Shown here piece by piece: positions 1 through 64,000 of a stretch of 64,000 bases of DNA (position 1 is the stretch's first letter; each line of letters opens with the position of its first letter). The notes beneath the pieces were generated by a model, which worked only from the letters and a program-made list of their open reading frames with translations, was not told the origin of the DNA and did no database searches. Origin of the DNA: Micromonospora luteifusca. Lineage in GTDB: Bacteria; Actinomycetota; Actinomycetes; Mycobacteriales; Micromonosporaceae. The translations under genes and the position numbers were made by a program. The stretch lies in contig NZ_JAFBBP010000001.1 of the NCBI RefSeq assembly GCF_016907275.1, positions 248,001 to 312,000 of the forward strand, read 5' to 3'.

Positions 1-1284
1 CGGATCGGCGACATGGTGGGACGCAAGCGGGTCTTCCTGGTCGCCCTGGCGGGCTTCGCGATCGCCTCGGCGATCGGCGGCCTGGCGGCCAACGCGGAGA
101 TGCTGCTGATCGCCCGGGCGTTGCAGGGAGCCTTCGCGGCCCTGCTCGCGCCGGCCGCGCTCTCGCTGATCTCCCTGTCGTTCACGCAGCCCCGGGAACG
201 GGCGAAGGCCTTCGGTGTGTTCGCCGCGGTCTCGATCGCCGGTGGCGCCGTCGGTCTGATCGCCGGTGGTCTGCTCACTCAGTACCTGAACTGGCGTTTC
301 GCGATGTTCATCCTGGTTCCGATCGCGGTCATCGGGATCCTGGGCGCCATCTCCACCGTGCACGACAACGGTGCGCGACACCGTTCCCGGCTCGACATTC
401 CCGGTGTGGTGCTGGCCAGCCTCGGTCTCGTCGGTCTGGTCGCCGGCTTCAGCGCCGCGGAGAGCCACGGTTGGTTGGCGGGTCCGACCATCGGGTCCTT
501 CGTCGTCGGCGTGCTGCTCCTGGCGGCCTTCGTCGTGGTGCAGTCGCGGGTGAAGGCTCCGCTGCTCCCGCTGCGAGTCCTGAGCGAACGCAACCGGGCC
601 GCCGCCTACCTGTCGGTGGGTCTCGCCATTGTCAGCATGTTCGGGATGTTCCTCCTGCTGAGCTACTACTTCCAGCAGGTCAAGGGATGGTCGCCGGTCA
701 TGGCCGGACTGGCGTTCATGCCGATGGCGGTGCTGCAGGCCCTCGGGGCCACACAGGTCGGCGCCCGGCTAGCGCACCGGATCGCGCCGCGGCCGATCAT
801 GGTGGGCGGTTACCTCGTCAGCGCGGCCGGACTCGTGCTGCTCGCCCTGCTCGACGCCGACAGCAGCTTCCTGGAGATCGCGATCGCCGAGGCGGTGGTC
901 GGCATCGGCATCGGCACCGCGTTCATGCCCGCGATGAGCATCTCCACCCACGGTGTCGAGCCCACCGACGTCGGTGTCGCCTCCGCGATGATCAGCTCGT
1001 CGCAACAGGTCGGAGGGTCGATCGGTGTCGCGTTGCTCAACACCGTCGCGACCAGTTCCGCCGCCTCCTACCTGGTCACCCACGGTGGTACGGCAGCGCC
1101 CGTCCACGTCCAGAACCAGGCGCTGATGCACGGCTACTCGGCCGCGTACTGGCTGGCCACCATCTTCGTCGTGGCCGCGGCCCTGGTCTCCGCGATCCTG
1201 GTGAACGCGGGCGCACCGGAACACCTTCCGACCCCGGCGGTGGACGACGTCGCCCTGGACGCCGTCCCGCTGCCCGCCCATTGA
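1..1284 (+). CDS. MFS drug-exporter-like permease, 5' end outside window
   Basis: The frame is open from the first base. The visible sequence starts with RIGDMVGRKR, the conserved loop between membrane helices 2 and 3 of drug:H+ antiporters, so roughly the first 60-80 residues are missing. About 427 residues remain, with many hydrophobic helices and an 'RALQGAFAALLAPAALSL' segment typical of the helix 4/5 region in 14-helix (DHA2, EmrB/QacA-like) transporters. The role is proton-driven efflux of a toxic or signalling compound across the inner membrane; the substrate is unknown. A TetR-type regulator follows 154 bp downstream on the same strand, which is the usual partner arrangement for such pumps. 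A perfect hairpin separates the two genes. Family assignment is secure; substrate and start are not visible. Confidence 0.9.
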   Translation, partial: RIGDMVGRKRVFLVALAGFAIASAIGGLAANAEMLLIARALQGAFAALLAPAALSLISLSFTQPRERAKAFGVFAAVSIAGGAVGLIAGGLLTQYLNWRFAMFILVPIAVIGILGAISTVHDNGARHRSRLDIPGVVLASLGLVGLVAGFSAAESHGWLAGPTIGSFVVGVLLLAAFVVVQSRVKAPLLPLRVLSERNRAAAYLSVGLAIVSMFGMFLLLSYYFQQVKGWSPVMAGLAFMPMAVLQALGATQVGARLAHRIAPRPIMVGGYLVSAAGLVLLALLDADSSFLEIAIAEAVVGIGIGTAFMPAMSISTHGVEPTDVGVASAMISSSQQVGGSIGVALLNTVATSSAASYLVTHGGTAAPVHVQNQALMHGYSAAYWLATIFVVAAALVSAILVNAGAPEHLPTPAVDDVALDAVPLPAH

Positions 1285-1323
1285 GCGGCGGGTCGGCTGG
1301 GCGATCGTCGAGATCGTCGCCGC

Positions 1324-1359
1324 GTCAGCTCCCGACTCTCCTGAGGGCCGGGAGCTGAC
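1324..1359. terminator. Hairpin terminator after the MFS gene
   Basis: GTCAGCTCCCG at 1324-1334 pairs perfectly with CGGGAGCTGAC at 1349-1359 around a 14-nt loop. It lies 40 bp after the exporter stop codon, as expected for a GC-rich actinobacterial terminator without a long T-run. Confidence 0.65.
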
Positions 1360-1402
1360 CCGCATCCATCGGCGCACAGCCGGTGGGCCGACGGCCAACA
1401 AT

Positions 1403-1419
1403 CGGACGACTGGCGTCCG
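1403..1419. promoter_or_regulatory. Candidate TetR operator and promoter
   Basis: CGGACG (1403-1408) and CGTCCG (1414-1419) form an inverted repeat just upstream of a TACGCT -10-like box (about 1427-1432) and the TetR gene's ATG at 1439. The spacing suggests a very short or leaderless transcript and possible autorepression. No footprint is implied; this is sequence symmetry only. Confidence 0.4.
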
Positions 1420-1438
1420 CTTGTGCTACGCTTTCCGG

Positions 1439-2065
1439 ATGCCCGATCTGGACCCGGCGTCCGGCGTTCGTGCGGACGCGCGACACAACCGACGCCAGCT
1501 GATCATCGCGACGAGGGAGGCGATCGCCGCCCGCGGGCTCGACGTCTCGGCCCTGGACATCGCAACCGCCGCCGGCGTGGGAGTAGGCACCCTGTACCGG
1601 CGCTTCGGCACCAAGGAAGCGCTGCTCGACTACGCCGTGCTCGGCCTCTACGACGAATTGTGCGACACCGCACGGGCCTGTCTGGAGCGCCCCGATCCGT
1701 GGGACGGGATGGTGGAGTTCGTGCTGGAGCTGGCCGGCGCCCACCGGGACAGCCGTGGCCTGGCCGAGGTCACCGCAGCCTGCGAACGGCCACCGACACC
1801 CGAGCTCGCGCAGCGCACCGTCGCGCTGCAGGAGGCCATCACCCAACTGACCGACCGCGCACACGCGGCGGGTGCTCTCCGTGCCGACGTGACCTGGCCG
1901 GACGTCCTGCTCTGCTCACGCGCCGCGCTGGACACCGACCACTGCCTCGGCGTCGACGCGGGGCCCGACGGGTGGCGACGAGTCATCATGATCCTGCTCG
2001 ACGGCATGCGCGCCCCTGCGCGCACCCCTCTGCCGGGGCCGCCACCGCAGGTCCGCCCAGCGTAG
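1439..2065 (+). CDS. TetR/AcrR-family transcriptional regulator
   Basis: A 208-residue protein with an N-terminal TetR helix-turn-helix (about residues 12-60). It includes AATAAGVGVGTLYRRF, which matches the family recognition-helix signature (GVxxGTLYxxF), followed by an all-helical ligand-binding part (about 75-200). An in-frame TTG lies 18 bases upstream, but ATG 1439 is preferred because it leaves the usual short N-terminus before the first helix. It probably represses the neighbouring efflux gene, itself, or both. The inducer cannot be deduced. The C-terminal end (PLPGPPPQVRPA) is a disordered proline-rich tail. Confidence 0.9.
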   Translation: MPDLDPASGVRADARHNRRQLIIATREAIAARGLDVSALDIATAAGVGVGTLYRRFGTKEALLDYAVLGLYDELCDTARACLERPDPWDGMVEFVLELAGAHRDSRGLAEVTAACERPPTPELAQRTVALQEAITQLTDRAHAAGALRADVTWPDVLLCSRAALDTDHCLGVDAGPDGWRRVIMILLDGMRAPARTPLPGPPPQVRPA

Positions 2066-2122
2066 GCACTGCGCGCAGGGCGGTTCCAGGCGAGCGGAGA
2101 AGCCGCGCCCGGGCGGACGCCC

Positions 2123-3289
2123 TCAGGCGTGCGGGCCGATGGCAACCGTGCCGATCGTCAGCGACGGCTTTCCTTCCAGGATCTCCCCGACCCGCTCGAC
2201 CTCCTCTTCCAACGCCTGCCGGCAACCGGTGCCGAGCGCCCGCAACGGCTCGACCGTGACGCGGATCGTGCGCCCGGAACGACGCTGGTGCCACACTCCG
2301 GCGACCGTCCCGTCGATCAGCAGCACCGGATAGTTGCCGGCCTGCCCGCCCGCCAGCGCACGCTCGGCGGCGGCACCGGGAAAGAGCTGCTCGCGCGGGT
2401 GGCAGCCGACCGCGTACGCATCGAAGTAGGGCAGTAGTCGCAACCCGGACGGCCGGTCGTCCGGGAATTCGGTGTCGCCGGCGACCACCCACGCCCGCGT
2501 GCCGGCCACGGTGACCTCGGCCAGATCCGACGACCTGAACACCCCGGTCGCCCACCGCTCGGGCACCGAGAGCCACTGGGCGAACTGGGCCGGGGTGGCC
2601 GGCCCGTACGCGTACAGGTAGCGGCGGACGAGTTCGGCCAGCGCCGCCGGGCCGGCCATCGGCGCGAACCCGGGCAGCCAGCGGGCCGGGCTGGTGTAGG
2701 TGGTGGCGCGTCCCCGGTTCGGGCCGTGGCACATGACCCCACTCCGGGTGGCAGCGGCCATCGCGGCGATCCACCGCGGCCACCTGTCCTGGAACGCCTC
2801 CATGACCCGCTCGCCCGCCCAGGCGCCGGTCCGGGCGACGATCTCCTCGGTCAACTCGTCGGTCGTCAGCTCGGCCTCGGCCAGCGCGTCGGCGATGGCC
2901 GCGAGGACCTGCTCGGTCTGCTGGGGAGTCAACAGGGCCCTGCTCCGCTCCCACGACGGGGTGGGCATCGCGGTCAGCGCGCCGGCCCACATCGGCAGGT
3001 CGGCTGCGGTGAGCAGGTGCACGGTCCCGCGCGGCCCACGGCTCTTGACCAGGGTGCGATCACTCCACAGTGCCCGGCGCACCAGAGCACGGGTGGCTCC
3101 CGGGACCCGCAGCCCGACGGACAACTCGGCGGCGGAGGCGACCTGGGCGTGGGCGCCGCACATCGCCGACACCACGTCGGCGAGGCGTTCGGCGTCCGGT
3201 GCGACGTCCGGGGCGGACGACGCCGAGGCGGAGAGCCCGTGCCGCGCCAGACGTCGGGCGAACACCTGCGCCCAGCTCACGTCGGTCAT
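2123..3289 (-). CDS. Winged-helix (HTH_42/AlkZ-like) DNA-binding protein
   Basis: A 388-residue protein of the winged-helix HTH_42 superfamily, which contains the DNA glycosylases AlkZ and YcaQ. Near residue 48 it reads GAHAQVASAAELSVGLR, in the place where AlkZ-like enzymes carry their catalytic QxQ or HxQ triplet; here the triplet is HAQ. It is followed by TLVKSRGPRGTVHLL, the conserved strand-hairpin of the family. Characterised members unhook crosslinks or excise bulky alkylated bases, some of them as self-resistance proteins; many actinobacterial homologues are uncharacterised. The start at 3289 (MTDVSWAQVF) is chosen over an upstream in-frame start whose extension is Arg-rich and of low quality. 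It is convergent with the TetR gene. Family is firm; glycosylase activity is inferred. Confidence 0.78.
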   Translation of the reverse strand: MTDVSWAQVFARRLARHGLSASASSAPDVAPDAERLADVVSAMCGAHAQVASAAELSVGLRVPGATRALVRRALWSDRTLVKSRGPRGTVHLLTAADLPMWAGALTAMPTPSWERSRALLTPQQTEQVLAAIADALAEAELTTDELTEEIVARTGAWAGERVMEAFQDRWPRWIAAMAAATRSGVMCHGPNRGRATTYTSPARWLPGFAPMAGPAALAELVRRYLYAYGPATPAQFAQWLSVPERWATGVFRSSDLAEVTVAGTRAWVVAGDTEFPDDRPSGLRLLPYFDAYAVGCHPREQLFPGAAAERALAGGQAGNYPVLLIDGTVAGVWHQRRSGRTIRVTVEPLRALGTGCRQALEEEVERVGEILEGKPSLTIGTVAIGPHA

Positions 3290-3547
3290 CACAGGCTCGC
3301 GCAGCGGGCGGGGATGCCGGTCGCGCGCGACCACGGGCCTTCTGGGGCGCACGTCTTCATGCGGCCCACGCTACGACCGACGTACGTCACTTTCCGCCCG
3401 CCGTCACCGGCGCCCGGGTACCCCCGCGGTACTGGCCTGGCCGGCGGCCCGATCACCCGTCGTAGGCTGGTAGAGGCGGCGACATCGAGCAAAACACCCG
3501 AAACGCCGCAGGTGGAACGCCCCGGGACGAGCAAGGAGGACGTACGC

Positions 3548-4492
3548 GTGACGCAGAGTGACGCGGAGCTGGTCGTGCTCGCACAGGCGGGAGACGCGGC
3601 CGCGCTCGGTGCGCTGCTGGCCCGTCACGAGGCCTCGATGCGAGCCGTCGCACTGAGCATCCTCGGTTACGGACCCGACGCCGAGGACGCGGTGCAGGAC
3701 GCGATGGTGGTGGCGTTACGCCGCATCGGCGAGGTCCGCGACCCGGCCGCCGTCGGCCCGTGGTTGCGAACCATCGTCCGCAACAACAGTCGGATGACGT
3801 TGCGCGGGCCCCGAGCCGTCCCGGTCGCCGAGCCGGAGTGGTTCGCTGGCCCCGCCGACACGCCAACCCCCGAGGAGGCACTGGACCGGGGCGCGATGCG
3901 CGACTGGGTGTGGCACGCACTCGGGCAGCTGTCCGAACCTGACCGGCTGGTCACCCTGCTGCGCTACTTCAGCGACGCGTCCTCGTACGAGCAGATCGCG
4001 GCCGTGTGCGGCGTGCCGGTCGGCACCGTCCGCAGCCGCCTCAGCCACGCCCGCCGTGCGCTCGCCGGCGGCCTCCGGACGGCGGCGAGCGCGGCACACA
4101 CCGACGTCACCGCGTCGAGCGACTCGCGGTGGCGGGAGGGACGCGACATGATCGCCACGGCGATGGGCGGCGACTTCGACCGGGTGGTCCGCGAGAGCTG
4201 GTGGCCGGATGCCGAGATGGTCGTGCCGGGTGGCCCGCGCGGCGGCCGTGATCTGGCTGTCAACGGCATGAACCGCGACCTGACGGCCGGGGTACGCCAG
4301 CGGCTGCGCAACGTCGTGGCCAGCGGCGACGTGCTGATCTGGGAAACCGACCTGATCAGCCCGCCCGACGACCCGGAGCACTGCCCACCAGCGGCACTGT
4401 GGTTGCAGGTGCTGCGCGAGGGCCGGGTGCGTCAACTCACCCTCTTCCACCCCGTCGCGGCGCGGGCGATCCGCCAGCCCGCCCTGGTCTGA
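3548..4492 (+). CDS. ECF-type sigma factor with C-terminal NTF2-like domain
   Basis: A 314-residue protein starting at a GTG placed 8 nt after AAGGAGG. Sigma region 2 spans about residues 8-75 (GYGPDAEDAVQDAMVVALRR), and region 4 about 110-175, with the HTH SSYEQIAAVCGVPVGTVRSR. After residue 180 it continues for about 130 residues with an alpha+beta sequence resembling a SnoaL/NTF2-like fold (WWPDAEMVVPGGPRGG, then EGRVRQLTLFHP). ECF sigma factors with such tails usually have no separate anti-sigma gene and use the tail for regulation; none is seen next door. An alpha/beta hydrolase lies 115 bp downstream on the same strand and may be a target. The exact ECF group is not assigned. Confidence 0.85.
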   Translation: MTQSDAELVVLAQAGDAAALGALLARHEASMRAVALSILGYGPDAEDAVQDAMVVALRRIGEVRDPAAVGPWLRTIVRNNSRMTLRGPRAVPVAEPEWFAGPADTPTPEEALDRGAMRDWVWHALGQLSEPDRLVTLLRYFSDASSYEQIAAVCGVPVGTVRSRLSHARRALAGGLRTAASAAHTDVTASSDSRWREGRDMIATAMGGDFDRVVRESWWPDAEMVVPGGPRGGRDLAVNGMNRDLTAGVRQRLRNVVASGDVLIWETDLISPPDDPEHCPPAALWLQVLREGRVRQLTLFHPVAARAIRQPALV

Positions 4493-4607
4493 GAAAAACT
4501 TTTCGGATCGAGCGAACTTTCTCCCCGACCCACGCATCTGGTTCGCGTCATTGACCAGTCGCCGTGTCGGCACACGCCGCGCGGGTCTTGCGATCGGGAG
4601 ATAGCTC

Positions 4608-5492
4608 ATGGGTTCCACCAGCCACGACGTCAGTGCCCTCGCACCGGGTGCCCACACGTTCCTCGTCGACGGCGTTCGGCAGGTCTACCACGTCGCCGGC
4701 AACGGTCCGGTGTGCGTGGCGCACTCCGGCGGCCCCGGCATCGAGTGGGCGTATCTGCGGACGCCCAACCTGGAAGAGCACTTCACGATGGTGTACGTCG
4801 AGCCGGTGGGTACGGGCGCCTCGGGGCGCCTCGACAACCCCGACGACTACCGTCTCGACACGTATGTCCGGTTCCTCGACGCGGTCGTCGAGCACCTCGA
4901 CGCACCTCGGGTGTACCTCCTCGGGCACTCGCACGGCGGTTTCGTCATCCAGCGGTACGCGCTCGCACACCCGGAGCGGGTCGCCGGTCTCGCCCTGTAC
5001 GACACCTCGCCCGTCACCGGCGGCGAGTTCTGGGCCGAGGCGATGGCCGGGCTCGCCGCGTACCCGCAGCGGCACCCGGACCGGCCGGAGGCGGCGGCGA
5101 TCCCGGCCGCCTTCGGGCAGATCGGTGCTGCCACCGACGACGAGTCGTTGGGCACCGCCCTGCGCGCCGCCCTTCCGGTCTACTTCGCGGACTTCTGGGG
5201 CCGACAGGACGAATTCGCACCGTTTCAGGCCGCCGTCCGGATCTGGTCGGTGCCGGCGGGCGCGCAGGACCCGACGCCCTTCGACGTACGGGAGAGCCTG
5301 GCTGAGATCACCGCGCCCGCCGTGGTGATCGTCGGGAAGTACGACTTCATCTGCCCCCCACGCCGCGCCGAGGAACTGCACGCGGGCCTCAAGGACTCGC
5401 GGCTGGTGCAGCTGGAGCACAGCGGGCACTTCGGGCACATCGAGCAGCCGGCGGAGTTCACCCAGGCCGTGGTGGAGCTGCTGCAGCGCTGA
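4608..5492 (+). CDS. Alpha/beta-fold hydrolase, proline-iminopeptidase-like
   Basis: A 294-residue cytoplasmic alpha/beta hydrolase with no signal peptide. The sequence shows the SGGPG oxyanion-loop motif (near residue 42), typical of proline iminopeptidases and related epoxide or ester hydrolases. The nucleophile elbow GHSHGG (Ser near 106) follows, then a likely acid in VGKYDFICPP and the catalytic His in HSGHFGHIEQP near the C-terminus. The insert between residues 125 and 225 is the variable cap that sets substrate choice, so the substrate is unknown. It starts at ATG after a GGGAG-like site. It follows the sigma-factor gene and precedes a DUF5709 gene; co-regulation is possible but unproven. 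Confidence 0.85.
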   Translation: MGSTSHDVSALAPGAHTFLVDGVRQVYHVAGNGPVCVAHSGGPGIEWAYLRTPNLEEHFTMVYVEPVGTGASGRLDNPDDYRLDTYVRFLDAVVEHLDAPRVYLLGHSHGGFVIQRYALAHPERVAGLALYDTSPVTGGEFWAEAMAGLAAYPQRHPDRPEAAAIPAAFGQIGAATDDESLGTALRAALPVYFADFWGRQDEFAPFQAAVRIWSVPAGAQDPTPFDVRESLAEITAPAVVIVGKYDFICPPRRAEELHAGLKDSRLVQLEHSGHFGHIEQPAEFTQAVVELLQR

Positions 5493-5613
5493 CTCTCGCC
5501 CGGCACCGTGCCCCCGAGGTCCGTTCGTCACAGCGGGCAGGCCCCGGGGTGCGGCAGCGTTGGACAGCCATAGGGTTGATCCCTTGCCGCACTGTGACGA
5601 AGAGGAGACCGCC

Positions 5614-6075
5614 ATGAGCCAGACCGAGCGGATTGATTCCGTCGACGAGTGGAACGTGGCCGAGGATGACGGAGTCCTGGACGCGTCCGACACTCTGGAC
5701 GACAGCCGGGTCGGTGACCCACTCGACACCGGCATCGTCGCCGAGGACCACTGGACGGCGGCGAACCGGTTCGGCACCACGCCGGCCGAGGAGCGGGCGG
5801 GCGAGTCTTTGGCGCAGCACCTCGCCCAGGAGGTGCCCGACGTCGACCCGTACGCCGAGGACGGCGACGACGAGGACGAGCTGACCCGCCGGGGGTACGA
5901 GGCCGAGGCACGCGCGGGCCGTCTCGTCGCGTACGACGAGGGCGTTCGTGAGGATGACGAAGCCGAGTCGGTGGCGTGGGACGCCGGGATCGACGCGGGT
6001 GCCGCCAGCGCGGAGGAGGCGGCGGTCCACGTGGTCGAGGATCCGGACGGCTCCGGCGACGGCCCGTTGCGCTGA
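5614..6075 (+). CDS. DUF5709-type acidic hypothetical protein
   Basis: A 153-residue, strongly acidic protein with no membrane segment or signal. It has repeated Asp/Glu runs (DGDDEDELTRR) and a C-terminal ESVAWDAGIDAGAASAEEAAVHVV stretch, where the segment AGAASAEEAAVH resembles the DUF5709 family, which is restricted to Actinobacteria and of unknown function. The start at 5614 follows GAAGAGGAG at proper spacing; an upstream in-frame ATG is not supported. The gene stands alone and ends at a strong hairpin shared with the convergent exporter gene. No function is proposed. The composition suggests a disordered, salt- or stress-related soluble protein, but that is only a guess. Confidence 0.75.
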   Translation: MSQTERIDSVDEWNVAEDDGVLDASDTLDDSRVGDPLDTGIVAEDHWTAANRFGTTPAEERAGESLAQHLAQEVPDVDPYAEDGDDEDELTRRGYEAEARAGRLVAYDEGVREDDEAESVAWDAGIDAGAASAEEAAVHVVEDPDGSGDGPLR

Positions 6076-6082
6076 CGCCCAG

Positions 6083-6123
6083 CCGCCGCGCTCGACTCCT
6101 CCTGAGGGTGTCGAGCGCGGCGG
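6083..6123. terminator. Bidirectional hairpin terminator
   Basis: CCGCCGCGCTCGAC (6083-6096) pairs perfectly with GTCGAGCGCGGCGG (6110-6123), a 14-bp stem between two convergent genes. It probably ends both the DUF5709 gene and the DHA2 exporter. Confidence 0.75.
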
Positions 6124-6132
6124 GCGGGTCGC

Positions 6133-7713
6133 TCAGTGGATGACGACCGGCACCTTGACCTGATCCGCCTGCTGGTCATCGAGCTGCGCCGGCTGACGTC
6201 GGCGCGGCAGCAGGGCAGCCGGAATGAACGTGAGCAGGACCAGCGCGAACGCGACCCAGAACGTGGTGGCGAACGACTTGGCGGCGAAGTCGAGCCCGCG
6301 TTCGATGATCGACGGGTCCACCGGCATCTGCTGGAGCAGCTCCGGCCGCTGCTGTGAGGCGATGGCCAGCCCGGCCTCGCTGATCGGCTTGCCGCTCTCG
6401 TCCACCAGGCCGGGGATCGGCCGGGAGCCGTTCAGCTCGTTGGTGAGGATCACCGACATGACGGCGGCACCGACCGAGCCGCCGATCTGCTGGAGGATGT
6501 TGACAAGCGTGGAGCCGCGCGCCACCTCCTGAGCCTGCAGCGTCCGCAACGCCGAGGTCATGATCGGCATCATCGTGCCGCCCATCCCCAGGCCCATCAC
6601 GAAGAGCGACCCGCCGAGCAGCCAGTACGAGGTCTGCGGGTCGACCTGGGTGAAGCTGAAGAACCCGACGACGATGAGCGCCAGCGCGAACGGGACGGTC
6701 CGCCCGATCGGCACCCGGTCGGCCAACGTCCCGGCGATCGGCATGGTGATCATCGCGCCGATGCCCTGCGGGGCCATCAGCAGACCGGCGGCCAGCGTCG
6801 TCTCGCCGCGCACCTGGAGGAAGTAGCTCGGGAACAGCAGGCCGGCACCCATGAACGCGATGATGAACACGAACAGCGTCAACGACGCGATGGTCAGGCT
6901 GCGGTTGCGGAACAGCCGCAGGTCGAGCAGCGGGTGCCGGGGCTTGAACGAGTAGAGCACGAACGCCACCAGCAGCGCGCCGCCGACGAGCATCGGAGCC
7001 CACACCTTGGCCGCGGCGAAGGTGCCCGCCTCCGGCAGCGACGACACGCCGTAGAGGAAGAGGGCCAGGCCCGGCGAGAGCATCAGCATGCCGACGAAGT
7101 CGAACGACTCGGACGGCTCGGGGGCGTCCTTCGGCAGCGCCATCTGCGCGTAGATCAGCGCGACGACACCGATCGGCAGGTTGATCAGGAAGATCCAGTG
7201 CCAGCTCGCGGTGTCGATCAGCCAGCCGCCGAGGATCGGGCCGCCGATCGGGCCGAGCAGCATCGGGATGCCGAGCACGGCCATCAGCCGGCCGATCCGG
7301 TGCGGGCCGGCCGCGCGGGTCATGATGGTCATGCCCAGCGGCATGAGCATGCCGCCGCCGAGGCCCTGAAGCACGCGGTAGCCGATCAGCTCGCCGATCG
7401 TGTCGGCCGTGGCGCAGAGCCCCGACCCGATCGTGAACAGGGCCAGCGCCACCATGTAGAGGCGTTTGGTGCCGAACCGGTCGGCCGCCCAGCCGCTGAG
7501 CGGGATCACGGTGGCCAGGGCCAGGGTGTAGGCGGTCATCGTCCACGCGACGCGGGCGTAGGACGCGTCGAACTCACTCTGGAACTTGGGCAGCGCCACG
7601 CTGACCACCGTCACGTCGAGGATCGACATGATCGCGCCAAGGACGACGACACCCGCCACCTTGAGCACCGCGGCGTCGAGTTTGTCCGCTGTCGCGACGG
7701 ATTGCTGTGTCAC
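6133..7713 (-). CDS. DHA2-family (EmrB/QacA) multidrug exporter
   Basis: A 526-residue inner-membrane protein with about 14 predicted helices. Helix 1 carries LDVTVVSVALP (the motif D1 signature of DHA2 proteins), the 2-3 loop reads GWAADRFGTKRLY, and motif C lies in GIPMLLGPIGGPILGG. These identify a drug:H+ antiporter of the EmrB/QacA type. It starts at GTG 7713, 5-6 nt after an AGGAGAG ribosome site. The C-terminal 40 residues are charged and cytoplasmic (PRRRQPAQLDDQQADQ). It is monocistronic as far as can be seen, with the LysR gene upstream ending 220 bp away on the same strand. Substrate unknown. Confidence 0.93.
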   Translation of the reverse strand: MTQQSVATADKLDAAVLKVAGVVVLGAIMSILDVTVVSVALPKFQSEFDASYARVAWTMTAYTLALATVIPLSGWAADRFGTKRLYMVALALFTIGSGLCATADTIGELIGYRVLQGLGGGMLMPLGMTIMTRAAGPHRIGRLMAVLGIPMLLGPIGGPILGGWLIDTASWHWIFLINLPIGVVALIYAQMALPKDAPEPSESFDFVGMLMLSPGLALFLYGVSSLPEAGTFAAAKVWAPMLVGGALLVAFVLYSFKPRHPLLDLRLFRNRSLTIASLTLFVFIIAFMGAGLLFPSYFLQVRGETTLAAGLLMAPQGIGAMITMPIAGTLADRVPIGRTVPFALALIVVGFFSFTQVDPQTSYWLLGGSLFVMGLGMGGTMMPIMTSALRTLQAQEVARGSTLVNILQQIGGSVGAAVMSVILTNELNGSRPIPGLVDESGKPISEAGLAIASQQRPELLQQMPVDPSIIERGLDFAAKSFATTFWVAFALVLLTFIPAALLPRRRQPAQLDDQQADQVKVPVVIH

Positions 7714-7933
7714 TAACTCTCCTGTAGTCGATTGATCCGGCCATAGGTGGGCGGTGGCGGCGATGCCGCGCCGACCGGCCGGTGGGCGCGACGTGCCGAG
7801 GCAACGACGCGCGGGGGCAGACTAACCGCCACATGTGACGGTCTGCCGCCGGTTTTCGTGACCGACCGGACCCGTATCCGAACGGCCGTCCTATTACAGC
7901 CGGTCGTCGGGGTGGCGATCAGCCAGCAGCACC

Positions 7934-8782
7934 CTAGAGGCGGATCGCGGTCCGGATCAGCCCGGCGAGGGCCAGGGATCGACTGTGCGGCGGCCACGCG
8001 ATCACCGTCGTCACGGTTGGCGCGTCCAGCACCGGCACAGCGGCGAGGTCGCGGCGCAGGTCGGCCCGGCACGACTCGGGCAGGACCGCCGACGTCCGGC
8101 CGAGCGCGATCAGCTGGTACAGCTGCGTGGTATCCCGTACCTGCGGACCGGGTCCGTCCGGGTACGTGCCGTCGGGACCGGGACGGCGGGGCGGCGGTAG
8201 ACCCGGTAGCGCGGTGACGTCGGCCATCCGCACCTGGGCCCGGGCGGTGAGGGGGTGCCCGGCCGGCAGGACCACTACCTGCCCCTCCGTGCGCAGCTCC
8301 TCGGTGTCCAGTCCGACCGTCGAGTCGAACGGCCGGTGCAGCAGCGCCACGTCCGCCCGTCCATCGCGCAACATTCGCTCCTGCTCGCCGATCCCGCACA
8401 GCAGCACCTCGACGGGGACCGCGCCAGGCTCGGAGGCGTACGCGTCGAGCAGCTTCGACAGCAACTCGCCGGACGCTCCAGCCTTCGTGACGAGGACCAG
8501 GCCGGGATGTCCGGCTTCGACAAGGGCGGCGCGGCGGGTACGGCGCTCGGCGGCCTCGACCGCGTCGAGGGCCGCCCGGCCCTCGACCAGTAGCACCGAG
8601 CCGGCCTCGGTCAGCGCGACGGTGCGGCTGGTGCGTTCCAGCAGCGCCACCCCGAGCCGCCGTTCCAACTGCGCGATCGCCCGCGACAGTGGTGGCTGCG
8701 CGATCCCGAGCCGCTGCGCAGCGTGCCCGAAGTGCAACTCCTCGGCGACCGCGACGAAATACCGCAGCTCACGCGTCTCCAT
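7934..8782 (-). CDS. LysR-family transcriptional regulator
   Basis: A 282-residue LysR protein starting METRELRYFVAVAEELHFG. The winged HTH covers residues 1-60 (AAQRLGIAQPPLSRAIAQLE), followed by a linker helix and a periplasmic-binding-protein-like effector domain (about 90-280). It is divergently transcribed from a short-chain dehydrogenase, and the 137-bp intergenic region holds an ATACC-N5-GGTAT site fitting the LysR T-N11-A consensus. In such pairs the regulator commonly represses itself and activates the divergent gene when a small coinducer binds. A longer upstream reading frame exists, but its first 51 residues are Arg/Pro-rich and not family-like. Confidence 0.93.
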   Translation of the reverse strand: METRELRYFVAVAEELHFGHAAQRLGIAQPPLSRAIAQLERRLGVALLERTSRTVALTEAGSVLLVEGRAALDAVEAAERRTRRAALVEAGHPGLVLVTKAGASGELLSKLLDAYASEPGAVPVEVLLCGIGEQERMLRDGRADVALLHRPFDSTVGLDTEELRTEGQVVVLPAGHPLTARAQVRMADVTALPGLPPPRRPGPDGTYPDGPGPQVRDTTQLYQLIALGRTSAVLPESCRADLRRDLAAVPVLDAPTVTTVIAWPPHSRSLALAGLIRTAIRL

Positions 8783-8847
8783 GCGCCAACGGTACCGACG
8801 GCACGGCCCGTCCCGCCCGGACGCACACCTACGGCGTGGCCTCGATG

Positions 8848-8864
8848 GATACCCGTGAGGTATC
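8848..8864. promoter_or_regulatory. Candidate LysR-type operator
   Basis: GATACC-CGTGA-GGTATC is a perfect 6-bp-arm inverted repeat with the T-N11-A pattern of LysR recognition sites, placed between the divergent LysR and SDR genes, 66 bp from the first start and 56 bp from the other. Confidence 0.65.
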
Positions 8865-8919
8865 GACGCCCACTCAAACGGTGTTGGCGGCCCGCTGGGG
8901 CGCGGACAGGATCGGATGC

Positions 8920-9651
8920 ATGAGTCAAACGACAATCGCGCTGGTCACCGGCGCGAACAAGGGAATCGGGTACGAGATCGCAGCCGGCCTGGGCGCCCTC
9001 GGGTGGAGCGTCGGGGTCGGTGCCCGGAACGACGCGCGCCGAGAAGCCGCAGTGGAGAAGTTGCGCGCGGCCGGCGTCGACGCGTTCGGTGTGCCGCTGG
9101 ACGTGACCGACGACACGAGCGTGGCCGCCGCCGCCCGGCTGGTCGAGAAACGTGCCGGCGGCCTCGACGTACTCGTCAACAACGCCGGCGTCACCGGCGG
9201 TGTGCCGCAGGAGCCGACCACGGTCAACCTCGCGGCCGTACGGACGGCGGTGGAGACCAACGTGATCGGCGTCATCCGCGTCACCAACGCCATGCTGCCC
9301 CTGCTGCGCCGCTCGACGTCACCGCGGATCGTGAACATGTCCAGCGGCGTCGGCTCCCTCGCCCGGCAGAGCGGCTCCACCGACGAGTTGGCGACGGGCC
9401 CGCTTGCCGTCGCGTACGCGCCATCGAAGACGTTCCTCAACGCCGTCACCGTTCAGTACGCCAAGGAACTGCGCGACACGAACATCCTGATCAACGTCGC
9501 CTGCCCCGGCTTCGTCGCGACCGACCTCAACGGCTTTCGCGGCGTCCGTACCCCGGAACAGGGCGCGGCGATCGCGGTCCGACTCGCGACCCTGCCCGAC
9601 GACGGGCCCACCGGTGGGTTCTTCGAGGACGCCGGTGTGGTGCCCTGGTGA
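8920..9651 (+). CDS. Short-chain dehydrogenase/reductase (carbonyl-reductase-like)
   Basis: A 243-residue classical SDR. It has the NAD(P)-binding motif TGANKGIG (residues 10-17), the NNAG motif, the catalytic Ser in VNMSSGVGSL, and YAPSK as the catalytic Tyr/Lys pair. The TGANKGIGYE motif resembles the carbonyl-reductase subgroup (NADPH-preferring), so reduction of a ketone or aldehyde is likely. The start at 8920 (MSQTTIALVTG) puts the nucleotide motif at the normal distance from the N-terminus. The divergent LysR regulator probably controls it. The physiological substrate cannot be read from sequence. Confidence 0.9.
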   Translation: MSQTTIALVTGANKGIGYEIAAGLGALGWSVGVGARNDARREAAVEKLRAAGVDAFGVPLDVTDDTSVAAAARLVEKRAGGLDVLVNNAGVTGGVPQEPTTVNLAAVRTAVETNVIGVIRVTNAMLPLLRRSTSPRIVNMSSGVGSLARQSGSTDELATGPLAVAYAPSKTFLNAVTVQYAKELRDTNILINVACPGFVATDLNGFRGVRTPEQGAAIAVRLATLPDDGPTGGFFEDAGVVPW

Positions 9652-9689
9652 TCAACGGGTCGGTAGTCATCACGGTCGGCTTCGGTGAG

Positions 9690-9761
9690 GATCGTGCTGG
9701 ATCGTGGATGTAGTGGCCTCGAACGCACCGGACACCCCTTTAACCAGGATCGAGCACGATC
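9690..9761. repeat. Inverted repeat with 14-bp arms between SDR and XRE genes
   Basis: GATCGTGCTGGATC (9690-9703) and GATCGAGCACGATC (9748-9761) are inverted copies differing at one position, separated by 44 bp. The right arm lies 100 bp upstream of the regulator's GTG start. They could be paired operator sites or a weak stem; no family is recognised. Confidence 0.4.
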
Positions 9762-9860
9762 TTGCAACGTCCGTGGCCGCAAGGCGGAACACCTCGGCTG
9801 GGCTCGCCTGTTGCACTCGACGTGCCGTTTCACCTCCGGCACCCACTGAACGGAGACGCC

Positions 9861-10694
9861 GTGGACCGCGCCCAACTCGCCAGCTTCCTGCGCACCCGCC
9901 GTGCGGCGCTGCAACCGGAGGACGTCGGGTTGCCCCGGGGTCCGCGCCGGCGCACCGGGGGGCTGCGGCGCGAGGAAGTCGCCACGTTGAGCGGGATGTC
10001 CACCGACTACTACAGCCGGTTGGAGCAACAGCGGGGGCCGCGCCCCTCCGAGCAGATGGTCGCCGCCCTCGCCCGTGGCCTGCGGCTCTCCCTGGCCGAA
10101 CGGGACCATCTGTTCCAGCTCGCCGGCCACGCCATCCCGCACCGGGCGGTACGGGCCGATCACGTAAACCCGGGGATGATGCGGATCCTCGACCGGATGC
10201 ACGACACCCCGGCCCAGGTGGTCAACCACCTCGGCGAGACCCTGGCGCAGACCGCGCCGGCCGTTGCCCTGCTCGGCGACGAGACCCGGCACACCGGGTT
10301 GGCCCGCAGTGCACACCACCGCTGGTTCACCGACCCGGCGGCGCGGCGGCTGCACCCGGCGGAGGATCACCAGACGCGGAGCCGCCTGCTCGTGGCGAAC
10401 CTGCACGCCTCGTACACCCGTGACGGTCGAGGGTCGCGGGCGGCGGCGCTCGTCGACGATCTGCTGGCCAGGAGCCCGGAGTTCGCCCAGCTGTGGCGGG
10501 AGCACCCGGTGCCGGCCGGCTCCTGCCCGCCGAAGCGCTTCCTGCACCCCGAGGTCGGGGCGTTGGAGCTGCACTGTCAGATCCTGGTGGACCCCGACGA
10601 GTCCCAGACGCTGCTGGTCTTCACCGCCGTGCCCGGCTCGGAGAGCGACGAGAAACTGCGGCTGGTCTCCGTCATCGGTGGCCAGCTCGTCTGA
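9861..10694 (+). CDS. XRE-family regulator with MmyB-like ligand domain
   Basis: A 277-residue protein with an N-terminal HTH (residues about 5-75: FLRTRRAALQPEDVG, then RRTGGLRREEVATLSGMSTD and YYSRLEQQRGPRPS). This is the hallmark of a large actinobacterial XRE group. The C-terminal 180 residues match the MmyB-like transcription-regulator ligand-binding domain, which in characterised members is a PAS-like fold binding a fatty-acid-type ligand. GTG 9861 follows GGAGA at good spacing. The regulated gene is not evident; such regulators usually control an adjacent SDR or oxidoreductase, and the upstream SDR is the nearest candidate. Confidence 0.88.
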   Translation: MDRAQLASFLRTRRAALQPEDVGLPRGPRRRTGGLRREEVATLSGMSTDYYSRLEQQRGPRPSEQMVAALARGLRLSLAERDHLFQLAGHAIPHRAVRADHVNPGMMRILDRMHDTPAQVVNHLGETLAQTAPAVALLGDETRHTGLARSAHHRWFTDPAARRLHPAEDHQTRSRLLVANLHASYTRDGRGSRAAALVDDLLARSPEFAQLWREHPVPAGSCPPKRFLHPEVGALELHCQILVDPDESQTLLVFTAVPGSESDEKLRLVSVIGGQLV

Positions 10695-10782
10695 TCGCGC
10701 TCAGCCGCGCAGGCGGCATCGCCGGAATGCGTGCGTCAAGGGCGCGAGCATGCACCCGTGACCGCACGCGGCGCGGCGAAGA

Positions 10783-10796
10783 CATTGATATCGATG
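10783..10796. promoter_or_regulatory. Near-palindrome in the alginate-lyase promoter region
   Basis: CATTGATATCGATG is a 14-bp palindrome with one mismatched pair, followed by a CTGTAA...TTACAG inverted repeat (10804-10828) and then the lyase start at 10858. Both sit where repressor operators of secreted hydrolases usually lie. Confidence 0.35.
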
Positions 10797-10857
10797 CGTA
10801 CGCCTGTAACAATTAACACGCTTTACAGTTGGCTTCGCCGCTCGGAAGGACCCCGAC

Positions 10858-12471
10858 ATGGCGCGACGATTGGCCGGGCCCGCGCCCCGCCGCCCCCGCA
10901 TCCGTCTGACCGCCGCGCTCGCGGTGGCCGTGCTCGCCGTACCGGCAAGCCTGTTGGTTGGCGCCTCGCCCGCCACGGCGGCCGCGACGGGCGCCATCAC
11001 AGGGTACGGCGGCAAGTGCGTCGACGTGGCCGCCGCGAACCCGGCCAACGGCACACAGGTCCAGCTCTACTCGTGCAACGGCTCCGCCGCCCAACAGTGG
11101 ACGGTGGCCGACGACGGCACGATCAGATCGCTCGGCAAGTGCCTCGACATCGCCGCCGCCAGCACCGCCAACGGCGCACGGGTGCAGATCTACGACTGCA
11201 ACGGCACCGGCGCGCAGCAGTGGTCGCCCAGCGCCGGGCAACTGGTCAACCCGACCTCCGGCAAGTGCCTCGACGCGACCGGCCCCAGCTCCGCCGACGG
11301 CACCCCCCTGCAGATCTGGAGCTGCACCGGCACCACCAACCAGACCTGGACGTTGCCCACCGGCGGTGGCACGACGCCACCTCCGTCCGGCGGCTTCACA
11401 CACCCCGGCGTGCTGGTCAGCGGCGGGCAGCTCGACTTCGTCCGCGGCCGGGTGCAGGCCGGCGCGCAGCCGTGGGCGTCGGCCTACAACCAGATGATGA
11501 GCAGCCGGTACGCCGCACTGTCGCGCACCCCGGCGCCCCGCGCGGTCGTCGAGTGCGGCTCCTACTCCAACCCCAACAACGGATGTACGGACGAGCGGGA
11601 GGACGCAATCGCCGCGTACACCGACGCGCTCGCCTGGTACTACACCGGAGATGCCCGGTACGCGCAGAAGTCGATCCAGATCATGGACGCGTGGTCGGCC
11701 ACGATCACCGCGCACACCGGCAGCAACGCCCCGCTGCAGACCGGGTGGGCCGCCTCGGTCTGGCCCCGGGCGGCCGAGATCATCAAGTACACGTACACCA
11801 GCTGGCCCAACGCCAACCGCTTCGCCACCATGCTGCGCAACGTCTACCTGCCGATGGTGCGCAACGGCTCGAACAGCAACGGCAACTGGGAACTGACCAT
11901 GATGGAAGCGGCCGTCGGCATCGCCGTCTTCCTGGAGGACCGGACCGCCTACGACGCGGCAGTCACCCGCTTCCTCAACCGGACCCGCGCCTTCGTCTAC
12001 CTGCCCAGCGACGGCGCGCTGCCCTACACGGTGCCCGGCAGCGGTCTCGACACCAGCTCGGAGATCATCGGCTACTGGCAGGGCCAGTCCACCTTCGTCG
12101 CCGGCCTCGCCCAGGAGACCTGCCGCGACTTCGTCCACACCGGCTACGGGATCTCCGCCATCTCACACGTCGCGGAGACCTCCCGCATCCAGGGACGGGA
12201 CCTGTATCCCCAGGTCGGTGAGCGGCTGCGCCAGGCGCTCGGCTTCCACTCGCGTTACCAACTCGGCGAAGCGCCACCCTCCTGGCTCTGCGGCGGCAGC
12301 CTCACCCGGGGCCTCGGCCCGATCACCGAGGTCGGCTTCAACGCGATGAGCACCCGACTGGGCAACGTCATGACCAACACGCAGACCCTCACGCTGCAAC
12401 AGCGCCCCGCCGGAACCAACAACCTCTTCGTCGCCTGGGAGACGCTGACCCACGCCAACAACCCCAACTGA
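10858..12471 (+). CDS. Secreted ricin-lectin (CBM13) plus alginate-lyase-family protein
   Basis: A 537-residue secreted protein. A twin-Arg-rich basic start and hydrophobic stretch end at a probable cleavage after SPATAA (about residue 43). Residues 45-165 form a ricin-type beta-trefoil with three repeats (GGKCVDVAA.., LGKCLDIAA.., SGKCLDAT..) and QQW/QTW ends. A short TPPP linker follows. Residues 180-530 match the alginate lyase superfamily of (alpha/alpha) toroids, with motifs GNWELTMMEAAVGIAVF and QETCRDFVHTGYGISAI. Actinobacterial members may act on uronic-acid polymers other than alginate, so the substrate should be kept open. The lectin part probably anchors it to plant or fungal polysaccharide. 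It ends at a perfect hairpin. Confidence 0.85.
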   Translation: MARRLAGPAPRRPRIRLTAALAVAVLAVPASLLVGASPATAAATGAITGYGGKCVDVAAANPANGTQVQLYSCNGSAAQQWTVADDGTIRSLGKCLDIAAASTANGARVQIYDCNGTGAQQWSPSAGQLVNPTSGKCLDATGPSSADGTPLQIWSCTGTTNQTWTLPTGGGTTPPPSGGFTHPGVLVSGGQLDFVRGRVQAGAQPWASAYNQMMSSRYAALSRTPAPRAVVECGSYSNPNNGCTDEREDAIAAYTDALAWYYTGDARYAQKSIQIMDAWSATITAHTGSNAPLQTGWAASVWPRAAEIIKYTYTSWPNANRFATMLRNVYLPMVRNGSNSNGNWELTMMEAAVGIAVFLEDRTAYDAAVTRFLNRTRAFVYLPSDGALPYTVPGSGLDTSSEIIGYWQGQSTFVAGLAQETCRDFVHTGYGISAISHVAETSRIQGRDLYPQVGERLRQALGFHSRYQLGEAPPSWLCGGSLTRGLGPITEVGFNAMSTRLGNVMTNTQTLTLQQRPAGTNNLFVAWETLTHANNPN

Positions 12472-12478
12472 CCCTGCC

Positions 12479-12518
12479 ATCGCGGGTCGGCACCGAGACG
12501 CCGGCGCCGACCCGCGAT
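12479..12518. terminator. Bidirectional hairpin terminator
   Basis: ATCGCGGGTCGGC (12479-12491) pairs perfectly with GCCGACCCGCGAT (12506-12518), 7 bp after the lyase stop and 15 bp before the convergent FtsX permease stop. Confidence 0.75.
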
Positions 12519-12533
12519 CCAACGGAACGCCGC

Positions 12534-15068
12534 TCAGCCGTCGGCCCCCAGGGCCACCACCGGGCTGACCCGCGACGCCCGCCGCGCCGGCAGCACCCCG
12601 GCCAGCGCGGTCAGCACAACCAGCGCCACGAAGAGCCCGACCAGCGGCAGCACCGGCACCGTCAGCGGTGCGTTGATCCCGAGGGTCTGGACCGCCAACC
12701 AGGCGTACGGGATGCCGAGCAGCAGACCGACTGTCGCACCGATGACCCCGTACAGGCCGGACTCGACGGTCAACATGGTGCGCAGGCCGGTTCGGGACAG
12801 GCCGATCGCACGGAGCAACCCGGATTCGCGTACGCGCTCCACCACCGAGAGCGCGGTCGTGGAGCCCACGCCGACCACCGCGATCAGCACGGTCAGGCTG
12901 ACCAGACCGACCGCGATCCAGACCAGACTGCTCACCAACGTGTCGTTACGGTCGCGCTCGTCGGCAAGCACCACGAGGCCCACCCCCTCGCTGCCCCCGA
13001 GCGCCTGCCGCAGTGCCCGCACGCCGGCCGTGCGACCGTCCTCGCCGGAGCCGGCCGCGTCGGCCAGCAGACCGGTGTACGCGGTCGGCACGCCGAGCCG
13101 GTCCAGGTCAGCCGGATCGGTGAGGATGCCCGCGTGCAGCGGGCCTGAGTCGGGCAGGACCGCGGCCACGCGGATGTCGACGGTCTTCCCCGCCCGGGCG
13201 AGGGTGGCGGTGTCGCCGGCCCGCAGCCCGGCGTTGCGGGCGACCCAGCTGCCGAGCACGATGCGGCCCGGGCCACGGTCGGCCAGGCTGCCCTCGGCCA
13301 CGTCCAGGTCCTTGGTGCTCGGCATCGCCGCCAGATCCAGGTCGGTCGTCGAATACGCGGATTCGGCGTCGCCGAGCCGGTCGGTGCCGCGCAGCAGCGT
13401 GACGTCGCCGACCCGCCGGTACGGCACCACCCGGGCCAACGCCCCGCGCGCCTCCTCGGCCCGGGTCACGACAGCCGCCGGCAGGGGCTCACCGTTGGTG
13501 GTGACCTCGAAGTCCGTCGGTGCGGAGAGCGCCAGCTCGCGGCCGGTGAGGACCTGCAGCGACGCTCCCCCGATGACCACCCCGGCGATCAGGGTCACGC
13601 CGAGCGCCACCACGACGGAGACCGCGGCCGCCCGACGCGGCGCCCCGCCGATGCCGCCGACCGACATCCGCCCGAGCGGACCGAGCTGGCGCAGCGGCCA
13701 ACCCACCACGGCCAGCACCGGCCGCACCAGCAACGGCCCGAGCGCCACCAGCGCGAAGAACGCCAGGGTCCCGGACACGACCAGCAGGAGCAGTGGCGTC
13801 GTCGGGTCGTAGGACTCCTGCTCCGGTGTCGGCACCTGCTGCCACGTCCCGACGGCACCCAACACCGCGCCGACCGCCAGCAGCAGCCCGAACACGAGGC
13901 GCAACGCGCCGACGCCGCGCCGCCCGGAGGTGGTGCTCGCCGACCGCAGTGCCTCCAGCGGGGAGACCCGGGCGGCCGAGAGCGCCGGTGCCAGCACCGC
14001 CAGCACGGTGATCACGACGGCCCCGATCACCACCGCCACCGCCGCCGCGATTGGCAGACCCGGCGGCGAGACGTCCATGCCGGACGCGCGCAGGACCGCC
14101 GGCAGGGCGTACCCGAGGGCGAGGGCGCCGGCGACCCCGACGACGCCGGCGACCAGACCGGTCAGGGCTCCCTCGGCGGTCAACGCCCCCACCAGGGTTC
14201 CGCGACTCGCGCCGACCGCCCGCAGCAGCGCGAGCTGCCGCATCCGCTGGGCGAAGACGATGCGGAAGGTCGAGGTGACCACCAGCGCCGCCGCGGCGAC
14301 CGCGATGGCGACGAAGATGCCGACCAGGATGAAGAGCTTCCCGACCTGCTCCGCCGCCGCGTTGACCTCGGCGTCGCGTACCTCGGCGCCGGAACGGATC
14401 GGCTGCCCGGCGGTGACCACCGCGGTCACCCGTTGGTGGACGGTCTCCGCCGACTCGCCGGAGGCCACCCGCAGATCGATGCGCTCCACGGCGGCCAGGT
14501 GCGCCCAGGCGATCACGAGGCTGTCCGGGGCGTACGCGTCGTAGCCGGCATCGGCGTCCGGTTCGACCACACCGGTCACGGTGAGCGGGGCGGGCGCGGT
14601 CAGCTCGCCGCCCGTGCCGGTGGTCGTGGTGCCGACCGAGAGCCCGAGCCGCTCGGCGGTACGCGGGGTGATCGCGATCTCGCCGGGCTGGTCCGGGTAG
14701 CTGCCCTCGATCATCCGGACCGTCGCCAGCGGGCCGACGCCCGGATCGGCCTGCAGATTGAGATACCCCTCGCCGATGGACATCCCGACCGTCACCCGGC
14801 CCAACGCCTCGACCACACCGGGCACGGCGCGGACGTGCTGCAGGTCCGTCACGGTGGGTGGCGGCAGGTCGGGGTTGCCGACCACCAGGTCGGTGGCGGC
14901 CGGGGTGCCGCTCAGGTTGTCCCGCACGGTCCGCTCGGTGATCTGCTGCACCAGCACGGTGCCGAAGACGACGAACGACGCGACCAGGATCGCCAGGCCG
15001 GTCAGGAGCAGCCGGCCGGGCCGCCGGGCCGCGGCGCTGGTCTGGGTACGCAGCACGGTCGCCCTCAT
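12534..15068 (-). CDS. FtsX-like ABC transporter permease
   Basis: An 844-residue membrane protein with the MacB/FtsX layout duplicated. There is an N-terminal helix (about 20-42), a large extracytoplasmic domain (45-235) and a three-helix FtsX unit (about 245-370). A second helix group and a second extracytoplasmic domain (about 390-690) follow, then a final three-helix FtsX unit (about 700-840) ending PARRASRVSPVVALGADG. It overlaps the ATPase gene upstream by four bases (ATGA), so the two are translated together. Members export lipids, peptides or antibiotics, or act as mechanotransmission sensors. The divergent two-component system suggests antimicrobial-peptide or envelope-stress response. 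Substrate unknown. Confidence 0.92.
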   Translation of the reverse strand: MRATVLRTQTSAAARRPGRLLLTGLAILVASFVVFGTVLVQQITERTVRDNLSGTPAATDLVVGNPDLPPPTVTDLQHVRAVPGVVEALGRVTVGMSIGEGYLNLQADPGVGPLATVRMIEGSYPDQPGEIAITPRTAERLGLSVGTTTTGTGGELTAPAPLTVTGVVEPDADAGYDAYAPDSLVIAWAHLAAVERIDLRVASGESAETVHQRVTAVVTAGQPIRSGAEVRDAEVNAAAEQVGKLFILVGIFVAIAVAAAALVVTSTFRIVFAQRMRQLALLRAVGASRGTLVGALTAEGALTGLVAGVVGVAGALALGYALPAVLRASGMDVSPPGLPIAAAVAVVIGAVVITVLAVLAPALSAARVSPLEALRSASTTSGRRGVGALRLVFGLLLAVGAVLGAVGTWQQVPTPEQESYDPTTPLLLLVVSGTLAFFALVALGPLLVRPVLAVVGWPLRQLGPLGRMSVGGIGGAPRRAAAVSVVVALGVTLIAGVVIGGASLQVLTGRELALSAPTDFEVTTNGEPLPAAVVTRAEEARGALARVVPYRRVGDVTLLRGTDRLGDAESAYSTTDLDLAAMPSTKDLDVAEGSLADRGPGRIVLGSWVARNAGLRAGDTATLARAGKTVDIRVAAVLPDSGPLHAGILTDPADLDRLGVPTAYTGLLADAAGSGEDGRTAGVRALRQALGGSEGVGLVVLADERDRNDTLVSSLVWIAVGLVSLTVLIAVVGVGSTTALSVVERVRESGLLRAIGLSRTGLRTMLTVESGLYGVIGATVGLLLGIPYAWLAVQTLGINAPLTVPVLPLVGLFVALVVLTALAGVLPARRASRVSPVVALGADG

Positions 15069-15823
15069 GCGCGGGCCGCCAGATCACGAAGCGCGTCGGT
15101 GACCGACCCCTGGTCCGGCTTGTCGATCTCGCCGGCGACCCGTCCGTCGGCGAGCAGCACCACCCGGTCGGCGTACGCGGCGGCGATCGGGTCGTGGGTG
15201 ACCATGACGACGGTCTGGCCGAGGTCGCGTACCGAGTCGCGCAGGATGGTGAGCACCTCCGCGCCGGAGCGGGAGTCGAGGTTGCCGGTCGGCTCGTCGG
15301 CGAAGACCACCTCCGGTCGCGCCACCAGGGCTCGGGCCAGCGCGACCCGCTGCTGTTGGCCGCCGGACAGCTCGCTGGGCCGGTGGCCGAGGCGGTCACC
15401 GAGGCCGAGCACCCGCACCAGGTGGTCGAGGAGCTGCCGGTCCGGCTGCCGGCCGGCGAGATCCAACGGCAGGGTGATGTTCTGCGCGGCGGTGAGCTGC
15501 GGCAGCAGGTTGAAGGACTGGAAGACGAACCCGATCCGCTCCCGACGTACCCGGGTCAGCGTCCGGTCCGACTGGCCCGTCAGCTCGGTCCCGCCGAGCA
15601 GGACGCGGCCGGAGGTGGCCGTGTCGAGGCCGGCGAGGCAGTGCATCAGGGTCGACTTGCCGGACCCGGACGAACCCATGATCGCGGTGAACTCGGCCCG
15701 GCCGAAGCCGACCGAGACCCCGTCCAGGGCACGGACCGCGGTCTCGCCGCTGCCGTACACCTTCACCAGGTCGACCGCGGCGACCGCGGCGTGGCTGGTC
15801 TCCGGCGGGGCGTGGGTTGTCAT
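15065..15823 (-). CDS. ABC transporter ATP-binding protein (LolD/MacB type)
   Basis: A 252-residue ATPase with Walker A GSSGSGKST (about residue 50), Q-loop FVFQSFNLLPQL, signature LSGGQQQRVALARAL, Walker B VVFADEPTGNLD and H-loop MVTHD. The ERIGFVFQ and PTGNLD forms are characteristic of the LolD/MacB/FtsE-type ATPases that pair with FtsX-like permeases. It is the first gene of a two-gene operon with the permease. The 146-bp gap to the divergent histidine-kinase gene should contain both promoters. Confidence 0.95.
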   Translation of the reverse strand: MTTHAPPETSHAAVAAVDLVKVYGSGETAVRALDGVSVGFGRAEFTAIMGSSGSGKSTLMHCLAGLDTATSGRVLLGGTELTGQSDRTLTRVRRERIGFVFQSFNLLPQLTAAQNITLPLDLAGRQPDRQLLDHLVRVLGLGDRLGHRPSELSGGQQQRVALARALVARPEVVFADEPTGNLDSRSGAEVLTILRDSVRDLGQTVVMVTHDPIAAAYADRVVLLADGRVAGEIDKPDQGSVTDALRDLAARA

Positions 15824-15969
15824 TGTTCCTCCAGTGGCTGCGATGTGACCCGGGAAGCGTCGCCGTCACCGGCGGGTGCGCGCATCGGTCCGGGGCCGGG
15901 TATCGCCGGCGCGGGGTCTACCTTTCGGCCGACCTGCCAGCGCTGGGCGCCTGGCTACGCTGGGTCATC

Positions 15970-17169
15970 ATGAGCACGCTGGATCTTCGCCGTTGGTGGG
16001 TACGCCTGGCCCAGGCCGCCGGGCTGCTGGCCATCGGCCTACTCGCTCTGTTCGACCTGCGGTTCACCACGTCCGGGAGCATGAGCCCAGCCGATCTCCT
16101 GCTCCTGCTGGTGCGGATGGGGCTGGCGGTGGCGACGGTGCCGCTCTGGCTGCCGGTGCACCGGCTGGGTTCCCGCCTGCTGCCGTTGGCCGCGCTGGCG
16201 CTCGCCGCCGCCTCGCTGGCCCTCACCTCGGCGGGCGTGTTCATCGCCAACGGCAGCAACCTGTTCGGCAGCAGTTGGGGGCTCGCCGAGTCGGCCGGGC
16301 TGCTGGGGGTGGTCTTCGTGGTCACCCGCTGGGGCGCTGCCCGCCTCGCCCCGTGGGCGGCGATGGCCGCCGGGCTCGCCGTCAGCGCCCTCCCGCTGCG
16401 CGCCGGCACCGACAACGTGCTCGTGATCTTCGGGCTGATCCAGGCGCTCGCCGCGGCCGGCGCCGCCGGAGTGGGGCTCTACCTACGGATCATCGCCGCC
16501 GGCCGGGAGCGGGCGATCGCGCTGGTCCGGGCCGAGCAGCGTGCCGAGTTCGCCCGTGACCTGCACGATTTCATCGCCCACCACGTCACCGGGATCGTGG
16601 TGCAGGCGCAGGGTGCCCGGTTCGTCGCCGAGCAGGATCCGCGTCGGGTGATCGTCGCCCTGGAGCAGATCGAGCGGGCCGGCGCCGAGACGATGGCCTC
16701 GATGCGGCGGATGGTCGGGATCCTGCGGAACCCGAACACGCCACCGGACGCGCCGCTGGCCCCACTGGCCGGGGTGACCGAGTTGGAGCCGCTGTTGACG
16801 GGGTTCAACGGCACGGCGAGCGCGCCGGCACGACTGCACATCGACGGCGACCTGGACGATCTGCCGGTGGAGGTCTCGACCTCGGCGTACCGGGTGGTGA
16901 TGGAAGGGCTGACCAACACCCGCCAGCACGCGCCGGGCGCCCGGTCAGTGGACGTGGCCGTGCGACGTACCCCGGACTGGTTGCTGGTCCGGGTGGCCGA
17001 CGACGGCGCGGCCGGGCGCACCGCGCCGGCCCGGGGGCACGGCTTCGGCCTGATCGGCCTCACCGAGCGGGTACGCGCCCTCGGTGGCACGATCACCGCC
17101 GGTCCCGGCATCGCCGGCGGCTGGGTGCTCGATGTGGCGTTCCCGCTGCGCACGGCGGTGGGACGATGA
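15970..17169 (+). CDS. NarL-type sensor histidine kinase
   Basis: A 399-residue protein. Five to six N-terminal hydrophobic helices (residues about 12-170) contain almost no extracytoplasmic sequence, so it probably senses within or at the membrane. The HisKA_3 dimerisation region carries the phospho-accepting His in ARDLHDFIAHHVTGIV (near residue 199), and an HATPase domain (about 290-395) shows RVADDGAAG and GHGFGLIGLTERV. The start at 15970 is chosen over a longer frame because the upstream part crosses the divergent promoter region. It overlaps the response regulator by four bases. By position it likely controls the divergent FtsX-type ABC exporter. Confidence 0.93.
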   Translation: MSTLDLRRWWVRLAQAAGLLAIGLLALFDLRFTTSGSMSPADLLLLLVRMGLAVATVPLWLPVHRLGSRLLPLAALALAAASLALTSAGVFIANGSNLFGSSWGLAESAGLLGVVFVVTRWGAARLAPWAAMAAGLAVSALPLRAGTDNVLVIFGLIQALAAAGAAGVGLYLRIIAAGRERAIALVRAEQRAEFARDLHDFIAHHVTGIVVQAQGARFVAEQDPRRVIVALEQIERAGAETMASMRRMVGILRNPNTPPDAPLAPLAGVTELEPLLTGFNGTASAPARLHIDGDLDDLPVEVSTSAYRVVMEGLTNTRQHAPGARSVDVAVRRTPDWLLVRVADDGAAGRTAPARGHGFGLIGLTERVRALGGTITAGPGIAGGWVLDVAFPLRTAVGR

Positions 17170-17804
17170 TCCGGGTGTTGATCGCCGACGACCAGGCGAT
17201 GGTCCGGACCGGCTTCGGCATGATCATTGGTGCACAGTCGGACATGGAGGTGGTCGGCGAGGCCGCCGACGGGGTGGTCGCCGTCGAGTTGGCCCGGCGA
17301 CTACGCCCGGACGTGGTGCTGCTGGACATCCGGATGCCGCGCCTCGACGGCCTCGAAGCACTGCGGCTGCTCGCCGGGCCGGGCGTCACCGACCCGATCC
17401 GGGTAGTCGTGGTGACGACCTTCGACCTCGACGAGTACGTGCACACCGCGCTCTCCAACGGCGCCTGCGGTTTCCTGCTCAAGGACTCCGGGCCGGCCCT
17501 GCTGGTGGAGGCGGTCCGCGCGGCCGTGTCCGGTGACGCGCTGATCAGCCCTTCCATCACCGTACGGCTGTTGGAGCACCTCAGCTCCCCCGCCCCGGCG
17601 CGCGGCGACACCGGGCTGTCACCACGGGAACTCGACGTCGTGAAGCTCGTCGCCCGGGGCCTGACCAACGCCGAGATCGCCGCCCAACTCTTCATCGCCG
17701 TCGGCACCGTCAAGACCCACCTGGCGAGCGTGCAGATGAAGCTCAAGGCCCGCAACCGGGTCGAGATCGCCGCGTGGGCCTGGGAACGCCGCCTCGTCGG
17801 CTGA
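17166..17804 (+). CDS. LuxR/NarL-family response regulator
   Basis: A 212-residue response regulator. The receiver domain (1-120) has acidic pair IADDQ, the phosphorylated Asp in VVLLDIRMP and Lys in FLLKDSGP. A C-terminal GerE/LuxR HTH (about 148-208) reads LSPRELDVVKLVARGLTNAE and then GTVKTHLASV. Its ATG overlaps the kinase stop codon, so the pair is stoichiometrically translated. It is the cognate partner of the upstream kinase and the likely regulator of the divergent ABC genes. Confidence 0.95.
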   Translation: MIRVLIADDQAMVRTGFGMIIGAQSDMEVVGEAADGVVAVELARRLRPDVVLLDIRMPRLDGLEALRLLAGPGVTDPIRVVVVTTFDLDEYVHTALSNGACGFLLKDSGPALLVEAVRAAVSGDALISPSITVRLLEHLSSPAPARGDTGLSPRELDVVKLVARGLTNAEIAAQLFIAVGTVKTHLASVQMKLKARNRVEIAAWAWERRLVG

Positions 17805-17820
17805 CGGGACACCGACCTGG

Positions 17821-18153
17821 CCGCACCTGCCTTAGCACCTTTTCGGTGTGCGCGCTGGGGGCGGCCGGCAACAGCTCGCTGTCCAACCCGACCCTGCGGC
17901 TGACGCGGTGCGGGCCCGCGACGAGGCCGGCCACCTGTCCCCACTGTCCGCACCGGTCACGGTGACCACCCTGCCGCCACCGCCGAGCTGCGCGGTCCGA
18001 TCCGTCGTGCGGCAGTGGTCGGACGGCTTCGTGTTCCGCAACGCGGTGATCCCGCCGGGCGGCACCGTGTCGTTGGGGCTCGTCGCCACCGGCACGCAAC
18101 TGCCGGAGGAGATCACGCTGAACGGCGGCCTCTGCACGGTGGCAGACGAATAA
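17821..18153 (+). pseudogene. Decayed fn3-fn3-CBM2 tail of a secreted hydrolase
   Basis: About 330 bp between two healthy genes hold scraps of a glycosidase C-terminus in two frames. In one frame STFSVCALGAAGNSSLSN is the end of a fibronectin-III module. Immediately after, in another frame, VRARDEAGHLSPLSAPVTV is the end of a second fn3 module. It runs through PPPPSC into a shortened CBM2 (CAVRSVVRQWSDGF, then AVIPPGGTVSLGLVATG and ending LNGGLC). A normal CBM2 has about 100 residues; here roughly half is missing between the QWSDGF and IPPGG motifs. This pattern indicates several deletions and a frameshift in a former secreted hydrolase. The open frame 17848-18153 is therefore not a functional gene, in my reading. 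Confidence 0.7.
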
Positions 18154-18206
18154 CGCTCGACTCCGGGGTCTGGCGCCAGCCCTGACATCTTGCGACGCTA
18201 ACGGTC

Positions 18207-19610
18207 GTGTATGACTACGACCTGTTGGTGCTGGGCTCCGGACCCAGCGGTCAGAAGGCCGCGATAGCCGCCGCCAAACTCGGCAGGCGGGTCGGCATCG
18301 TGGACCGCCGCGACATGATCGGTGGGGTGTGCATCAACACCGGCACCGTCCCCTCCAAGACGCTGCGCGAGGCCGTTCTCTATCTGACCGGGCTCAGCCA
18401 GCGTGACCTCTACGGCAGCAGCTACCGGGTCAAGGAGGAGATCACGGTCAGCGACCTGGCGGCCCGGACCCAACACGTGATCACGCGGCAGACCGACGTC
18501 ATCCGCAATCAACTGGCCCGCAACCGGGTCGCGATGATCACCGGCACCGGGCGCTTCGCGGACGCGCACTCGGTCTGGGTCGACAGCGGCTCGGGGCGCG
18601 AGTCGAAGGTGACCTTCGACAAGATCATCATCGCTGCGGGCACTCGTCCGGCCCGCCCGGACAGTGTCGACTTCGACGACCGGACGATCGTGGACTCCGA
18701 CGGCGTCATCAACCTCCAAGCCGTACCCCGCAGCATGGTCGTGGTCGGCGCCGGCGTGATCGGCATGGAGTACGCGTCGATGTTCGCGGCGCTCGGCACC
18801 AAGGTGACCGTGGTGGAGCGCCGCGACCGGATGCTCGACTTCTGCGACGACGAGGTCATCGAGTCTCTCAAATACCACCTGCGTGACCTGTCCGTGGCGT
18901 TCCGCTTCGGCGAGGAGGTCGCCGCCGTGGAGAAGCACCAGACGGCCGCGCTGTGCATCCTCAAGAGCGGCAAGAAGATCGTGGCGGACACGGTGATGTA
19001 CTCGGCCGGCCGGCAGGGCCAGACCGACGACCTGGCACTGGAGGCCGCCGGGTTGGAGGCGGACCGACGTGGCCGGATCAAGGTGGACGCCAACTACCGC
19101 ACGACGGTGGACAACATCTACGCGGTCGGTGACGTGATCGGCTTCCCCGCGCTCGCGTCCACCTCGATGGAGCAGGGCCGACTCGCCGCGCAGCATGCCT
19201 GCGGCGAACCGATCCGGGAGATGCACGGCCTGCAACCCATCGGCATCTACACGATCCCGGAGATCAGCTTCGTCGGGCAGACCGAGGCGCAGCTCACCGA
19301 CAACTCGACACCGTTCGAGGTCGGCATCGCGCGTTACCGGGAGCTGGCCCGGGGCCAGATCGTCGGCGACTCGTACGGGATGCTGAAGTTGCTCGTCTCC
19401 CCCGAGGACGGTCGACTGCTCGGGGTGCACGTGTTCGGCACCGCCGCCACCGAGATCGTCCACATTGGGCAGGCGGTGATCGGTTGCGGCGGCACGATCG
19501 ACTACCTGGTCGACGCGGTGTTCAACTACCCGACGCTGGCCGAGGCGTACAAGGTGGCCGCCCTGGACGCCTCCAACAAGATCCGCAACATCACCCGCAT
19601 CGACGGTTAG
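18207..19610 (+). CDS. sthA: Soluble (Si-specific) NAD(P)+ transhydrogenase
   Basis: A 467-residue FAD flavoprotein of the pyridine nucleotide-disulfide oxidoreductase family. It shows the FAD motif [11 protein letters not shown] at the N-terminus, the NAD(P) motif [19 protein letters not shown] near residue 178, and [15 protein letters not shown] binding the FAD ribityl chain. Where dihydrolipoamide dehydrogenases have CxxxxC, this protein has [15 protein letters not shown] with only the first Cys, as in SthA transhydrogenases, so it is not a disulfide reductase. It should balance NADPH and NADH in the cytoplasm. The start is GTG 18207, giving [10 protein letters not shown]. No operon partner is visible. 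Confidence 0.9.
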
Positions 19611-19699
19611 CCGAGTACGTCCTAACTCAAGACGGGGCGGCGGGCGCAGCGAAGGACGCTCGCCATCCGCTTTGGCTGCCTGCCGTGTCGATGTGCTGT

Positions 19700-19749
19700 T
19701 GAGCGGTATACCTCAGAGGTATGAATATGACTTTGAGGTATACCGCTCA
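19700..19749. repeat. Perfect 16-bp inverted repeat, AT-richer than surroundings
   Basis: TGAGCGGTATACCTCA (19700-19715) is exactly mirrored by TGAGGTATACCGCTCA (19734-19749) across an 18-nt loop. Each arm contains the palindrome GGTATACC, and ATACCTC-A-GAGGTAT (19708-19722) is a further palindrome inside. It lies between sthA and the end of the MerR gene, without a T-run. It may be a terminator, a protein-binding site pair, or a remnant of a mobile or recombination site. Confidence 0.6.
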
Positions 19750-19840
19750 CTACCGCATCCGCTCTGACGGAGGTGACCGACGGTCACCGCCGGCTGCCGG
19801 CTGCGCTCACAGTCCGGGCCAGGGTTAGGCACTTACTCGT

Positions 19841-20248
19841 CTAGGGCCTACCCTCGACCTCCACCAGCTCCGCCAGGTGGGCACGGTAGTTCGGGCAGGT
19901 CGAGATGTCCTGGTGTGAGCAGTTCAGCCCGGCCGCTAGCAGATCGAGCGCTGACCGCAGCGCCGCCATCCTGGCCTGCAGCGCGCCGTGATTGCGGCGC
20001 AGCACGTCCTTGCGGGCGGCCGGGTCGCCTGCGGCGAGGAACGCTCGAATCTCCGACAGCGGCAGGCCGGCCTGCTTCGCGCGCAGGATCGAGGCCACCC
20101 GGAACAGGTCGTCGCGGGTGTAGCGGCGACGACCGCCGGCGACCCGGGCGGGGCAGAGCAGGCCCACCGACTCCCAGTGCCGCAGTACGTGCGTTGGTAG
20201 GCCGAAGTGGTCGGCCACTTCGCCGATCGTCATCGGGCTTGACTTCAT
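19841..20248 (-). CDS. MerR-family transcriptional regulator
   Basis: A 135-residue protein with the MerR winged HTH at residues 6-75 (MTIGEVADHFGLPTHVLRHW, then RRYTRDDLFRVASI), a dimerisation helix, and a C-terminal tail with two Cys (NCSHQDISTCPNY) that could bind metal or sense redox. It is divergent from a methyltransferase; a near-perfect palindrome overlaps its start codon. The ATG at 20248 gives MKSSPMTIGE. An upstream in-frame ATG (20269) would start transcription before the palindrome and cannot be excluded. The inducer is unknown. Confidence 0.88.
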   Translation of the reverse strand: MKSSPMTIGEVADHFGLPTHVLRHWESVGLLCPARVAGGRRRYTRDDLFRVASILRAKQAGLPLSEIRAFLAAGDPAARKDVLRRNHGALQARMAALRSALDLLAAGLNCSHQDISTCPNYRAHLAELVEVEGRP

Positions 20249-20262
20249 GTCGACATTAAGTC
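20241..20262. promoter_or_regulatory. Palindromic operator between MerR and methyltransferase
   Basis: The 22-bp site has an ATGTCGACAT core flanked by GACTT on the left (with one C) and AAGTC on the right (with one T), so every position pairs except one. It overlaps the MerR start codon and a TTGACT -35-like box (20239-20244) for the methyltransferase, whose ATG at 20277 would then be on a nearly leaderless transcript. This fits the MerR habit of binding between promoter elements. Confidence 0.65.
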
Positions 20263-20276
20263 CGACCATGGCGGGC

Positions 20277-20981
20277 ATGTCCAGTCTTCTAACTGTTCTC
20301 GATGCCATCGAGAGCGAGCCTGCGGCCGTCGACCTGCGCACCCGCTCCTACGAGTTGCTCGGCGACCTCGCTGGCCAAACCGTCGTCGACGTTGGCTGTG
20401 GCAGTGGCCGCGCTGTCGCCGAACTGGCCGAGCGCGGAGCCCACGCAGTCGGCGTCGACCTCGATCCCGAGATGATCGCTGTGGCCCGGGAGCGTTGGCC
20501 TGCCGGCGAGTTCCAGGTCGGCGACGCCGTCGAGCTGCCGCTCGAAAACGGTTCTGCCACCTACTACCGTGCCGACAAGGTGTTGCACGTGCTCGACGAC
20601 CCGGCACGAGCCGTGGCCGAGGCCCGGCGGGTGCTCGCACCGGGCGGCCGGGCCGTGCTGCTCGGCCAGGACTGGGACATGATCGCCATTGACTCGGACG
20701 AGCCGGAAGCCACCCGTCGGCTGGTCCACGCGAAGGCGGACTCGCTCCCTTCGCCGCGCGTTGCCCGTCGGTATCGCAACCTGCTGCTCGACGCCGGGTT
20801 CACCGACCCGATCGTCGAGGTGCACACCGCTGTGTTCATCGACGACACCGCGCTCGACCTGCTGAAACGGATCACCGACGACGAGACCTGGCTCGCCGAG
20901 CAGGTCGAGCGCGCCCGCACGAACCGGATCCTCGTGGTCGTGCCAATGTTCCTGGTAGCCGCCCAAAGTGGCGTGTCGTGA
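20277..20981 (+). CDS. Class I SAM-dependent methyltransferase
   Basis: A 234-residue protein with the Rossmann-type SAM fold. Motif I is VVDVGCGSGRAVAELAERG (about residues 38-56), the acidic ribose-binding residue is in VGVDLDPEM, motif IV-like YYRADKVLHVLDDP follows, and then LAPGGRAVLLGQDWD. This resembles UbiE/Methyltransf_11 enzymes that modify small molecules. The ATG at 20277 is preferred (MSSLLTVLDAI); 20268 is possible. Its divergent MerR partner suggests induction by the compound it inactivates or senses. The substrate is not deducible. Confidence 0.88.
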   Translation: MSSLLTVLDAIESEPAAVDLRTRSYELLGDLAGQTVVDVGCGSGRAVAELAERGAHAVGVDLDPEMIAVARERWPAGEFQVGDAVELPLENGSATYYRADKVLHVLDDPARAVAEARRVLAPGGRAVLLGQDWDMIAIDSDEPEATRRLVHAKADSLPSPRVARRYRNLLLDAGFTDPIVEVHTAVFIDDTALDLLKRITDDETWLAEQVERARTNRILVVVPMFLVAAQSGVS

Positions 20982-21015
20982 CGGAAACATCTTGATCACC
21001 GGGGCTGGGGTGGGT

Positions 21016-21050
21016 GGCCGGTGCGGGGGCGGGTGGCCCGCGCACCGGCC
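21016..21050. terminator. Hairpin between methyltransferase and xylanase ends
   Basis: GGCCGGTGCG (21016-21025) pairs with CGCACCGGCC (21041-21050). It lies between two convergent genes and probably ends both transcripts, including the CE1-GH10 operon. Confidence 0.65.
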
Positions 21051-21061
21051 GGATGATCCTC

Positions 21062-23886
<2,825 letters not shown>

Positions 23887-24191
23887 GGTCGCGATCCCTT
23901 GCGAAAAAGGCGCGTGGAAGGGGACTTAAGTCGAGGACTGCCCTTCGCCCGACCTTGACCGCGGCTCGCGTGACCATGCCAGCTTCAATCGAGCTAACTC
24001 GATTGTCAAGAGTTCCGGAAACCTTTCGCTGCAACGGATTCGGCGGCCACCTGCACGCCTGGGGGCATCGGCGGGCGTGGGCACCATCGATGGGTCCCGA
24101 GCAATTATCGGGATGTTCTCGGAACCTGCCGAGCCTCCCGGAGACAGCCAGGGAGGCTCGGCCGGATGGCCGCGCCTCCCTGTCGTTGCGA
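23887..24191. promoter_or_regulatory. CE1-GH10 operon promoter region and GH67 terminator
   Basis: This 305-bp gene-free stretch holds the upstream region of the CE1 gene. ATCGAG-CTAA-CTCGAT is an inverted repeat at 23988-24003, and AGTTCCGGAAACCTTTCG is at 24011-24028. The latter resembles the elements before GH3 (35168) and GH10 no. 2 (45500). Near 24129-24161 it holds the terminator of the GH67 operon. Nothing else coding is visible. Confidence 0.6.
24129..24161 (-). terminator. Terminator of the GH3-GH67 operon
   Basis: CCGAGCCTCCC (24129-24139) and GGGAGGCTCGG (24151-24161) form a perfect 11-bp stem, 30 bp beyond the GH67 stop codon in the direction of transcription. Confidence 0.7.
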
Positions 24192-26330
24192 TCAGTAGAT
24201 GGTGCGCCCACGCTCGTCGGGCACCCCGGACTTGCGGAAGAAGTACGCGTTGACCTGGTCGCGCCACTCGGTGGCGGACCGCACCTGCTCGTCGAGACGT
24301 TCGGCCACCCGCTCGTAGACGGCCGGGTCGATCATCCCGTTCAGGGTCTGCCAGCGCCGTCGCATCACCGCCACCTCCTCGACACCGGTGAAGTGCGTGT
24401 CGTAGATGTGCTGGATGACTGTCGACCCGCTGTGCAGGACGTGCTCGTACGGGACGTGGTGGAAGAAGAGCAGCAGCTCGTCGGGGCAGCTCTCGGGCGA
24501 CTCGTACACCTGGGCCCAGTACGGCGGGTACTGGGCGGCGAAGCCGGTGCCCGACGCGCGGCTGCGGTCCACGCCCACACCGTCACGGTCGGCGAAGTGG
24601 TAGGTGCCCCACCGCGTGTACTCGTACCCGTCGATGCCGGGGCCGTAGTGGTCACCGGGATGAACCATGAAGCCGACGCCCAGCGGGGCGGTGTACCGCT
24701 CGTAGGTGCGCCACGAGTCGTCCAGGATCTCGTGCAGCGTCCGCCCCACCAGCTCCGGGTCGGCGGTCGCCGACGGCGGGAAGGTCAGCGAGATCCACTC
24801 GTCGAGGATCGCCGTCGGGTCCAGCCGGGGGTCCCAGGCGAGCCGACCGAACGTGTACAGGTTGGCCTGTGCCAACGGGTGCCCGGTCCAGAAGAGGTCG
24901 TCACCGGTGTTGGCGACGGCGACAAGACCGCCACCGGATTCCGCCACCCCCGTGGCCACATCGGCGATCGTCCGTCCACCCGGACCCCACGGTTCGAAGC
25001 GCAGCACCTCACCCCACCACGGGCCGAGGTGGCAGACGTGCCGCTGCTGGCCCGTGTACTCCTGGGTGACCTGCAACTCCACCGCCAGCCGGGTCGCCGG
25101 CATGGCGGCGAGCACCGGGGAGACCGGCTCACGCGTCTGGAAATCCACCGGACCGAACTTCACCTGCACGACCACGTTGGCGCGGAACCGCCCGTCGAGC
25201 GGGGTGAAATGGTCGTACGCGGCGCGCGCCCGGTCGGTGGACCGGTCCCGCCAGTCCTGGTGATGGTTGTAGACGAACGCCCGCCAGTGCACCACTCCCC
25301 CGTGCGGGGCGAGGGCCTCCGCCAGCACGTTCGCCCCGTCGGCGTGGTCACGCCCATAGGTGAACGGGCCGGGTTGTCCCTCCGAGTCGGCCTTGACCAC
25401 GTAACCGCCGAAGTCCGGGATGCGCTCGTACACGTTCCGGGTGGTCGCGGCCCACCAGGCCCGCACCGCCTCGTCCATCGGGTCGGCGGTCGACAGGCCA
25501 CCGAGGACCACTGGCGCGGCGAAGGTGACCGACAGGTGCACCCGGATGCCGTACGGGCGCAGCACGTCCGCGATCTCGGCGATGTCGCCGAGCCGGTCGG
25601 TGAGCAGCAGCGCCTCCGTCCGGCCCACGTTGACGTTGTTCACCGAGATCGCGTTGACGCCGCTCGCCGCCAACAGTCGCCCGTATTCCCGGATCCGGGC
25701 CAGGTCGCCGCGCGGTCGGCCATCACGCCAGAAGATCGAGCCGCCCGCGTACCCCCGTTCGACCTGGCCCATCACCGGGTGCACGGCGACGTTGTCCCAG
25801 TGGTTCAGCATCCGCCGGCGCAGCGCCGGCCGGTGCCGCTCCGGTGGGCGGGCGGGGTCGTAGGCCGCCGCACAGAGCCGAACCACGTGGAACAGCCCGT
25901 ACAGCAACCCGGCGGGCGCGTCGGCCAGCACCACGGTCACCTCGCCGGCCCGCGCCAGCAGGAACCCCTCGTCGCCCAGCGTCTCGCCGTCGCCGATCTC
26001 GACCAGCGCCGCCTCCCCCGCGGCGCGCGCCGCCTCCACCGCCGGGTTGGGCAGCTCGCCGGCACCACGCAGGGCGAGCACCACGTCGACGTCGACGTCC
26101 CAGGAGGGGGAATGCCACACCCGTCCGCCGTAGCGCGCGCAGGCACGCGAAACCTCGTCGAGGACGGTGTCGACGAGCATCCCCTGACCGTGGACGAGGA
26201 CGCGGCGCGCGCCGAGCGCCCGGAACGCCTCCGGGGGCAGCCAGGCGGCGTGTACGCGCGGCTCGTCGGTGCCCTCCGGCTCCTCGGTGAACACCAACTG
26301 TTCGAGGTCCGCGGACCCTTCGGCGTTCAC
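24192..26330 (-). CDS. GH67 alpha-glucuronidase
   Basis: A 712-residue cytoplasmic enzyme with no signal peptide, the usual GH67 length. The N-terminal beta domain covers about 1-130. The barrel has the signatures RRRMLNHWDNV, YAGGSIFWRDG, INxxxNNVNV-like NAISVNNVNVG, the acid/base region GYVVKADSEGQPGPF, and VQVKFGPVDFQTREP carrying catalytic acidic residues. ELQVTQEYTGQQRH and the C-terminal dimer domain follow. It removes (4-O-methyl)glucuronic acid from the non-reducing end of imported xylo-oligosaccharides. Its GTG start overlaps the GH42 stop by four bases (GTGA). It is the last gene of the seven-gene operon. Confidence 0.95.
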   Translation of the reverse strand: MNAEGSADLEQLVFTEEPEGTDEPRVHAAWLPPEAFRALGARRVLVHGQGMLVDTVLDEVSRACARYGGRVWHSPSWDVDVDVVLALRGAGELPNPAVEAARAAGEAALVEIGDGETLGDEGFLLARAGEVTVVLADAPAGLLYGLFHVVRLCAAAYDPARPPERHRPALRRRMLNHWDNVAVHPVMGQVERGYAGGSIFWRDGRPRGDLARIREYGRLLAASGVNAISVNNVNVGRTEALLLTDRLGDIAEIADVLRPYGIRVHLSVTFAAPVVLGGLSTADPMDEAVRAWWAATTRNVYERIPDFGGYVVKADSEGQPGPFTYGRDHADGANVLAEALAPHGGVVHWRAFVYNHHQDWRDRSTDRARAAYDHFTPLDGRFRANVVVQVKFGPVDFQTREPVSPVLAAMPATRLAVELQVTQEYTGQQRHVCHLGPWWGEVLRFEPWGPGGRTIADVATGVAESGGGLVAVANTGDDLFWTGHPLAQANLYTFGRLAWDPRLDPTAILDEWISLTFPPSATADPELVGRTLHEILDDSWRTYERYTAPLGVGFMVHPGDHYGPGIDGYEYTRWGTYHFADRDGVGVDRSRASGTGFAAQYPPYWAQVYESPESCPDELLLFFHHVPYEHVLHSGSTVIQHIYDTHFTGVEEVAVMRRRWQTLNGMIDPAVYERVAERLDEQVRSATEWRDQVNAYFFRKSGVPDERGRTIY

Positions 26331-28360
26331 GCGTCCGCCCTCAGCACGAGGACGCCGTACGCCGGCAGCCGCAGGGCGTCGTCGGCCGCCGTCCGGTGGC
26401 CGGTGAGCAGGTCGACGCCACTGGTCCGGGCGGTCACCTCGATCGGCTCGGCGCGGTGGTTGAGCAGGAACAGCAGCCGCGATCCGTCCGGCGCGACCCG
26501 GACAGCGGATTCCAGGTCCGGCACGTCCGGGTAGGGCCCGAGCACGTCGTGTCGGGCCAGCACCTGCCGCACCACCCAGGAGACGCCGGCCTGGTCCAGC
26601 CCCGCGGCCACGTACCAGCCGTCGCCGGCGCCGAAGGAGTTGCGGGTCACCGCCGGGGTGCCCGCGTAGAAGTCGGCCTGGTAGGTGCCGACCACCTCCG
26701 CGCCCTGCGGAATCACCAACTCGAACAGCAGCCGCGCCTCGACGTCGATTTGGTCGGTGCCGTCGCCGAGGCGGACCGGGTTGACCGCCTCCGGGCCGCG
26801 CGCGTCCCACTCGTCGACCCGGACACCCAGCAGCTGACCGAGTGGGCCGGGCACGTCCATCAGGAAGGCCTGGTCGTTTTCATCCACCCGACCGGACAGG
26901 TACGTCGTCAGCACCGAGCCGCCGCGCTCGGCGACCGCCTCCAGGCGCTGCGGCAGGTCGCCCTTGAGCATGTGCAGGGCCGGCGCGACGACCACGTCGT
27001 AGCGGGACAGGTTGTGGGTCACCGCGACGACGTCGAGGTCCACACCGGCGTCCCAGAGGGCCCGGTGGTACGCGAGCACGACCTGCTGATAGCGGACCAG
27101 CCGGGACGGGCCGTCGGAGATCTCCAACGCCCACCAGCTGTCCCAGTCGAACAGCAGGGCCACCCGGGCCGGCGTCCGCGCGCCCAGCGAGGCCGGGCCG
27201 AGACGGTCCAGTTCGGCGCCCAATTCGGCGACCTCCCGGAACACCCGGGTGTCGGAGCGGCCGGCGTGGCCGATGACCGCGCCGTGGTATTTCTCGCTGG
27301 CTCCCCGGGCGGCACGCAGCTGGAAGAACAGCACCGCGTCGGCGCCGTGTGCCACCGCCTGCCAACTCCACAGCCGCATGAGGCCGGGCCTCTTCAGCGG
27401 GTTGACGTCTCGGCACGCGGTGACGCTCGGGGTCTGTTCCATCAACCAGAACGGCTGGCCGTCCTTGAGCCCGCGCATCAGGTCGTGGGTCAGCGCCATC
27501 CGGGCCGCCGACTCGTCGTCCGGCGGGTAGTTGTCCCAGGAGACGAAGTCCAGGTGTGCGGCCCAGCGGTGATAGTCGATCGGCCGGTACATGCCCATGA
27601 AGTTGGTCGTCACCGGTAGGCCCGGACTGGATTCCCGGATGGCGGCCTTCTCGTCGCGGAAGTTGGTCAGCATCGCGTCGGAGGAGAACCGCAGGTAGTC
27701 CAGGGTGATGCCCTGGAAGGCGGTGCGGTCGGGGCCGCGCCAGTGCTCGGTCAGCGCTGACGGCGGCTCGATCTCGTCCCAGTCGGTGAAGGTGTGCGAC
27801 CAGAAGGTGGTGTACCAGGCGGCGTTCAGCTCGTCGAGGGTGCCGTAGCGGTTGCGCAGCCAGTCCCGGAAGCCGTTCGCGCAGAGCTCGCAGTAGCAGG
27901 CGCCGCCGTACTCGTTGCCGACGTGCCACGCGACGACCGCCGGTGTGTCGGCGTAGCGGCGGGCGACCCGGCGGGCCAGTTCGGTGGAGAGCCGGCGGAA
28001 GACCGGGGAGCTGGGGCAGGAGTTGTGCCGCTGGCCGAATCGGTGCTTGCGGCCCTCGAAGTCGGTCCGGGTCACCTCCGGGTACGCCTTCGCCAACCAC
28101 GCCGGGTGGGCGCCGGTGCCGGTCGCCAGGCAGATCGCGCGCCCCTCGGCGCCGGCGCGCTCGACGATCCGGTCCAGCGTCGAGAAGTCGTACACGTCCT
28201 CGGCGGGCTGGTTGAGCGCCCAGTCGAACACGCCGATGGTGACCAGGTCGATCCGGGCGGTGTCGAAGAGCCGGTAGTCCTGCTTCCACACGTCCTCGGG
28301 CCACTGCTCCGGGTTGTAGTCGCCCCCGAAGGGCACCTTGGCGGTGACGGGCAGGCTCAT
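26327..28360 (-). CDS. GH42 beta-galactosidase / alpha-L-arabinopyranosidase family
   Basis: A 677-residue cytoplasmic GH42 enzyme. It shows the family start FGGDYNPEQWPEDVW, acid/base Glu in WHVGNEYGG, nucleophile Glu in PFWLMEQTPS, and the metal-binding cysteines (SCPSS and CYCELC). A trimerisation domain (about 395-600) and a small C-terminal beta domain follow. GH42 enzymes cleave beta-galactosides; within xylan loci they can remove galactose or L-arabinopyranose side groups from xylo-oligosaccharides, which is the likely job here. It overlaps the YesL-like gene upstream (ATGA) and the GH67 gene downstream (GTGA). Confidence 0.93.
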   Translation of the reverse strand: MSLPVTAKVPFGGDYNPEQWPEDVWKQDYRLFDTARIDLVTIGVFDWALNQPAEDVYDFSTLDRIVERAGAEGRAICLATGTGAHPAWLAKAYPEVTRTDFEGRKHRFGQRHNSCPSSPVFRRLSTELARRVARRYADTPAVVAWHVGNEYGGACYCELCANGFRDWLRNRYGTLDELNAAWYTTFWSHTFTDWDEIEPPSALTEHWRGPDRTAFQGITLDYLRFSSDAMLTNFRDEKAAIRESSPGLPVTTNFMGMYRPIDYHRWAAHLDFVSWDNYPPDDESAARMALTHDLMRGLKDGQPFWLMEQTPSVTACRDVNPLKRPGLMRLWSWQAVAHGADAVLFFQLRAARGASEKYHGAVIGHAGRSDTRVFREVAELGAELDRLGPASLGARTPARVALLFDWDSWWALEISDGPSRLVRYQQVVLAYHRALWDAGVDLDVVAVTHNLSRYDVVVAPALHMLKGDLPQRLEAVAERGGSVLTTYLSGRVDENDQAFLMDVPGPLGQLLGVRVDEWDARGPEAVNPVRLGDGTDQIDVEARLLFELVIPQGAEVVGTYQADFYAGTPAVTRNSFGAGDGWYVAAGLDQAGVSWVVRQVLARHDVLGPYPDVPDLESAVRVAPDGSRLLFLLNHRAEPIEVTARTSGVDLLTGHRTAADDALRLPAYGVLVLRADA

Positions 28361-29046
28361 GCGGTGAACTCCTTCTCGATCAGGCGGATCATCGGGTCAC
28401 CGATCCGCAGGAACGCCAGGACCGCGACCGAGGCGACCAGCGCCAGCACCGCCTCGGAGAAGACCGCGGTGATCCCGGTCGCCGCGGCCAGCAGCAGGGC
28501 GTTGCCGACGGTGACACCGGGGGTACGCACGAGGAAGTGCGTGGCGAGCCGGAGGACGTCGCGGGTGCGGAAGTCGAACAGCGACGTGATCACCAGGGCG
28601 TTGGCCGCGCAGAGCGTCACACCCACGCCGAGCAGGACCAGCGGCACCGTCCACCAGTCCGGGAGGCCGACGACACCCAGGTAGGCGAGGTTCACGGCGA
28701 GCACGGTCAGCCACAGCAGCGTCGGCACCCAGACGCGCAGCACGCCGGACAGGTTGGCCCGGTACCCGCGCCAGAACATGGCGGCGGGCCGCAGGTCGGT
28801 CAGGTCGGGACGTTGGTGGCGCAGGGCGTACAGGGCGGCCGACAGCGCGGGGCCGACCGGCACCAGGAAGACCGCCACCAACGGCAGATTGCTGGCGTCG
28901 CGGCTCAGCAGCAGCAACGGGAGCAGGCCGGGCAGGGTGGTGAGCAGGAGCAGCAACTCGACCACGAGAAGGATGTAGACACGCGAGGTGATCCGCGACA
29001 GTGGCCCGTCGCCGAACTGTCGCCAGGCCTGGGCGCTGCCACTCAT
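28357..29046 (-). CDS. DUF624 (YesL-like) membrane protein
   Basis: A 229-residue integral membrane protein with five or six helices (for example VYILLVVELLLLLTTLPGLL). It contains the DUF624 pattern GPALSAALYALRH followed by an AAMFWRGYRANL amphipathic segment. YesL-like proteins accompany LplB/YtcP-type oligosaccharide transporters and intracellular glycosidases in many Gram-positives, but their biochemical role is unknown. It ends in an ATGA overlap with GH42. Upstream lies a 15-bp perfect hairpin that separates it from the solute-binding protein gene. Start at ATG 29046; longer frames upstream are low quality. Confidence 0.85.
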   Translation of the reverse strand: MSGSAQAWRQFGDGPLSRITSRVYILLVVELLLLLTTLPGLLPLLLLSRDASNLPLVAVFLVPVGPALSAALYALRHQRPDLTDLRPAAMFWRGYRANLSGVLRVWVPTLLWLTVLAVNLAYLGVVGLPDWWTVPLVLLGVGVTLCAANALVITSLFDFRTRDVLRLATHFLVRTPGVTVGNALLLAAATGITAVFSEAVLALVASVAVLAFLRIGDPMIRLIEKEFTA

Positions 29047-29078
29047 GGTTGCTCCATCCGGGCGGTGATGGCCGGAAG

Positions 29079-29113
29079 GTCCGGTCGGGCCGCGATGGGC
29101 GGCCCGACCGGAC
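29079..29113 (-). terminator. Intra-operon hairpin behind the binding-protein gene
   Basis: GTCCGGTCGGGCCGC (29079-29093) pairs perfectly with GCGGCCCGACCGGAC (29099-29113) around a 5-nt loop. It starts about 11 bp after the solute-binding protein stop. It could partly stop transcription or protect the upstream mRNA 3' end, which would give more binding protein than downstream enzymes. Confidence 0.7.
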
Positions 29114-29123
29114 GTTCCGCTGA

Positions 29124-30761
29124 TCAGCCGTTGTTCTTCTGGAACCGTTCGTACGCCTTGTTGACCAGGTCGATGTACTGCTCGGAGTTCTTGGCCTTCA
29201 GCTCGGCCACGTAGGCGTCCCACTCGCTGAGGGGCCGCTGGCCGAGGGCGAACTTGAGCGTGTTCTGGGTGACGAAGTCCTTCAGCGGGGTCTCCCAGAG
29301 CGACACCTGCTCGCGCTCCTCATCGGTGAACGGGCGCGGCGGGGGGACCTCCCTCGGCTTGCGGGCGTCCATCACCTTCTGGAACTCCAGCTCCTCCGGG
29401 GAGAAGAACCCGCGGACCAGGTCCGGGGTGCCGCCGTAGGCGAAGACGCCGTTGTAGAAGCCGAAGTCCTTCTGCAGGTGCTTGGTGCCCTTCGGGTTGA
29501 GCCCGAGGACGTCGACCTCGGCGGTGACCGAGCGCTTGCCGGACGCGTCCTTGGTGAAGGTGGTGCCCTCGACGCCCCAGCGGGCGAACTCCATGCCGGC
29601 GTCGGAATACCACAGCCAGTCGATGAACTGCATCATGGCGACGAAGTTCTTGCTCTCCCGGGCCTTCGAGGAGATCATGATGCCGTTCTCCAGCCGGGGG
29701 AAGGGGTTGACCTCACCGGCCGGGCCGATCGGCAGCGGGATCTTGGCCATCTTCGCGTTCGGCAGGGTCTTGGCCAGGTCGGGCCGGTGGTTGTTGACAA
29801 GCGTCTGCGCGTTACCGGTGACCACGAAGGACTTGCCGTTGGCAAGCTTCTGGCGTGCCTGGTCGTCGGTCTGGGTGAAGCTCTCCGGGTCGAGCAGACC
29901 CTCGGCGACGAGCTTGTGCAGGTACGTGACCATCTGCTTGTACTGCTCGGATGCGCCGGTGTAGGTGAACTTCTTCGTCCCCGGGTTCCAGGTGGCGTGC
30001 TGGTAGTCCCAGCCCGCGTAGGTGCCGTGGGCCGAGCCGAGGAGGTTCAGCAGGGCGCCGGTGGGGTTGGGCTTGCTGAACAGGTCGGAGTACGGATAGA
30101 CGTTCGGGTACTTCGCCTTCATCGCCTTGAGCACCGTGTACAGGTCGTCCCAGGTCTTCGGGACGGCGAGGTTGAGCTCCTGCATGATGTCGGTGCGCAC
30201 GAGCACCGTGTAGTCCTGTGTGGGCTTCTCGTGGACGCCGGGCAGCAGGTAGAACTTACCGTCGGCCTGCCGCAGGTTGTCGATCTCCGGCTGGAGATTC
30301 CACTTGGTGATCTTGTCCTTGAGGTTGGGCATCAGATCCAGGTAGTCGCTCACCGGGAGGATCGCCCCGGACGACACGAACGCGTCCTCCTGCGGGTGGT
30401 ACGTCTTCGGGATGATCAGTGGGGCGTCCCCGGCGCCGATCAGCAGGCTGCGCTTCTGCTCGTAGTCGCTCAGCGGCACGGCCACCGGTTCGATCTTGAC
30501 GTTGGTCCGCTTGGTCAGCTCCGACCAGAACAGCCAGTCTTCCTTGAGCGGGTAGAACGTGTGGTTGTTGTAGAGGGTGGAGAAGGAGAGCGCCTCGGTC
30601 GCCTTGAACTGGTCGCCGACGCCGTAGGTGGCCATCGCGCCGACCCGGTTCTCGGAGAGGTCCTTCGACTCGCCGGGGTCCTCGGAACAGGCGGCGGTGA
30701 GGGTGAGCGCGAGCAGACCCGCGGTGGCTATGGCCACGCGGCGCCACGGCTTGTGGAGCAT
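29124..30761 (-). CDS. Solute-binding lipoprotein, AguE/LplA-like oligosaccharide transporter
   Basis: A 545-residue lipoprotein. The signal peptide has lipobox LTAAC (Cys about residue 23) after an RR-containing N-terminus. The remainder is a large family-1-type solute-binding fold (WDDLYTVLKAMKAKYPNVYP, GIMISSKARESKNF). The size (about 550 residues) matches the LplA/AguE class rather than the 420-residue BxlE or MalE class. In Geobacillus, AguEFG imports aldotetraouronic acid and lies with GH67. The same gene company here suggests methylglucurono-xylo-oligosaccharides as substrate. ATG 30761 follows AAAGGACG. Its partners are the two permeases just upstream. Confidence 0.9.
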   Translation of the reverse strand: MLHKPWRRVAIATAGLLALTLTAACSEDPGESKDLSENRVGAMATYGVGDQFKATEALSFSTLYNNHTFYPLKEDWLFWSELTKRTNVKIEPVAVPLSDYEQKRSLLIGAGDAPLIIPKTYHPQEDAFVSSGAILPVSDYLDLMPNLKDKITKWNLQPEIDNLRQADGKFYLLPGVHEKPTQDYTVLVRTDIMQELNLAVPKTWDDLYTVLKAMKAKYPNVYPYSDLFSKPNPTGALLNLLGSAHGTYAGWDYQHATWNPGTKKFTYTGASEQYKQMVTYLHKLVAEGLLDPESFTQTDDQARQKLANGKSFVVTGNAQTLVNNHRPDLAKTLPNAKMAKIPLPIGPAGEVNPFPRLENGIMISSKARESKNFVAMMQFIDWLWYSDAGMEFARWGVEGTTFTKDASGKRSVTAEVDVLGLNPKGTKHLQKDFGFYNGVFAYGGTPDLVRGFFSPEELEFQKVMDARKPREVPPPRPFTDEEREQVSLWETPLKDFVTQNTLKFALGQRPLSEWDAYVAELKAKNSEQYIDLVNKAYERFQKNNG

Positions 30762-30814
30762 GGCTCGTCCTTTCGGTGGTGGGGCTCGGAGGTGGATCGT
30801 TGCGGTGCCCGGCG

Positions 30815-31723
30815 TCATCCCTTGACGGCGCCGAGCAGCACGCCGGAGACGAAGTACCGCTGGACGAAGGGGTAGACCGCCAGGATCGGCAGGGTGGTGA
30901 GCACGATCGTCACGGCCTGGAGGGTGGCTGCGGCCTGAACCTTGTCCGCGTTGGCGGCCGCCGACTCGGCGCTGGTGGCGCCCGCGATGAGGTTGCGCAG
31001 GTACACGGTGACCGGCAGCAGATCCTGCTGGTCCATGTAGAGGAACGCGGTGAACCACGAGTTCCAGAAGGAGACCGCGTAGAAGAGCACCATCGTCGCG
31101 ATGATCGCCTTCGACAGCGGCAGCACGATCCGCAGCAGGATGCCGTACGTGTTCAGCCCGTCGACCGCCGCCGCCTCCTCCAACTCGCTCGGCAGGCTCT
31201 CGAAGAACGCCTTCATGACCAGCAGGTTGAACACACTGATGGCGTTGGGGATCACCACGGCCCAGATGGTGTTCTTCATCCCCAGGCTGGTGACCAGCAC
31301 GTAGTTGGGGATCAGACCACCGGAGAAGAACATGGTGAACAGCGCGACGCCGACGAGGACACCCCGCCCCTTCAGCCGCGGCTTCGACAGCACGTACGCG
31401 TAACACGTGGTCAGCACGATCGAGATGAGCGTGGCGACCACCGTGTACACCACTGTGTTGCGGTAGTTCGTCCAGAACAACGCGTCCGACATCAACAGCT
31501 TGTACGCGGTCAGGTCGAACCCGCGCGGGAAGATGGTCACCTTCCCGGAGATGATGTACGCCTCTTCGCTGAGCGAGCGGGCCACGATGTTGAGGAACGG
31601 GAACAGCGTCACGACCACGACGCCGATCAGGACGACCGTGTTGACCACCCGGAAGATCCGGTAACCGCGGCTGTCCACCGGCCCGCGCGTCTTCGGGGCT
31701 TCGCTCTTGGTACCGAGGATCAC
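30815..31723 (-). CDS. Carbohydrate ABC permease, YtcP/AguG-like
   Basis: A 302-residue inner-membrane permease with six helices and the EAA loop MKAFFESLPSELEEAAAVDG (about 188-207), which docks the ATPase. Helix 1 reads VVNTVVLIGVVVVTLFPFLN, and the C-terminal GVLLGAVKG is the usual ending of the YtcP group. Its GTG start overlaps the stop of the first permease (GTGA), indicating coupled translation. No ATP-binding gene is in the operon, so a shared MsiK-type ATPase encoded elsewhere is presumably used, as in Streptomyces sugar importers. Confidence 0.92.
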   Translation of the reverse strand: MILGTKSEAPKTRGPVDSRGYRIFRVVNTVVLIGVVVVTLFPFLNIVARSLSEEAYIISGKVTIFPRGFDLTAYKLLMSDALFWTNYRNTVVYTVVATLISIVLTTCYAYVLSKPRLKGRGVLVGVALFTMFFSGGLIPNYVLVTSLGMKNTIWAVVIPNAISVFNLLVMKAFFESLPSELEEAAAVDGLNTYGILLRIVLPLSKAIIATMVLFYAVSFWNSWFTAFLYMDQQDLLPVTVYLRNLIAGATSAESAAANADKVQAAATLQAVTIVLTTLPILAVYPFVQRYFVSGVLLGAVKG

Positions 31724-32709
31724 CACAGGCTCGTCCCCACTGTGCGTCGGGAGATGAGGTTCGCCGTCAGAACCAGGACCAACCCGATCACCGCCTCGAA
31801 GAGGCCGACGGCGGCGGCGTAGCTGAAGTTGCTGGACTGGAAGCCCATCCGGAACAGGTAGGTGGAGATCACGTCCGCGGTCGGGTACGTCAGCGGGTTG
31901 TAGATCAGAAGGATCTTCTCGAACCCGACCGCCATGAAGCTGCCGATGTTGAGGATCAGCAGCGTCACCATCGTCGGCCGGATACCGGGCAACGTCACGT
32001 GCCAGGTCTGCCGCAACCGGCCGGCGCCGTCGATCCGGGCCGCCTCGTACAGGTCCTGGTCGATCGTGGTGAGGGCGGCGAGGTAGAGGATCGTGCCCCA
32101 GCCCACGGTCTGCCAGACCTCGGACGAGACGTAGATCGTGCGGAACCAACCCGGTTGTTGCAGGAACGCCACCGCGTCGCCACCGAACAACCGGACGACC
32201 TGGTTGGCGGCACCCTCGATCGAGGTCAGCTGCATGACCATCGCCGCCACGATCACGATCGACAGGAAGTGCGGCAGGTAGGACACCGACTGCACGAACC
32301 GCTTGAACCGCCGGGCACGGACCTCGTTGAGCAGCAGCGCCAGCACGATCGGCAACGGGAAGCAGAACAGCAGGGTCAGCGTCCCGAGCACCAGTGTGTT
32401 GGTGAAGACCTCCCAGAACGTCGGGTCGGTGAAGAACATCCGGAAGTAGCGCAGGCCGACCCAGTACTCACCGAAGATATTGCCGCCCGGCTTGAACCGG
32501 CGGAACGCGATGACGTTGCCGATCATCGGCAGGTACCGGAAGACCAGGAAGAACAGCAGCGGCAGGATGGCGAGCGAGTAGAGCTGCCAGTCCCGGCGCA
32601 GCGCCTGCCGCCAACTGCGGCGGCGTCGCGGCGACCGCGGGGCGGGGCTGGCAGACTCCGCCGGAGAACGGGGCGGCGCCGGCGGCGGTGGCCGTAACGT
32701 CGATGTCAT
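31720..32709 (-). CDS. Carbohydrate ABC permease, LplB/AguF-like
   Basis: A 329-residue permease with a long Pro/Arg-rich cytoplasmic N-terminus (about 1-40) and then six helices starting LYSLAILPLLFFLVFRYLPM. The conserved YFRMFFTDPTFWEVFTNTLV segment and the EAA loop TTIDQDLYEAARIDGAGRLR are clear. It forms the heterodimeric channel with the overlapping second permease, served by the AguE-like lipoprotein. It follows GH3 by 10 bp, so the whole group reads as one transcript from the promoter near 35.2 kb. Confidence 0.93.
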   Translation of the reverse strand: MTSTLRPPPPAPPRSPAESASPAPRSPRRRRSWRQALRRDWQLYSLAILPLLFFLVFRYLPMIGNVIAFRRFKPGGNIFGEYWVGLRYFRMFFTDPTFWEVFTNTLVLGTLTLLFCFPLPIVLALLLNEVRARRFKRFVQSVSYLPHFLSIVIVAAMVMQLTSIEGAANQVVRLFGGDAVAFLQQPGWFRTIYVSSEVWQTVGWGTILYLAALTTIDQDLYEAARIDGAGRLRQTWHVTLPGIRPTMVTLLILNIGSFMAVGFEKILLIYNPLTYPTADVISTYLFRMGFQSSNFSYAAAVGLFEAVIGLVLVLTANLISRRTVGTSLW

Positions 32710-32719
32710 CCTCGGCCTC

Positions 32720-35095
32720 CTAGGCAGGATGCGGGACGGCCACGAGGGGCTCGACCCGCACCGACGTGAGCAGTTCCCGCTGGTGGCCGACCTGGCGCTC
32801 GACGCCCGTCAGCCACAGCGGCAGGGTCGCCACCGCGTCGCCGCTCGACCGGCCGAACCGCAGCTCGACCGCGCCGGGCTCGACGACCCGCCGGCCGGTC
32901 GAGCCGCTGAACGACGCCAGGTCGGCCGGCACGCCGAACGTCACGTGCGCCACCTCGCCCGGCTCCAGCGGCAGTCGGGTGTAGCCGACCAGCCGGACCA
33001 CCGGGCGGGTGGTCTGCGCGACCGGGTCGTGCAGGTAGAGCTGCACCACCTCGGTGCCGGCCCGGTCACCGTTGTTGGCGACGGTGATCCGCACCCGCAC
33101 CTCGCCGTCGACCGGCCAGGCGGCCGGGTCACCCTGCGCCTCGTCCGCCGGCTCGACGACCATGGCGTCGGACCACTCGAAGGTGGTGTAGCTCAGCCCG
33201 TGACCGAACGGGTACGCCGGGGTGGGGTCGATCGAGGACACCTTGTTGCGGTGGCCGAGTGGCGGCGACAGGTAGGTGCTCGGCATTCCGCCGGCGTCGC
33301 GGGGCACGCTCACCGGCAGGCGCCCAGACGGGTTCACCGCGCCGGTGAGCACCTCGGCGAGCGCCTGCCCACCGAGTTGGCCGAGGAAGAACGCCTGGAC
33401 CACGGCTGCCGCGGCGTCGAACTCCGGGCCGAGCGCGTAGGGGCGACCTGCCATCAACACCAGGACGACCGGGGTGCCGGTTGCGAGGACGGCGTGGACA
33501 AGCTCGGCCTGTACGCCGGGCAACCGCAGGTCGGCGGCGTCGCAGCCCTCGCCGGAGGTGCCTCGGCCGAACATTCCCGCCCGATCGCCGACGGCGAGCA
33601 CACACACGTCGGCGGCGGCAGCCGCGGCGACCGCGGCCGGGATGCCGGAGGTGTCCTCGCCGGTGATGGCGCAGCCCGGCTCGTAGCTGAGCAGCGGGAC
33701 GCGTCGGGCCAGCTCGTCGCGCAGCGAGGGGATGTCCAGGCCGAGCCCGAACTCGCTGTGGTGGATGCCGACGTGGTTGGGGAAGGAGTAACAGCCGAGC
33801 ATGGCCATCGGGTCGTCGGCGGACGGGCCGACCAGGGCGACCCGGCCGCCGCTGGGCAGCGGGAGGACCCCGGTGTTGCGCAGCAGGACGACGGACTCCC
33901 GGGCCAGGCGTACGGCCACGTCCTGGCTGGTCTCGTCGTCGAGTCGCAGGGACGCCACGTCGTCGGGCAGTTCCTGCCAGCCCTCGTCGAGCAGACCGAT
34001 CTCGATCTTCTGGATCAGCACCCGACGCAGCGCCCGGTCGATCAGCGCCTCGTCGACGTCGCCGCTGCGTACCGCCTCCACCAGCGGGGTGCCGAAGGTG
34101 TCCACCGTGGGTAGTTCGACGTCGATCCCAGCCCGCAGGGCGAGCCGGGCGGCGTCGGCGGAACGTTCGGCCACCCCGTGCAGGGTCTGCAGGAAACGTA
34201 CGGCGAAGTAGTCCGCGACCACCGTGCCGGTGAAGCCCCACTCGTCGCGCAGGAGGCCGGTCAGCAGCTCCTCGTCGGCGGCGACCGGCAGGCCGTCGAT
34301 CTCGGCGTAGGAGTTCATCACCGAGCGCGCGCCGCCGAGCCGAAGGGCCATCTCGAACGGCGGCAGGATCACATCGGTCAACTCCCGACGGCCCATCGGC
34401 ACCGGGGCGAGGTTGCGCCCGCCCCGGGAGGCGGAGTAGCCGGCGAAGTGCTTGAGGGTTGCGACGACGCCGGCGCCCTCCAGACCCCGCACGTACGCGG
34501 CACCGGTCGTCCCCACCAGGTACGGGTCCTCGCCGATCGTCTCCTCGGTGCGACCCCAGCGGTAGTCGCGGGTGACGTCGAGGACCGGTGCGAGCCCCTG
34601 GTGTACGCCCGCAGCGCGCATCGAGCGCCCGATCCGGTCGGCCATCGCCTCGACCAGTTCCGGGTCGAAGGACGCGCCCCAGCTGAGCGGGGTCGGGTAG
34701 ACGGTGGCCCGCCAGGCCGCGAACCCGGTGAGGCACTCCTCGTGCACCTGGGCCGGAATGCCGAACCGGCTGCTGGCGACGATCTGCGCCTGGGAGGCGG
34801 CGAGCGACCGGGCACCGACCACCGGGTCGACCGGCGCGGTCCCGAACGGGCGGGTGAGCTGACCCAACCCGTGCCGGATGACGCTGCTCCACTGAAGCGG
34901 CTCGTTGATCATGTCGGACTGGTGGGGGGCGACGCCCTCGCCGGATGCCTCGGCGCCGACCCAGACCCCAACGAGCTGGGCGATCTTCTCCTCCAGCGAC
35001 ATCAACGGCAGGAGTGCCTCGGCCCGGTCGGTCGGCGACAGCTGCGGATCGTGCCACGGTACGGCGCCGCTACCCGCCGGCGACTGACTTCTCAT
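32720..35095 (-). CDS. GH3 beta-xylosidase/beta-glucosidase
   Basis: A 791-residue cytoplasmic GH3 enzyme without signal peptide. The TIM-barrel domain (about 30-370) includes TLKHFAGYSASRGGRN and the nucleophile region FTGTVVADYFAV, with Asp as nucleophile. The (alpha/beta)6 sandwich domain (about 400-610) includes AGRPYALGPEFD. A fibronectin-III-like domain (about 680-780) ends the protein. The VADYFAV form and the gene context resemble BxlA-type beta-xylosidases of Streptomyces. It would split imported xylo-oligosaccharides to xylose. It is the first gene of the operon, read from the regulated promoter facing the LacI gene. ATG 35095 follows AAGGGG at good spacing. Confidence 0.94.
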   Translation of the reverse strand: MRSQSPAGSGAVPWHDPQLSPTDRAEALLPLMSLEEKIAQLVGVWVGAEASGEGVAPHQSDMINEPLQWSSVIRHGLGQLTRPFGTAPVDPVVGARSLAASQAQIVASSRFGIPAQVHEECLTGFAAWRATVYPTPLSWGASFDPELVEAMADRIGRSMRAAGVHQGLAPVLDVTRDYRWGRTEETIGEDPYLVGTTGAAYVRGLEGAGVVATLKHFAGYSASRGGRNLAPVPMGRRELTDVILPPFEMALRLGGARSVMNSYAEIDGLPVAADEELLTGLLRDEWGFTGTVVADYFAVRFLQTLHGVAERSADAARLALRAGIDVELPTVDTFGTPLVEAVRSGDVDEALIDRALRRVLIQKIEIGLLDEGWQELPDDVASLRLDDETSQDVAVRLARESVVLLRNTGVLPLPSGGRVALVGPSADDPMAMLGCYSFPNHVGIHHSEFGLGLDIPSLRDELARRVPLLSYEPGCAITGEDTSGIPAAVAAAAAADVCVLAVGDRAGMFGRGTSGEGCDAADLRLPGVQAELVHAVLATGTPVVLVLMAGRPYALGPEFDAAAAVVQAFFLGQLGGQALAEVLTGAVNPSGRLPVSVPRDAGGMPSTYLSPPLGHRNKVSSIDPTPAYPFGHGLSYTTFEWSDAMVVEPADEAQGDPAAWPVDGEVRVRITVANNGDRAGTEVVQLYLHDPVAQTTRPVVRLVGYTRLPLEPGEVAHVTFGVPADLASFSGSTGRRVVEPGAVELRFGRSSGDAVATLPLWLTGVERQVGHQRELLTSVRVEPLVAVPHPA

Positions 35096-35396
35096 GCCAA
35101 GACCCCTTAGCTCCGGCCACATCCCCGTGCCTCGTGGAACCAGCTCCGTGGCGGACGTTTTTCACGATCCGAAACTTTCCGGAAACCCGCGTAACCTTTT
35201 CGGCAACCTAAGTGCCGCATCGATGTGTGTCAAGAGTCTCATCTGGACCTTGAGTGACCGTCGCCTGCACACGGTGACATCGACATCGGCACTCGGTTGT
35301 GCGAGTGCCGTGAATCGCCCGGCGAACGGGGCAGGGCACCTGCCGCACCGGCTGGCGTGACCGGCCAATCGTGTTAGGGTCTCCCGAAACTTTCGG
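35096..35396. promoter_or_regulatory. Divergent regulatory region, GH3 operon and lacI-type gene
   Basis: A 301-bp region with no gene. At 35168-35185 CCGAAACTTTCC runs into the perfect palindrome TTTCCGGAAA. At 35384-35396 CCGAAACTTTCGG is a perfect palindrome directly before the regulator's reading frame. The CGAAACTTTCG core is the published negative element of actinomycete xylanase genes, recognised by LacI-type regulators such as BxlR. One site is well placed to control the GH3 operon and the other to autoregulate the repressor. Confidence 0.75.
35384..35396. promoter_or_regulatory. LacI-type operator (CGAAACTTTCG class)
   Basis: CCGAAACTTTCGG, symmetric around a central C, ends one base before ATG 35397 and 18 bp before the preferred ATG 35415. 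It contains the complete actinomycete xylanase-gene repressor element. Confidence 0.8.
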
Positions 35397-35414
35397 ATGC
35401 TGTATGAGGCCGCG

Positions 35415-36452
35415 ATGACAGAGCACCGCCCGCTCGACCCACCCGCCTCCACCACTATCGCGACCATCGCCAACGACGTCGGGGTCTCAGTCGCGACGGT
35501 GTCCAAGGTCCTCAACGGACGTGGCGATGTCGCCCCCGGCACCCGAGCACGCGTGGAAGCGAGCCTCGACCGCCACCGGTACCAGCGCCGCACCCGGCGA
35601 CCCCCGACCAGCGGAGGCCGGATCGACCTCGTGTTTCACGAGTTCGACACCGGGTGGGCGATGGAGATCCTGCGCGGTGTCGAGGCGGTGACCACCGCAG
35701 CCGGCGTCGGGTTGTCGGTCGCTCAACTCGACGGCGCACACCGCCCGCCAGCACGTTGGCTGGACGCGTTACTCGCCGATCGCCCGCTGGGCGTGGTGTT
35801 CGTCCTCTCCCACCTGGCCGAGGCCCAACAACAGCACCTGCGACGCCAGGGCATCCCGTTCGTCGTCGTCGACACCGACAGCGCGACCTCGGCCTCCGTG
35901 CCCACCGTCGGTTCCAACAACTGGAACGGCGGCCTGCTCGCCGCCCGGCACCTCCTGGAGCTGGGGCACCGGCGGATCGCCATCATCTCCGGGCCACTCG
36001 ACATGCTCTGCAGTCGCGCCCGGGCCGCCGGCTTCCAGTCGGCCCACGACGAAGCCGGGATCACGGTCGACCGCGAGCTGATCCGCTACGGCAGCTTTTC
36101 CGCAGGTGCCGGGCACGCCCACGGGTTGGAACTGCTCCGCCGGGCAGCCCGCCCCACGGCGATCTTCGCCGGCTCCGACATCCAGGCCATGGGAGTGCTC
36201 CGGGCCGCTCGCCAGTGCGGCCTACGAGTGCCCGAGGACCTTTCGGTGATCGGGTACGACAACCTGCCGGTATCCGCCTGGACCGACCCGGCCCTCACCA
36301 CGATCAACCAGCCGTTGCGCGACATGGCTGGCATCGCCACCCAGATGCTGCTCGACCTGACCAGGGGCAACGAGCCAGCGACCAGCCGGATCGACCTGGT
36401 GACGGAGCTGGTCGTCCGGGAGAGCACCGCACCCCCCGCCAACCCGCACTGA
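35415..36452 (+). CDS. LacI-family regulator of the xylan genes
   Basis: A 345-residue repressor. The HTH with hinge helix (residues about 15-65) includes VSVATVSKVLNGRGDVAPGT, and the periplasmic-binding-like effector domain (about 70-340) ends with NQPLRDMAGIATQMLLDLT. ATG 35415 follows GAGG and is preferred to ATG 35397. A perfect CCGAAACTTTCGG operator precedes it. It probably binds that element here and in front of the GH3 operon, releasing on xylo-oligosaccharide, as described for BxlR-type proteins. The CE7 esterase follows after 14 bp and should be cotranscribed, so repressor and esterase levels are linked. Confidence 0.92.
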   Translation: MTEHRPLDPPASTTIATIANDVGVSVATVSKVLNGRGDVAPGTRARVEASLDRHRYQRRTRRPPTSGGRIDLVFHEFDTGWAMEILRGVEAVTTAAGVGLSVAQLDGAHRPPARWLDALLADRPLGVVFVLSHLAEAQQQHLRRQGIPFVVVDTDSATSASVPTVGSNNWNGGLLAARHLLELGHRRIAIISGPLDMLCSRARAAGFQSAHDEAGITVDRELIRYGSFSAGAGHAHGLELLRRAARPTAIFAGSDIQAMGVLRAARQCGLRVPEDLSVIGYDNLPVSAWTDPALTTINQPLRDMAGIATQMLLDLTRGNEPATSRIDLVTELVVRESTAPPANPH

Positions 36453-36466
36453 CCCTGCGAGGACCT

Positions 36467-37474
36467 GTGCCGCACTCCCCCCTCTCCCTTGATGATCTTC
36501 AGCAGTACTCGCCGACCATCGACGAGCCGGACGACTTCGACCAGTTCTGGCGCGACACCCTCGCCGAGGCGACCGCCAGGCCGGTCCTCGTCGACGTCCG
36601 TCCGGAGCCCACCGACCTGCGGCTGCTCGACTCCTGGGACGTCACCTTCGCGGGCTTCGGTGGCGACCCCGTGCGGGCCTGGTACACCCGCCCGGCTGGC
36701 GTTGCGGACCCACTGCCCGCGGTGGTCGAGTACGCCGGCTACGGCCGTGGTCGCGGCCTGCCACACGAGCGGCTGACCTGGCCGGTCGCCGGGTACGCCC
36801 ACCTGCTCATGGACAACCGGGGCCAGGCGGGGCAGCACGGCGCCGGTGACACCGCCGACCCGCACGGCGCGCCCGGCGGGCCCTGGCCGGTCACCTGGGG
36901 AATCCTCGACCCCCGCGACTACCACTACCGCCGCCTGATCACCGACGCGGTCAGGGCGGTCGAGGCTGTCCGCGCCCTGCCGGGAGTCGACGGTGACCGG
37001 GTCACCGTGGTCGGTAACAGCCAGGGCGGCGGCGTCGCTCTGGCGGTGGCCGGCCTCGTCGACGACCTCAGCGCGGTGCTGACCACCGCCCCGTTCCTGT
37101 GCGACATGCGCCGGGCGGTCCAGGTCAGCGATCCCGCGCCGTACGGCGAGATCGCCCGCTATTTGGCCGTGCACCGGGACGCCGAGGAGGCGGTGTGGCG
37201 CACGCTGTCCTACGTGGACGGGGTGAGTTTCGCGCGTCGCGCGACGGCACCGGCCCATTTCGGGATCGGGCTGCGCGACAGTGTCTGCCCGCCCCGAACC
37301 GGGTTCGCCGCCTACAACCAGTACGGCACGGCGGCCCGGCTGTCGGTTCCGCCCGCGCGCGAGATGCACGTCTACCCGTTCAACGGTCACGAGGGCGGCG
37401 AGGCCGTGCACGTCCGGCGTCAGCTGCGCTGGCTCGACTCGGTGCTCCACCCGGCGTACGCGTCCGCGAACTGA
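36467..37474 (+). CDS. CE7 acetylxylan esterase / cephalosporin-C deacetylase
   Basis: A 335-residue alpha/beta hydrolase of the CE7 (AXE1) family without signal peptide. DFDQFWRDTLAEA at the N-terminus, the RGQ motif (MDNRGQAGQ), nucleophile elbow GNSQGGG, acid in GLRDSVCPP and HE pair in NGHEGG all match the family. CE7 enzymes work in the cytoplasm on acetylated xylo-oligosaccharides that have been imported, which fits the neighbouring transporter operon. GTG 36467 follows GAGGA and sits 14 bp after the repressor stop. Confidence 0.93.
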   Translation: MPHSPLSLDDLQQYSPTIDEPDDFDQFWRDTLAEATARPVLVDVRPEPTDLRLLDSWDVTFAGFGGDPVRAWYTRPAGVADPLPAVVEYAGYGRGRGLPHERLTWPVAGYAHLLMDNRGQAGQHGAGDTADPHGAPGGPWPVTWGILDPRDYHYRRLITDAVRAVEAVRALPGVDGDRVTVVGNSQGGGVALAVAGLVDDLSAVLTTAPFLCDMRRAVQVSDPAPYGEIARYLAVHRDAEEAVWRTLSYVDGVSFARRATAPAHFGIGLRDSVCPPRTGFAAYNQYGTAARLSVPPAREMHVYPFNGHEGGEAVHVRRQLRWLDSVLHPAYASAN

Positions 37475-37517
37475 CACCGACCCATCCTGAGCCATAGTCG
37501 ATCACCGATCTATTGCT

Positions 37518-37535
37518 CGTGTTAGCGATAACACG
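37518..37535. promoter_or_regulatory. Operator-like palindrome before the SGNH esterase
   Basis: CGTGTTA-GCGA-TAACACG has perfect 7-bp arms around a 4-bp centre. It differs from the CGAAACTTTCG element and resembles GTTAGCG-type sites of other LacI/GntR sugar regulators, so this gene may answer to a second regulator. It lies about 180 bp upstream of the ATG. Confidence 0.55.
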
Positions 37536-37716
37536 CTATGGTGCGTCAGCGGGGTGCAGGGCACACTTCCGCACGGCTCATCGATACGACCACCAGTGAA
37601 GACGTCCGGGTTCTTGGTCGTTGCGCGCAGCCCCCACTCCCCGCGTACCGCGTCTTGGCGGCATCCGTTTCTTCGGCGGCCGCTGTTGTCGCGCACCCAC
37701 CACCGGAGGAAGTCCC

Positions 37717-38901
37717 ATGAGCAGTGCAACGCTCGGTCATCCCGTCCCTCCCGCACCTACCCCCATCGCCACCACGCCGAAGCCCCGGCGGGCTCGCCTG
37801 TGGTGGGCCGCCCTGGCCGCCGTCGCCGCCGTGGCCGCCGCCGTGCCGATCGCGACCACTCCCGCGAGCGCGGAATCCAACGGTGGCGTACGCGTGATGC
37901 CGCTCGGCGACTCGATCACCGACGGGTTCAACGTCCCGGGCGGTTACCGGATCGAGCTCTGGCAGCGGTTCACGAGCGGTGGCTACCGGATCGACTTCGT
38001 CGGCTCCCAGTTCAACGGCCCCGCCAGCCTTGGCGACCACGATCACCAGGGCCATTCCGGATGGACGATCGCCCAGATCGACGCCAATGTCGTCAACTGG
38101 TTGCGGGCCACGAATCCCCGGACGGTGCTGCTGCACATCGGCACCAACGACATGTACGGCGACACGTCCGGCGCTCCGGCCCGGCTCGCCACCCTGGTCG
38201 ACCGGATCACCAACACCGCACCGAACGCGGAGGTGTTCGTCGCGACGATCATCCCGAAGTCGGGCGCGGACAACCAGGTCCGGGGCTACAACGCGGCGAT
38301 CCCCGGGATCGTGCAGGCCAGAGCCGCCGCCGGGAAACGCGTACACCTGGTCGACATGTACCGCGCTCTGACGCTCAGCGACCTGGCCGACGGGGTGCAT
38401 CCCAACGCCACGGGCTACCGCAAGATGGCCGTGGCCTGGTATGACGCTCTCCGTTCGGTGCCCGGCAGCATCGGCGGCGACACGCCTCCGACCACCGCCC
38501 CGCCGACCACTGCGCCGCCGACCACTGCGCCTCCGACCACTGCGCCTCCGACCACCGCCCCGCCGACCACCGCCCCGCCGTCGGGCGGGTGCCGCGTCGC
38601 GTACACGGTCAACGCCTGGAACAGCGGTCTCACCGCGTCAGTCTCGGTGACCAACACGGGCGGCACGCCGGTCAACGGTTGGGCTCTGGCGTTCACGCTG
38701 CCCGGCGGGCAGACCATCACCAGCGGCTGGAATGCCAGCTACTCCCCGACGAGCGGGGCGGTGACCGCTCGCAACGTCTCCTACAACTCGACGATCGCGC
38801 CGAGCACCTCGGTCGACATCGGCTTCCAGGCGACGCACACCGGCAATGCCGGCCGGCCGTCCGCGTTCACCCTCAACGGCACCGCCTGCGCGGTCGCCTG
38901 A
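37717..38901 (+). CDS. Secreted SGNH (GDSL) esterase with CBM2
   Basis: A 394-residue secreted protein. The signal peptide is long (hydrophobic core LWWAALAAVAAVAAAVPIA, cleavage near ATTPASAES, about residue 53). The SGNH domain (about 55-245) has block I VMPLGDSITDG with nucleophile Ser, block III LLHIGTNDM with Asn, and block V ADGVHPNATGY with Asp and His. A PTTA-repeat linker and a CBM2 (CRVAYTVNAWNSGLTASV ... NGTAC) follow. The domain set fits CE3-type acetylxylan esterases. GGAGGAAG precedes the ATG. The CBM2 is a close paralogue of that on the CE1 esterase. Confidence 0.9.
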   Translation: MSSATLGHPVPPAPTPIATTPKPRRARLWWAALAAVAAVAAAVPIATTPASAESNGGVRVMPLGDSITDGFNVPGGYRIELWQRFTSGGYRIDFVGSQFNGPASLGDHDHQGHSGWTIAQIDANVVNWLRATNPRTVLLHIGTNDMYGDTSGAPARLATLVDRITNTAPNAEVFVATIIPKSGADNQVRGYNAAIPGIVQARAAAGKRVHLVDMYRALTLSDLADGVHPNATGYRKMAVAWYDALRSVPGSIGGDTPPTTAPPTTAPPTTAPPTTAPPTTAPPTTAPPSGGCRVAYTVNAWNSGLTASVSVTNTGGTPVNGWALAFTLPGGQTITSGWNASYSPTSGAVTARNVSYNSTIAPSTSVDIGFQATHTGNAGRPSAFTLNGTACAVA

Positions 38902-38910
38902 CGAATCCGT

Positions 38911-38943
38911 CGCGGTGCCGGGCAGCACGGGCCCGGCACCGCG
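38911..38943 (+). terminator. Terminator of the SGNH esterase gene
   Basis: CGCGGTGCCGGGC (38911-38923) and GCCCGGCACCGCG (38931-38943) form a perfect 13-bp stem. A second hairpin, CCCTCCACC / GGTGGAGGG (38946-38954, 38971-38979), follows. Confidence 0.75.
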
Positions 38944-39010
38944 CCCCCTCCACCCACCTTAGGAAGAGATGGTGGAGGGCGCGGACCGGACCACGTCAGG
39001 GCCGGCAGCG

Positions 39011-40087
39011 TCAGCGCTGCCCGACGGAGATGTCCTTGGTGAGGCTGGTGGTTGCGTCCGGGCGGGCGAGCGGTTCCGACTGGTAACCCTCGCTGTGGTA
39101 GAGGTCGATGTTCCGCACGCTCTTCGCTCCGGTGGACAGCAGAACTCGACGGCACTCCGGGTCCGCGCCGGTTTCGGCGGTGCGTAGCAGCCACCGGCCG
39201 AGCCCGTGCCCCCGCAGGTCGGGCACGACGGCGAGCCGACCCACGTGCCAGTCGGTGTCGACGCGACGCGCCCGCACCATGCCCAGCAGTCGGCCGTCCA
39301 ACCAGATGCCCGTGGTGTCCCAGGTCTCCAGCCAGTCACGCACCTCCTCCACCGACTCGTGCAGGGCCGGTATGGCCAGGGTGTCGTTGACGACGGCCTC
39401 GTCCACCCAGCAGCACCGCTGCAGCACCGTGACCTCAGGAGCGTCGTCGGGGGTCAGCCGCCGCACGTAGGACCCGGGCAACGGTCCCGACCGCGCCCCG
39501 GCTCGTCCGCGTTCGCGCAGTGGCCGTAGGGCGTGGGCGACCCGGACCACCTCGTCGAGCAACCCGACACCCGCCGCGTCACGGGTCGCGTCGGGAAGCA
39601 GTTGTCCACTCTCCACCGCGTCGCCGATGCGAATCGCGACAGTGGCGCCCACCGGGACCAGGCGGAGGGTCGTCACCACCTGCTTGGCGTGCTGAACCGA
39701 CCGGGTGCCGGCCGACGTGTTGCCGTAGCTGACGAAGCCGATCGGCTTCCATGCCCACTCGCGGCCGAGGTAGTCCAGCGCGTTCTTCAGCGTCGCCGGC
39801 ATCCCGTAGTTGTATTCCGGCGTGACCACGATGAAGCCGTCCGCCGCGTCGACGATCGCGCTCCACCGACGTGTGTGTTCATGCTGGTAGACACCCGACG
39901 ACGGATGCTCCTCCTCGTCGAGGAACGGCAGGTGCAGATCGCCGAGGGCCACCGGCACAAGCTCGACACCGAGCGCCGCGGCACGAGAGGTGACCGTCTC
40001 GGTCAGCCACTGCGCCACCACCGGACCGAGGGCACCGGGGCGGGTGCTGCACATCAGTACGAGGACACGCATCAGTTTCGTTGACAT
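39011..40087 (-). CDS. NADPH-FMN reductase fused to a GNAT acetyltransferase domain
   Basis: A 358-residue cytoplasmic protein with two domains. Residues 1-190 are a flavodoxin-like NAD(P)H-dependent FMN reductase: the start reads VLVLMCSTRPGALG, with the flavin motif TPEYNYGMPATLKNALDYLG and SYGNTSAGTRS. Residues about 205-350 are a GNAT N-acetyltransferase, with acetyl-CoA-binding VGRLAVVPDLRGHGLGRWLL and the IDLYHSEGY C-terminal motif. Each domain alone is common; the fusion is unusual. It may couple reduction and acetylation of a drug-like substrate, or the two may act separately. It is divergent from a MarR gene, and the two start regions are inverted copies. Confidence 0.85.
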   Translation of the reverse strand: MSTKLMRVLVLMCSTRPGALGPVVAQWLTETVTSRAAALGVELVPVALGDLHLPFLDEEEHPSSGVYQHEHTRRWSAIVDAADGFIVVTPEYNYGMPATLKNALDYLGREWAWKPIGFVSYGNTSAGTRSVQHAKQVVTTLRLVPVGATVAIRIGDAVESGQLLPDATRDAAGVGLLDEVVRVAHALRPLRERGRAGARSGPLPGSYVRRLTPDDAPEVTVLQRCCWVDEAVVNDTLAIPALHESVEEVRDWLETWDTTGIWLDGRLLGMVRARRVDTDWHVGRLAVVPDLRGHGLGRWLLRTAETGADPECRRVLLSTGAKSVRNIDLYHSEGYQSEPLARPDATTSLTKDISVGQR

Positions 40088-40127
40088 GGAAACGAGCGTA
40101 GATGATAAGTTGATTACATGTCAACGA
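40078..40127. promoter_or_regulatory. Divergent MarR/reductase control region with inverted start codons
   Basis: CATGTCAACGA reads leftward from 40088 to 40078 and rightward from 40117 to 40127, so both genes begin ATGTCAACGA. The arms contain TTGACA -35-like boxes; with TGATAA at 40103-40108 the left arm forms a near-consensus promoter for the MarR gene (16-bp spacer). A MarR dimer bound to the repeat would cover both starts. Confidence 0.65.
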
Positions 40128-40606
40128 GACCGCCGGCCAAGGCCGTACCCTGGTTGAATCCGGAAGAGGAACGCGCGTGGCGGGCGTTTCTGCGCGTCAT
40201 GGTCGCGGTCCAGACCGGCACGGCGCGCGACCTGGCCGCGATCGGGCTCTCCGAACCCGACTACGAGGTGCTGAGCACCCTGTCGGAGCGGACCGACCAC
40301 ACCAGCAGCCTGGGCGAACAGGCCGACAAGATGGGGTGGTCACGCAGCCGGCTGTCCCGGCACGCCACCCGGATGGAATCGCGCGGTCTCCTGCGGCGCG
40401 CACCCGACCCGGCCGACGGCAGAGGTTGCCTCCTCGTGCTCACCGCGCAGGGCCTGGAGGCACTCGAGGACGCGGCGCCGGCCCACGTTCAGTCGGTACG
40501 ACGCCACTTCGTCGACCGGCTCGCCCCAGACGACCTCGCCGCCATCGAACAGATCGCCCGAAGGCTGGAAGAACCCCAGGTCGGCGACGATCGACCAACC
40601 ACCTGA
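40118..40606 (+). CDS. MarR-family transcriptional regulator
   Basis: A 162-residue winged-helix protein. The dimerisation helix includes EERAWRAFLRVMVAVQ. The HTH reads SLGEQADKMGWSRSRLSRHATRMESRGLL (recognition helix SRSRLSRHATRME). The wing contains the conserved DPADGRG turn (RAPDPADGRGCLLVLT). It most likely represses the divergent reductase-acetyltransferase and itself. The transcript may be nearly leaderless because the -10 box lies only about 10 bp before the ATG. It ends one base before the convergent VOC gene. Confidence 0.92.
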   Translation: MSTRPPAKAVPWLNPEEERAWRAFLRVMVAVQTGTARDLAAIGLSEPDYEVLSTLSERTDHTSSLGEQADKMGWSRSRLSRHATRMESRGLLRRAPDPADGRGCLLVLTAQGLEALEDAAPAHVQSVRRHFVDRLAPDDLAAIEQIARRLEEPQVGDDRPTT

Positions 40607-40607
40607 G

Positions 40608-41345
40608 TCAGGCTGGGGTGAGGAGGCAGAACTCGTTGCCTTCCGGGTCGGCGAGGACCTTCCACGCGACAGCGCCATCACCGAGGTCGACGTCGGTGGC
40701 GCCGAGCGTCCGCAGTCGGGCCGCCTCGGCCTCCAGGTCGTCACCGGGGTATGGGCGGACGTCGAGATGGACGCGGTTCCACCCGGTCTTCACGTCGGGT
40801 GTGCGGATGAACTCCAGATATGGGCCCACGCCCTTGGCCGAGCGCAGCATCGCCCTGCGGTCGCTCACCTCGTGCAGGGTCCAGTCCATGGCGTTGCTCC
40901 AGAAGCGCGCCATGGCTCGCGGATCCGCGCAGTCGACCACTACCGCGGCGATCGGTCCGGTGTCCCGGTAGAGCGGTCGGGGCTCCAGCACGCAGAACTC
41001 GTTGCCTTCCGGGTCGGCCATGACCGTCCATGGGACGTCGCCCTGGCCGACGTCGACGGTTGTCGCGCCGAGATCCTTCAGGCGCGCGACCACCTCCGCC
41101 TGATGGGCCGCCGAGGTGGTGGCGAGGTCGACGTGCACGCGGTTCTTGACCGTCTTGGGTTCCGGCGAGGCGATCAGGTCGATGCAGACGGCGACGGGGT
41201 CGGGGTAGACGAAACCCTCGGGTTCGAGGTTGGTCACGCCGGGCCCCTCGCTGGAGAGCCCCCAGCCGAGCACCTCCGCCCAGAAACCGCCAAGCGCGGA
41301 GTCGTCCTGAGCCTTCATGTTGATCTGAACAAGCCGCGTTGCCAC
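40608..41345 (-). CDS. Two-domain VOC (glyoxalase/bleomycin-resistance fold) protein
   Basis: A 245-residue protein made of two vicinal-oxygen-chelate modules (about 1-122 and 128-245). Each ends with the family signature WTVMADPEGNEFCVL or WKVLADPEGNEFCLL and contains an NRVHVDL/NRVHLDV metal-site strand. Such proteins bind or modify small toxic compounds or act as dioxygenase-like enzymes; the specific role is unknown. Convergent with the MarR gene with almost no spacer, so no terminator separates them. Confidence 0.88.
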   Translation of the reverse strand: MATRLVQINMKAQDDSALGGFWAEVLGWGLSSEGPGVTNLEPEGFVYPDPVAVCIDLIASPEPKTVKNRVHVDLATTSAAHQAEVVARLKDLGATTVDVGQGDVPWTVMADPEGNEFCVLEPRPLYRDTGPIAAVVVDCADPRAMARFWSNAMDWTLHEVSDRRAMLRSAKGVGPYLEFIRTPDVKTGWNRVHLDVRPYPGDDLEAEAARLRTLGATDVDLGDGAVAWKVLADPEGNEFCLLTPA

Positions 41346-41450
41346 GCCGACGATGCTAACGGCAGCCTGGCACCTGAAGATCGGCGGGTTCTGGTCTCGG
41401 CAGTTCCCGATGTCGACTGCTACGACACGCCCGTCCTGAGCGGATGCTGT

Positions 41451-42254
41451 TCACCACCTGACGAGTTCGGCCAGTGCGGTGCTGGTCGCTTCGTCGGCCG
41501 GCAGGAATGCTTCCAGTCGCAGTTCGGCGATGGTGACGTCGGTGGCCGTGCCGAAGTGGGTGAGTGTGGTGATGAGCCGCAGTTCCCGGTTGTCCGATTC
41601 GCTCGTGCGCAGGTGCAACGGCACCGCGAACCCGAGGTGGTGTGGCGAGAGTTGCCGGGGCCGCGGGGGTGCCAGGTCGACGAGTTCATCGGCGAGGCGC
41701 TGGAGCCGGTCGCTCGGGTTGCGAACGCTCTCGGCCTGGACGCTGCCGATGATGTGCCAGGCCCATTCATCGAGGTTGACGATGCGGGGTGCGAGGCCGC
41801 GGGGGTGCAGCAGAACTCGGGGGACGCTCACGGGTGGGGTGAGCAGGTGTGGGTCCACTCCACGGGTGATCATGTCGAAGCCGGCGTTGGCGGAGACGAG
41901 GTCGCCGTGCCGGTCGACGATCACGGCCGGGTACGGCAGGTGGCCGTGCAGGACGCGTTCGAGGGCGGTTCGGATCGGTGCCAGTTGAGGGTCGTCCAGT
42001 TCGCGCTGCGGGTACACGGGCGCGAAACCGGCGGCGAGGAGCAGTTCGTTACGTTCGCGGATCGGCACCTCCATCGATTCCGCCAGCCGTATGATCATCG
42101 CCCGGCCAGGGTTTGAGCGTCCGCTCTCGATGAAGCTGACGTGCCGTTGCGTGGTGCCGGCCCGCACCGCCAGTTCGAGTTGGCTGACGCGTCGTCGGGT
42201 ACGCCAGGTGCGCAACGCGCCCGCGAGGCCGCCACTCGCGGATTCGGTGATCAT
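41451..42254 (-). CDS. XRE-family regulator with MmyB-like ligand domain
   Basis: A 267-residue regulator. The HTH spans about residues 10-65 (LAGALRTWRTRRRVSQLELA, then TTQRHVSFIESGRSNPG). The MmyB-like ligand domain spans about 95-260, with VPRVLLHPRGLAPRIVNLDE and LHLRTSESDNRELRLI. ATG 42254 is preferred because upstream in-frame sequence is not protein-like. It is divergent from an NTF2-like/MDR oxidoreductase pair 114 bp away, which it probably regulates. Confidence 0.88.
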   Translation of the reverse strand: MITESASGGLAGALRTWRTRRRVSQLELAVRAGTTQRHVSFIESGRSNPGRAMIIRLAESMEVPIRERNELLLAAGFAPVYPQRELDDPQLAPIRTALERVLHGHLPYPAVIVDRHGDLVSANAGFDMITRGVDPHLLTPPVSVPRVLLHPRGLAPRIVNLDEWAWHIIGSVQAESVRNPSDRLQRLADELVDLAPPRPRQLSPHHLGFAVPLHLRTSESDNRELRLITTLTHFGTATDVTIAELRLEAFLPADEATSTALAELVRW

Positions 42255-42368
42255 TCTTCCTGTGTACCGGGTGCCGCGCCGGTTGGCGATTCCCTCCGGG
42301 GAATTGTCGCGGCGCGTCCGGCGCAGAACAGTCGTGGTCGCAACGATCATCACGACCGAAGGATCACG

Positions 42369-42791
42369 ATGGCTGGCATCGACCTGAAGAACCTCATCGA
42401 CCGCTACGTCGCGGCGTGGAACGAAGCCGACCCGGAACGTCGCCGCGCCGCCGTTCGCGAACTCTGGTCCACCGACGGGGTCCATGTCCTGCAGCCGCCT
42501 CAGGAACTACGACAGGCCGCCGAGGGCCTGGGGTTCGGTCGTCTCGTCCTGGAGGCGCGCGGGCATGACGAACTGGAGGTGCGGGTGACGCGCGCGTACG
42601 AGGAGTTCGTCGCCCCGGGGACCTTCGTGTTCCGCTCCCGCGGGGATGCCGAGCGGCTCCACGACGTGGTCAAGTTTCGCTGGGAGATGGTGCCTCGCGA
42701 TGGTGGCGACGTGGCCGGTGTCGGGCTGGAGATCCTCGTGCTCAGCACGGACGGGTGCATCGTCAGCGACTACCAGTTCATCGAGGGGTGA
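42369..42791 (+). CDS. NTF2/SnoaL-like protein
   Basis: A 140-residue single-domain alpha+beta protein. NLIDRYVAAWNEADPERRRA at the start and ELWSTDGVHVLQPPQE resemble SnoaL-like/NTF2-fold polyketide cyclase or isomerase relatives. No catalytic residues can be named with confidence. The ATG follows GGATCACG. It is 5 bp upstream of the MDR oxidoreductase and surely cotranscribed with it. The pair is divergent from an MmyB-type XRE regulator, an arrangement typical for ligand-induced detoxification cassettes. Confidence 0.82.
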   Translation: MAGIDLKNLIDRYVAAWNEADPERRRAAVRELWSTDGVHVLQPPQELRQAAEGLGFGRLVLEARGHDELEVRVTRAYEEFVAPGTFVFRSRGDAERLHDVVKFRWEMVPRDGGDVAGVGLEILVLSTDGCIVSDYQFIEG

Positions 42792-42796
42792 CGACG

Positions 42797-43828
42797 ATGA
42801 CTGCGACGCTACCGCCGTCCGTCCGCAGCTACCGTGTCAACAGCGGTGACGGCATCGATGGCCTGAGGTTGCGTACCGACGAACCGCGCACGCCAGGTGT
42901 CGGCGAGGTCGCAGTCGCGGTCCACGCCGTCTCGCTCGGCTTCCGCGATCTGCTGGTGCTGCGGGGGCAGTACCTGCTGCCCGTCAAACCGGACGTCATC
43001 CCCGTCTCCGACGGTGCCGGGCAGGTCGTCGCCGTGGGGCCAGGTGTCCAACGGGTGCGACCGGGTGATCGGGTCACCGCCGCGCTGTTCCCGCAGTGGC
43101 TGGACGGCCCTCTGAAACCGTCTTACCTGCCACAACTGGGAGGCTCCCTCGACGGCATGCTCACCGACATCGCCGTCCTTCCGGAGCAAGCCCTCGTTCC
43201 GGTCCCCGAACACCTCTCCTACGCTGAAGCCGCGACGCTGCCGTGTGCTGCCGTCACCGCGTGGAACGCGTTGACCGGGGACAGTCCTGGGATCCAGCCG
43301 GGGCACACGGTGCTCACCACCGGCTCGGGCGGCGTATCACTGTTCGTCGTACAACTGGCCAAGCTTCTCGGCGCGAGAGTGATCGCCACGACCGGCCAGG
43401 CGGAAAAGGAGCAACGCCTTCGTGACCTCGGCGCTGACGAGGTCGTCAACTATCGCGCCATTCCCGACTGGCATATCGCGGTCCGCGACAGCACCGGTGG
43501 GCGAGGGGTCGACCGGGTCGTCGACACCGCCGGAACACTGGAGCAGTCGTTGAAGTCCCTTGCCATCAACGGGCACGTCGCGTTCGTCGGGTCTCTCTCC
43601 GGTGACTGGCCACCACTCGACCCTCGCCTGCTGTTCGGTGTCGCCGCGACGGTCCGGGCGTTGGCGGTCGGAAGTCACGCCCAATTCACCAAGCTCAACG
43701 AGATCATCACCGCACACCAGCTTCGGCCCGTTATCGACCGAGCGTTCCCGTTCGAGGAGGCCGGCGCGGCGTTCCGGTACTACGAGTCGGCCAGCCCGTT
43801 CGGAAAGGTCGTCATCGAAGTCCGATAA
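42797..43828 (+). CDS. MDR-family NAD(P)-dependent alcohol dehydrogenase/quinone reductase
   Basis: A 343-residue medium-chain dehydrogenase. The GroES-like N-domain (about 1-130) includes VIPVSDGAGQVVAVG. The Rossmann domain has VLTTGSGGVSLFVVQLAKLLGARVIATTG as cofactor site (GSGGVS turn near residue 178). Canonical catalytic-zinc Cys/His residues are not evident, so it resembles zinc-independent NADPH quinone/enone reductases of the MDR group. It is the second gene of the cassette with the NTF2-like gene. Its stop is followed by a perfect 13-bp hairpin shared with the convergent xylanase. Confidence 0.9.
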   Translation: MTATLPPSVRSYRVNSGDGIDGLRLRTDEPRTPGVGEVAVAVHAVSLGFRDLLVLRGQYLLPVKPDVIPVSDGAGQVVAVGPGVQRVRPGDRVTAALFPQWLDGPLKPSYLPQLGGSLDGMLTDIAVLPEQALVPVPEHLSYAEAATLPCAAVTAWNALTGDSPGIQPGHTVLTTGSGGVSLFVVQLAKLLGARVIATTGQAEKEQRLRDLGADEVVNYRAIPDWHIAVRDSTGGRGVDRVVDTAGTLEQSLKSLAINGHVAFVGSLSGDWPPLDPRLLFGVAATVRALAVGSHAQFTKLNEIITAHQLRPVIDRAFPFEEAGAAFRYYESASPFGKVVIEVR

Positions 43829-43884
43829 CCGGGCGGGTATGGCGATGGGGCCGGGACCAATCCAGCTACCTGCGTAGAGGGGTT

Positions 43885-43913
43885 GGGGCGGCGACGGATC
43901 CCGTCGCCGCCCC
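43885..43913. terminator. Bidirectional hairpin terminator
   Basis: GGGGCGGCGACGG (43885-43897), loop ATC, CCGTCGCCGCCCC (43901-43913): a perfect 13-bp stem between the convergent MDR and GH10 genes. Confidence 0.78.
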
Positions 43914-43930
43914 TCAGCGTGCGGTGGTGC

Positions 43931-45711
<1,781 letters not shown>

Positions 45712-46176
45712 TCAACGACCGGTGGCTCCGTAGAGCCGGCTGACCGTCTCGGCCACGCAGACGGGCTTGCCGCCGCTGTCGCTCTCCACGGTGACCGCCG
45801 CGACCAGTTGCACGCCGCCGATCACCGGGGACACGTCGGCGATGGTGGCGGTGGCCCGTACGGACGCGCCGACCCGCACCGGGGCAGGGAAGCGCACCCG
45901 GTTCAGCCCGTAGTTGACCCCCATCGCCACCCCCTCGACCCGGTAGAGCCCGCCGGCCAGCGCCGGCAGCAGCGACAGCGTCAGGTACCCGTGGGCGATC
46001 GTCCCGCCGAACGGACCCGCCGCGGCCCGGGCCGGGTCGAGATGAATCCACTGGTGGTCGTCGGTGGCGTCGGCGAAGAGGTCGACGCGGCCCTGCTCGA
46101 TGCGCTGCCACGGACCGGGCCCGAGGCTCTCGCCGACCGCGGCCGCCAACTCCTCGAACGAGCTGAAGACTCTCAT
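45712..46176 (-). CDS. MaoC/NodN-like (R)-hydratase
   Basis: A 154-residue hot-dog-fold protein. It shows the hydratase motif FADATDDHQWIHLDPARAAA with the catalytic Asp/His pair, GGTIAHGYLTLSLLPAL, and NYGLNRVRFPAPV, the pattern of MaoC/NodN-type enoyl-CoA hydratases. It would hydrate an enoyl-CoA formed by the acyl-CoA dehydrogenase just upstream (17-bp gap), so the two make consecutive beta-oxidation-type steps. The acyl chain is not identifiable. The ATG follows AGGAGACC. Confidence 0.9.
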   Translation of the reverse strand: MRVFSSFEELAAAVGESLGPGPWQRIEQGRVDLFADATDDHQWIHLDPARAAAGPFGGTIAHGYLTLSLLPALAGGLYRVEGVAMGVNYGLNRVRFPAPVRVGASVRATATIADVSPVIGGVQLVAAVTVESDSGGKPVCVAETVSRLYGATGR

Positions 46177-46193
46177 GCCAGGTCTCCTTGGGG

Positions 46194-47342
46194 CTAGAAG
46201 GCGTTGACGCCGGTGAGCGCGCGTCCGATGAGGAGTTGCTGGATCTGGCTGGTGCCCTCGTAGAGGGTGGCGACCCGGGCGTCGCGCAGGTACTTGCCGA
46301 CCGGGTATTCGTCGATGTAGCCGTACCCACCGAAGACCTGGACCGCATTGTTGGCCGCGCGGACGGCGGCCTCGCTGGCGAAGAGCTTGGCCATCGACGC
46401 CTCGGTCGCGAACGGCTGGTCGCGGTCGATCAGGTCGGCCACCTGCCACACCAGCAACCGGGCGGCGGCGGTGTCCACCGCGATGGCGGCGAGCAGTTGT
46501 TGGACGAGCTGGTGGCCGGCGATCGGCTTGCCGAACTGGGTCCGTTGCCCGGCGTAGCCGACTGCGGCGTCGAGGCAGCCCTGGGCGATGCCGACACAGC
46601 CGGCGGCCACCGACATCCGGCCCTTGGCAAGGGTCGCCAGGGCGAGCCGGAACCCGCTGCCCTCGGCGCCGAGCCGGGCGGTGTCGGGCACCCGCACCTC
46701 GTCGAAGCGAAGCTCGCCGGTCGCCTGGCCGCGCAGGCCCAACTTGCCGTGGATCTCCCGGCGGGTCAGGCCCGGGCTGTCGGTGGGCACCAGGAACGCG
46801 GTGATGCCCCGGTGTCCGGGGCCGCCGGTGCGGGCGAAGACCAGTGCGACGTCGGCGGTGGTGCCGTTGGTGATGAACGTCTTCGTGCCAGTGAGCAGCC
46901 AGTCGGCGCCATCGCGAACCGCGCGGGTCCGCAGTGCGGCCGCGTCGGAGCCGCTGTCCGGCTCGGTCAGCGCGAAACAGCCGAGTGCGGTGCCGGCGCA
47001 GAGTCGGGGCAGCCACTCGGCTCGCTGCGCGGCCGTCCCTTGGGCGGCGATCGACTTCGCGACCAGGCCGAGAGAGACCGAGACGATGCCGCGCACCGCC
47101 GAGTCGCCCCGGCCGAGCTCCTCCAGGACCAGGCAGTACGCGACGTGATCGCCACCGGAACCGCCGTCGGCCTCGGCAATGGTCAGCCCCAGGAAGCCCA
47201 GGTCGCCAAGCATCGCGACGATGGCCGGGTCGACCGACTCGCGCCGGTCCCAGGCGGCGGCGTGCGGCACCAGCTCGCGGTCGGCGAACTCCGCCGCCAA
47301 CTGGCGGACCGCGGCCTGCTCGGCGGAGAGGGTCAGCTCCAT
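46194..47342 (-). CDS. Acyl-CoA dehydrogenase
   Basis: A 382-residue FAD enzyme. Standard motifs are visible: CFALTEPDSGSDAAALRTRA (flavin and substrate contacts), WLLTGTKTFITNGTTADVAL, QLVQQLLAAIAVDTAAARLL, and near the C-terminus QVFGGYGYIDEYPVGKYLRD followed by the LYEGTSQIQ segment. The catalytic base in short- and medium-chain enzymes is the Glu of that LYEGTSQ segment. It should oxidise an acyl-CoA to the 2-enoyl-CoA. A TAAACTA-N7-TAGTTTA repeat precedes it, a possible operator for the TetR or LuxR regulators nearby. Confidence 0.95.
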   Translation of the reverse strand: MELTLSAEQAAVRQLAAEFADRELVPHAAAWDRRESVDPAIVAMLGDLGFLGLTIAEADGGSGGDHVAYCLVLEELGRGDSAVRGIVSVSLGLVAKSIAAQGTAAQRAEWLPRLCAGTALGCFALTEPDSGSDAAALRTRAVRDGADWLLTGTKTFITNGTTADVALVFARTGGPGHRGITAFLVPTDSPGLTRREIHGKLGLRGQATGELRFDEVRVPDTARLGAEGSGFRLALATLAKGRMSVAAGCVGIAQGCLDAAVGYAGQRTQFGKPIAGHQLVQQLLAAIAVDTAAARLLVWQVADLIDRDQPFATEASMAKLFASEAAVRAANNAVQVFGGYGYIDEYPVGKYLRDARVATLYEGTSQIQQLLIGRALTGVNAF

Positions 47343-47348
47343 GGCCTT

Positions 47349-47369
47349 TAAACTAGCGGTGATAGTTTA
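47349..47369. promoter_or_regulatory. Inverted repeat upstream of acyl-CoA dehydrogenase
   Basis: TAAACTA (47349-47355) and TAGTTTA (47363-47369) are perfect inverted 7-mers 7 bp apart, 7 bp before the dehydrogenase ATG. The AT-rich symmetry in a GC-rich genome suggests an operator over the promoter. Confidence 0.55.
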
Positions 47370-47403
47370 TGCCGTCCAGAGCGGACGGTCGCCGGCTCGT
47401 CGG

Positions 47404-50190
47404 TCACCGGTCGGAGGCCAACCCGGCGTGCCGCTCGGTGGTGAACGCGCGGGCCAGCTCGGTGCGCGAGCGGATGCCAAGTCGGTGGAACACGTTGCGC
47501 AGGTGGTGGTCGACCGTACGGGTGGACAGGAACATCCGGGCGGCGATCTCCCGGTTGGTGGCTCCCTCCACGACCAGCTCGGCGATCCGCAGTTGCTGGC
47601 CGGTCAACAGTCGCGCCGCCGGCAGGTCCGGCGGACCGACCGACTCCCCGGCCGCACGCAGCTCCGTGGTGGCCTGCTCAGCCCAGCACGCCACCCCGAG
47701 CAGGCTGAACATCTCGCGGGCCTGGTGCAGGTGGGTACGCGCATCCCGAGGGCGTCGGCTGCGCCGCAGCTCCTGACCGAAGAGCAGCTCGGTGCGGGCC
47801 CGCTCGAACGTGCCGGCCTCCGCCGGGTGCAACCGCAACGCCGTCTGGAAATCCCGTTCCGCCTCGGCGCCGCCCCGCGGTGCGAGCAGCGCGTGGCACC
47901 GGGCGGACAGGGCCCGGCGCAACGGGCTCGCGGTGCTGCTGGCCCAGCGGTCGAAGACGGCGAGCGCTGCCGTTGCCGCCGGTCGGTGCGCCAGGTGAGC
48001 CGCCGCCTCCACCAGATAGGGGGTCGCCATCACCTGCACGAGGACCTGACCTCGACCGGTGCCGAGCCGGGCCAGCGAGGCCAGCCGGTCCGCCGCCTCG
48101 GCGTGCCGGCCGTCGATGAGGTCGAGCACCGCCAGGGCCCACCCGGCGAACGCGTGCGGACGGCTGCCCGGCGTCGGTGACTCGCCGATCTCACGGAGGT
48201 GTCGCAGGCTGGTGTCGCGGTCGGCCCGGATCGCGGCGAGCACGGCGAGCATGCCCAGATGGACGTTGGCGCAGTTGACCTGACCCGAGGCGCGGGCGAC
48301 CCGTAGCCCGTCGCGGGAAGTTTCCGCCGCCGCCTCGTGCCGGCCCAGCCAGTACTCGGCGACCGCCCGCAACTCCAGCGCCCGGGACAGCACGGACAAC
48401 TCGCTCCGCTCCCGGGCCAATCCGACAGCGCGTTCGGCGAGCCGGTGGGCCGCACCGTCCACGGCCACCACCAGGCCCGCCGCCGCCGCGGAGTTGAGCG
48501 CGGTGGGGGTCAGCGCCGGCCCGGTCAACCGGCCGCCCAGCACGACGGCGCGACGCAGCGCGGGGCCGGCCCGCTCATGGTCACCCCGCAGGGTCGCCGC
48601 CACCCCGGCGACCAGACAGCCCATCAACTCCATGGCCGGCGGGTCGGTCGGTCGCCGCAACGCCAGCGCCCGACGGCCGACCTCGGCGTACCGGTACTGG
48701 TCACCGGCGAAGCAGACGGCCTCGCCGGCCCGCACCAGCCCGGACAGCGCCAGAGCGCGGTCGGTACCAGCCACCGCCGTGGCGGCGGTCAGCAACGTGA
48801 CAGACGCTCCGGACGCGCCGCCGCAGCGCAGCTCCAACTCACCGTGCAGCAGGTCGGCGCGGCCCCGGACGACCGGGTCCCTGGAGACGGCGCGGAGGCG
48901 GTCGAGCAGCAGTCGGGCCATGTCGGGTTGGCCCCCGGCCCAGGCATAACGAGCCGCGGCCAGCAGGCGGGCGGCCGTCTGGGTGGGATGCCCGCTGAGG
49001 TCCGCGGCCCAACGCAGCGCCGCCGAGGCGGTGGCCCAGTCGCCGACCCCGCCGGCCGCTGCCTCTTCCAGCTCGGTGGCGAGGGCCGGATCGGCGCCGG
49101 CCGTCGCGGCGGCGAGGTGCATGGCCCGGCGCAACCGCTGCCCGTCCGCGACCAGCACCCCGGCGAGTAGTCGGTGCGCCGCGCGGCGCTCGGCGAGTGG
49201 CGCGCTGGCCGCGATCATCGTGCGGACCAACGGCTGGGGGAAGGTGACGCCCCGCGGTTCGACGCGGACCAGGCCGGCGACCTCCGCCGGGGCGAGCGCC
49301 TCGACCTCGGTGCCGGCCGCCCCCGCGGCCCGGATCAGGGTGCCCGGCTCACCGACCTCGTCGAGCGCGGCGAGCAGCAGCACCCGCCGGGTGTCCGGCG
49401 GCAACCGGTCCAGGCGGGCCCGGTACGCACGGCCCAGCGCACCGTCCGCCGGCGGCGCGGCGGGCAGCGCCTCCTCCCCCCGGCACTGGGCCGGGCTGAG
49501 CACCTCGGCGAGGTCCACCAGGGCCTGCGGGTTGCCGCCGCCGATCGCGGCCAGCGCGGTCATCACCGACGCGGCAGGCCGCTCGGGCAGGCGGTCGGTG
49601 AGGACGGCGACGCTGCTCCACTCGTCGAGCGGCCGGAGCCGGTACGCCGGTATCCCGTCGACCGTGACGGTGACGTCCGCGGTGAGCAGGACGACAACCG
49701 GTAGGTGTCGCAGCCGGCGGGCCACGAAGGCCAGCACCTGTGCGGTCTGCGGATCACCCCGGTCGACGTCGTCCATGCTGACGAGGATCGGACGGTCCCC
49801 GGCGGCGCTGGCGAGCAACCCGAGGACCGCCATGCACAACGTCAGCTGGCGGTCGGCCGGGCAACTCTCTCCGGCAAGCGCGCGCCGCAGCACCCGGCGC
49901 TGCTCGTCCGGCAGGACGGCGGCACGGTGGAGCACCGGGTCGAGCAGGCGTTGCAGGCCGGCGTACGGCAGTTCGGCCTCCTCGGCCAGTCCGCTCGCGG
50001 CGAGCACGGTGCAACCCTCGGCGTACCGGTGGGCGTGGCCGACCAGCGCGGTCCGGCCCGAGCCCGGCTCGCCGTGCAGCAGCACGGCCCCACCGCCGCC
50101 GGTCACCCCGTCGAGCAGACTCCGGACAGCCTGCCACTCATCGTCCCGGCCACGCAGCACGGTTAGTTGCACTCTTGATGCAGTAACCAT
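47404..50190 (-). CDS. LAL-type LuxR regulator with AAA ATPase domain
   Basis: A large regulator of about 928 residues. An N-terminal ATPase domain has Walker A LLHGEPGSGRTALV (about residues 35-48) and Walker B PILVSMDDVDRGD. The middle 500 residues are helical, TPR-like. A C-terminal LuxR HTH reads LLTGQQLRIAELVVEGATN and then STRTVDHHLRNVF. LAL regulators (MalT-like) usually activate catabolic or secondary-metabolite operons on binding an inducer. Position inside the acyl/Liv block suggests control of these genes. The start is uncertain: ATG 50190 gives MVTASRVQL, while GTG 50205 is five codons longer; neither has a clear ribosome site. Confidence 0.88.
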   Translation of the reverse strand: MVTASRVQLTVLRGRDDEWQAVRSLLDGVTGGGGAVLLHGEPGSGRTALVGHAHRYAEGCTVLAASGLAEEAELPYAGLQRLLDPVLHRAAVLPDEQRRVLRRALAGESCPADRQLTLCMAVLGLLASAAGDRPILVSMDDVDRGDPQTAQVLAFVARRLRHLPVVVLLTADVTVTVDGIPAYRLRPLDEWSSVAVLTDRLPERPAASVMTALAAIGGGNPQALVDLAEVLSPAQCRGEEALPAAPPADGALGRAYRARLDRLPPDTRRVLLLAALDEVGEPGTLIRAAGAAGTEVEALAPAEVAGLVRVEPRGVTFPQPLVRTMIAASAPLAERRAAHRLLAGVLVADGQRLRRAMHLAAATAGADPALATELEEAAAGGVGDWATASAALRWAADLSGHPTQTAARLLAAARYAWAGGQPDMARLLLDRLRAVSRDPVVRGRADLLHGELELRCGGASGASVTLLTAATAVAGTDRALALSGLVRAGEAVCFAGDQYRYAEVGRRALALRRPTDPPAMELMGCLVAGVAATLRGDHERAGPALRRAVVLGGRLTGPALTPTALNSAAAAGLVVAVDGAAHRLAERAVGLARERSELSVLSRALELRAVAEYWLGRHEAAAETSRDGLRVARASGQVNCANVHLGMLAVLAAIRADRDTSLRHLREIGESPTPGSRPHAFAGWALAVLDLIDGRHAEAADRLASLARLGTGRGQVLVQVMATPYLVEAAAHLAHRPAATAALAVFDRWASSTASPLRRALSARCHALLAPRGGAEAERDFQTALRLHPAEAGTFERARTELLFGQELRRSRRPRDARTHLHQAREMFSLLGVACWAEQATTELRAAGESVGPPDLPAARLLTGQQLRIAELVVEGATNREIAARMFLSTRTVDHHLRNVFHRLGIRSRTELARAFTTERHAGLASDR

Positions 50191-50254
50191 GCATGTCAGT
50201 GTCACTCATCGGAAACCGAATGGAAAGAGGGGGCGAAATCGGGCCGGCCCGGAA

Positions 50255-50890
50255 TCAGTCGACCGCGACCTCGGCGAGCAGGGCGCCCACGGTGCGGGTC
50301 ATCACCGCGCGGGCCTGATCCACGCCGAGCCCGAGGCCGTAGCGCAGCATCGACCAGGCCGGCCACATGCTCGCGGCCACGAGGGCGTTGAGCAGTTGCT
50401 CCCGCCCCTGGCCGGCCTGGGTCAGCTCGACGGCGAAGAGTTCTTCGACCTCGTCACGCACCCGGTCGATGTGCTTGAGGCGGTTGCGGTGCAGTTGGTC
50501 GGAGACCGGCTCGCGCATCTGGGCGGCCCGCGCCGACGGTGTGATGAGCTGGAGCAGCCGGGCCCGTTGCCGGCAGTACGCGTCGACCCGCTTGGCCAGC
50601 GGCAGCCCCGGTGAGATCGGCCGGTAGGCGGCGTCCTGCTGGCGGAGCACCTCCGCGCCGCTCGCCTCGAAGAGCGTCTCCATGTCCTTGAAGTTGGTCC
50701 AGAGCGTCCGCAGCGAGATGCCGGCCCGTTCGGCGATGCGTTCCCCGGTCGGGCGGAGGTCGCCCTCGGAGATGAGCGCGAGATGCGCCTCGACGATGGC
50801 CACGCGGGTGCGCTCGGCCCGGGCGGTGCGCCCGTCGATCCGGCCCGCGACCTCGACCCCGTCCATCCGCCCTCGCCCCTTCACCCCCAT
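50255..50890 (-). CDS. TetR-family transcriptional regulator
   Basis: A 211-residue TetR protein. The HTH (residues about 22-68) includes GERIAERAGISLRTLWTNF, a variant of the usual GVSxGTLYxxF recognition helix, followed by a helical ligand domain. It lies between an SDR and the LuxR regulator on the same strand. By comparison with similar actinobacterial clusters it may sense the acyl-CoA or acid handled by the neighbouring acyl-CoA dehydrogenase, MaoC and Liv genes. Start choice between 50890 and 50866 is open. Confidence 0.88.
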   Translation of the reverse strand: MGVKGRGRMDGVEVAGRIDGRTARAERTRVAIVEAHLALISEGDLRPTGERIAERAGISLRTLWTNFKDMETLFEASGAEVLRQQDAAYRPISPGLPLAKRVDAYCRQRARLLQLITPSARAAQMREPVSDQLHRNRLKHIDRVRDEVEELFAVELTQAGQGREQLLNALVAASMWPAWSMLRYGLGLGVDQARAVMTRTVGALLAEVAVD

Positions 50891-50960
50891 GGCGTCCCCC
50901 GACGCATCGCCGAGTCTAGACAGGCGGTGATCAGCCGCCCCGGCCCGACCGCCACCGTCG

Positions 50961-51728
50961 TCATCCGGCCCGGCCGGACAGCGAGACGCCCCCGTCGCAG
51001 ACGATGGTCTGCCCGGTGATCCAGCCGGCGTCGTCGGAGGCCAGGAAGGCGACCGCGCCCGCCACGTCCGGCGGCAGACCGAGGCGACCGAGCGGGTACC
51101 GCGCCGCGACCTCGTCCTCCCGGCCCTCGTAGAGGGCGGCGGCGAAGCGGGTCTTCACCACGCCGGGGGCGACCGCGTTGACCCGGATCGCCGGACCCAA
51201 CTCCACGGCGAGACTGGCGGTGAGCAGGTTGAGCGCGGCCTTGCTCACCCCGTAGAAGGCGATGCCGGGCGACGGTCCGAGCGCGGAGATCGACGAGACG
51301 TTGACGACGCAGCCACCGCGCTCGGCCATGCCGGCGGCGCAGACCTCCTGCACCCAGCCGAGCGCGGCGACCACGTTCACGTCGAGGATCTTGCGTGCCG
51401 CCGCCAGGTCCAGCCCGACCAGCGGGCCGTGCACCGGGTTGATGCCGGTGTTGTTGACCAGGAGGTCCACCGGCCCGAACGCCGCACCGACCTGTTGCAC
51501 GGCGGCAGCTCGGTGCTCGGGGTCGTCGGCGCGCCCGGGCACGGCGATGGCGTACTCCGGCCCGCCCAGGGCGGCAACCGCATCGGCCAGCGCCTCGGGA
51601 CGTCGGGCGGTCAGACCGACCCGGGCGCCTTCGGCAACGAGGCGTTGGGCGATGGCCAGGCCGATGCCTCGACTGGCGCCGGTGACGATGGCGACACGAT
51701 CAACGAGGCGGCCCTTATATGCATCCAC
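50961..51728 (-). CDS. Short-chain dehydrogenase/reductase (FabG-like)
   Basis: A 255-residue classical SDR. TGASRGIG is the cofactor motif, LLVNNTGINP the NNAG region, and the catalytic Ser lies in NVSSISALGP. YGVSKAALN is the Tyr/Lys pair, and GRLGLPPDVAGAVAFLASDD and GQTIVCDGG the usual C-terminal signatures. FabG-like enzymes in such clusters oxidise a 3-hydroxyacyl-CoA or a related alcohol, fitting the step after the MaoC-like hydratase. The start codon is GTG 51728, giving MDAYKGRLVDRV. Confidence 0.92.
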   Translation of the reverse strand: MDAYKGRLVDRVAIVTGASRGIGLAIAQRLVAEGARVGLTARRPEALADAVAALGGPEYAIAVPGRADDPEHRAAAVQQVGAAFGPVDLLVNNTGINPVHGPLVGLDLAAARKILDVNVVAALGWVQEVCAAGMAERGGCVVNVSSISALGPSPGIAFYGVSKAALNLLTASLAVELGPAIRVNAVAPGVVKTRFAAALYEGREDEVAARYPLGRLGLPPDVAGAVAFLASDDAGWITGQTIVCDGGVSLSGRAG

Positions 51729-51874
51729 AGTGCAGATAGTAGGAGGGCTGATCGGTGTCGGTCAACGCCCCGGACGGCAGCCCGCAGACCCCACCGCGGC
51801 AACGGACACAGCGTCCGACCGGGCGTGGTCAGACGCGACCACGCCCGGTCGGACACCGGGTGTACGACGGATTT

Positions 51875-53161
51875 TCAGGAGACGGTCGGCACCCCGTTCG
51901 CCGGTGGCGCGACCGGTGCGGCGGTGTACTCGTTGACCGGCCCGTCCGCCTCGTCGGTCTCGTACGCCGGCCCGAAGTAGCTCTGCACTCCCCCGGTCAC
52001 CCGGCTCAGCCGCTGCCCGCCGTACCCGGAGTGGTCCTTGGCGGAGAAGCGCAGCGGCACCAGCCCGGGGCCCTGGAAGCCACCCTTCTGCACCGCCTCG
52101 AGCACCTTCTCCCGAGTGAGGTCCTTGCCGGCGGCGAGCAACGTCTGCACGAAGAGATAGCCGACCGACATGCCGTAGACGGTGTTGCCGTCGAACGGCG
52201 CGTCCCCGTTGTACTCCTTATTGATCTTCGTGAAGAGCTGCACCCACGGGTTCGCTGTGTCGTTCTGCATCGGCAGGTAGTTGGTGCCCACCATGCCCTC
52301 CAGGATCGGGGCGGCGGCACCGAGTTGCTTGGCCAGGGTCGGGTGGTCGGCGCCGACGTTGGAGACCAGCCACTGCGCCTTGAAGCCCAGCCGCGCGGCG
52401 GTGCCGATCGACAGCGCGGTGAAGCCGGGCACGGTGGCGAGCACGACGACCTTGCAACTGGCGGCCTTGAACGCGCCGATCTGCGGCGCCACGTTGGTAT
52501 TGCTGGTGACGTAGGTCTGCTTGACCGCCACGGCCCCGGCACCGAGCACCTTCTCCACACCGGCCAGGCTGTCCCGGCCGAAGTCGTCGTCCTGGCCGAG
52601 GAAGCAGACCTTCTGACCGGCCAGGTTCGTCTTCGCGTAGGTGGCGAGGATCTTGCCCTCGACGGTGTAGTCCGGGTTGAACCCGAACGTGCCGGGGTAC
52701 TTGTCCGGTTGGTCCCAGCTGCGACTACCGGAGGCGACGAAGAGGTCGGGCACCCGGTTGCTCTTGAGGAAGTCGAGCACTCCGGTGTGCGTCGGCGTCC
52801 CGAGACCATTGAGGATGGCGAAGACCTTGTCCTGCAGGACGAGCTGACGGACCACCTGCTGGGTGTTCGCCGGGTTGTAGCCGTCGTCCATGATCTTGTA
52901 GGTGATCTTTCGACCATGCACACCGCCCTGGGCGTTGACAAAGTCGAAGTACGCCTTCGTCGCCGGAGCGATCTTCGAGTAGCCGGCCGAGGCCGGGCCG
53001 GTCAGCGGCATGTGTGTGCCGACGGTGATCTCGGTGTCGGTGACGCCCGGCACCGATGCTCCGCCGGGACCGGAGCCGTCGTCACCGCTGCAACCGGCGG
53101 CGGTGACCAACAAAGCGATGGTGCTGGCGATCGCGAGACCACGTTGTGCCAAACGGTGCAT
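51875..53161 (-). CDS. Branched-chain-amino-acid-type substrate-binding lipoprotein
   Basis: A 428-residue lipoprotein with lipobox TAAGC (about residue 24) followed by a Gly/Asp-rich spacer. A type I periplasmic-binding fold of the LivJ/Peripla_BP_6 family follows: EITVGTHMPLTGPASAGYSK, then AYFDFVNAQGGVHGRKI. The ligand need not be an amino acid: in actinobacteria these proteins also bind aromatic acids, short acids or steroid fragments, and the neighbouring acyl-CoA genes favour such a substrate. It is the last gene of the Liv operon on the minus strand, 84 bp after livM. ATG 53161 is preferred to GTG 53170, which overlaps the ribosome site. Confidence 0.92.
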   Translation of the reverse strand: MHRLAQRGLAIASTIALLVTAAGCSGDDGSGPGGASVPGVTDTEITVGTHMPLTGPASAGYSKIAPATKAYFDFVNAQGGVHGRKITYKIMDDGYNPANTQQVVRQLVLQDKVFAILNGLGTPTHTGVLDFLKSNRVPDLFVASGSRSWDQPDKYPGTFGFNPDYTVEGKILATYAKTNLAGQKVCFLGQDDDFGRDSLAGVEKVLGAGAVAVKQTYVTSNTNVAPQIGAFKAASCKVVVLATVPGFTALSIGTAARLGFKAQWLVSNVGADHPTLAKQLGAAAPILEGMVGTNYLPMQNDTANPWVQLFTKINKEYNGDAPFDGNTVYGMSVGYLFVQTLLAAGKDLTREKVLEAVQKGGFQGPGLVPLRFSAKDHSGYGGQRLSRVTGGVQSYFGPAYETDEADGPVNEYTAAPVAPPANGVPTVS

Positions 53162-53245
53162 GGAAAACACCGACCTTTCTCGGTCCGGTAATTGAGGGAA
53201 CGGTGTGGTGGTGGGGTGCCCGGCGGAGGCCGGGCGGGGAACAGC

Positions 53246-54358
53246 TCAGGAACGCCGGGCCGGCCATCGGGCGAGCAGGCTCCGGCCGAGACGCGACAGC
53301 AGGCCCTGCACCCCGCCGGGTGCGGCGATCATGACGACGATCAGCGTGAGCCCGAAGATCGCCAGCGGCAGGTTTCCCTCCAGCCGCTGCGCCACCGCGG
53401 GCGAGAGCGTGAACAGTTCGGTCACGGAGTGGGTGAGGTCGGGCAGGGCGACCAGCAGCACAGCCCCCCACAACGCGCCGGTGAGGCGACCGAGACCGCC
53501 GATCACCACGGCCATCAGTAGGAACAACGACAGGGTCAGCGAGAACGCTCCGGGAGAGACGCTCTGCGCGAGGACCGCCAGCAACGCCCCGCCGAGCCCG
53601 GCGGTGGCGGCACTGACCACGAATGCGAGGACCTGGGTGCGGGCCACGTGGATACCGGCGAGGCGGGCCGCCACCTCGTCGTCGCGGACCGCCCGGAAGG
53701 AGCGCCCGTACCGGCTGCGGACCAGGTTCGCCAGCAGCAGCAGGGCCAGCAGGGTGGCCGCGCCGGTGAGCCAGAGCTGCCACCGCTCGTACGGGAAGTA
53801 CGGGCCGAGCGACAGCGGCGGCGGCTCCACCGGCACCGACAACCCCTGCTCGCCGTTGAACACACCGTCGAAGGTGACGGCCAACGCCGGCACGACGATG
53901 GCCACGGCGAGGGTGACCCCGGCCAGGTAGGGGCCGCGCAGCCGGGCCGCCGCCACACCGACCACCGCGCCGACCGCGACCGTGCTGACGATCGCCGCGC
54001 CGAGCGAGAGCGGCAACAGCCAGCCACCGGTCATCCCCCGGTCGGCGAACGCGTTCTGACACAGAGCCACGGTGTACGCCCCGGTGGCCATCAACGCGCC
54101 GTGCCCGAGCGAGAGTTGCCCGTTGAGCCCGGTGAGGACGGTCAGCCCGGCGGTCGCGCAGAGGTAGGCGGCCACCGTGGCGAGCTGGAAGTTGCGGAAC
54201 GGCTCGACGGCGTAGCTGACCGCCACCAGCACCAGCCCGACGGCGAGCACCACCGCGAGGTGGCGCAGCAGGGTCGAGCCGAACCGGCGGTCGACCGGTC
54301 GGTCACCAGCCTCGACCGGCTGGTGCTTCGGCGGCAGGGCCGCCCTCGTGGCGCTCAC
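53246..54358 (-). CDS. livM: Branched-chain amino acid ABC permease LivM-type
   Basis: A 370-residue membrane protein with about 9-10 helices. It carries the LivM signature NGQLSLGHGALMATGAYTVA and an EAA-like loop in SRYGRSFRAVRDDEVAARLAG (region about residues 205-225). Its GTG start overlaps the livH stop (GTGA). A longer frame extends upstream through livH in another phase and is not used. Together with LivH it forms the membrane channel powered by LivG and LivF. Confidence 0.93.
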   Translation of the reverse strand: MSATRAALPPKHQPVEAGDRPVDRRFGSTLLRHLAVVLAVGLVLVAVSYAVEPFRNFQLATVAAYLCATAGLTVLTGLNGQLSLGHGALMATGAYTVALCQNAFADRGMTGGWLLPLSLGAAIVSTVAVGAVVGVAAARLRGPYLAGVTLAVAIVVPALAVTFDGVFNGEQGLSVPVEPPPLSLGPYFPYERWQLWLTGAATLLALLLLANLVRSRYGRSFRAVRDDEVAARLAGIHVARTQVLAFVVSAATAGLGGALLAVLAQSVSPGAFSLTLSLFLLMAVVIGGLGRLTGALWGAVLLVALPDLTHSVTELFTLSPAVAQRLEGNLPLAIFGLTLIVVMIAAPGGVQGLLSRLGRSLLARWPARRS

Positions 54359-55233
54359 ACCCGCCTCGCAGCAACCGGGGCGAACAGCCCACCGGGCCGG
54401 ACCAGCAGCACCGCCAACAGCAGGACCAGCACCGCGAGCGGCGTGAGGTCGCTGCCGGCGTAGCCGCTCACGTAGGAGAGCAGCAGACCCACCACCAGGC
54501 CGCCGACCACCGCCCCCGGTGGACTGTCCAGCCCGCCGACCACCGCCGCGGTGAACGCCGAGACGAACACCAGGTCCATCGCGTGCGGATGCAGACCCAG
54601 CTCGGTCGGCATGACCAGCATGGCGGCCAGCGCGCCCACCCCGGAGGCGAGCGCCCAACCAAGGGTCAACATGCCACCGACGTTGACCCCGAGCAGCCGG
54701 GACACCTCAGGAGCGAAGGCCGCCGCGCGCATCCGCAGCCCGACCGGGGTACGGGCGAACATCCAGGCCAGGCCGCTCACCACCACCCCGATCGCGGCGA
54801 AGACGAACAGGTCGTACGGCGACAGCACGGCGACTCCGCCCACGGTGAGGGCGGACCGACTGAACGGCGCCTCTGCGGGGCGGAACTCGTTGCCGTACAC
54901 CATGCCCAGCACCGCCTGGATCAACAACACCAGACCGAGCGCGACGATCACGGGGTTGAGTGGTGAGGCGTGGTCGACGTGCCGCATCACGACGCGGTCG
55001 ACGAGCGCACCGAGCAGCAGTCCGGCGACGATCGCGACCGCGAAGCCCAGCCAGTAGGAGCCGGTCGTGGTCGAGACGGTGTAGGCGACGTACGCGGCGG
55101 CGACGGCCATCGCCCCCTGGGCGAAGTTGACGACCCGAGCCGCCCGCCAGATGAGCACCAGGGCCAGCGCGAACGCGGCGTACACCGCGCCCCGGGACAG
55201 GCCGTCGACGGTGAGGAAGACGAAGCGGTCCAA
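54355..55233 (-). CDS. livH: Branched-chain amino acid ABC permease LivH-type
   Basis: A 292-residue permease of about eight helices with the LivH signatures YAAFALALVLIWRAARVVNF, AQGAMAVAAAYVAY and GGLDSPPGAVVGGLVVGL. The start appears to be TTG 55233, 8 nt after GGAGG, giving MDRFVFLTVDGLSRG. It lies 30 bp after livF and overlaps livM. The gene order livG-livF-livH-livM-binding protein is standard for HAAT-family importers. Confidence 0.93.
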   Translation of the reverse strand: MDRFVFLTVDGLSRGAVYAAFALALVLIWRAARVVNFAQGAMAVAAAYVAYTVSTTTGSYWLGFAVAIVAGLLLGALVDRVVMRHVDHASPLNPVIVALGLVLLIQAVLGMVYGNEFRPAEAPFSRSALTVGGVAVLSPYDLFVFAAIGVVVSGLAWMFARTPVGLRMRAAAFAPEVSRLLGVNVGGMLTLGWALASGVGALAAMLVMPTELGLHPHAMDLVFVSAFTAAVVGGLDSPPGAVVGGLVVGLLLSYVSGYAGSDLTPLAVLVLLLAVLLVRPGGLFAPVAARRV

Positions 55234-55263
55234 CAGTCCTCCCTCCGGGGGGCGAGGTGGTGG

Positions 55264-55986
55264 TCAGAAACCGAGGTACGCATGGCGCAGGTCGACGTCG
55301 TCACGCAGTTGCACCGCCGGGGCGGCGATCACCACCCGGCCGAGGGACATCACCACCCCCTGGTCGGCGACGGCGAGTGCGCTGCGGACGTTCTGCTCGA
55401 CCAGCAGCACGGTCAGGCCGGTGCTGTCGCGCAACTGGCGGAGCAGGGCCATGGTCCGGGCGACCACCCGCGGCGCCAGGCCGAGCGACGGCTCGTCGAG
55501 CAGCAGCAGTCGGGGTCGGCCGACCAGGGCCCGGCCGAGCGCGAGCATCTGCCGCTCACCGCCGGAGAGCTGGTGGCCGAGGTGCCGGCGACGTCGGGCC
55601 AGGGGTTCGAAGAGCTGGTAGACCTCGTCGAGCGCGCGAGCGGCGTCGGCCCGGTCGCGCCGCCATAGCCCGCCGAGTCGCAGGTTCTCGTCGACCGTCA
55701 ACTCGCTGATCACGCCCCGCCCCTCCGGCACGTGCGCCATGCCGCGCCGGACGAGCTGCTCCACGGGCGTACCCCGGAGTTCCTCGCCGGCGAGGAGCAC
55801 CTGGCCCGCCGCCGGGCGGATCATGCCGGAGAGCGCGCGCAACAGGGTCGTCTTGCCGGCGCCGTTGGCACCGACGACCGCGGCGATCGTGCCGGCCGTG
55901 ACGGTGAGGTCGATGGCCTGCAGCACGGGCGCGGCGCCGTAACCAGCGACCAGCCCGCGCACGACGAGCAGGTCCGGCGCGCTCAT
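55264..55986 (-). CDS. livF: ABC ATPase LivF-type
   Basis: A 240-residue ATPase with Walker A VVGANGAGKTTLLRAL, signature LSGGERQMLALGRAL, Walker B LLLLDEPSLGLAP, and LLVEQNVRSALAVADQG near the switch His position, where LivF-type ATPases commonly have the V-E-Q sequence. Overlaps livG by four bases (ATGA). It powers uptake with LivG. Confidence 0.95.
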   Translation of the reverse strand: MSAPDLLVVRGLVAGYGAAPVLQAIDLTVTAGTIAAVVGANGAGKTTLLRALSGMIRPAAGQVLLAGEELRGTPVEQLVRRGMAHVPEGRGVISELTVDENLRLGGLWRRDRADAARALDEVYQLFEPLARRRRHLGHQLSGGERQMLALGRALVGRPRLLLLDEPSLGLAPRVVARTMALLRQLRDSTGLTVLLVEQNVRSALAVADQGVVMSLGRVVIAAPAVQLRDDVDLRHAYLGF

Positions 55987-56771
55987 GCGGCTTCACTGTC
56001 GACGGCGGCACCCAGGTAGGCGTCGGTTACCGCCGGGTCGTCACGGATCTCGTCCGGAGCGCCGGTGGCGATGACCCGGCCGAAATCGAGCACCACGATG
56101 TCGTCGCAGACGGCCATCACCAGGTCCATGTGGTGCTCGACCAGGAGCACGGCACAGGGATCGGTGTCGCGCCGGGGCAACTGGCGGACCAGCTCAGCCA
56201 GCTCGGCGATGTCGTCGGCGCCGAGGCCACCGGCGGGCTCGTCGAGCAGGAGCAGCCGGGGCCGGGCGGCGAGCGCGCGGGCCAGTGCGACCCGCTGGCG
56301 TACGGCGAAGGGCAGTGTGGTCGGGGCGGCCCCGGCGTGGCCGGCGATCCCCAGGTCGTCGAGGATGTCCAGGGCGTGCCGACGCAGCCGGCGCTCGTCG
56401 CGATCGCTGGCCGGAAGCCCGAGCAGCGCCGAGACGAAGCCCGCGCGGGCGGTGTGTGCGGCGCCGGTCATCACGTTCTCCAGCACGGTGAGCCCGGCGA
56501 AGAGCCCGGTGCCCTGCAGGGTCCGGGCGATGCCGAGCCGGGTCAGCTGGTGCGGCCGTGGCCGTAACTTCCTGCCGTCGAGGGTGAGCGCACCCGTCTC
56601 CGGCGCGATGAAACCGCAGATCACGTTGAAGAGCGTGGTCTTGCCGGCGCCGTTGGGCCCGATCACGCCCACCACCCGGTTGGGTGGCACCCGCAGTGAG
56701 ACGTCGTCAAGGGCGGTGAGGCCGCCGAAACGGACGCCGATGTGGTGCAGTTCGAGGCCGCGCTCCATCAC
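55983..56771 (-). CDS. livG: ABC ATPase LivG-type
   Basis: A 262-residue ATPase with Walker A GVIGPNGAGKTTLFNVICGF, the LivG-specific LTRLGIARTLQGTGLFAGLT segment, a degenerate signature region LPFAVRQRVALARALAA (normally LSYGQQR) and Walker B LLLLDEPAGGLG. The altered signature is unusual but retains the RVALARAL part. It is the first gene of the operon. A TACACT-CGC-AGTGTA palindrome lies 29 bp upstream. Confidence 0.94.
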   Translation of the reverse strand: MMERGLELHHIGVRFGGLTALDDVSLRVPPNRVVGVIGPNGAGKTTLFNVICGFIAPETGALTLDGRKLRPRPHQLTRLGIARTLQGTGLFAGLTVLENVMTGAAHTARAGFVSALLGLPASDRDERRLRRHALDILDDLGIAGHAGAAPTTLPFAVRQRVALARALAARPRLLLLDEPAGGLGADDIAELAELVRQLPRRDTDPCAVLLVEHHMDLVMAVCDDIVVLDFGRVIATGAPDEIRDDPAVTDAYLGAAVDSEAA

Positions 56772-56799
56772 CCATCCCTCTGTCGTGGCGGGTGTTATT

Positions 56800-56814
56800 T
56801 ACACTCGCAGTGTA
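56800..56814. promoter_or_regulatory. Palindromic operator upstream of livG
   Basis: TACACT-CGC-AGTGTA is a perfect 15-bp palindrome within an AT-rich patch (56795-56820) just ahead of livG. The form is typical of TetR-family operators; the TetR encoded at 50255-50890 is the nearest candidate binder. Confidence 0.65.
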
Positions 56815-56866
56815 CGTTTCTCGGGTATCGCGTCAAGACCCTTCGATGCCGGCCCCGCACAGGCGA

Positions 56867-56897
56867 AAGGGGCGGTCGCCGGTGGCGACCGCCCCTT
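56867..56897 (-). terminator. Terminator of the cutinase gene
   Basis: AAGGGGCGGTCGCC (56867-56880), loop GGT, GGCGACCGCCCCTT (56884-56897): a perfect 14-bp stem 10 bp after the cutinase stop codon in the direction of transcription. Confidence 0.78.
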
Positions 56898-56906
56898 CTG
56901 TCACGG

Positions 56907-57797
56907 TCAGGCGCTGGGGCAGGTGTTGCGGTACTCCTCGATCTGCGAGCCGCTCGGGCCGGGGCAGAGGAACTGCTCGTAGCGTGTGTCGTCGTCGACG
57001 AACCGCTTCAGCCAGGCCACCATCTGCCGTGCGGTCGGCGTGTTCGTCGTCTGCGGGAAGAAGTGGCTCGCCCCGTTCAGCTCCAGGTACGCCTTCTCGG
57101 CGGAGGCCGGGATGCTGTTGTAGAACGGCACCGAGTGCGACGAGACCGGCGCGACAGTGTCGCTCTCGCCACCGATGATGAGCGTCGGCACCCGCAGTTC
57201 GGACCAGGTCTTGTCGGTGTTCCACGGTGCGAGCGGCACCGCGGCCTGCAACGACGGCCGCGACGAGGCCGCTTCCAGGCTGCCCCCGCCGCCCATGGAG
57301 TGGCCGGCCACCGCGAGTCGACTGCTGTCGATCCGGGTACGCACCGAACTGCGCTGGGTGAGGTAGTCCAGCGCGGCGAGCAACTGCCGCCCCCGACTGT
57401 CCGGCTGGTCCAGACGGCTGTTGGTCTCGATGCCGATCACCACGAAACCGTGCGAGGCGATCCGCGGCCCGAGCCAGCTGATGCTGGACCAGGCTGCGGT
57501 GTAGCCGGGCGAGATGGCGACGGCGCCGAAGGTGCCCTCGCTGGTGCTGGTCGGGTAGTAGATGACGCCGCCGCCGAAGCCGGTGACGCTCAGCGACGAC
57601 ACGCTCTGCGAGGCCGTGGCGAACGGACCGCGACTGGCCTCCAAAATCGAGGTGGTCGGGGCCGGGCCCCGCTCGTACGGGCCCGCGGCCTGCGCGGCGC
57701 CGGTCGGTCCGGTCAGGACGACGCCGGCGACGAGGGTGGCGGCCAGCGCGAGCCGGGCGGCCACGGAACGGGGACGGGTGGTGGTTGGTGAGGACAC
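56907..57797 (-). CDS. Secreted cutinase / polyester (PET-type) hydrolase
   Basis: A roughly 296-residue secreted alpha/beta hydrolase. The signal peptide ends at about residue 37 (AAQAAG). The mature start [20 protein letters not shown] and FGGGVIYYP closely resemble Thermobifida cutinases TfCut2/Cut190. The triad is Ser in [11 protein letters not shown], Asp in [11 protein letters not shown] and His in [10 protein letters not shown]. Binding-site residues known from those enzymes are visible: Tyr in SPGYTAAW, Met in GHSMGG, Trp in APWNTDKTW. Two Cys (QFLCPG and NTCPSA) form the conserved C-terminal disulfide; the extra PETase disulfide is not seen. GTG 57797 fits the AGGGAG site better than GTG 57806. 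Natural substrate: plant cutin or other polyester. Confidence 0.93.
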
Positions 57798-57982
57798 GTC
57801 GGGCACTCCCTAAAGTCGAGGGATATCGACGTGCGTCAGTTTTGGCCCTCTCCGCCGATCCACGCATCGGTGAAATCACCAGTCCCGGCCGCGGACGCCG
57901 AGATCACTTGTGTTTCGACCTCCTGACCACGGGTAGCAGGGCAGGCGCCGGCCCACCCACGCGCCACGGAGAGGTTCGTTCA

Positions 57983-60244
57983 GTGGATTCAAGCAAGCCC
58001 GCCGAGGCGGTCAAGAACGCCGTGAAGGCAGCCTCAGGAAAGATCGCCGACGCCCTGACCCCGGATGTCCCGGGCGCGCCGGGAAGCGCGCCGCCGACCG
58101 TCGAGGAGCCGACGACGCCGCACGACCCGCTGCCGCCGAAGCCGGAACAGGGGGCACAGCAGACGCGTACGCCGACCGGCGCCAAGACCGGTGCGCCGGC
58201 CACCGCGAACGGTCAGCAGGGTGCCTACCTGACGACCGCGCAGGGGGCTCGGCTGCGCGACACGGACCACTCGCTCAAGGCCGGCCCGCGCGGCCCGGTG
58301 CTCCTGCAGGACCACCACCTACGCGAGAAGATCACGCACTTCGACCACGAACGCATTCCGGAGCGCGTGGTGCACGCCCGGGGCGCCGGCGCGCACGGTG
58401 TCTTCACCGCGTACGGCACCGCCGAGGCGGTCACCAGGGCCGGCTTCCTCAAGAAGGGGCGCGAGACCGAGGTCTTCGTCCGGTTCTCCACCGTGCTCGG
58501 TTCGCGGGGTTCGGCCGACACGGTCCGCGACACCCGTGGCTTCGCCACGAAGTTCTACACCGACGAGGGCACCTTCGACCTGGTCGGCAACAACATCCCG
58601 GTCTTCTTCATCCAGGACGCGATCAAGTTCCCGGACATCATCCACGCCGGCAAACCGCACCCGGACCGGGAGATCCCGCAGGCGCAGAGCGCCCACGACA
58701 CCTTCTGGGACTTCGTGTCGCTGCACACCGAGGCGCAGCACCACACCATCTGGAACATGTCCGACCGGGGCATCCCGCGTTCGTACCGGACGATGGAGGG
58801 CTTCGGCGTGCACACCTTCCGCCTCGTCAACGAGGCCGGGGAGACGGTGCTGGCCAAGTTCCACTGGAAGCCGAAGCTGGGCGTGCACTCGTTGACCTGG
58901 GAGGAGGCTCAGCTGCTCGGCGGCATCGACCCGGACTTCCACCGCCGCGACCTCTACGACGCCATCGAGGCCGGCGCGTACCCCGAGTGGGAGCTGGGCA
59001 TCCAGGTCTTTCCGGACACTCCCGAGGAGACCTTCGCCGGCATCGACCTGCTGGACCCGACGAAGATCGTGCCGGAAGAGTTGGCCGAGGTGCAGCCGAT
59101 CGGGCGGCTGGTGCTCAACCGGACCCCGACGAACTTCTTCGCCGAGACCGAACAGGTCGCCTTCCACCTCGGTCACCTGCCCCCGGGCATCGACGTCACG
59201 AACGACCCGCTGTTGCAGGGCCGACTCTTCTCGTACGTCGACACGCAGCTCACCCGGCTGGGTGGGCCCAACTTCTCGCAGATCCCGATCAACCGCCCGC
59301 ACGCCGCCGTGAACGACATGCTGCGCGACGGCTTCCACCAGCACGCCGTGCACGCGGGCGTCGCGCCGTACCGACCGAACTCGCTCGACGGCGGCAACCC
59401 GTTCCCCGCCGGGGACGCCGAGCACGCCTTCGTCGACGTGCCGGTCACGGTCGCGCAGGCACCGAAGGTCCGCGCGAACCCGGCCTCGTTCGACGACCAC
59501 TACAGCCAGGTCCGCCTGTTCTGGCTGAGCATGTCGCCGGTCGAGAAGGAACACATCATCCGGGCGTACACCTTCGAACTGGGCAAGTGTTACCACCAGG
59601 CGATCAAGGAGCGGCAGCTGCGGAGCCTCGCCAACATCGACCCGGTGCTCTGCGAGCAGGTCGCCACCGGCCTGGGCCTGCCCGCGCCGCAGCCGACCGT
59701 GCCGCTCGCCGACGTCACACCCAGTCCGGCGTTGTCGCAGGTCGGTCGGGATTGGCCGAGTGACGGCCGCATCGTCGGGATCGTCGTCGACCCGGACGGC
59801 GATCTGGACGGCGTCGACGAGGTCCGCCGGACCGTGTTCGACGCCGGCATGGTGCCGCTGCTGATCGCCCCGCACGGCGGCATGGTGGGCGACCTGCCGG
59901 TGCAGCGCACCTTCGCCACCGCCCGGTCGGTCGAGTTCGACGCGGTCCTGCTGGCCGGAGCGCCGGCACCCGCACCGGACGCCCTGCCCGCCCGCGACGC
60001 CAAGGCGGGCAGCCCGGACCCGGCCACCGTGGACCCCCGTGTGCTGCTGCTCGTCGAGGAGTGCTGGCGGCACGCCAAGGCGATCGGCGCCTGGGGTGGC
60101 GGCGTCACCGTGCTGGAGCAGGCCGGTGTCGCCGGCACCCCCGGCGTCGTGGCGGCGGCATCGGGCGCCGAGGCGCTGACGGCGGTGCAGCAGTTGATGG
60201 CCGCGCACCGGGTGTGGGAACGGTTCCCGGCGTCGGTCGCCTGA
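57983..60244 (+). CDS. katE: Large-subunit (clade 2, HPII-like) catalase
   Basis: A 753-residue catalase, far longer than the 480-500 residues of small-subunit types. The Ala/Pro-rich N-terminal extension covers about 1-75. The catalytic core (about 80-560) has distal His in [11 protein letters not shown], Asn in [18 protein letters not shown] and the heme-ligand Tyr in [17 protein letters not shown]-terminal flavodoxin/DJ-1-like domain (about 590-745) is typical of HPII. GTG 57983 follows GGAGAGG; longer frames upstream overlap the divergent cutinase gene. It disproportionates hydrogen peroxide in the cytoplasm, usually in stationary phase or under stress. Confidence 0.95.
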
Positions 60245-60258
60245 CCCGACCGGTCAGT

Positions 60259-60300
60259 GCCGAGGGCTGTCCTCCCTGCACCGGGAGGGCAGCCCTCGGC
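60259..60300. terminator. Bidirectional hairpin between catalase and kinase genes
   Basis: GCCGAGGGCTGTCCTCCC (60259-60276) pairs with GGGAGGGCAGCCCTCGGC (60283-60300) apart from one G-T wobble. It lies between two convergent stops and should terminate both. Confidence 0.8.
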
Positions 60301-60313
60301 GCACGTCAGGCTG

Positions 60314-62353
60314 CTATTTCCTGGTCCATTGCAGATGGCTGCTGGCGCTGCAATCGCGCTGCTCGATCAACGCCCCGTTCGCGGTGCTCTGGCCGACCGC
60401 GCCCAGGCACATCCCGCTGTGCGCGTTGACCAGTTGGCCACCCTCGTTCAGGGCGAACTGCTGCGCCGGGGTCGTGTTGCAGGTGGTGAGCTGGATCGCC
60501 GCCCCGGCGTCGCTGGACGCGCCGAGCACGTCCAGGCAGCGCCCGCCCAACTGCACGCTCCCGTCCGGTCGCATCACCCAGAGCTGGTTGCGTGCGCGGT
60601 CGTCCCGGCAGTCGGAGAGTTGGAGCCGGACCGGGTCCGGTGAGTCCGGCGCGGCGATGTCCAGGCACCGGTTGCTCGCCACCCCGACGAGCTGGTACCC
60701 GGACCGTGCGGGCGGCGCGTCCGGCGTCGACGACAGGCGAGGGTCGGGCCTGGCGCTCGGGGTGGCTCCGCCCGCCGCCGACGCCGGCCGGAAGCCCGCG
60801 GTGACCCTCCGGAACGCCTCCGCTCCCGCCGACCAGGCGGCCTCGGGCGTCAGCCAGGCGATGCTGTAACCCTTCCGCTTCTCCGTCGTGAAGGTGCGCT
60901 GGCGGGCATGCATCGCCGTGTGCGCGTCGCTGCGGAAGACCCATTCCAGGTCGGCGGCCTTGAGCTGGTAGTTGACGGCGAGCAGCTCGACCCGACGGTA
61001 GTCGCGGTACCGCTCGCTGACCGCGGGGCTGCTCAGCTCCGCCAGCGGATCGCTACGAGGCGAGTCGGTCTCGTTGACGACGAGCATCCGCTCGCCGTCC
61101 GGCTCGTGGAACTCGACCCGCTGGCCATGCCGGACGACCTGCCAGTCGCGCGGTGCCGGCAGGGTAAAGCCGGTGTCGTCCCGGTAGACCGACCACGAGA
61201 TCGGCGGGAACGTGCCGGTGGTCGGTGCGTCGTCCGGCGTCGACGGCGCCCCCGCAGCGGCGGCGTCCACCAACTCGGCCCCGCTGCCCGTCGCACCCGG
61301 CTCGCGGCGGTTGGCCAACGGAATCCCGATCACCAGGCCGAGCGCGACCAGGGTCGCGACGCCGCCGAGGAGCAGGGTTCGCCGTCGGCGGGCCGCCCCC
61401 GGACCGGCACCGTCCGCTGCGGCTCCGGCCGGTGACCGGGGTACGTCGTGCACCTCGATCGCGCGCGGCCCGGTCTCCGCCGCCCTCGGCCGGCGCACGG
61501 CGGGCACCCGACGCCACGTCACCGCGACGGGCTTCGACGTGCCGTCGAGCGCCGCGCGGAGCAACTGCTCGGCGGTCTCCGCGGCCATCCGGTCGGCCGG
61601 ATCCTTCTGCAGCAGGCCGGCCAGCACCGGTGCGAGCGGTCCCGCGTGCCGCGCCGTCGGCGGTGGTTCGGTGACCAGCGCGGTGAGGCTCATCAGGCTG
61701 GACGGCCGAGCGTACGGCGACTGACCCTCGACTGCGGCGAAAAGGGTCGCGCCGAGCGACCAGAGGTCCCCTTCCGGGCCCACGGTGCCGCGCATGGCCC
61801 GCTCGGGAGAGACGTACGCGGGCGAACCGAGCACCACACCGGTGAGGGTCAGGTTCACGTCCTCGACGGCGGTGGCCAGGCCGAAGTCGGTGAGCACGAT
61901 CCGGCCGTCCGCGCCGACGAGGATGTTGGCCGGTTTGACGTCGCGGTGCATGATCCCGGCGCGGTGGGCGGCGCGGAGCGCGCCGAGCACGGCCAACCCG
62001 ATGGCGGCTGCCCGTACCGGTGGGATGGGGCCGTCGGTGGTGATGGTGTCGTGCAGCGAACGGGACGGCACGTACTCCATGACGATCTGCGGATCACCGT
62101 CGGCGCCCAGCAGCACATCGAAGACCCGGACGACGTTGGCGTGGTCGAGCTGCGCGATCGCCCGGGCCTCCCGAAGTGACCGGATCCGCAATTCCTGTCG
62201 CGCCTGATCGGTGAGACCGGGCGGTGGAACGATTTCCTTGATAGCGACGTCCCGCTGAAGCATTCGGTCGCGGGCCTTCCACACTCGACCCATTCCGCCT
62301 TGGCCGAGGAGCTCCAGGACTTCATACCGATCGGTAACAAGAAGCGGTAACAT
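60314..62353 (-). CDS. Transmembrane Ser/Thr protein kinase with ricin-type lectin sensor
   Basis: About 679 residues. The PknB-like kinase domain (about 8-270) has glycine loop LLGQGGMGRVWKA, Lys in VAIKEIV, catalytic HRDVKPANILV and the DFG in VLTDFGLA. A Pro/Arg-rich juxtamembrane stretch follows, then one helix (TLLLGGVATLVALGLVIGIP, about 326-345). The extracytoplasmic part has a region starting ISWSVYRDDTGFTLPAPRDW (about 385-530) and a ricin-type beta-trefoil (about 550-679) with NRCLDIA, GRCLDVLG and SGMCLGAVG repeats. The lectin end suggests that an outside glycan controls the kinase. ATG 62353 is used; a GTG three codons upstream is possible. Confidence 0.93.
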   Translation of the reverse strand: MLPLLVTDRYEVLELLGQGGMGRVWKARDRMLQRDVAIKEIVPPPGLTDQARQELRIRSLREARAIAQLDHANVVRVFDVLLGADGDPQIVMEYVPSRSLHDTITTDGPIPPVRAAAIGLAVLGALRAAHRAGIMHRDVKPANILVGADGRIVLTDFGLATAVEDVNLTLTGVVLGSPAYVSPERAMRGTVGPEGDLWSLGATLFAAVEGQSPYARPSSLMSLTALVTEPPPTARHAGPLAPVLAGLLQKDPADRMAAETAEQLLRAALDGTSKPVAVTWRRVPAVRRPRAAETGPRAIEVHDVPRSPAGAAADGAGPGAARRRRTLLLGGVATLVALGLVIGIPLANRREPGATGSGAELVDAAAAGAPSTPDDAPTTGTFPPISWSVYRDDTGFTLPAPRDWQVVRHGQRVEFHEPDGERMLVVNETDSPRSDPLAELSSPAVSERYRDYRRVELLAVNYQLKAADLEWVFRSDAHTAMHARQRTFTTEKRKGYSIAWLTPEAAWSAGAEAFRRVTAGFRPASAAGGATPSARPDPRLSSTPDAPPARSGYQLVGVASNRCLDIAAPDSPDPVRLQLSDCRDDRARNQLWVMRPDGSVQLGGRCLDVLGASSDAGAAIQLTTCNTTPAQQFALNEGGQLVNAHSGMCLGAVGQSTANGALIEQRDCSASSHLQWTRK

Positions 62354-62546
62354 CTGTGGCACCCGGAGAGGCTACCTGTCCCGCCGGGCGCGCAATTTTT
62401 GGCAGGCTGAGAAGGGCCGCCAGGTGACCTGGGTCATTCCCTTCCGGGCACATTTTTTCGGGGCCCCGAGCCGGTGCCGGCGCACCGATGGTCCATCCGG
62501 AATCGCTCTTTGTGGACAGTGGCCGCCGGCACCGCCGCAACAGGGT

Positions 62547-63422
62547 TCAGCCGATCTCGGCCAACCGGGGCAGCACCTCGTCGCCAAGCCGCTGCGCGAA
62601 CTCCACCGGGTGCCGATCCGGCGTGACCTGCACCTCGGTCACACCGAGCGCGGCGTAGTCGGACACCTCGGCGAGGAACCCGTCGGTGTCGTTCAGTGGG
62701 GGTCGGGAGGCGACCACCGTCTTCTCGATGGTGTCGTAGTCACGGCCCTCTGCGGTGCAGTGCCCGCGCAGCACGTCCAGCTTGCGTGCCACCTCGTCGG
62801 CGCCCTTGTCGGTGCCGAACAGATTGCAGGCGTCGGCATATCGGGCCACCAGCAGCAGGGTCTTCTTCTCACCGCCGCCGCCGATCATGATGGGCGGACG
62901 CGGACGGCTCACCGGCTGCGGCGAGTTGATCGTCTCGGTGAGCTGGTAGTACCGCCCGTCGAACGGCCCGTTGTCGTCACCCCACATCTGCAGGCAGATG
63001 CGCAGCGTCTCCTCCAGCCGCTCGAACCGCTCGGCCATCGGGACCACCGGCACGCCGAGGCCGCGCTGCTCCCGCTCGTACCAGGACGCGCCGATGCCGA
63101 GGCGGGCACGTCCGCCGGAGAGCACGTCGAGGGTCGTCACGGTCTTGGCGAGCAACCCCGGGTACCGGTACATCACACCGGTGACCAGCACACCCAGCGT
63201 CATCCGCTGAGTCTTCGCCGCCACGTAGCCCAACGTCGTGTACGCCTCCAGCATCGGCTCCTCGGCCGAGGCCACCGCTTCCATCTGGAAGAAGTGGTCC
63301 ATCACCGTGAACGAGGCGACGCCGGCCTGGTCGGCGATGGTCGCCGTCTGCGCCAGGGTGGGCGCGATCGCGGCCGGGTCGGCGGGGGTCGAGTAACTCC
63401 AGTAGTGCAGCCCGAGCTTCAT
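62547..63422 (-). CDS. LLM-class F420-dependent-type oxidoreductase
   Basis: A 291-residue luciferase-like TIM-barrel protein. MKLGLHYWSYSTPADPAAIA opens the barrel, FTVMDHFFQM is the typical second strand, and LSGGRARLGIGASWYEREQRGLG plus PPIMIGGGGEKKTL are the cofactor-binding signatures of the F420-dependent actinobacterial subgroup. Coenzyme F420 use is inferred from the family, not shown. ATG 63422 is placed 8 nt after GGAGG; the GTG at 63431 overlaps that site. The substrate is unknown. Confidence 0.9.
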   Translation of the reverse strand: MKLGLHYWSYSTPADPAAIAPTLAQTATIADQAGVASFTVMDHFFQMEAVASAEEPMLEAYTTLGYVAAKTQRMTLGVLVTGVMYRYPGLLAKTVTTLDVLSGGRARLGIGASWYEREQRGLGVPVVPMAERFERLEETLRICLQMWGDDNGPFDGRYYQLTETINSPQPVSRPRPPIMIGGGGEKKTLLLVARYADACNLFGTDKGADEVARKLDVLRGHCTAEGRDYDTIEKTVVASRPPLNDTDGFLAEVSDYAALGVTEVQVTPDRHPVEFAQRLGDEVLPRLAEIG

Positions 63423-63570
63423 GTTCGGCACCTCCGGATCGAGCCTAGTGGCCTCCGGGGTCCGCGGTGCGCCTCTCGGCGAGGCCTGCCGGCGGGGCTG
63501 GCCGCGTCCATTACCGGTTCATGACAATTCGTGGATCACCCGCGGATATCCGACTGGCAGCTTCTGCTGA

Positions 63571-64000
63571 GTGATCCAAGAGCTGTCTTCCACCGAGTTT
63601 CGGCCCGTCGAGAACGAACCTGACGCGACGCGTGTCCGCTTCCGTCACCGTTATCGGACCGGGACCACCTCGGCCGCGCAGCGGTCCCAACGGGCGGAGT
63701 GGGCCGATGCGGCGAAGGGCGTCTGCATCATCCTCGTCGTCCTGTGGCACGTCGTCGTCAAGGACTACCTGCAGTTCGACTGGCACGTGCCGGTGCCGGT
63801 GCCGGGGCTGTGGGGAACGTTGGGTGAGCAGTTCCTACCGCTGCGGATGCCGCTGTTCTTCACCATTTCGGGCGTCTTCGCGGCGAACGCCGCCCAGCGG
63901 CCCTGGCGGGTCGTCGCCCGCAGCCGCATCGCCGGGTTCCTCTACCTGTACGCCGTCTGGCTGCTGATCCACACCGCGATCCTCGCCGCCGCTCCGGAGT
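63571..64000 (+). CDS. Acyltransferase-3-family membrane protein, 3' end outside window
   Basis: An open frame starts at GTG 63571, directly after an in-frame TGA, and runs off the window, giving 143 visible residues. After a 45-residue basic cytoplasmic start it reads EWADAAKGVCIILVVLWHVV, the acyltransferase-3/OpgC opening with its conserved His. LRMPLFFTISGVFAANAAQR, the second-helix signature of this family, follows, then a third helix (IAGFLYLYAVWLLIHTAILA). Such proteins move acyl groups onto extracellular sugars, peptidoglycan or antibiotics. The start is tentative, because no strong ribosome site is seen. Confidence 0.75.
   Translation, partial: MIQELSSTEFRPVENEPDATRVRFRHRYRTGTTSAAQRSQRAEWADAAKGVCIILVVLWHVVVKDYLQFDWHVPVPVPGLWGTLGEQFLPLRMPLFFTISGVFAANAAQRPWRVVARSRIAGFLYLYAVWLLIHTAILAAAPE

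What the first reader, a model, noticed from the sequence alone, without database searches (positions are those of the whole stretch)
56907..57797. Cutinase closely resembling known PET hydrolases
The mature protein carries the distinctive segments of Thermobifida-type cutinases: PYERGPAPT near the start, [45 protein letters not shown] and the terminal disulfide. The canonical Tyr/Met/Trp aromatic-binding residues are kept. Differences worth testing are NTDK after the Trp, where TfCut2 has HLNK, and [14 protein letters not shown] in the loop after the catalytic His.
Basis: partly seen in the sequence, partly recalled or inferred. Interest (0 to 1): 0.7.

Follow-up and report, generated by a model that had tools for sequence, protein, structure and literature searches.

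The report
Ordinary cutinase, unusual conserved gene neighbourhood
The gene is an ordinary secreted plastic- and cutin-degrading enzyme of a soil bacterium, but it sits in a conserved set of genes that looks built to switch the enzyme on, import the released fatty acids and burn them, which hints at the natural job of this enzyme family.

Summary
Window 56907-57797, minus strand, encodes a secreted PETase-family (PF12740) cutinase of a Micromonospora, with triad, Tyr/Met/Trp pocket and terminal Cys pair intact. It is a common gene of the genus. It is nearer to the PET- and PCL-active Thermomonospora curvata type (74%) than to T. fusca cutinase 1 (64%), LCC (58%) or IsPETase (50%).

The new part is the neighbourhood. 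(1) An 18-bp box, CYGGTGATTTCRCCGATG, lies upstream of 105 of 127 cutinase genes (at most 2 mismatches), is absent from 800 kb of control strands, and occurs once exactly in this genome. (2) A ~900-aa LAL/LuxR regulator sits near the gene across families, like the known Streptomyces lipA-lipR pair. (3) In Micromonospora and several Pseudonocardiaceae the cutinase precedes a 'branched-chain amino-acid' type ABC importer, with overlapping ATGA junctions in some. Acyl-CoA dehydrogenase, MaoC, acyl-CoA ligase, SDR or TetR genes join it, and in one genome a class-2 lipase takes the cutinase slot.

Best reading: a LAL-activated, TetR-controlled locus that hydrolyses ester polymers or lipids, imports the fatty or hydroxy acids and beta-oxidises them. 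Importer substrate and regulation are inferred.

The parts
56907..57797 (-). Secreted PETase-family (PF12740) cutinase; GTG start 57797 (alternative GTG 57806)
57865..57882 (-). 18-bp box CTGGTGATTTCACCGATG (palindromic core GGTGATTTCACC), 67 nt upstream of the cutinase start; candidate LAL/LipR-type activator site
56867..56897 (-). Strong hairpin directly after the cutinase stop (terminator-like): MFE -33.5 kcal/mol, z -5.0 for the stretch 56860-56912
56797..56836 (-). livG promoter-like region: TTGACG, 16 nt, TACACT, with the palindrome TACACTGCGAGTGTA (within 56797-56815) over the -10-like hexamer; candidate TetR operator
55983..56771 (-). livG-type ABC ATPase
55264..55986 (-). livF-type ABC ATPase
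54355..55233 (-). livH-type permease
53246..54268 (-). livM-type permease (open frame runs on to 54658; true start not resolved)
51875..53170 (-). Lipoprotein-type substrate-binding protein, Peripla_BP_6
50961..51728 (-). Short-chain dehydrogenase/reductase
50255..50890 (-). TetR-family regulator (TetR_N just below its gathering score: 22.1 against 24 bits)
47404..50205 (-). LAL-type LuxR regulator (AAA_16 + GerE, 933 aa), LipR-like
46194..47342 (-). Acyl-CoA dehydrogenase
45712..46176 (-). MaoC-like (enoyl-CoA hydratase type) protein

Best explanation
The gene is a standard type-I actinobacterial cutinase/polyesterase, secreted by a Sec-type signal. It heads a roughly 12-kb minus-strand locus for using ester polymers or lipids. 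The LAL/LuxR protein (LipR-like) activates the cutinase through the 18-bp box. The enzyme frees aliphatic acids outside the cell. The substrate-binding protein plus LivFGHM importer takes them in. The acyl-CoA dehydrogenase, MaoC hydratase and SDR (with an acyl-CoA ligase, local in some relatives) feed them to beta-oxidation. TetR represses the importer operon at the TACACT-N3-AGTGTA palindrome. Shown here: enzyme family and residues, gene order and its conservation, box and palindrome conservation, co-location counts. Inferred: that the LAL binds the box, that TetR binds the palindrome, that the importer carries fatty or hydroxy-fatty acids, and that cutin, suberin or lipid is the natural substrate. 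PET activity is likely but incidental.
For: Enzyme. Importer downstream on the same strand (livG 3-2589 nt after the cutinase match) in 34 of 80 named loci; stop/start ATGA overlap in both Kibdelosporangium loci, Actinophytocola L074 and L065. In 200 genomes of the order, pairs within 10 kb: cutinase-SBP in 14 of 37 genomes with both, cutinase-LAL 20 of 42, SBP-LAL 12 of 45, about 0.2-0.3 pairs expected each; class sample cutinase-LAL 15 of 34, 0.23 expected. In 20 control windows the best LAL match was 66 bits and the best LivG/LivF match 99 bits at 34% (15 of 16 importer-panel hits shown). Linkage lies on several deep transporter branches, at least 5 forced changes; Kibdelosporangium and Amycolatopsis cutinases share one clade with transporters from different clades. 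Box: 105/127 at <=2 mismatches on the sense strand (87/109 outside the set that gave the motif), 3/127 antisense, 0 in controls; it goes with LAL presence, Fisher p 2e-4. Palindrome follows this TetR. Catabolic genes: acyl-CoA dehydrogenase pair between cutinase and livG in 8 named loci, class-2 lipase in the cutinase slot of L113 behind an exact box, acyl-CoA ligases; LAL-ACAD-MaoC contiguous in 7 of 10 linked relatives. lipA-lipR precedent: PMC12134079.
Against: 46 of the 80 named loci show no downstream importer in the fetched flank (some flanks end early). A strong hairpin separates the cutinase from livG here, so they are not one simple operon in Micromonospora. 8 of 90 loci with a LAL lack the box and 23 of 37 without a detected LAL have it. 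The window TetR and the Pseudonocardiaceae TetR_C_36 proteins gave no blastp match. Only 8 of 40 importer-bearing loci L091-L130 have an acyl-CoA ligase nearby. No ligand evidence exists for the importer: for the SBP and permeases NCBIfam gives only sub-cut-off urea/BCAA-type similarity. Sampled species share ancestry, so the chance figures overstate independence. No experiment was run.
Confidence: 0.6

Rival explanations
1. Stand-alone scavenging cutinase: the importer, regulators and beta-oxidation genes are neighbours by descent only.
For: Separate transcription units in Micromonospora suggested by the hairpin after the cutinase and a promoter-like site for livG; 46 of 80 named loci show no importer in the fetched flank; Amycolatopsis decaplanina L067 has a near-identical cutinase without it.
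Against: Linkage on several deep transporter branches; different transporter clades beside cutinases of one clade; ATGA overlaps; an unrelated lipase in the same slot behind the same box.
Confidence: 0.22
2. Aromatic-polyester locus: the enzyme serves PET-like or aromatic ester polymers (for example suberin aromatics) and the importer carries aromatic acids such as terephthalate or hydroxycinnamates.
For: T. curvata relatives hydrolyse PET; some SBPs of this superfamily are known to bind aromatic acids (recalled, not tested).
Against: Partner genes in window or relatives are acyl-CoA dehydrogenases, long-chain-type acyl-CoA ligases (below curated cut-offs), MaoC and a class-2 lipase, which fit aliphatic acids; the T. 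curvata enzymes hydrolysed PCL far faster than PET (table 3). Terephthalate genes were not searched.
Confidence: 0.12
3. The importer is what its annotation says, a branched-chain amino-acid transporter unrelated to ester hydrolysis.
For: Family assignment: LivFGHM with Peripla_BP_6.
Against: SBP and permease scores are far below the curated BCAA and urea cut-offs; recurrent association with a secreted esterase, a LAL regulator and acyl-CoA genes.
Confidence: 0.08

Closest known systems
Thermomonospora curvata polyester hydrolases (Tcur1278/Tcur0390; PDB 7ykq is called T. curvata in PMC11485624)
   Same: 74% mature identity to 7ykq; Asn after Trp, FFPQ after the catalytic His, Asn at the T. 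fusca D204 position
   Different: 7ykq has Phe at the aromatic-pocket Tyr and Leu for Thr in NTDK; thermophile. Which Tcur gene 7ykq is was not checked, and the T. curvata neighbourhood was not examined (T. catenispora L077 has the box and a LAL 4.8 kb away)
Thermobifida fusca cutinase 1 / BTA-hydrolase 1, LCC, IsPETase
   Same: Fold family, triad, Trp, Met, C-terminal Cys pair
   Different: 64, 58 and 50% identity; separate tree set; T. fusca acidic trio D174/D204/E253 (Ca site, recalled) reads E/N/E here
Streptomyces lipA-lipR operon (review PMC12134079, passages; primary papers not held)
   [quoted passage not shown] the S. exfoliatus lipase 1jfr is in this protein family (413 bits)
   Different: Here the pair is joined to an ABC importer, TetR, SDR, acyl-CoA dehydrogenase and MaoC; LAL at the far end of the locus. 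That 1jfr is the lipA product is recalled
LivFGHM/LivK-type (HAAT) ABC importers
   Same: Gene order and families
   Different: Linked to a secreted esterase; substrate unknown. Best solved SBP relative in three SBP clades is 4n03, which I recall as deposited as a fatty-acid SBP of T. curvata; no call shows that title

Membership tests
PETase / type-I actinobacterial cutinase (PF12740) | Whole-domain match above the gathering score | tested here: met
   416.4 bits against 28
PETase / type-I actinobacterial cutinase (PF12740) | Ser-Asp-His triad in GHSMG, Tyr/Met/Trp, one C-terminal Cys pair, His before Ser and Phe after the catalytic His (type-I marks, PMC11219463) | tested here: met
   type-I marks from the passage
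PETase / type-I actinobacterial cutinase (PF12740) | Placement among actinobacterial cutinases | tested here: met
   tree of 93 rows, 26 near-duplicate loci left out by hand
PETase / type-I actinobacterial cutinase (PF12740) | Hydrolysis of PET, PCL or cutin | not testable with these tools
   needs expression and assay
NCBIfam NF051441 BHET hydrolase (equivalog) | Score above the curated cut-off 520 | tested here: not met
   494 bits; best match of its library but not filed as a member
lipA-lipR type locus | PETase-family lipase gene with a LuxR-family LAL gene in the same cluster | tested here: met
   LAL 6.7 kb downstream on the same strand; adjacent in many relatives
lipA-lipR type locus | LAL and lipase adjacent, in one operon | tested here: not met
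   In the window the LAL is separated by the importer operon; so 'lipAR-like', not lipAR
lipA-lipR type locus | Activator binds a conserved sequence upstream of the -35 | tested here: inconclusive
   Conserved 18-bp box found; binding not tested; the published LipR site was not available
HAAT ABC importer | Two ATPases, two permeases, Peripla_BP_6 SBP in one cluster | tested here: met
HAAT ABC importer | Substrate is an amino acid | not testable with these tools
   no ligand data; curated BCAA and urea cut-offs not reached by SBP and permeases

The most novel reading that the evidence does not exclude
Actinobacterial PET hydrolases are the outer, regulated part of ester-to-fatty-acid uptake systems: a LAL regulator with an 18-bp box devoted to the cutinase promoter, and a LivFGHM-type ABC importer for fatty, hydroxy- or dicarboxylic acids that has been recruited beside the cutinase on more than one transporter lineage. 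This would give the family a natural role and reveal a fatty-acid importer outside the Mce and FadL types.
Probability: 0.45. Interest if true: 0.75.

Novelty: new variant of a known kind. Interest (0 to 1): 0.55.

Why it matters
To my knowledge the natural substrate and control of PET-hydrolase-family enzymes are poorly known, although the enzymes are heavily engineered. The box gives a one-line genome query for these promoters, the LAL gives a handle for finding the natural inducer, and the linked importer and acyl-CoA genes point to aliphatic acids as the true product. The enzyme itself adds another natural sequence near the T. curvata type but nothing unusual.

Tried and rejected
Rejected: the idea that NTDK and FFPQ mark a special PET enzyme (clade-wide). 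Rejected: counting 'Rhodococcus rhodnii' L065 as a separate family; its WhiA and GapA are 99% and 91% identical to Kibdelosporangium, so the record is probably mislabelled. Rejected: that L052 must be DP043, the crystallised Actinoplanes sp. DH11 enzyme of PMC12455559; that genome holds four clear family members and I could not tell which one it is. Led nowhere: search for 7YKO/7YKP/7YKQ/8GZD papers (one hit); structure prediction of the SBP (switched off). Terephthalate-catabolism genes were not searched. One search's check of the window used a wrong record and was redone. Counting: the match rows were retyped by hand and LAL rows of many genomes without a cutinase or SBP were left out, so one search's own denominators for LAL (38 and 38) were too low; one search recounts them as 42 and 45 from the genome tables. 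One search's row list was cut, so some LAL places (for example G013, G142) were never seen. Literature on the cutinase-importer or cutinase-LAL link: the listings showed no paper on the importer link and, for the regulator, the Streptomyces lipAR review; the primary lipAR papers are not held, so the box may already be described there for Streptomyces.

Full report
1. THE OBSERVATION. The ORF at 56907-57797 is real and lies on the minus strand. PF12740 PETase scores 416.4 bits against a cut-off of 28. NCBIfam's BHET hydrolase equivalog scores 494 against a cut-off of 520, so I do not file it there. GTG 57797 looks the better start: by eye the AGGGAG site is spaced for it, and the upstream GTG 57806 is missing in relatives L007, L022 and L050. 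The host is a Micromonospora: the named ones among the 120 listed best database hits are Micromonospora; the genome is one 7.16-Mb contig.

2. THE ENZYME IS ORDINARY. 136 of 151 sampled genomes of the genus have a match at E<=0.001; many of these are distant, but 87 of 151 have one of 80% identity or more, two of them partial (my count of the rows). Mature identity: T. curvata 7ykq 74%, 8eu1 72%, T. fusca cutinase 1 64%, LCC 58%, own paralogue 57%, IsPETase 50%. The 93-row tree (26 near-duplicate loci left out by hand) places it with Micromonospora, next to Actinoplanes and Asanoa, apart from the LCC/T. fusca/IsPETase/8eu1 set (several long branches there). Triad S170, D216, H248 and pocket Y102, M171, W195 are kept; N196 and F250 are each in 120/120 listed near homologues. 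The T. fusca acidic trio D174, D204, E253 reads E, N, E here, so a Ca effect should be tested, not assumed. T. curvata enzymes hydrolyse PCL and PET nanoparticles (PMC4231364, part 2 of 5 of the text read). A related Actinoplanes sp. DH11 enzyme, DP043, was picked among the most performant of a PET screen and crystallised (PMC12455559, passages and part 1 of one section). A Micromonospora PET hydrolase is known: Mipa-P, described as lacking the type-I His and Phe that this protein has (PMC11219463, one passage).

3. THE NEIGHBOURHOOD. Downstream on the same strand come livG, livF, livH, livM, a Peripla_BP_6 binding protein, an SDR, TetR, a 933-aa LAL (AAA_16 + GerE), an acyl-CoA dehydrogenase and a MaoC hydratase. 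Of 80 named loci fetched with the protein, 34 have livG on the same strand 3-2589 nt after the cutinase match: Micromonospora/Verrucosispora, Catelliglobosispora, Amycolatopsis, Kibdelosporangium, Actinophytocola, and 'Rhodococcus rhodnii' L065, probably a mislabelled Kibdelosporangium. In the Pseudonocardiaceae the genes are 44-64% identical to the window's, yet order and strand are kept; L074 shows only the first importer genes and in L006 and L035 the contig ends within the cluster. In L065, L072, L074 and L082 the cutinase stop overlaps the livG start (ATGA). In Amycolatopsis (by eye) and in the window a GC-rich hairpin lies between.

4. IS IT MORE THAN CHANCE? In 200 genomes drawn from the order, pairs within 10 kb occur in 14 of 37 genomes holding both cutinase and SBP, 20 of 42 for cutinase and LAL, and 12 of 45 for SBP and LAL; about 0.2-0.3 pairs would be expected each. 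A class-wide sample of 246 gives cutinase-LAL in 15 of 34. The two samples share some genomes, only the top 3-4 LAL candidates per genome were scored and the LAL listing was cut, so the counts are rough, and related genomes are not independent. In 20 control windows of 20 kb from ten of the same genomes the best LAL match was 66 bits and the best LivG/LivF match 99 bits at 34%. Across 108 fetched cutinase loci a LAL (over 150 bits) was found in 75, in three arrangements: downstream same strand, upstream same strand, upstream divergent. This genome has one other full-length relative of the LAL, at 35%.

5. PARTNER EXCHANGE. 'Linked' needs at least 5 changes on the SBP tree (73 rows) and on a LivG+F+H tree of chosen loci (54 rows). 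Kibdelosporangium/Actinophytocola and Amycolatopsis cutinases form one clade (100/99), but the Kibdelosporangium and Amycolatopsis transporters fall in different supported clades. Either the linkage is old and often lost, or it was made more than once; both argue for a functional tie. Amycolatopsis decaplanina L067 has the cutinase without the importer in its flank.

6. THE BOX. Footprinting showed a near-invariant stretch upstream of the cutinase. The consensus CYGGTGATTTCRCCGATG is found at <=2 mismatches in 105 of 127 upstream regions (53 exact), on the sense strand; 87 of the 109 regions that did not serve to define it, and 77 of 79 named loci. Antisense 3 of 127; reversed motif 0; 0 in 800 kb of control strands; with up to 4 mismatches the controls gave 16. 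Some unnamed loci duplicate named ones. Named genera with it span Micromonosporaceae, Streptosporangiaceae, Thermomonosporaceae and Pseudonocardiaceae. In this genome it is exact once, at the cutinase; three other sites have 3 mismatches. Of 90 loci with a LAL in the flank 82 have the box; of 37 without, 23 (p 2e-4; not corrected for relatedness). [quoted passage not shown] So the regulator pairing is known there; its spread through the cutinase family and this box are what the calls add.

7. TETR. The palindrome TACACTGCGAGTGTA overlaps the -10-like hexamer of a TTGACG-N16-TACACT site before livG, and is conserved in the window and 18 aligned relatives (3 mismatches in L034). It is also present (<=2 mismatches) in six importer clusters without a cutinase that carry the related TetR (L113-L118), and absent (>=4 mismatches) in eight clusters without that TetR (L082, L108, L111, L112, L119-L122).

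8. WHAT IS IMPORTED? Eight named Micromonospora/Verrucosispora loci carry two acyl-CoA dehydrogenases between cutinase and livG. In L113 (G209, same family) the cutinase slot holds a class-2 lipase (PF01674, signal-like N-terminus by eye) just after an exact box, followed by importer, TetR and an acyl-CoA ligase. 8 of 40 importer-bearing loci L091-L130 have an acyl-CoA ligase over 200 bits; the control windows had none above 127 bits. In L121 a box (2 mismatches) lies just before livG. LAL-ACAD-MaoC is contiguous in 7 of 10 linked relatives, looser in 2, and in 1 the ACAD was not found; in 4 relatives without the importer link neither ACAD nor MaoC was found in the roughly 15 kb after the LAL. 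These partners fit aliphatic acids. The best solved SBP relative in three SBP clades is 4n03, which I recall as a fatty-acid SBP; no call shows its title.

9. JUDGEMENT. The enzyme is a new member of a known family. The locus is a variant of lipAR joined to an importer and beta-oxidation genes. What is shown is gene content, order, conservation and co-location; function is inferred.

Noticed in passing
L002:1243-2844 (G000:C1:777380-778252): The genome's second PETase-family protein (57% over the aligned mature part) carries a C-terminal ricin-B lectin domain, has Tyr in place of the pocket Trp, and showed no box at up to 5 mismatches in the 1.8 kb searched.
   Followed up: partly
L065 (JOAA01000015.1): Record labelled Rhodococcus rhodnii NRRL B-16535 looks like Kibdelosporangium: WhiA 99%, GapA 91% identical.
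   Followed up: partly
window 24192-45328, minus strand: GH67, GH3 and GH10 genes with a sugar-type binding protein lie just beyond the locus, a glucuronoxylan-type set; GH10 also follows the locus in L199.
   Followed up: no
window 57785-60244, plus strand: Large catalase (with Catalase_C) divergent from the cutinase; found beside it in 12 of the 80 named loci, all Micromonospora. Its true start probably lies well inside the ORF.
   Followed up: partly
window 60314-62362, minus strand: Ser/Thr kinase-like ORF whose C-terminus reads like a ricin-B lectin repeat (by eye; no family search run).
   Followed up: no
L033, L080 (Nonomuraea): LivG/F/M-like genes at 34-47% lie about 4-6 kb upstream of the cutinase, with a LAL between, possibly a further importer association.
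   Followed up: no
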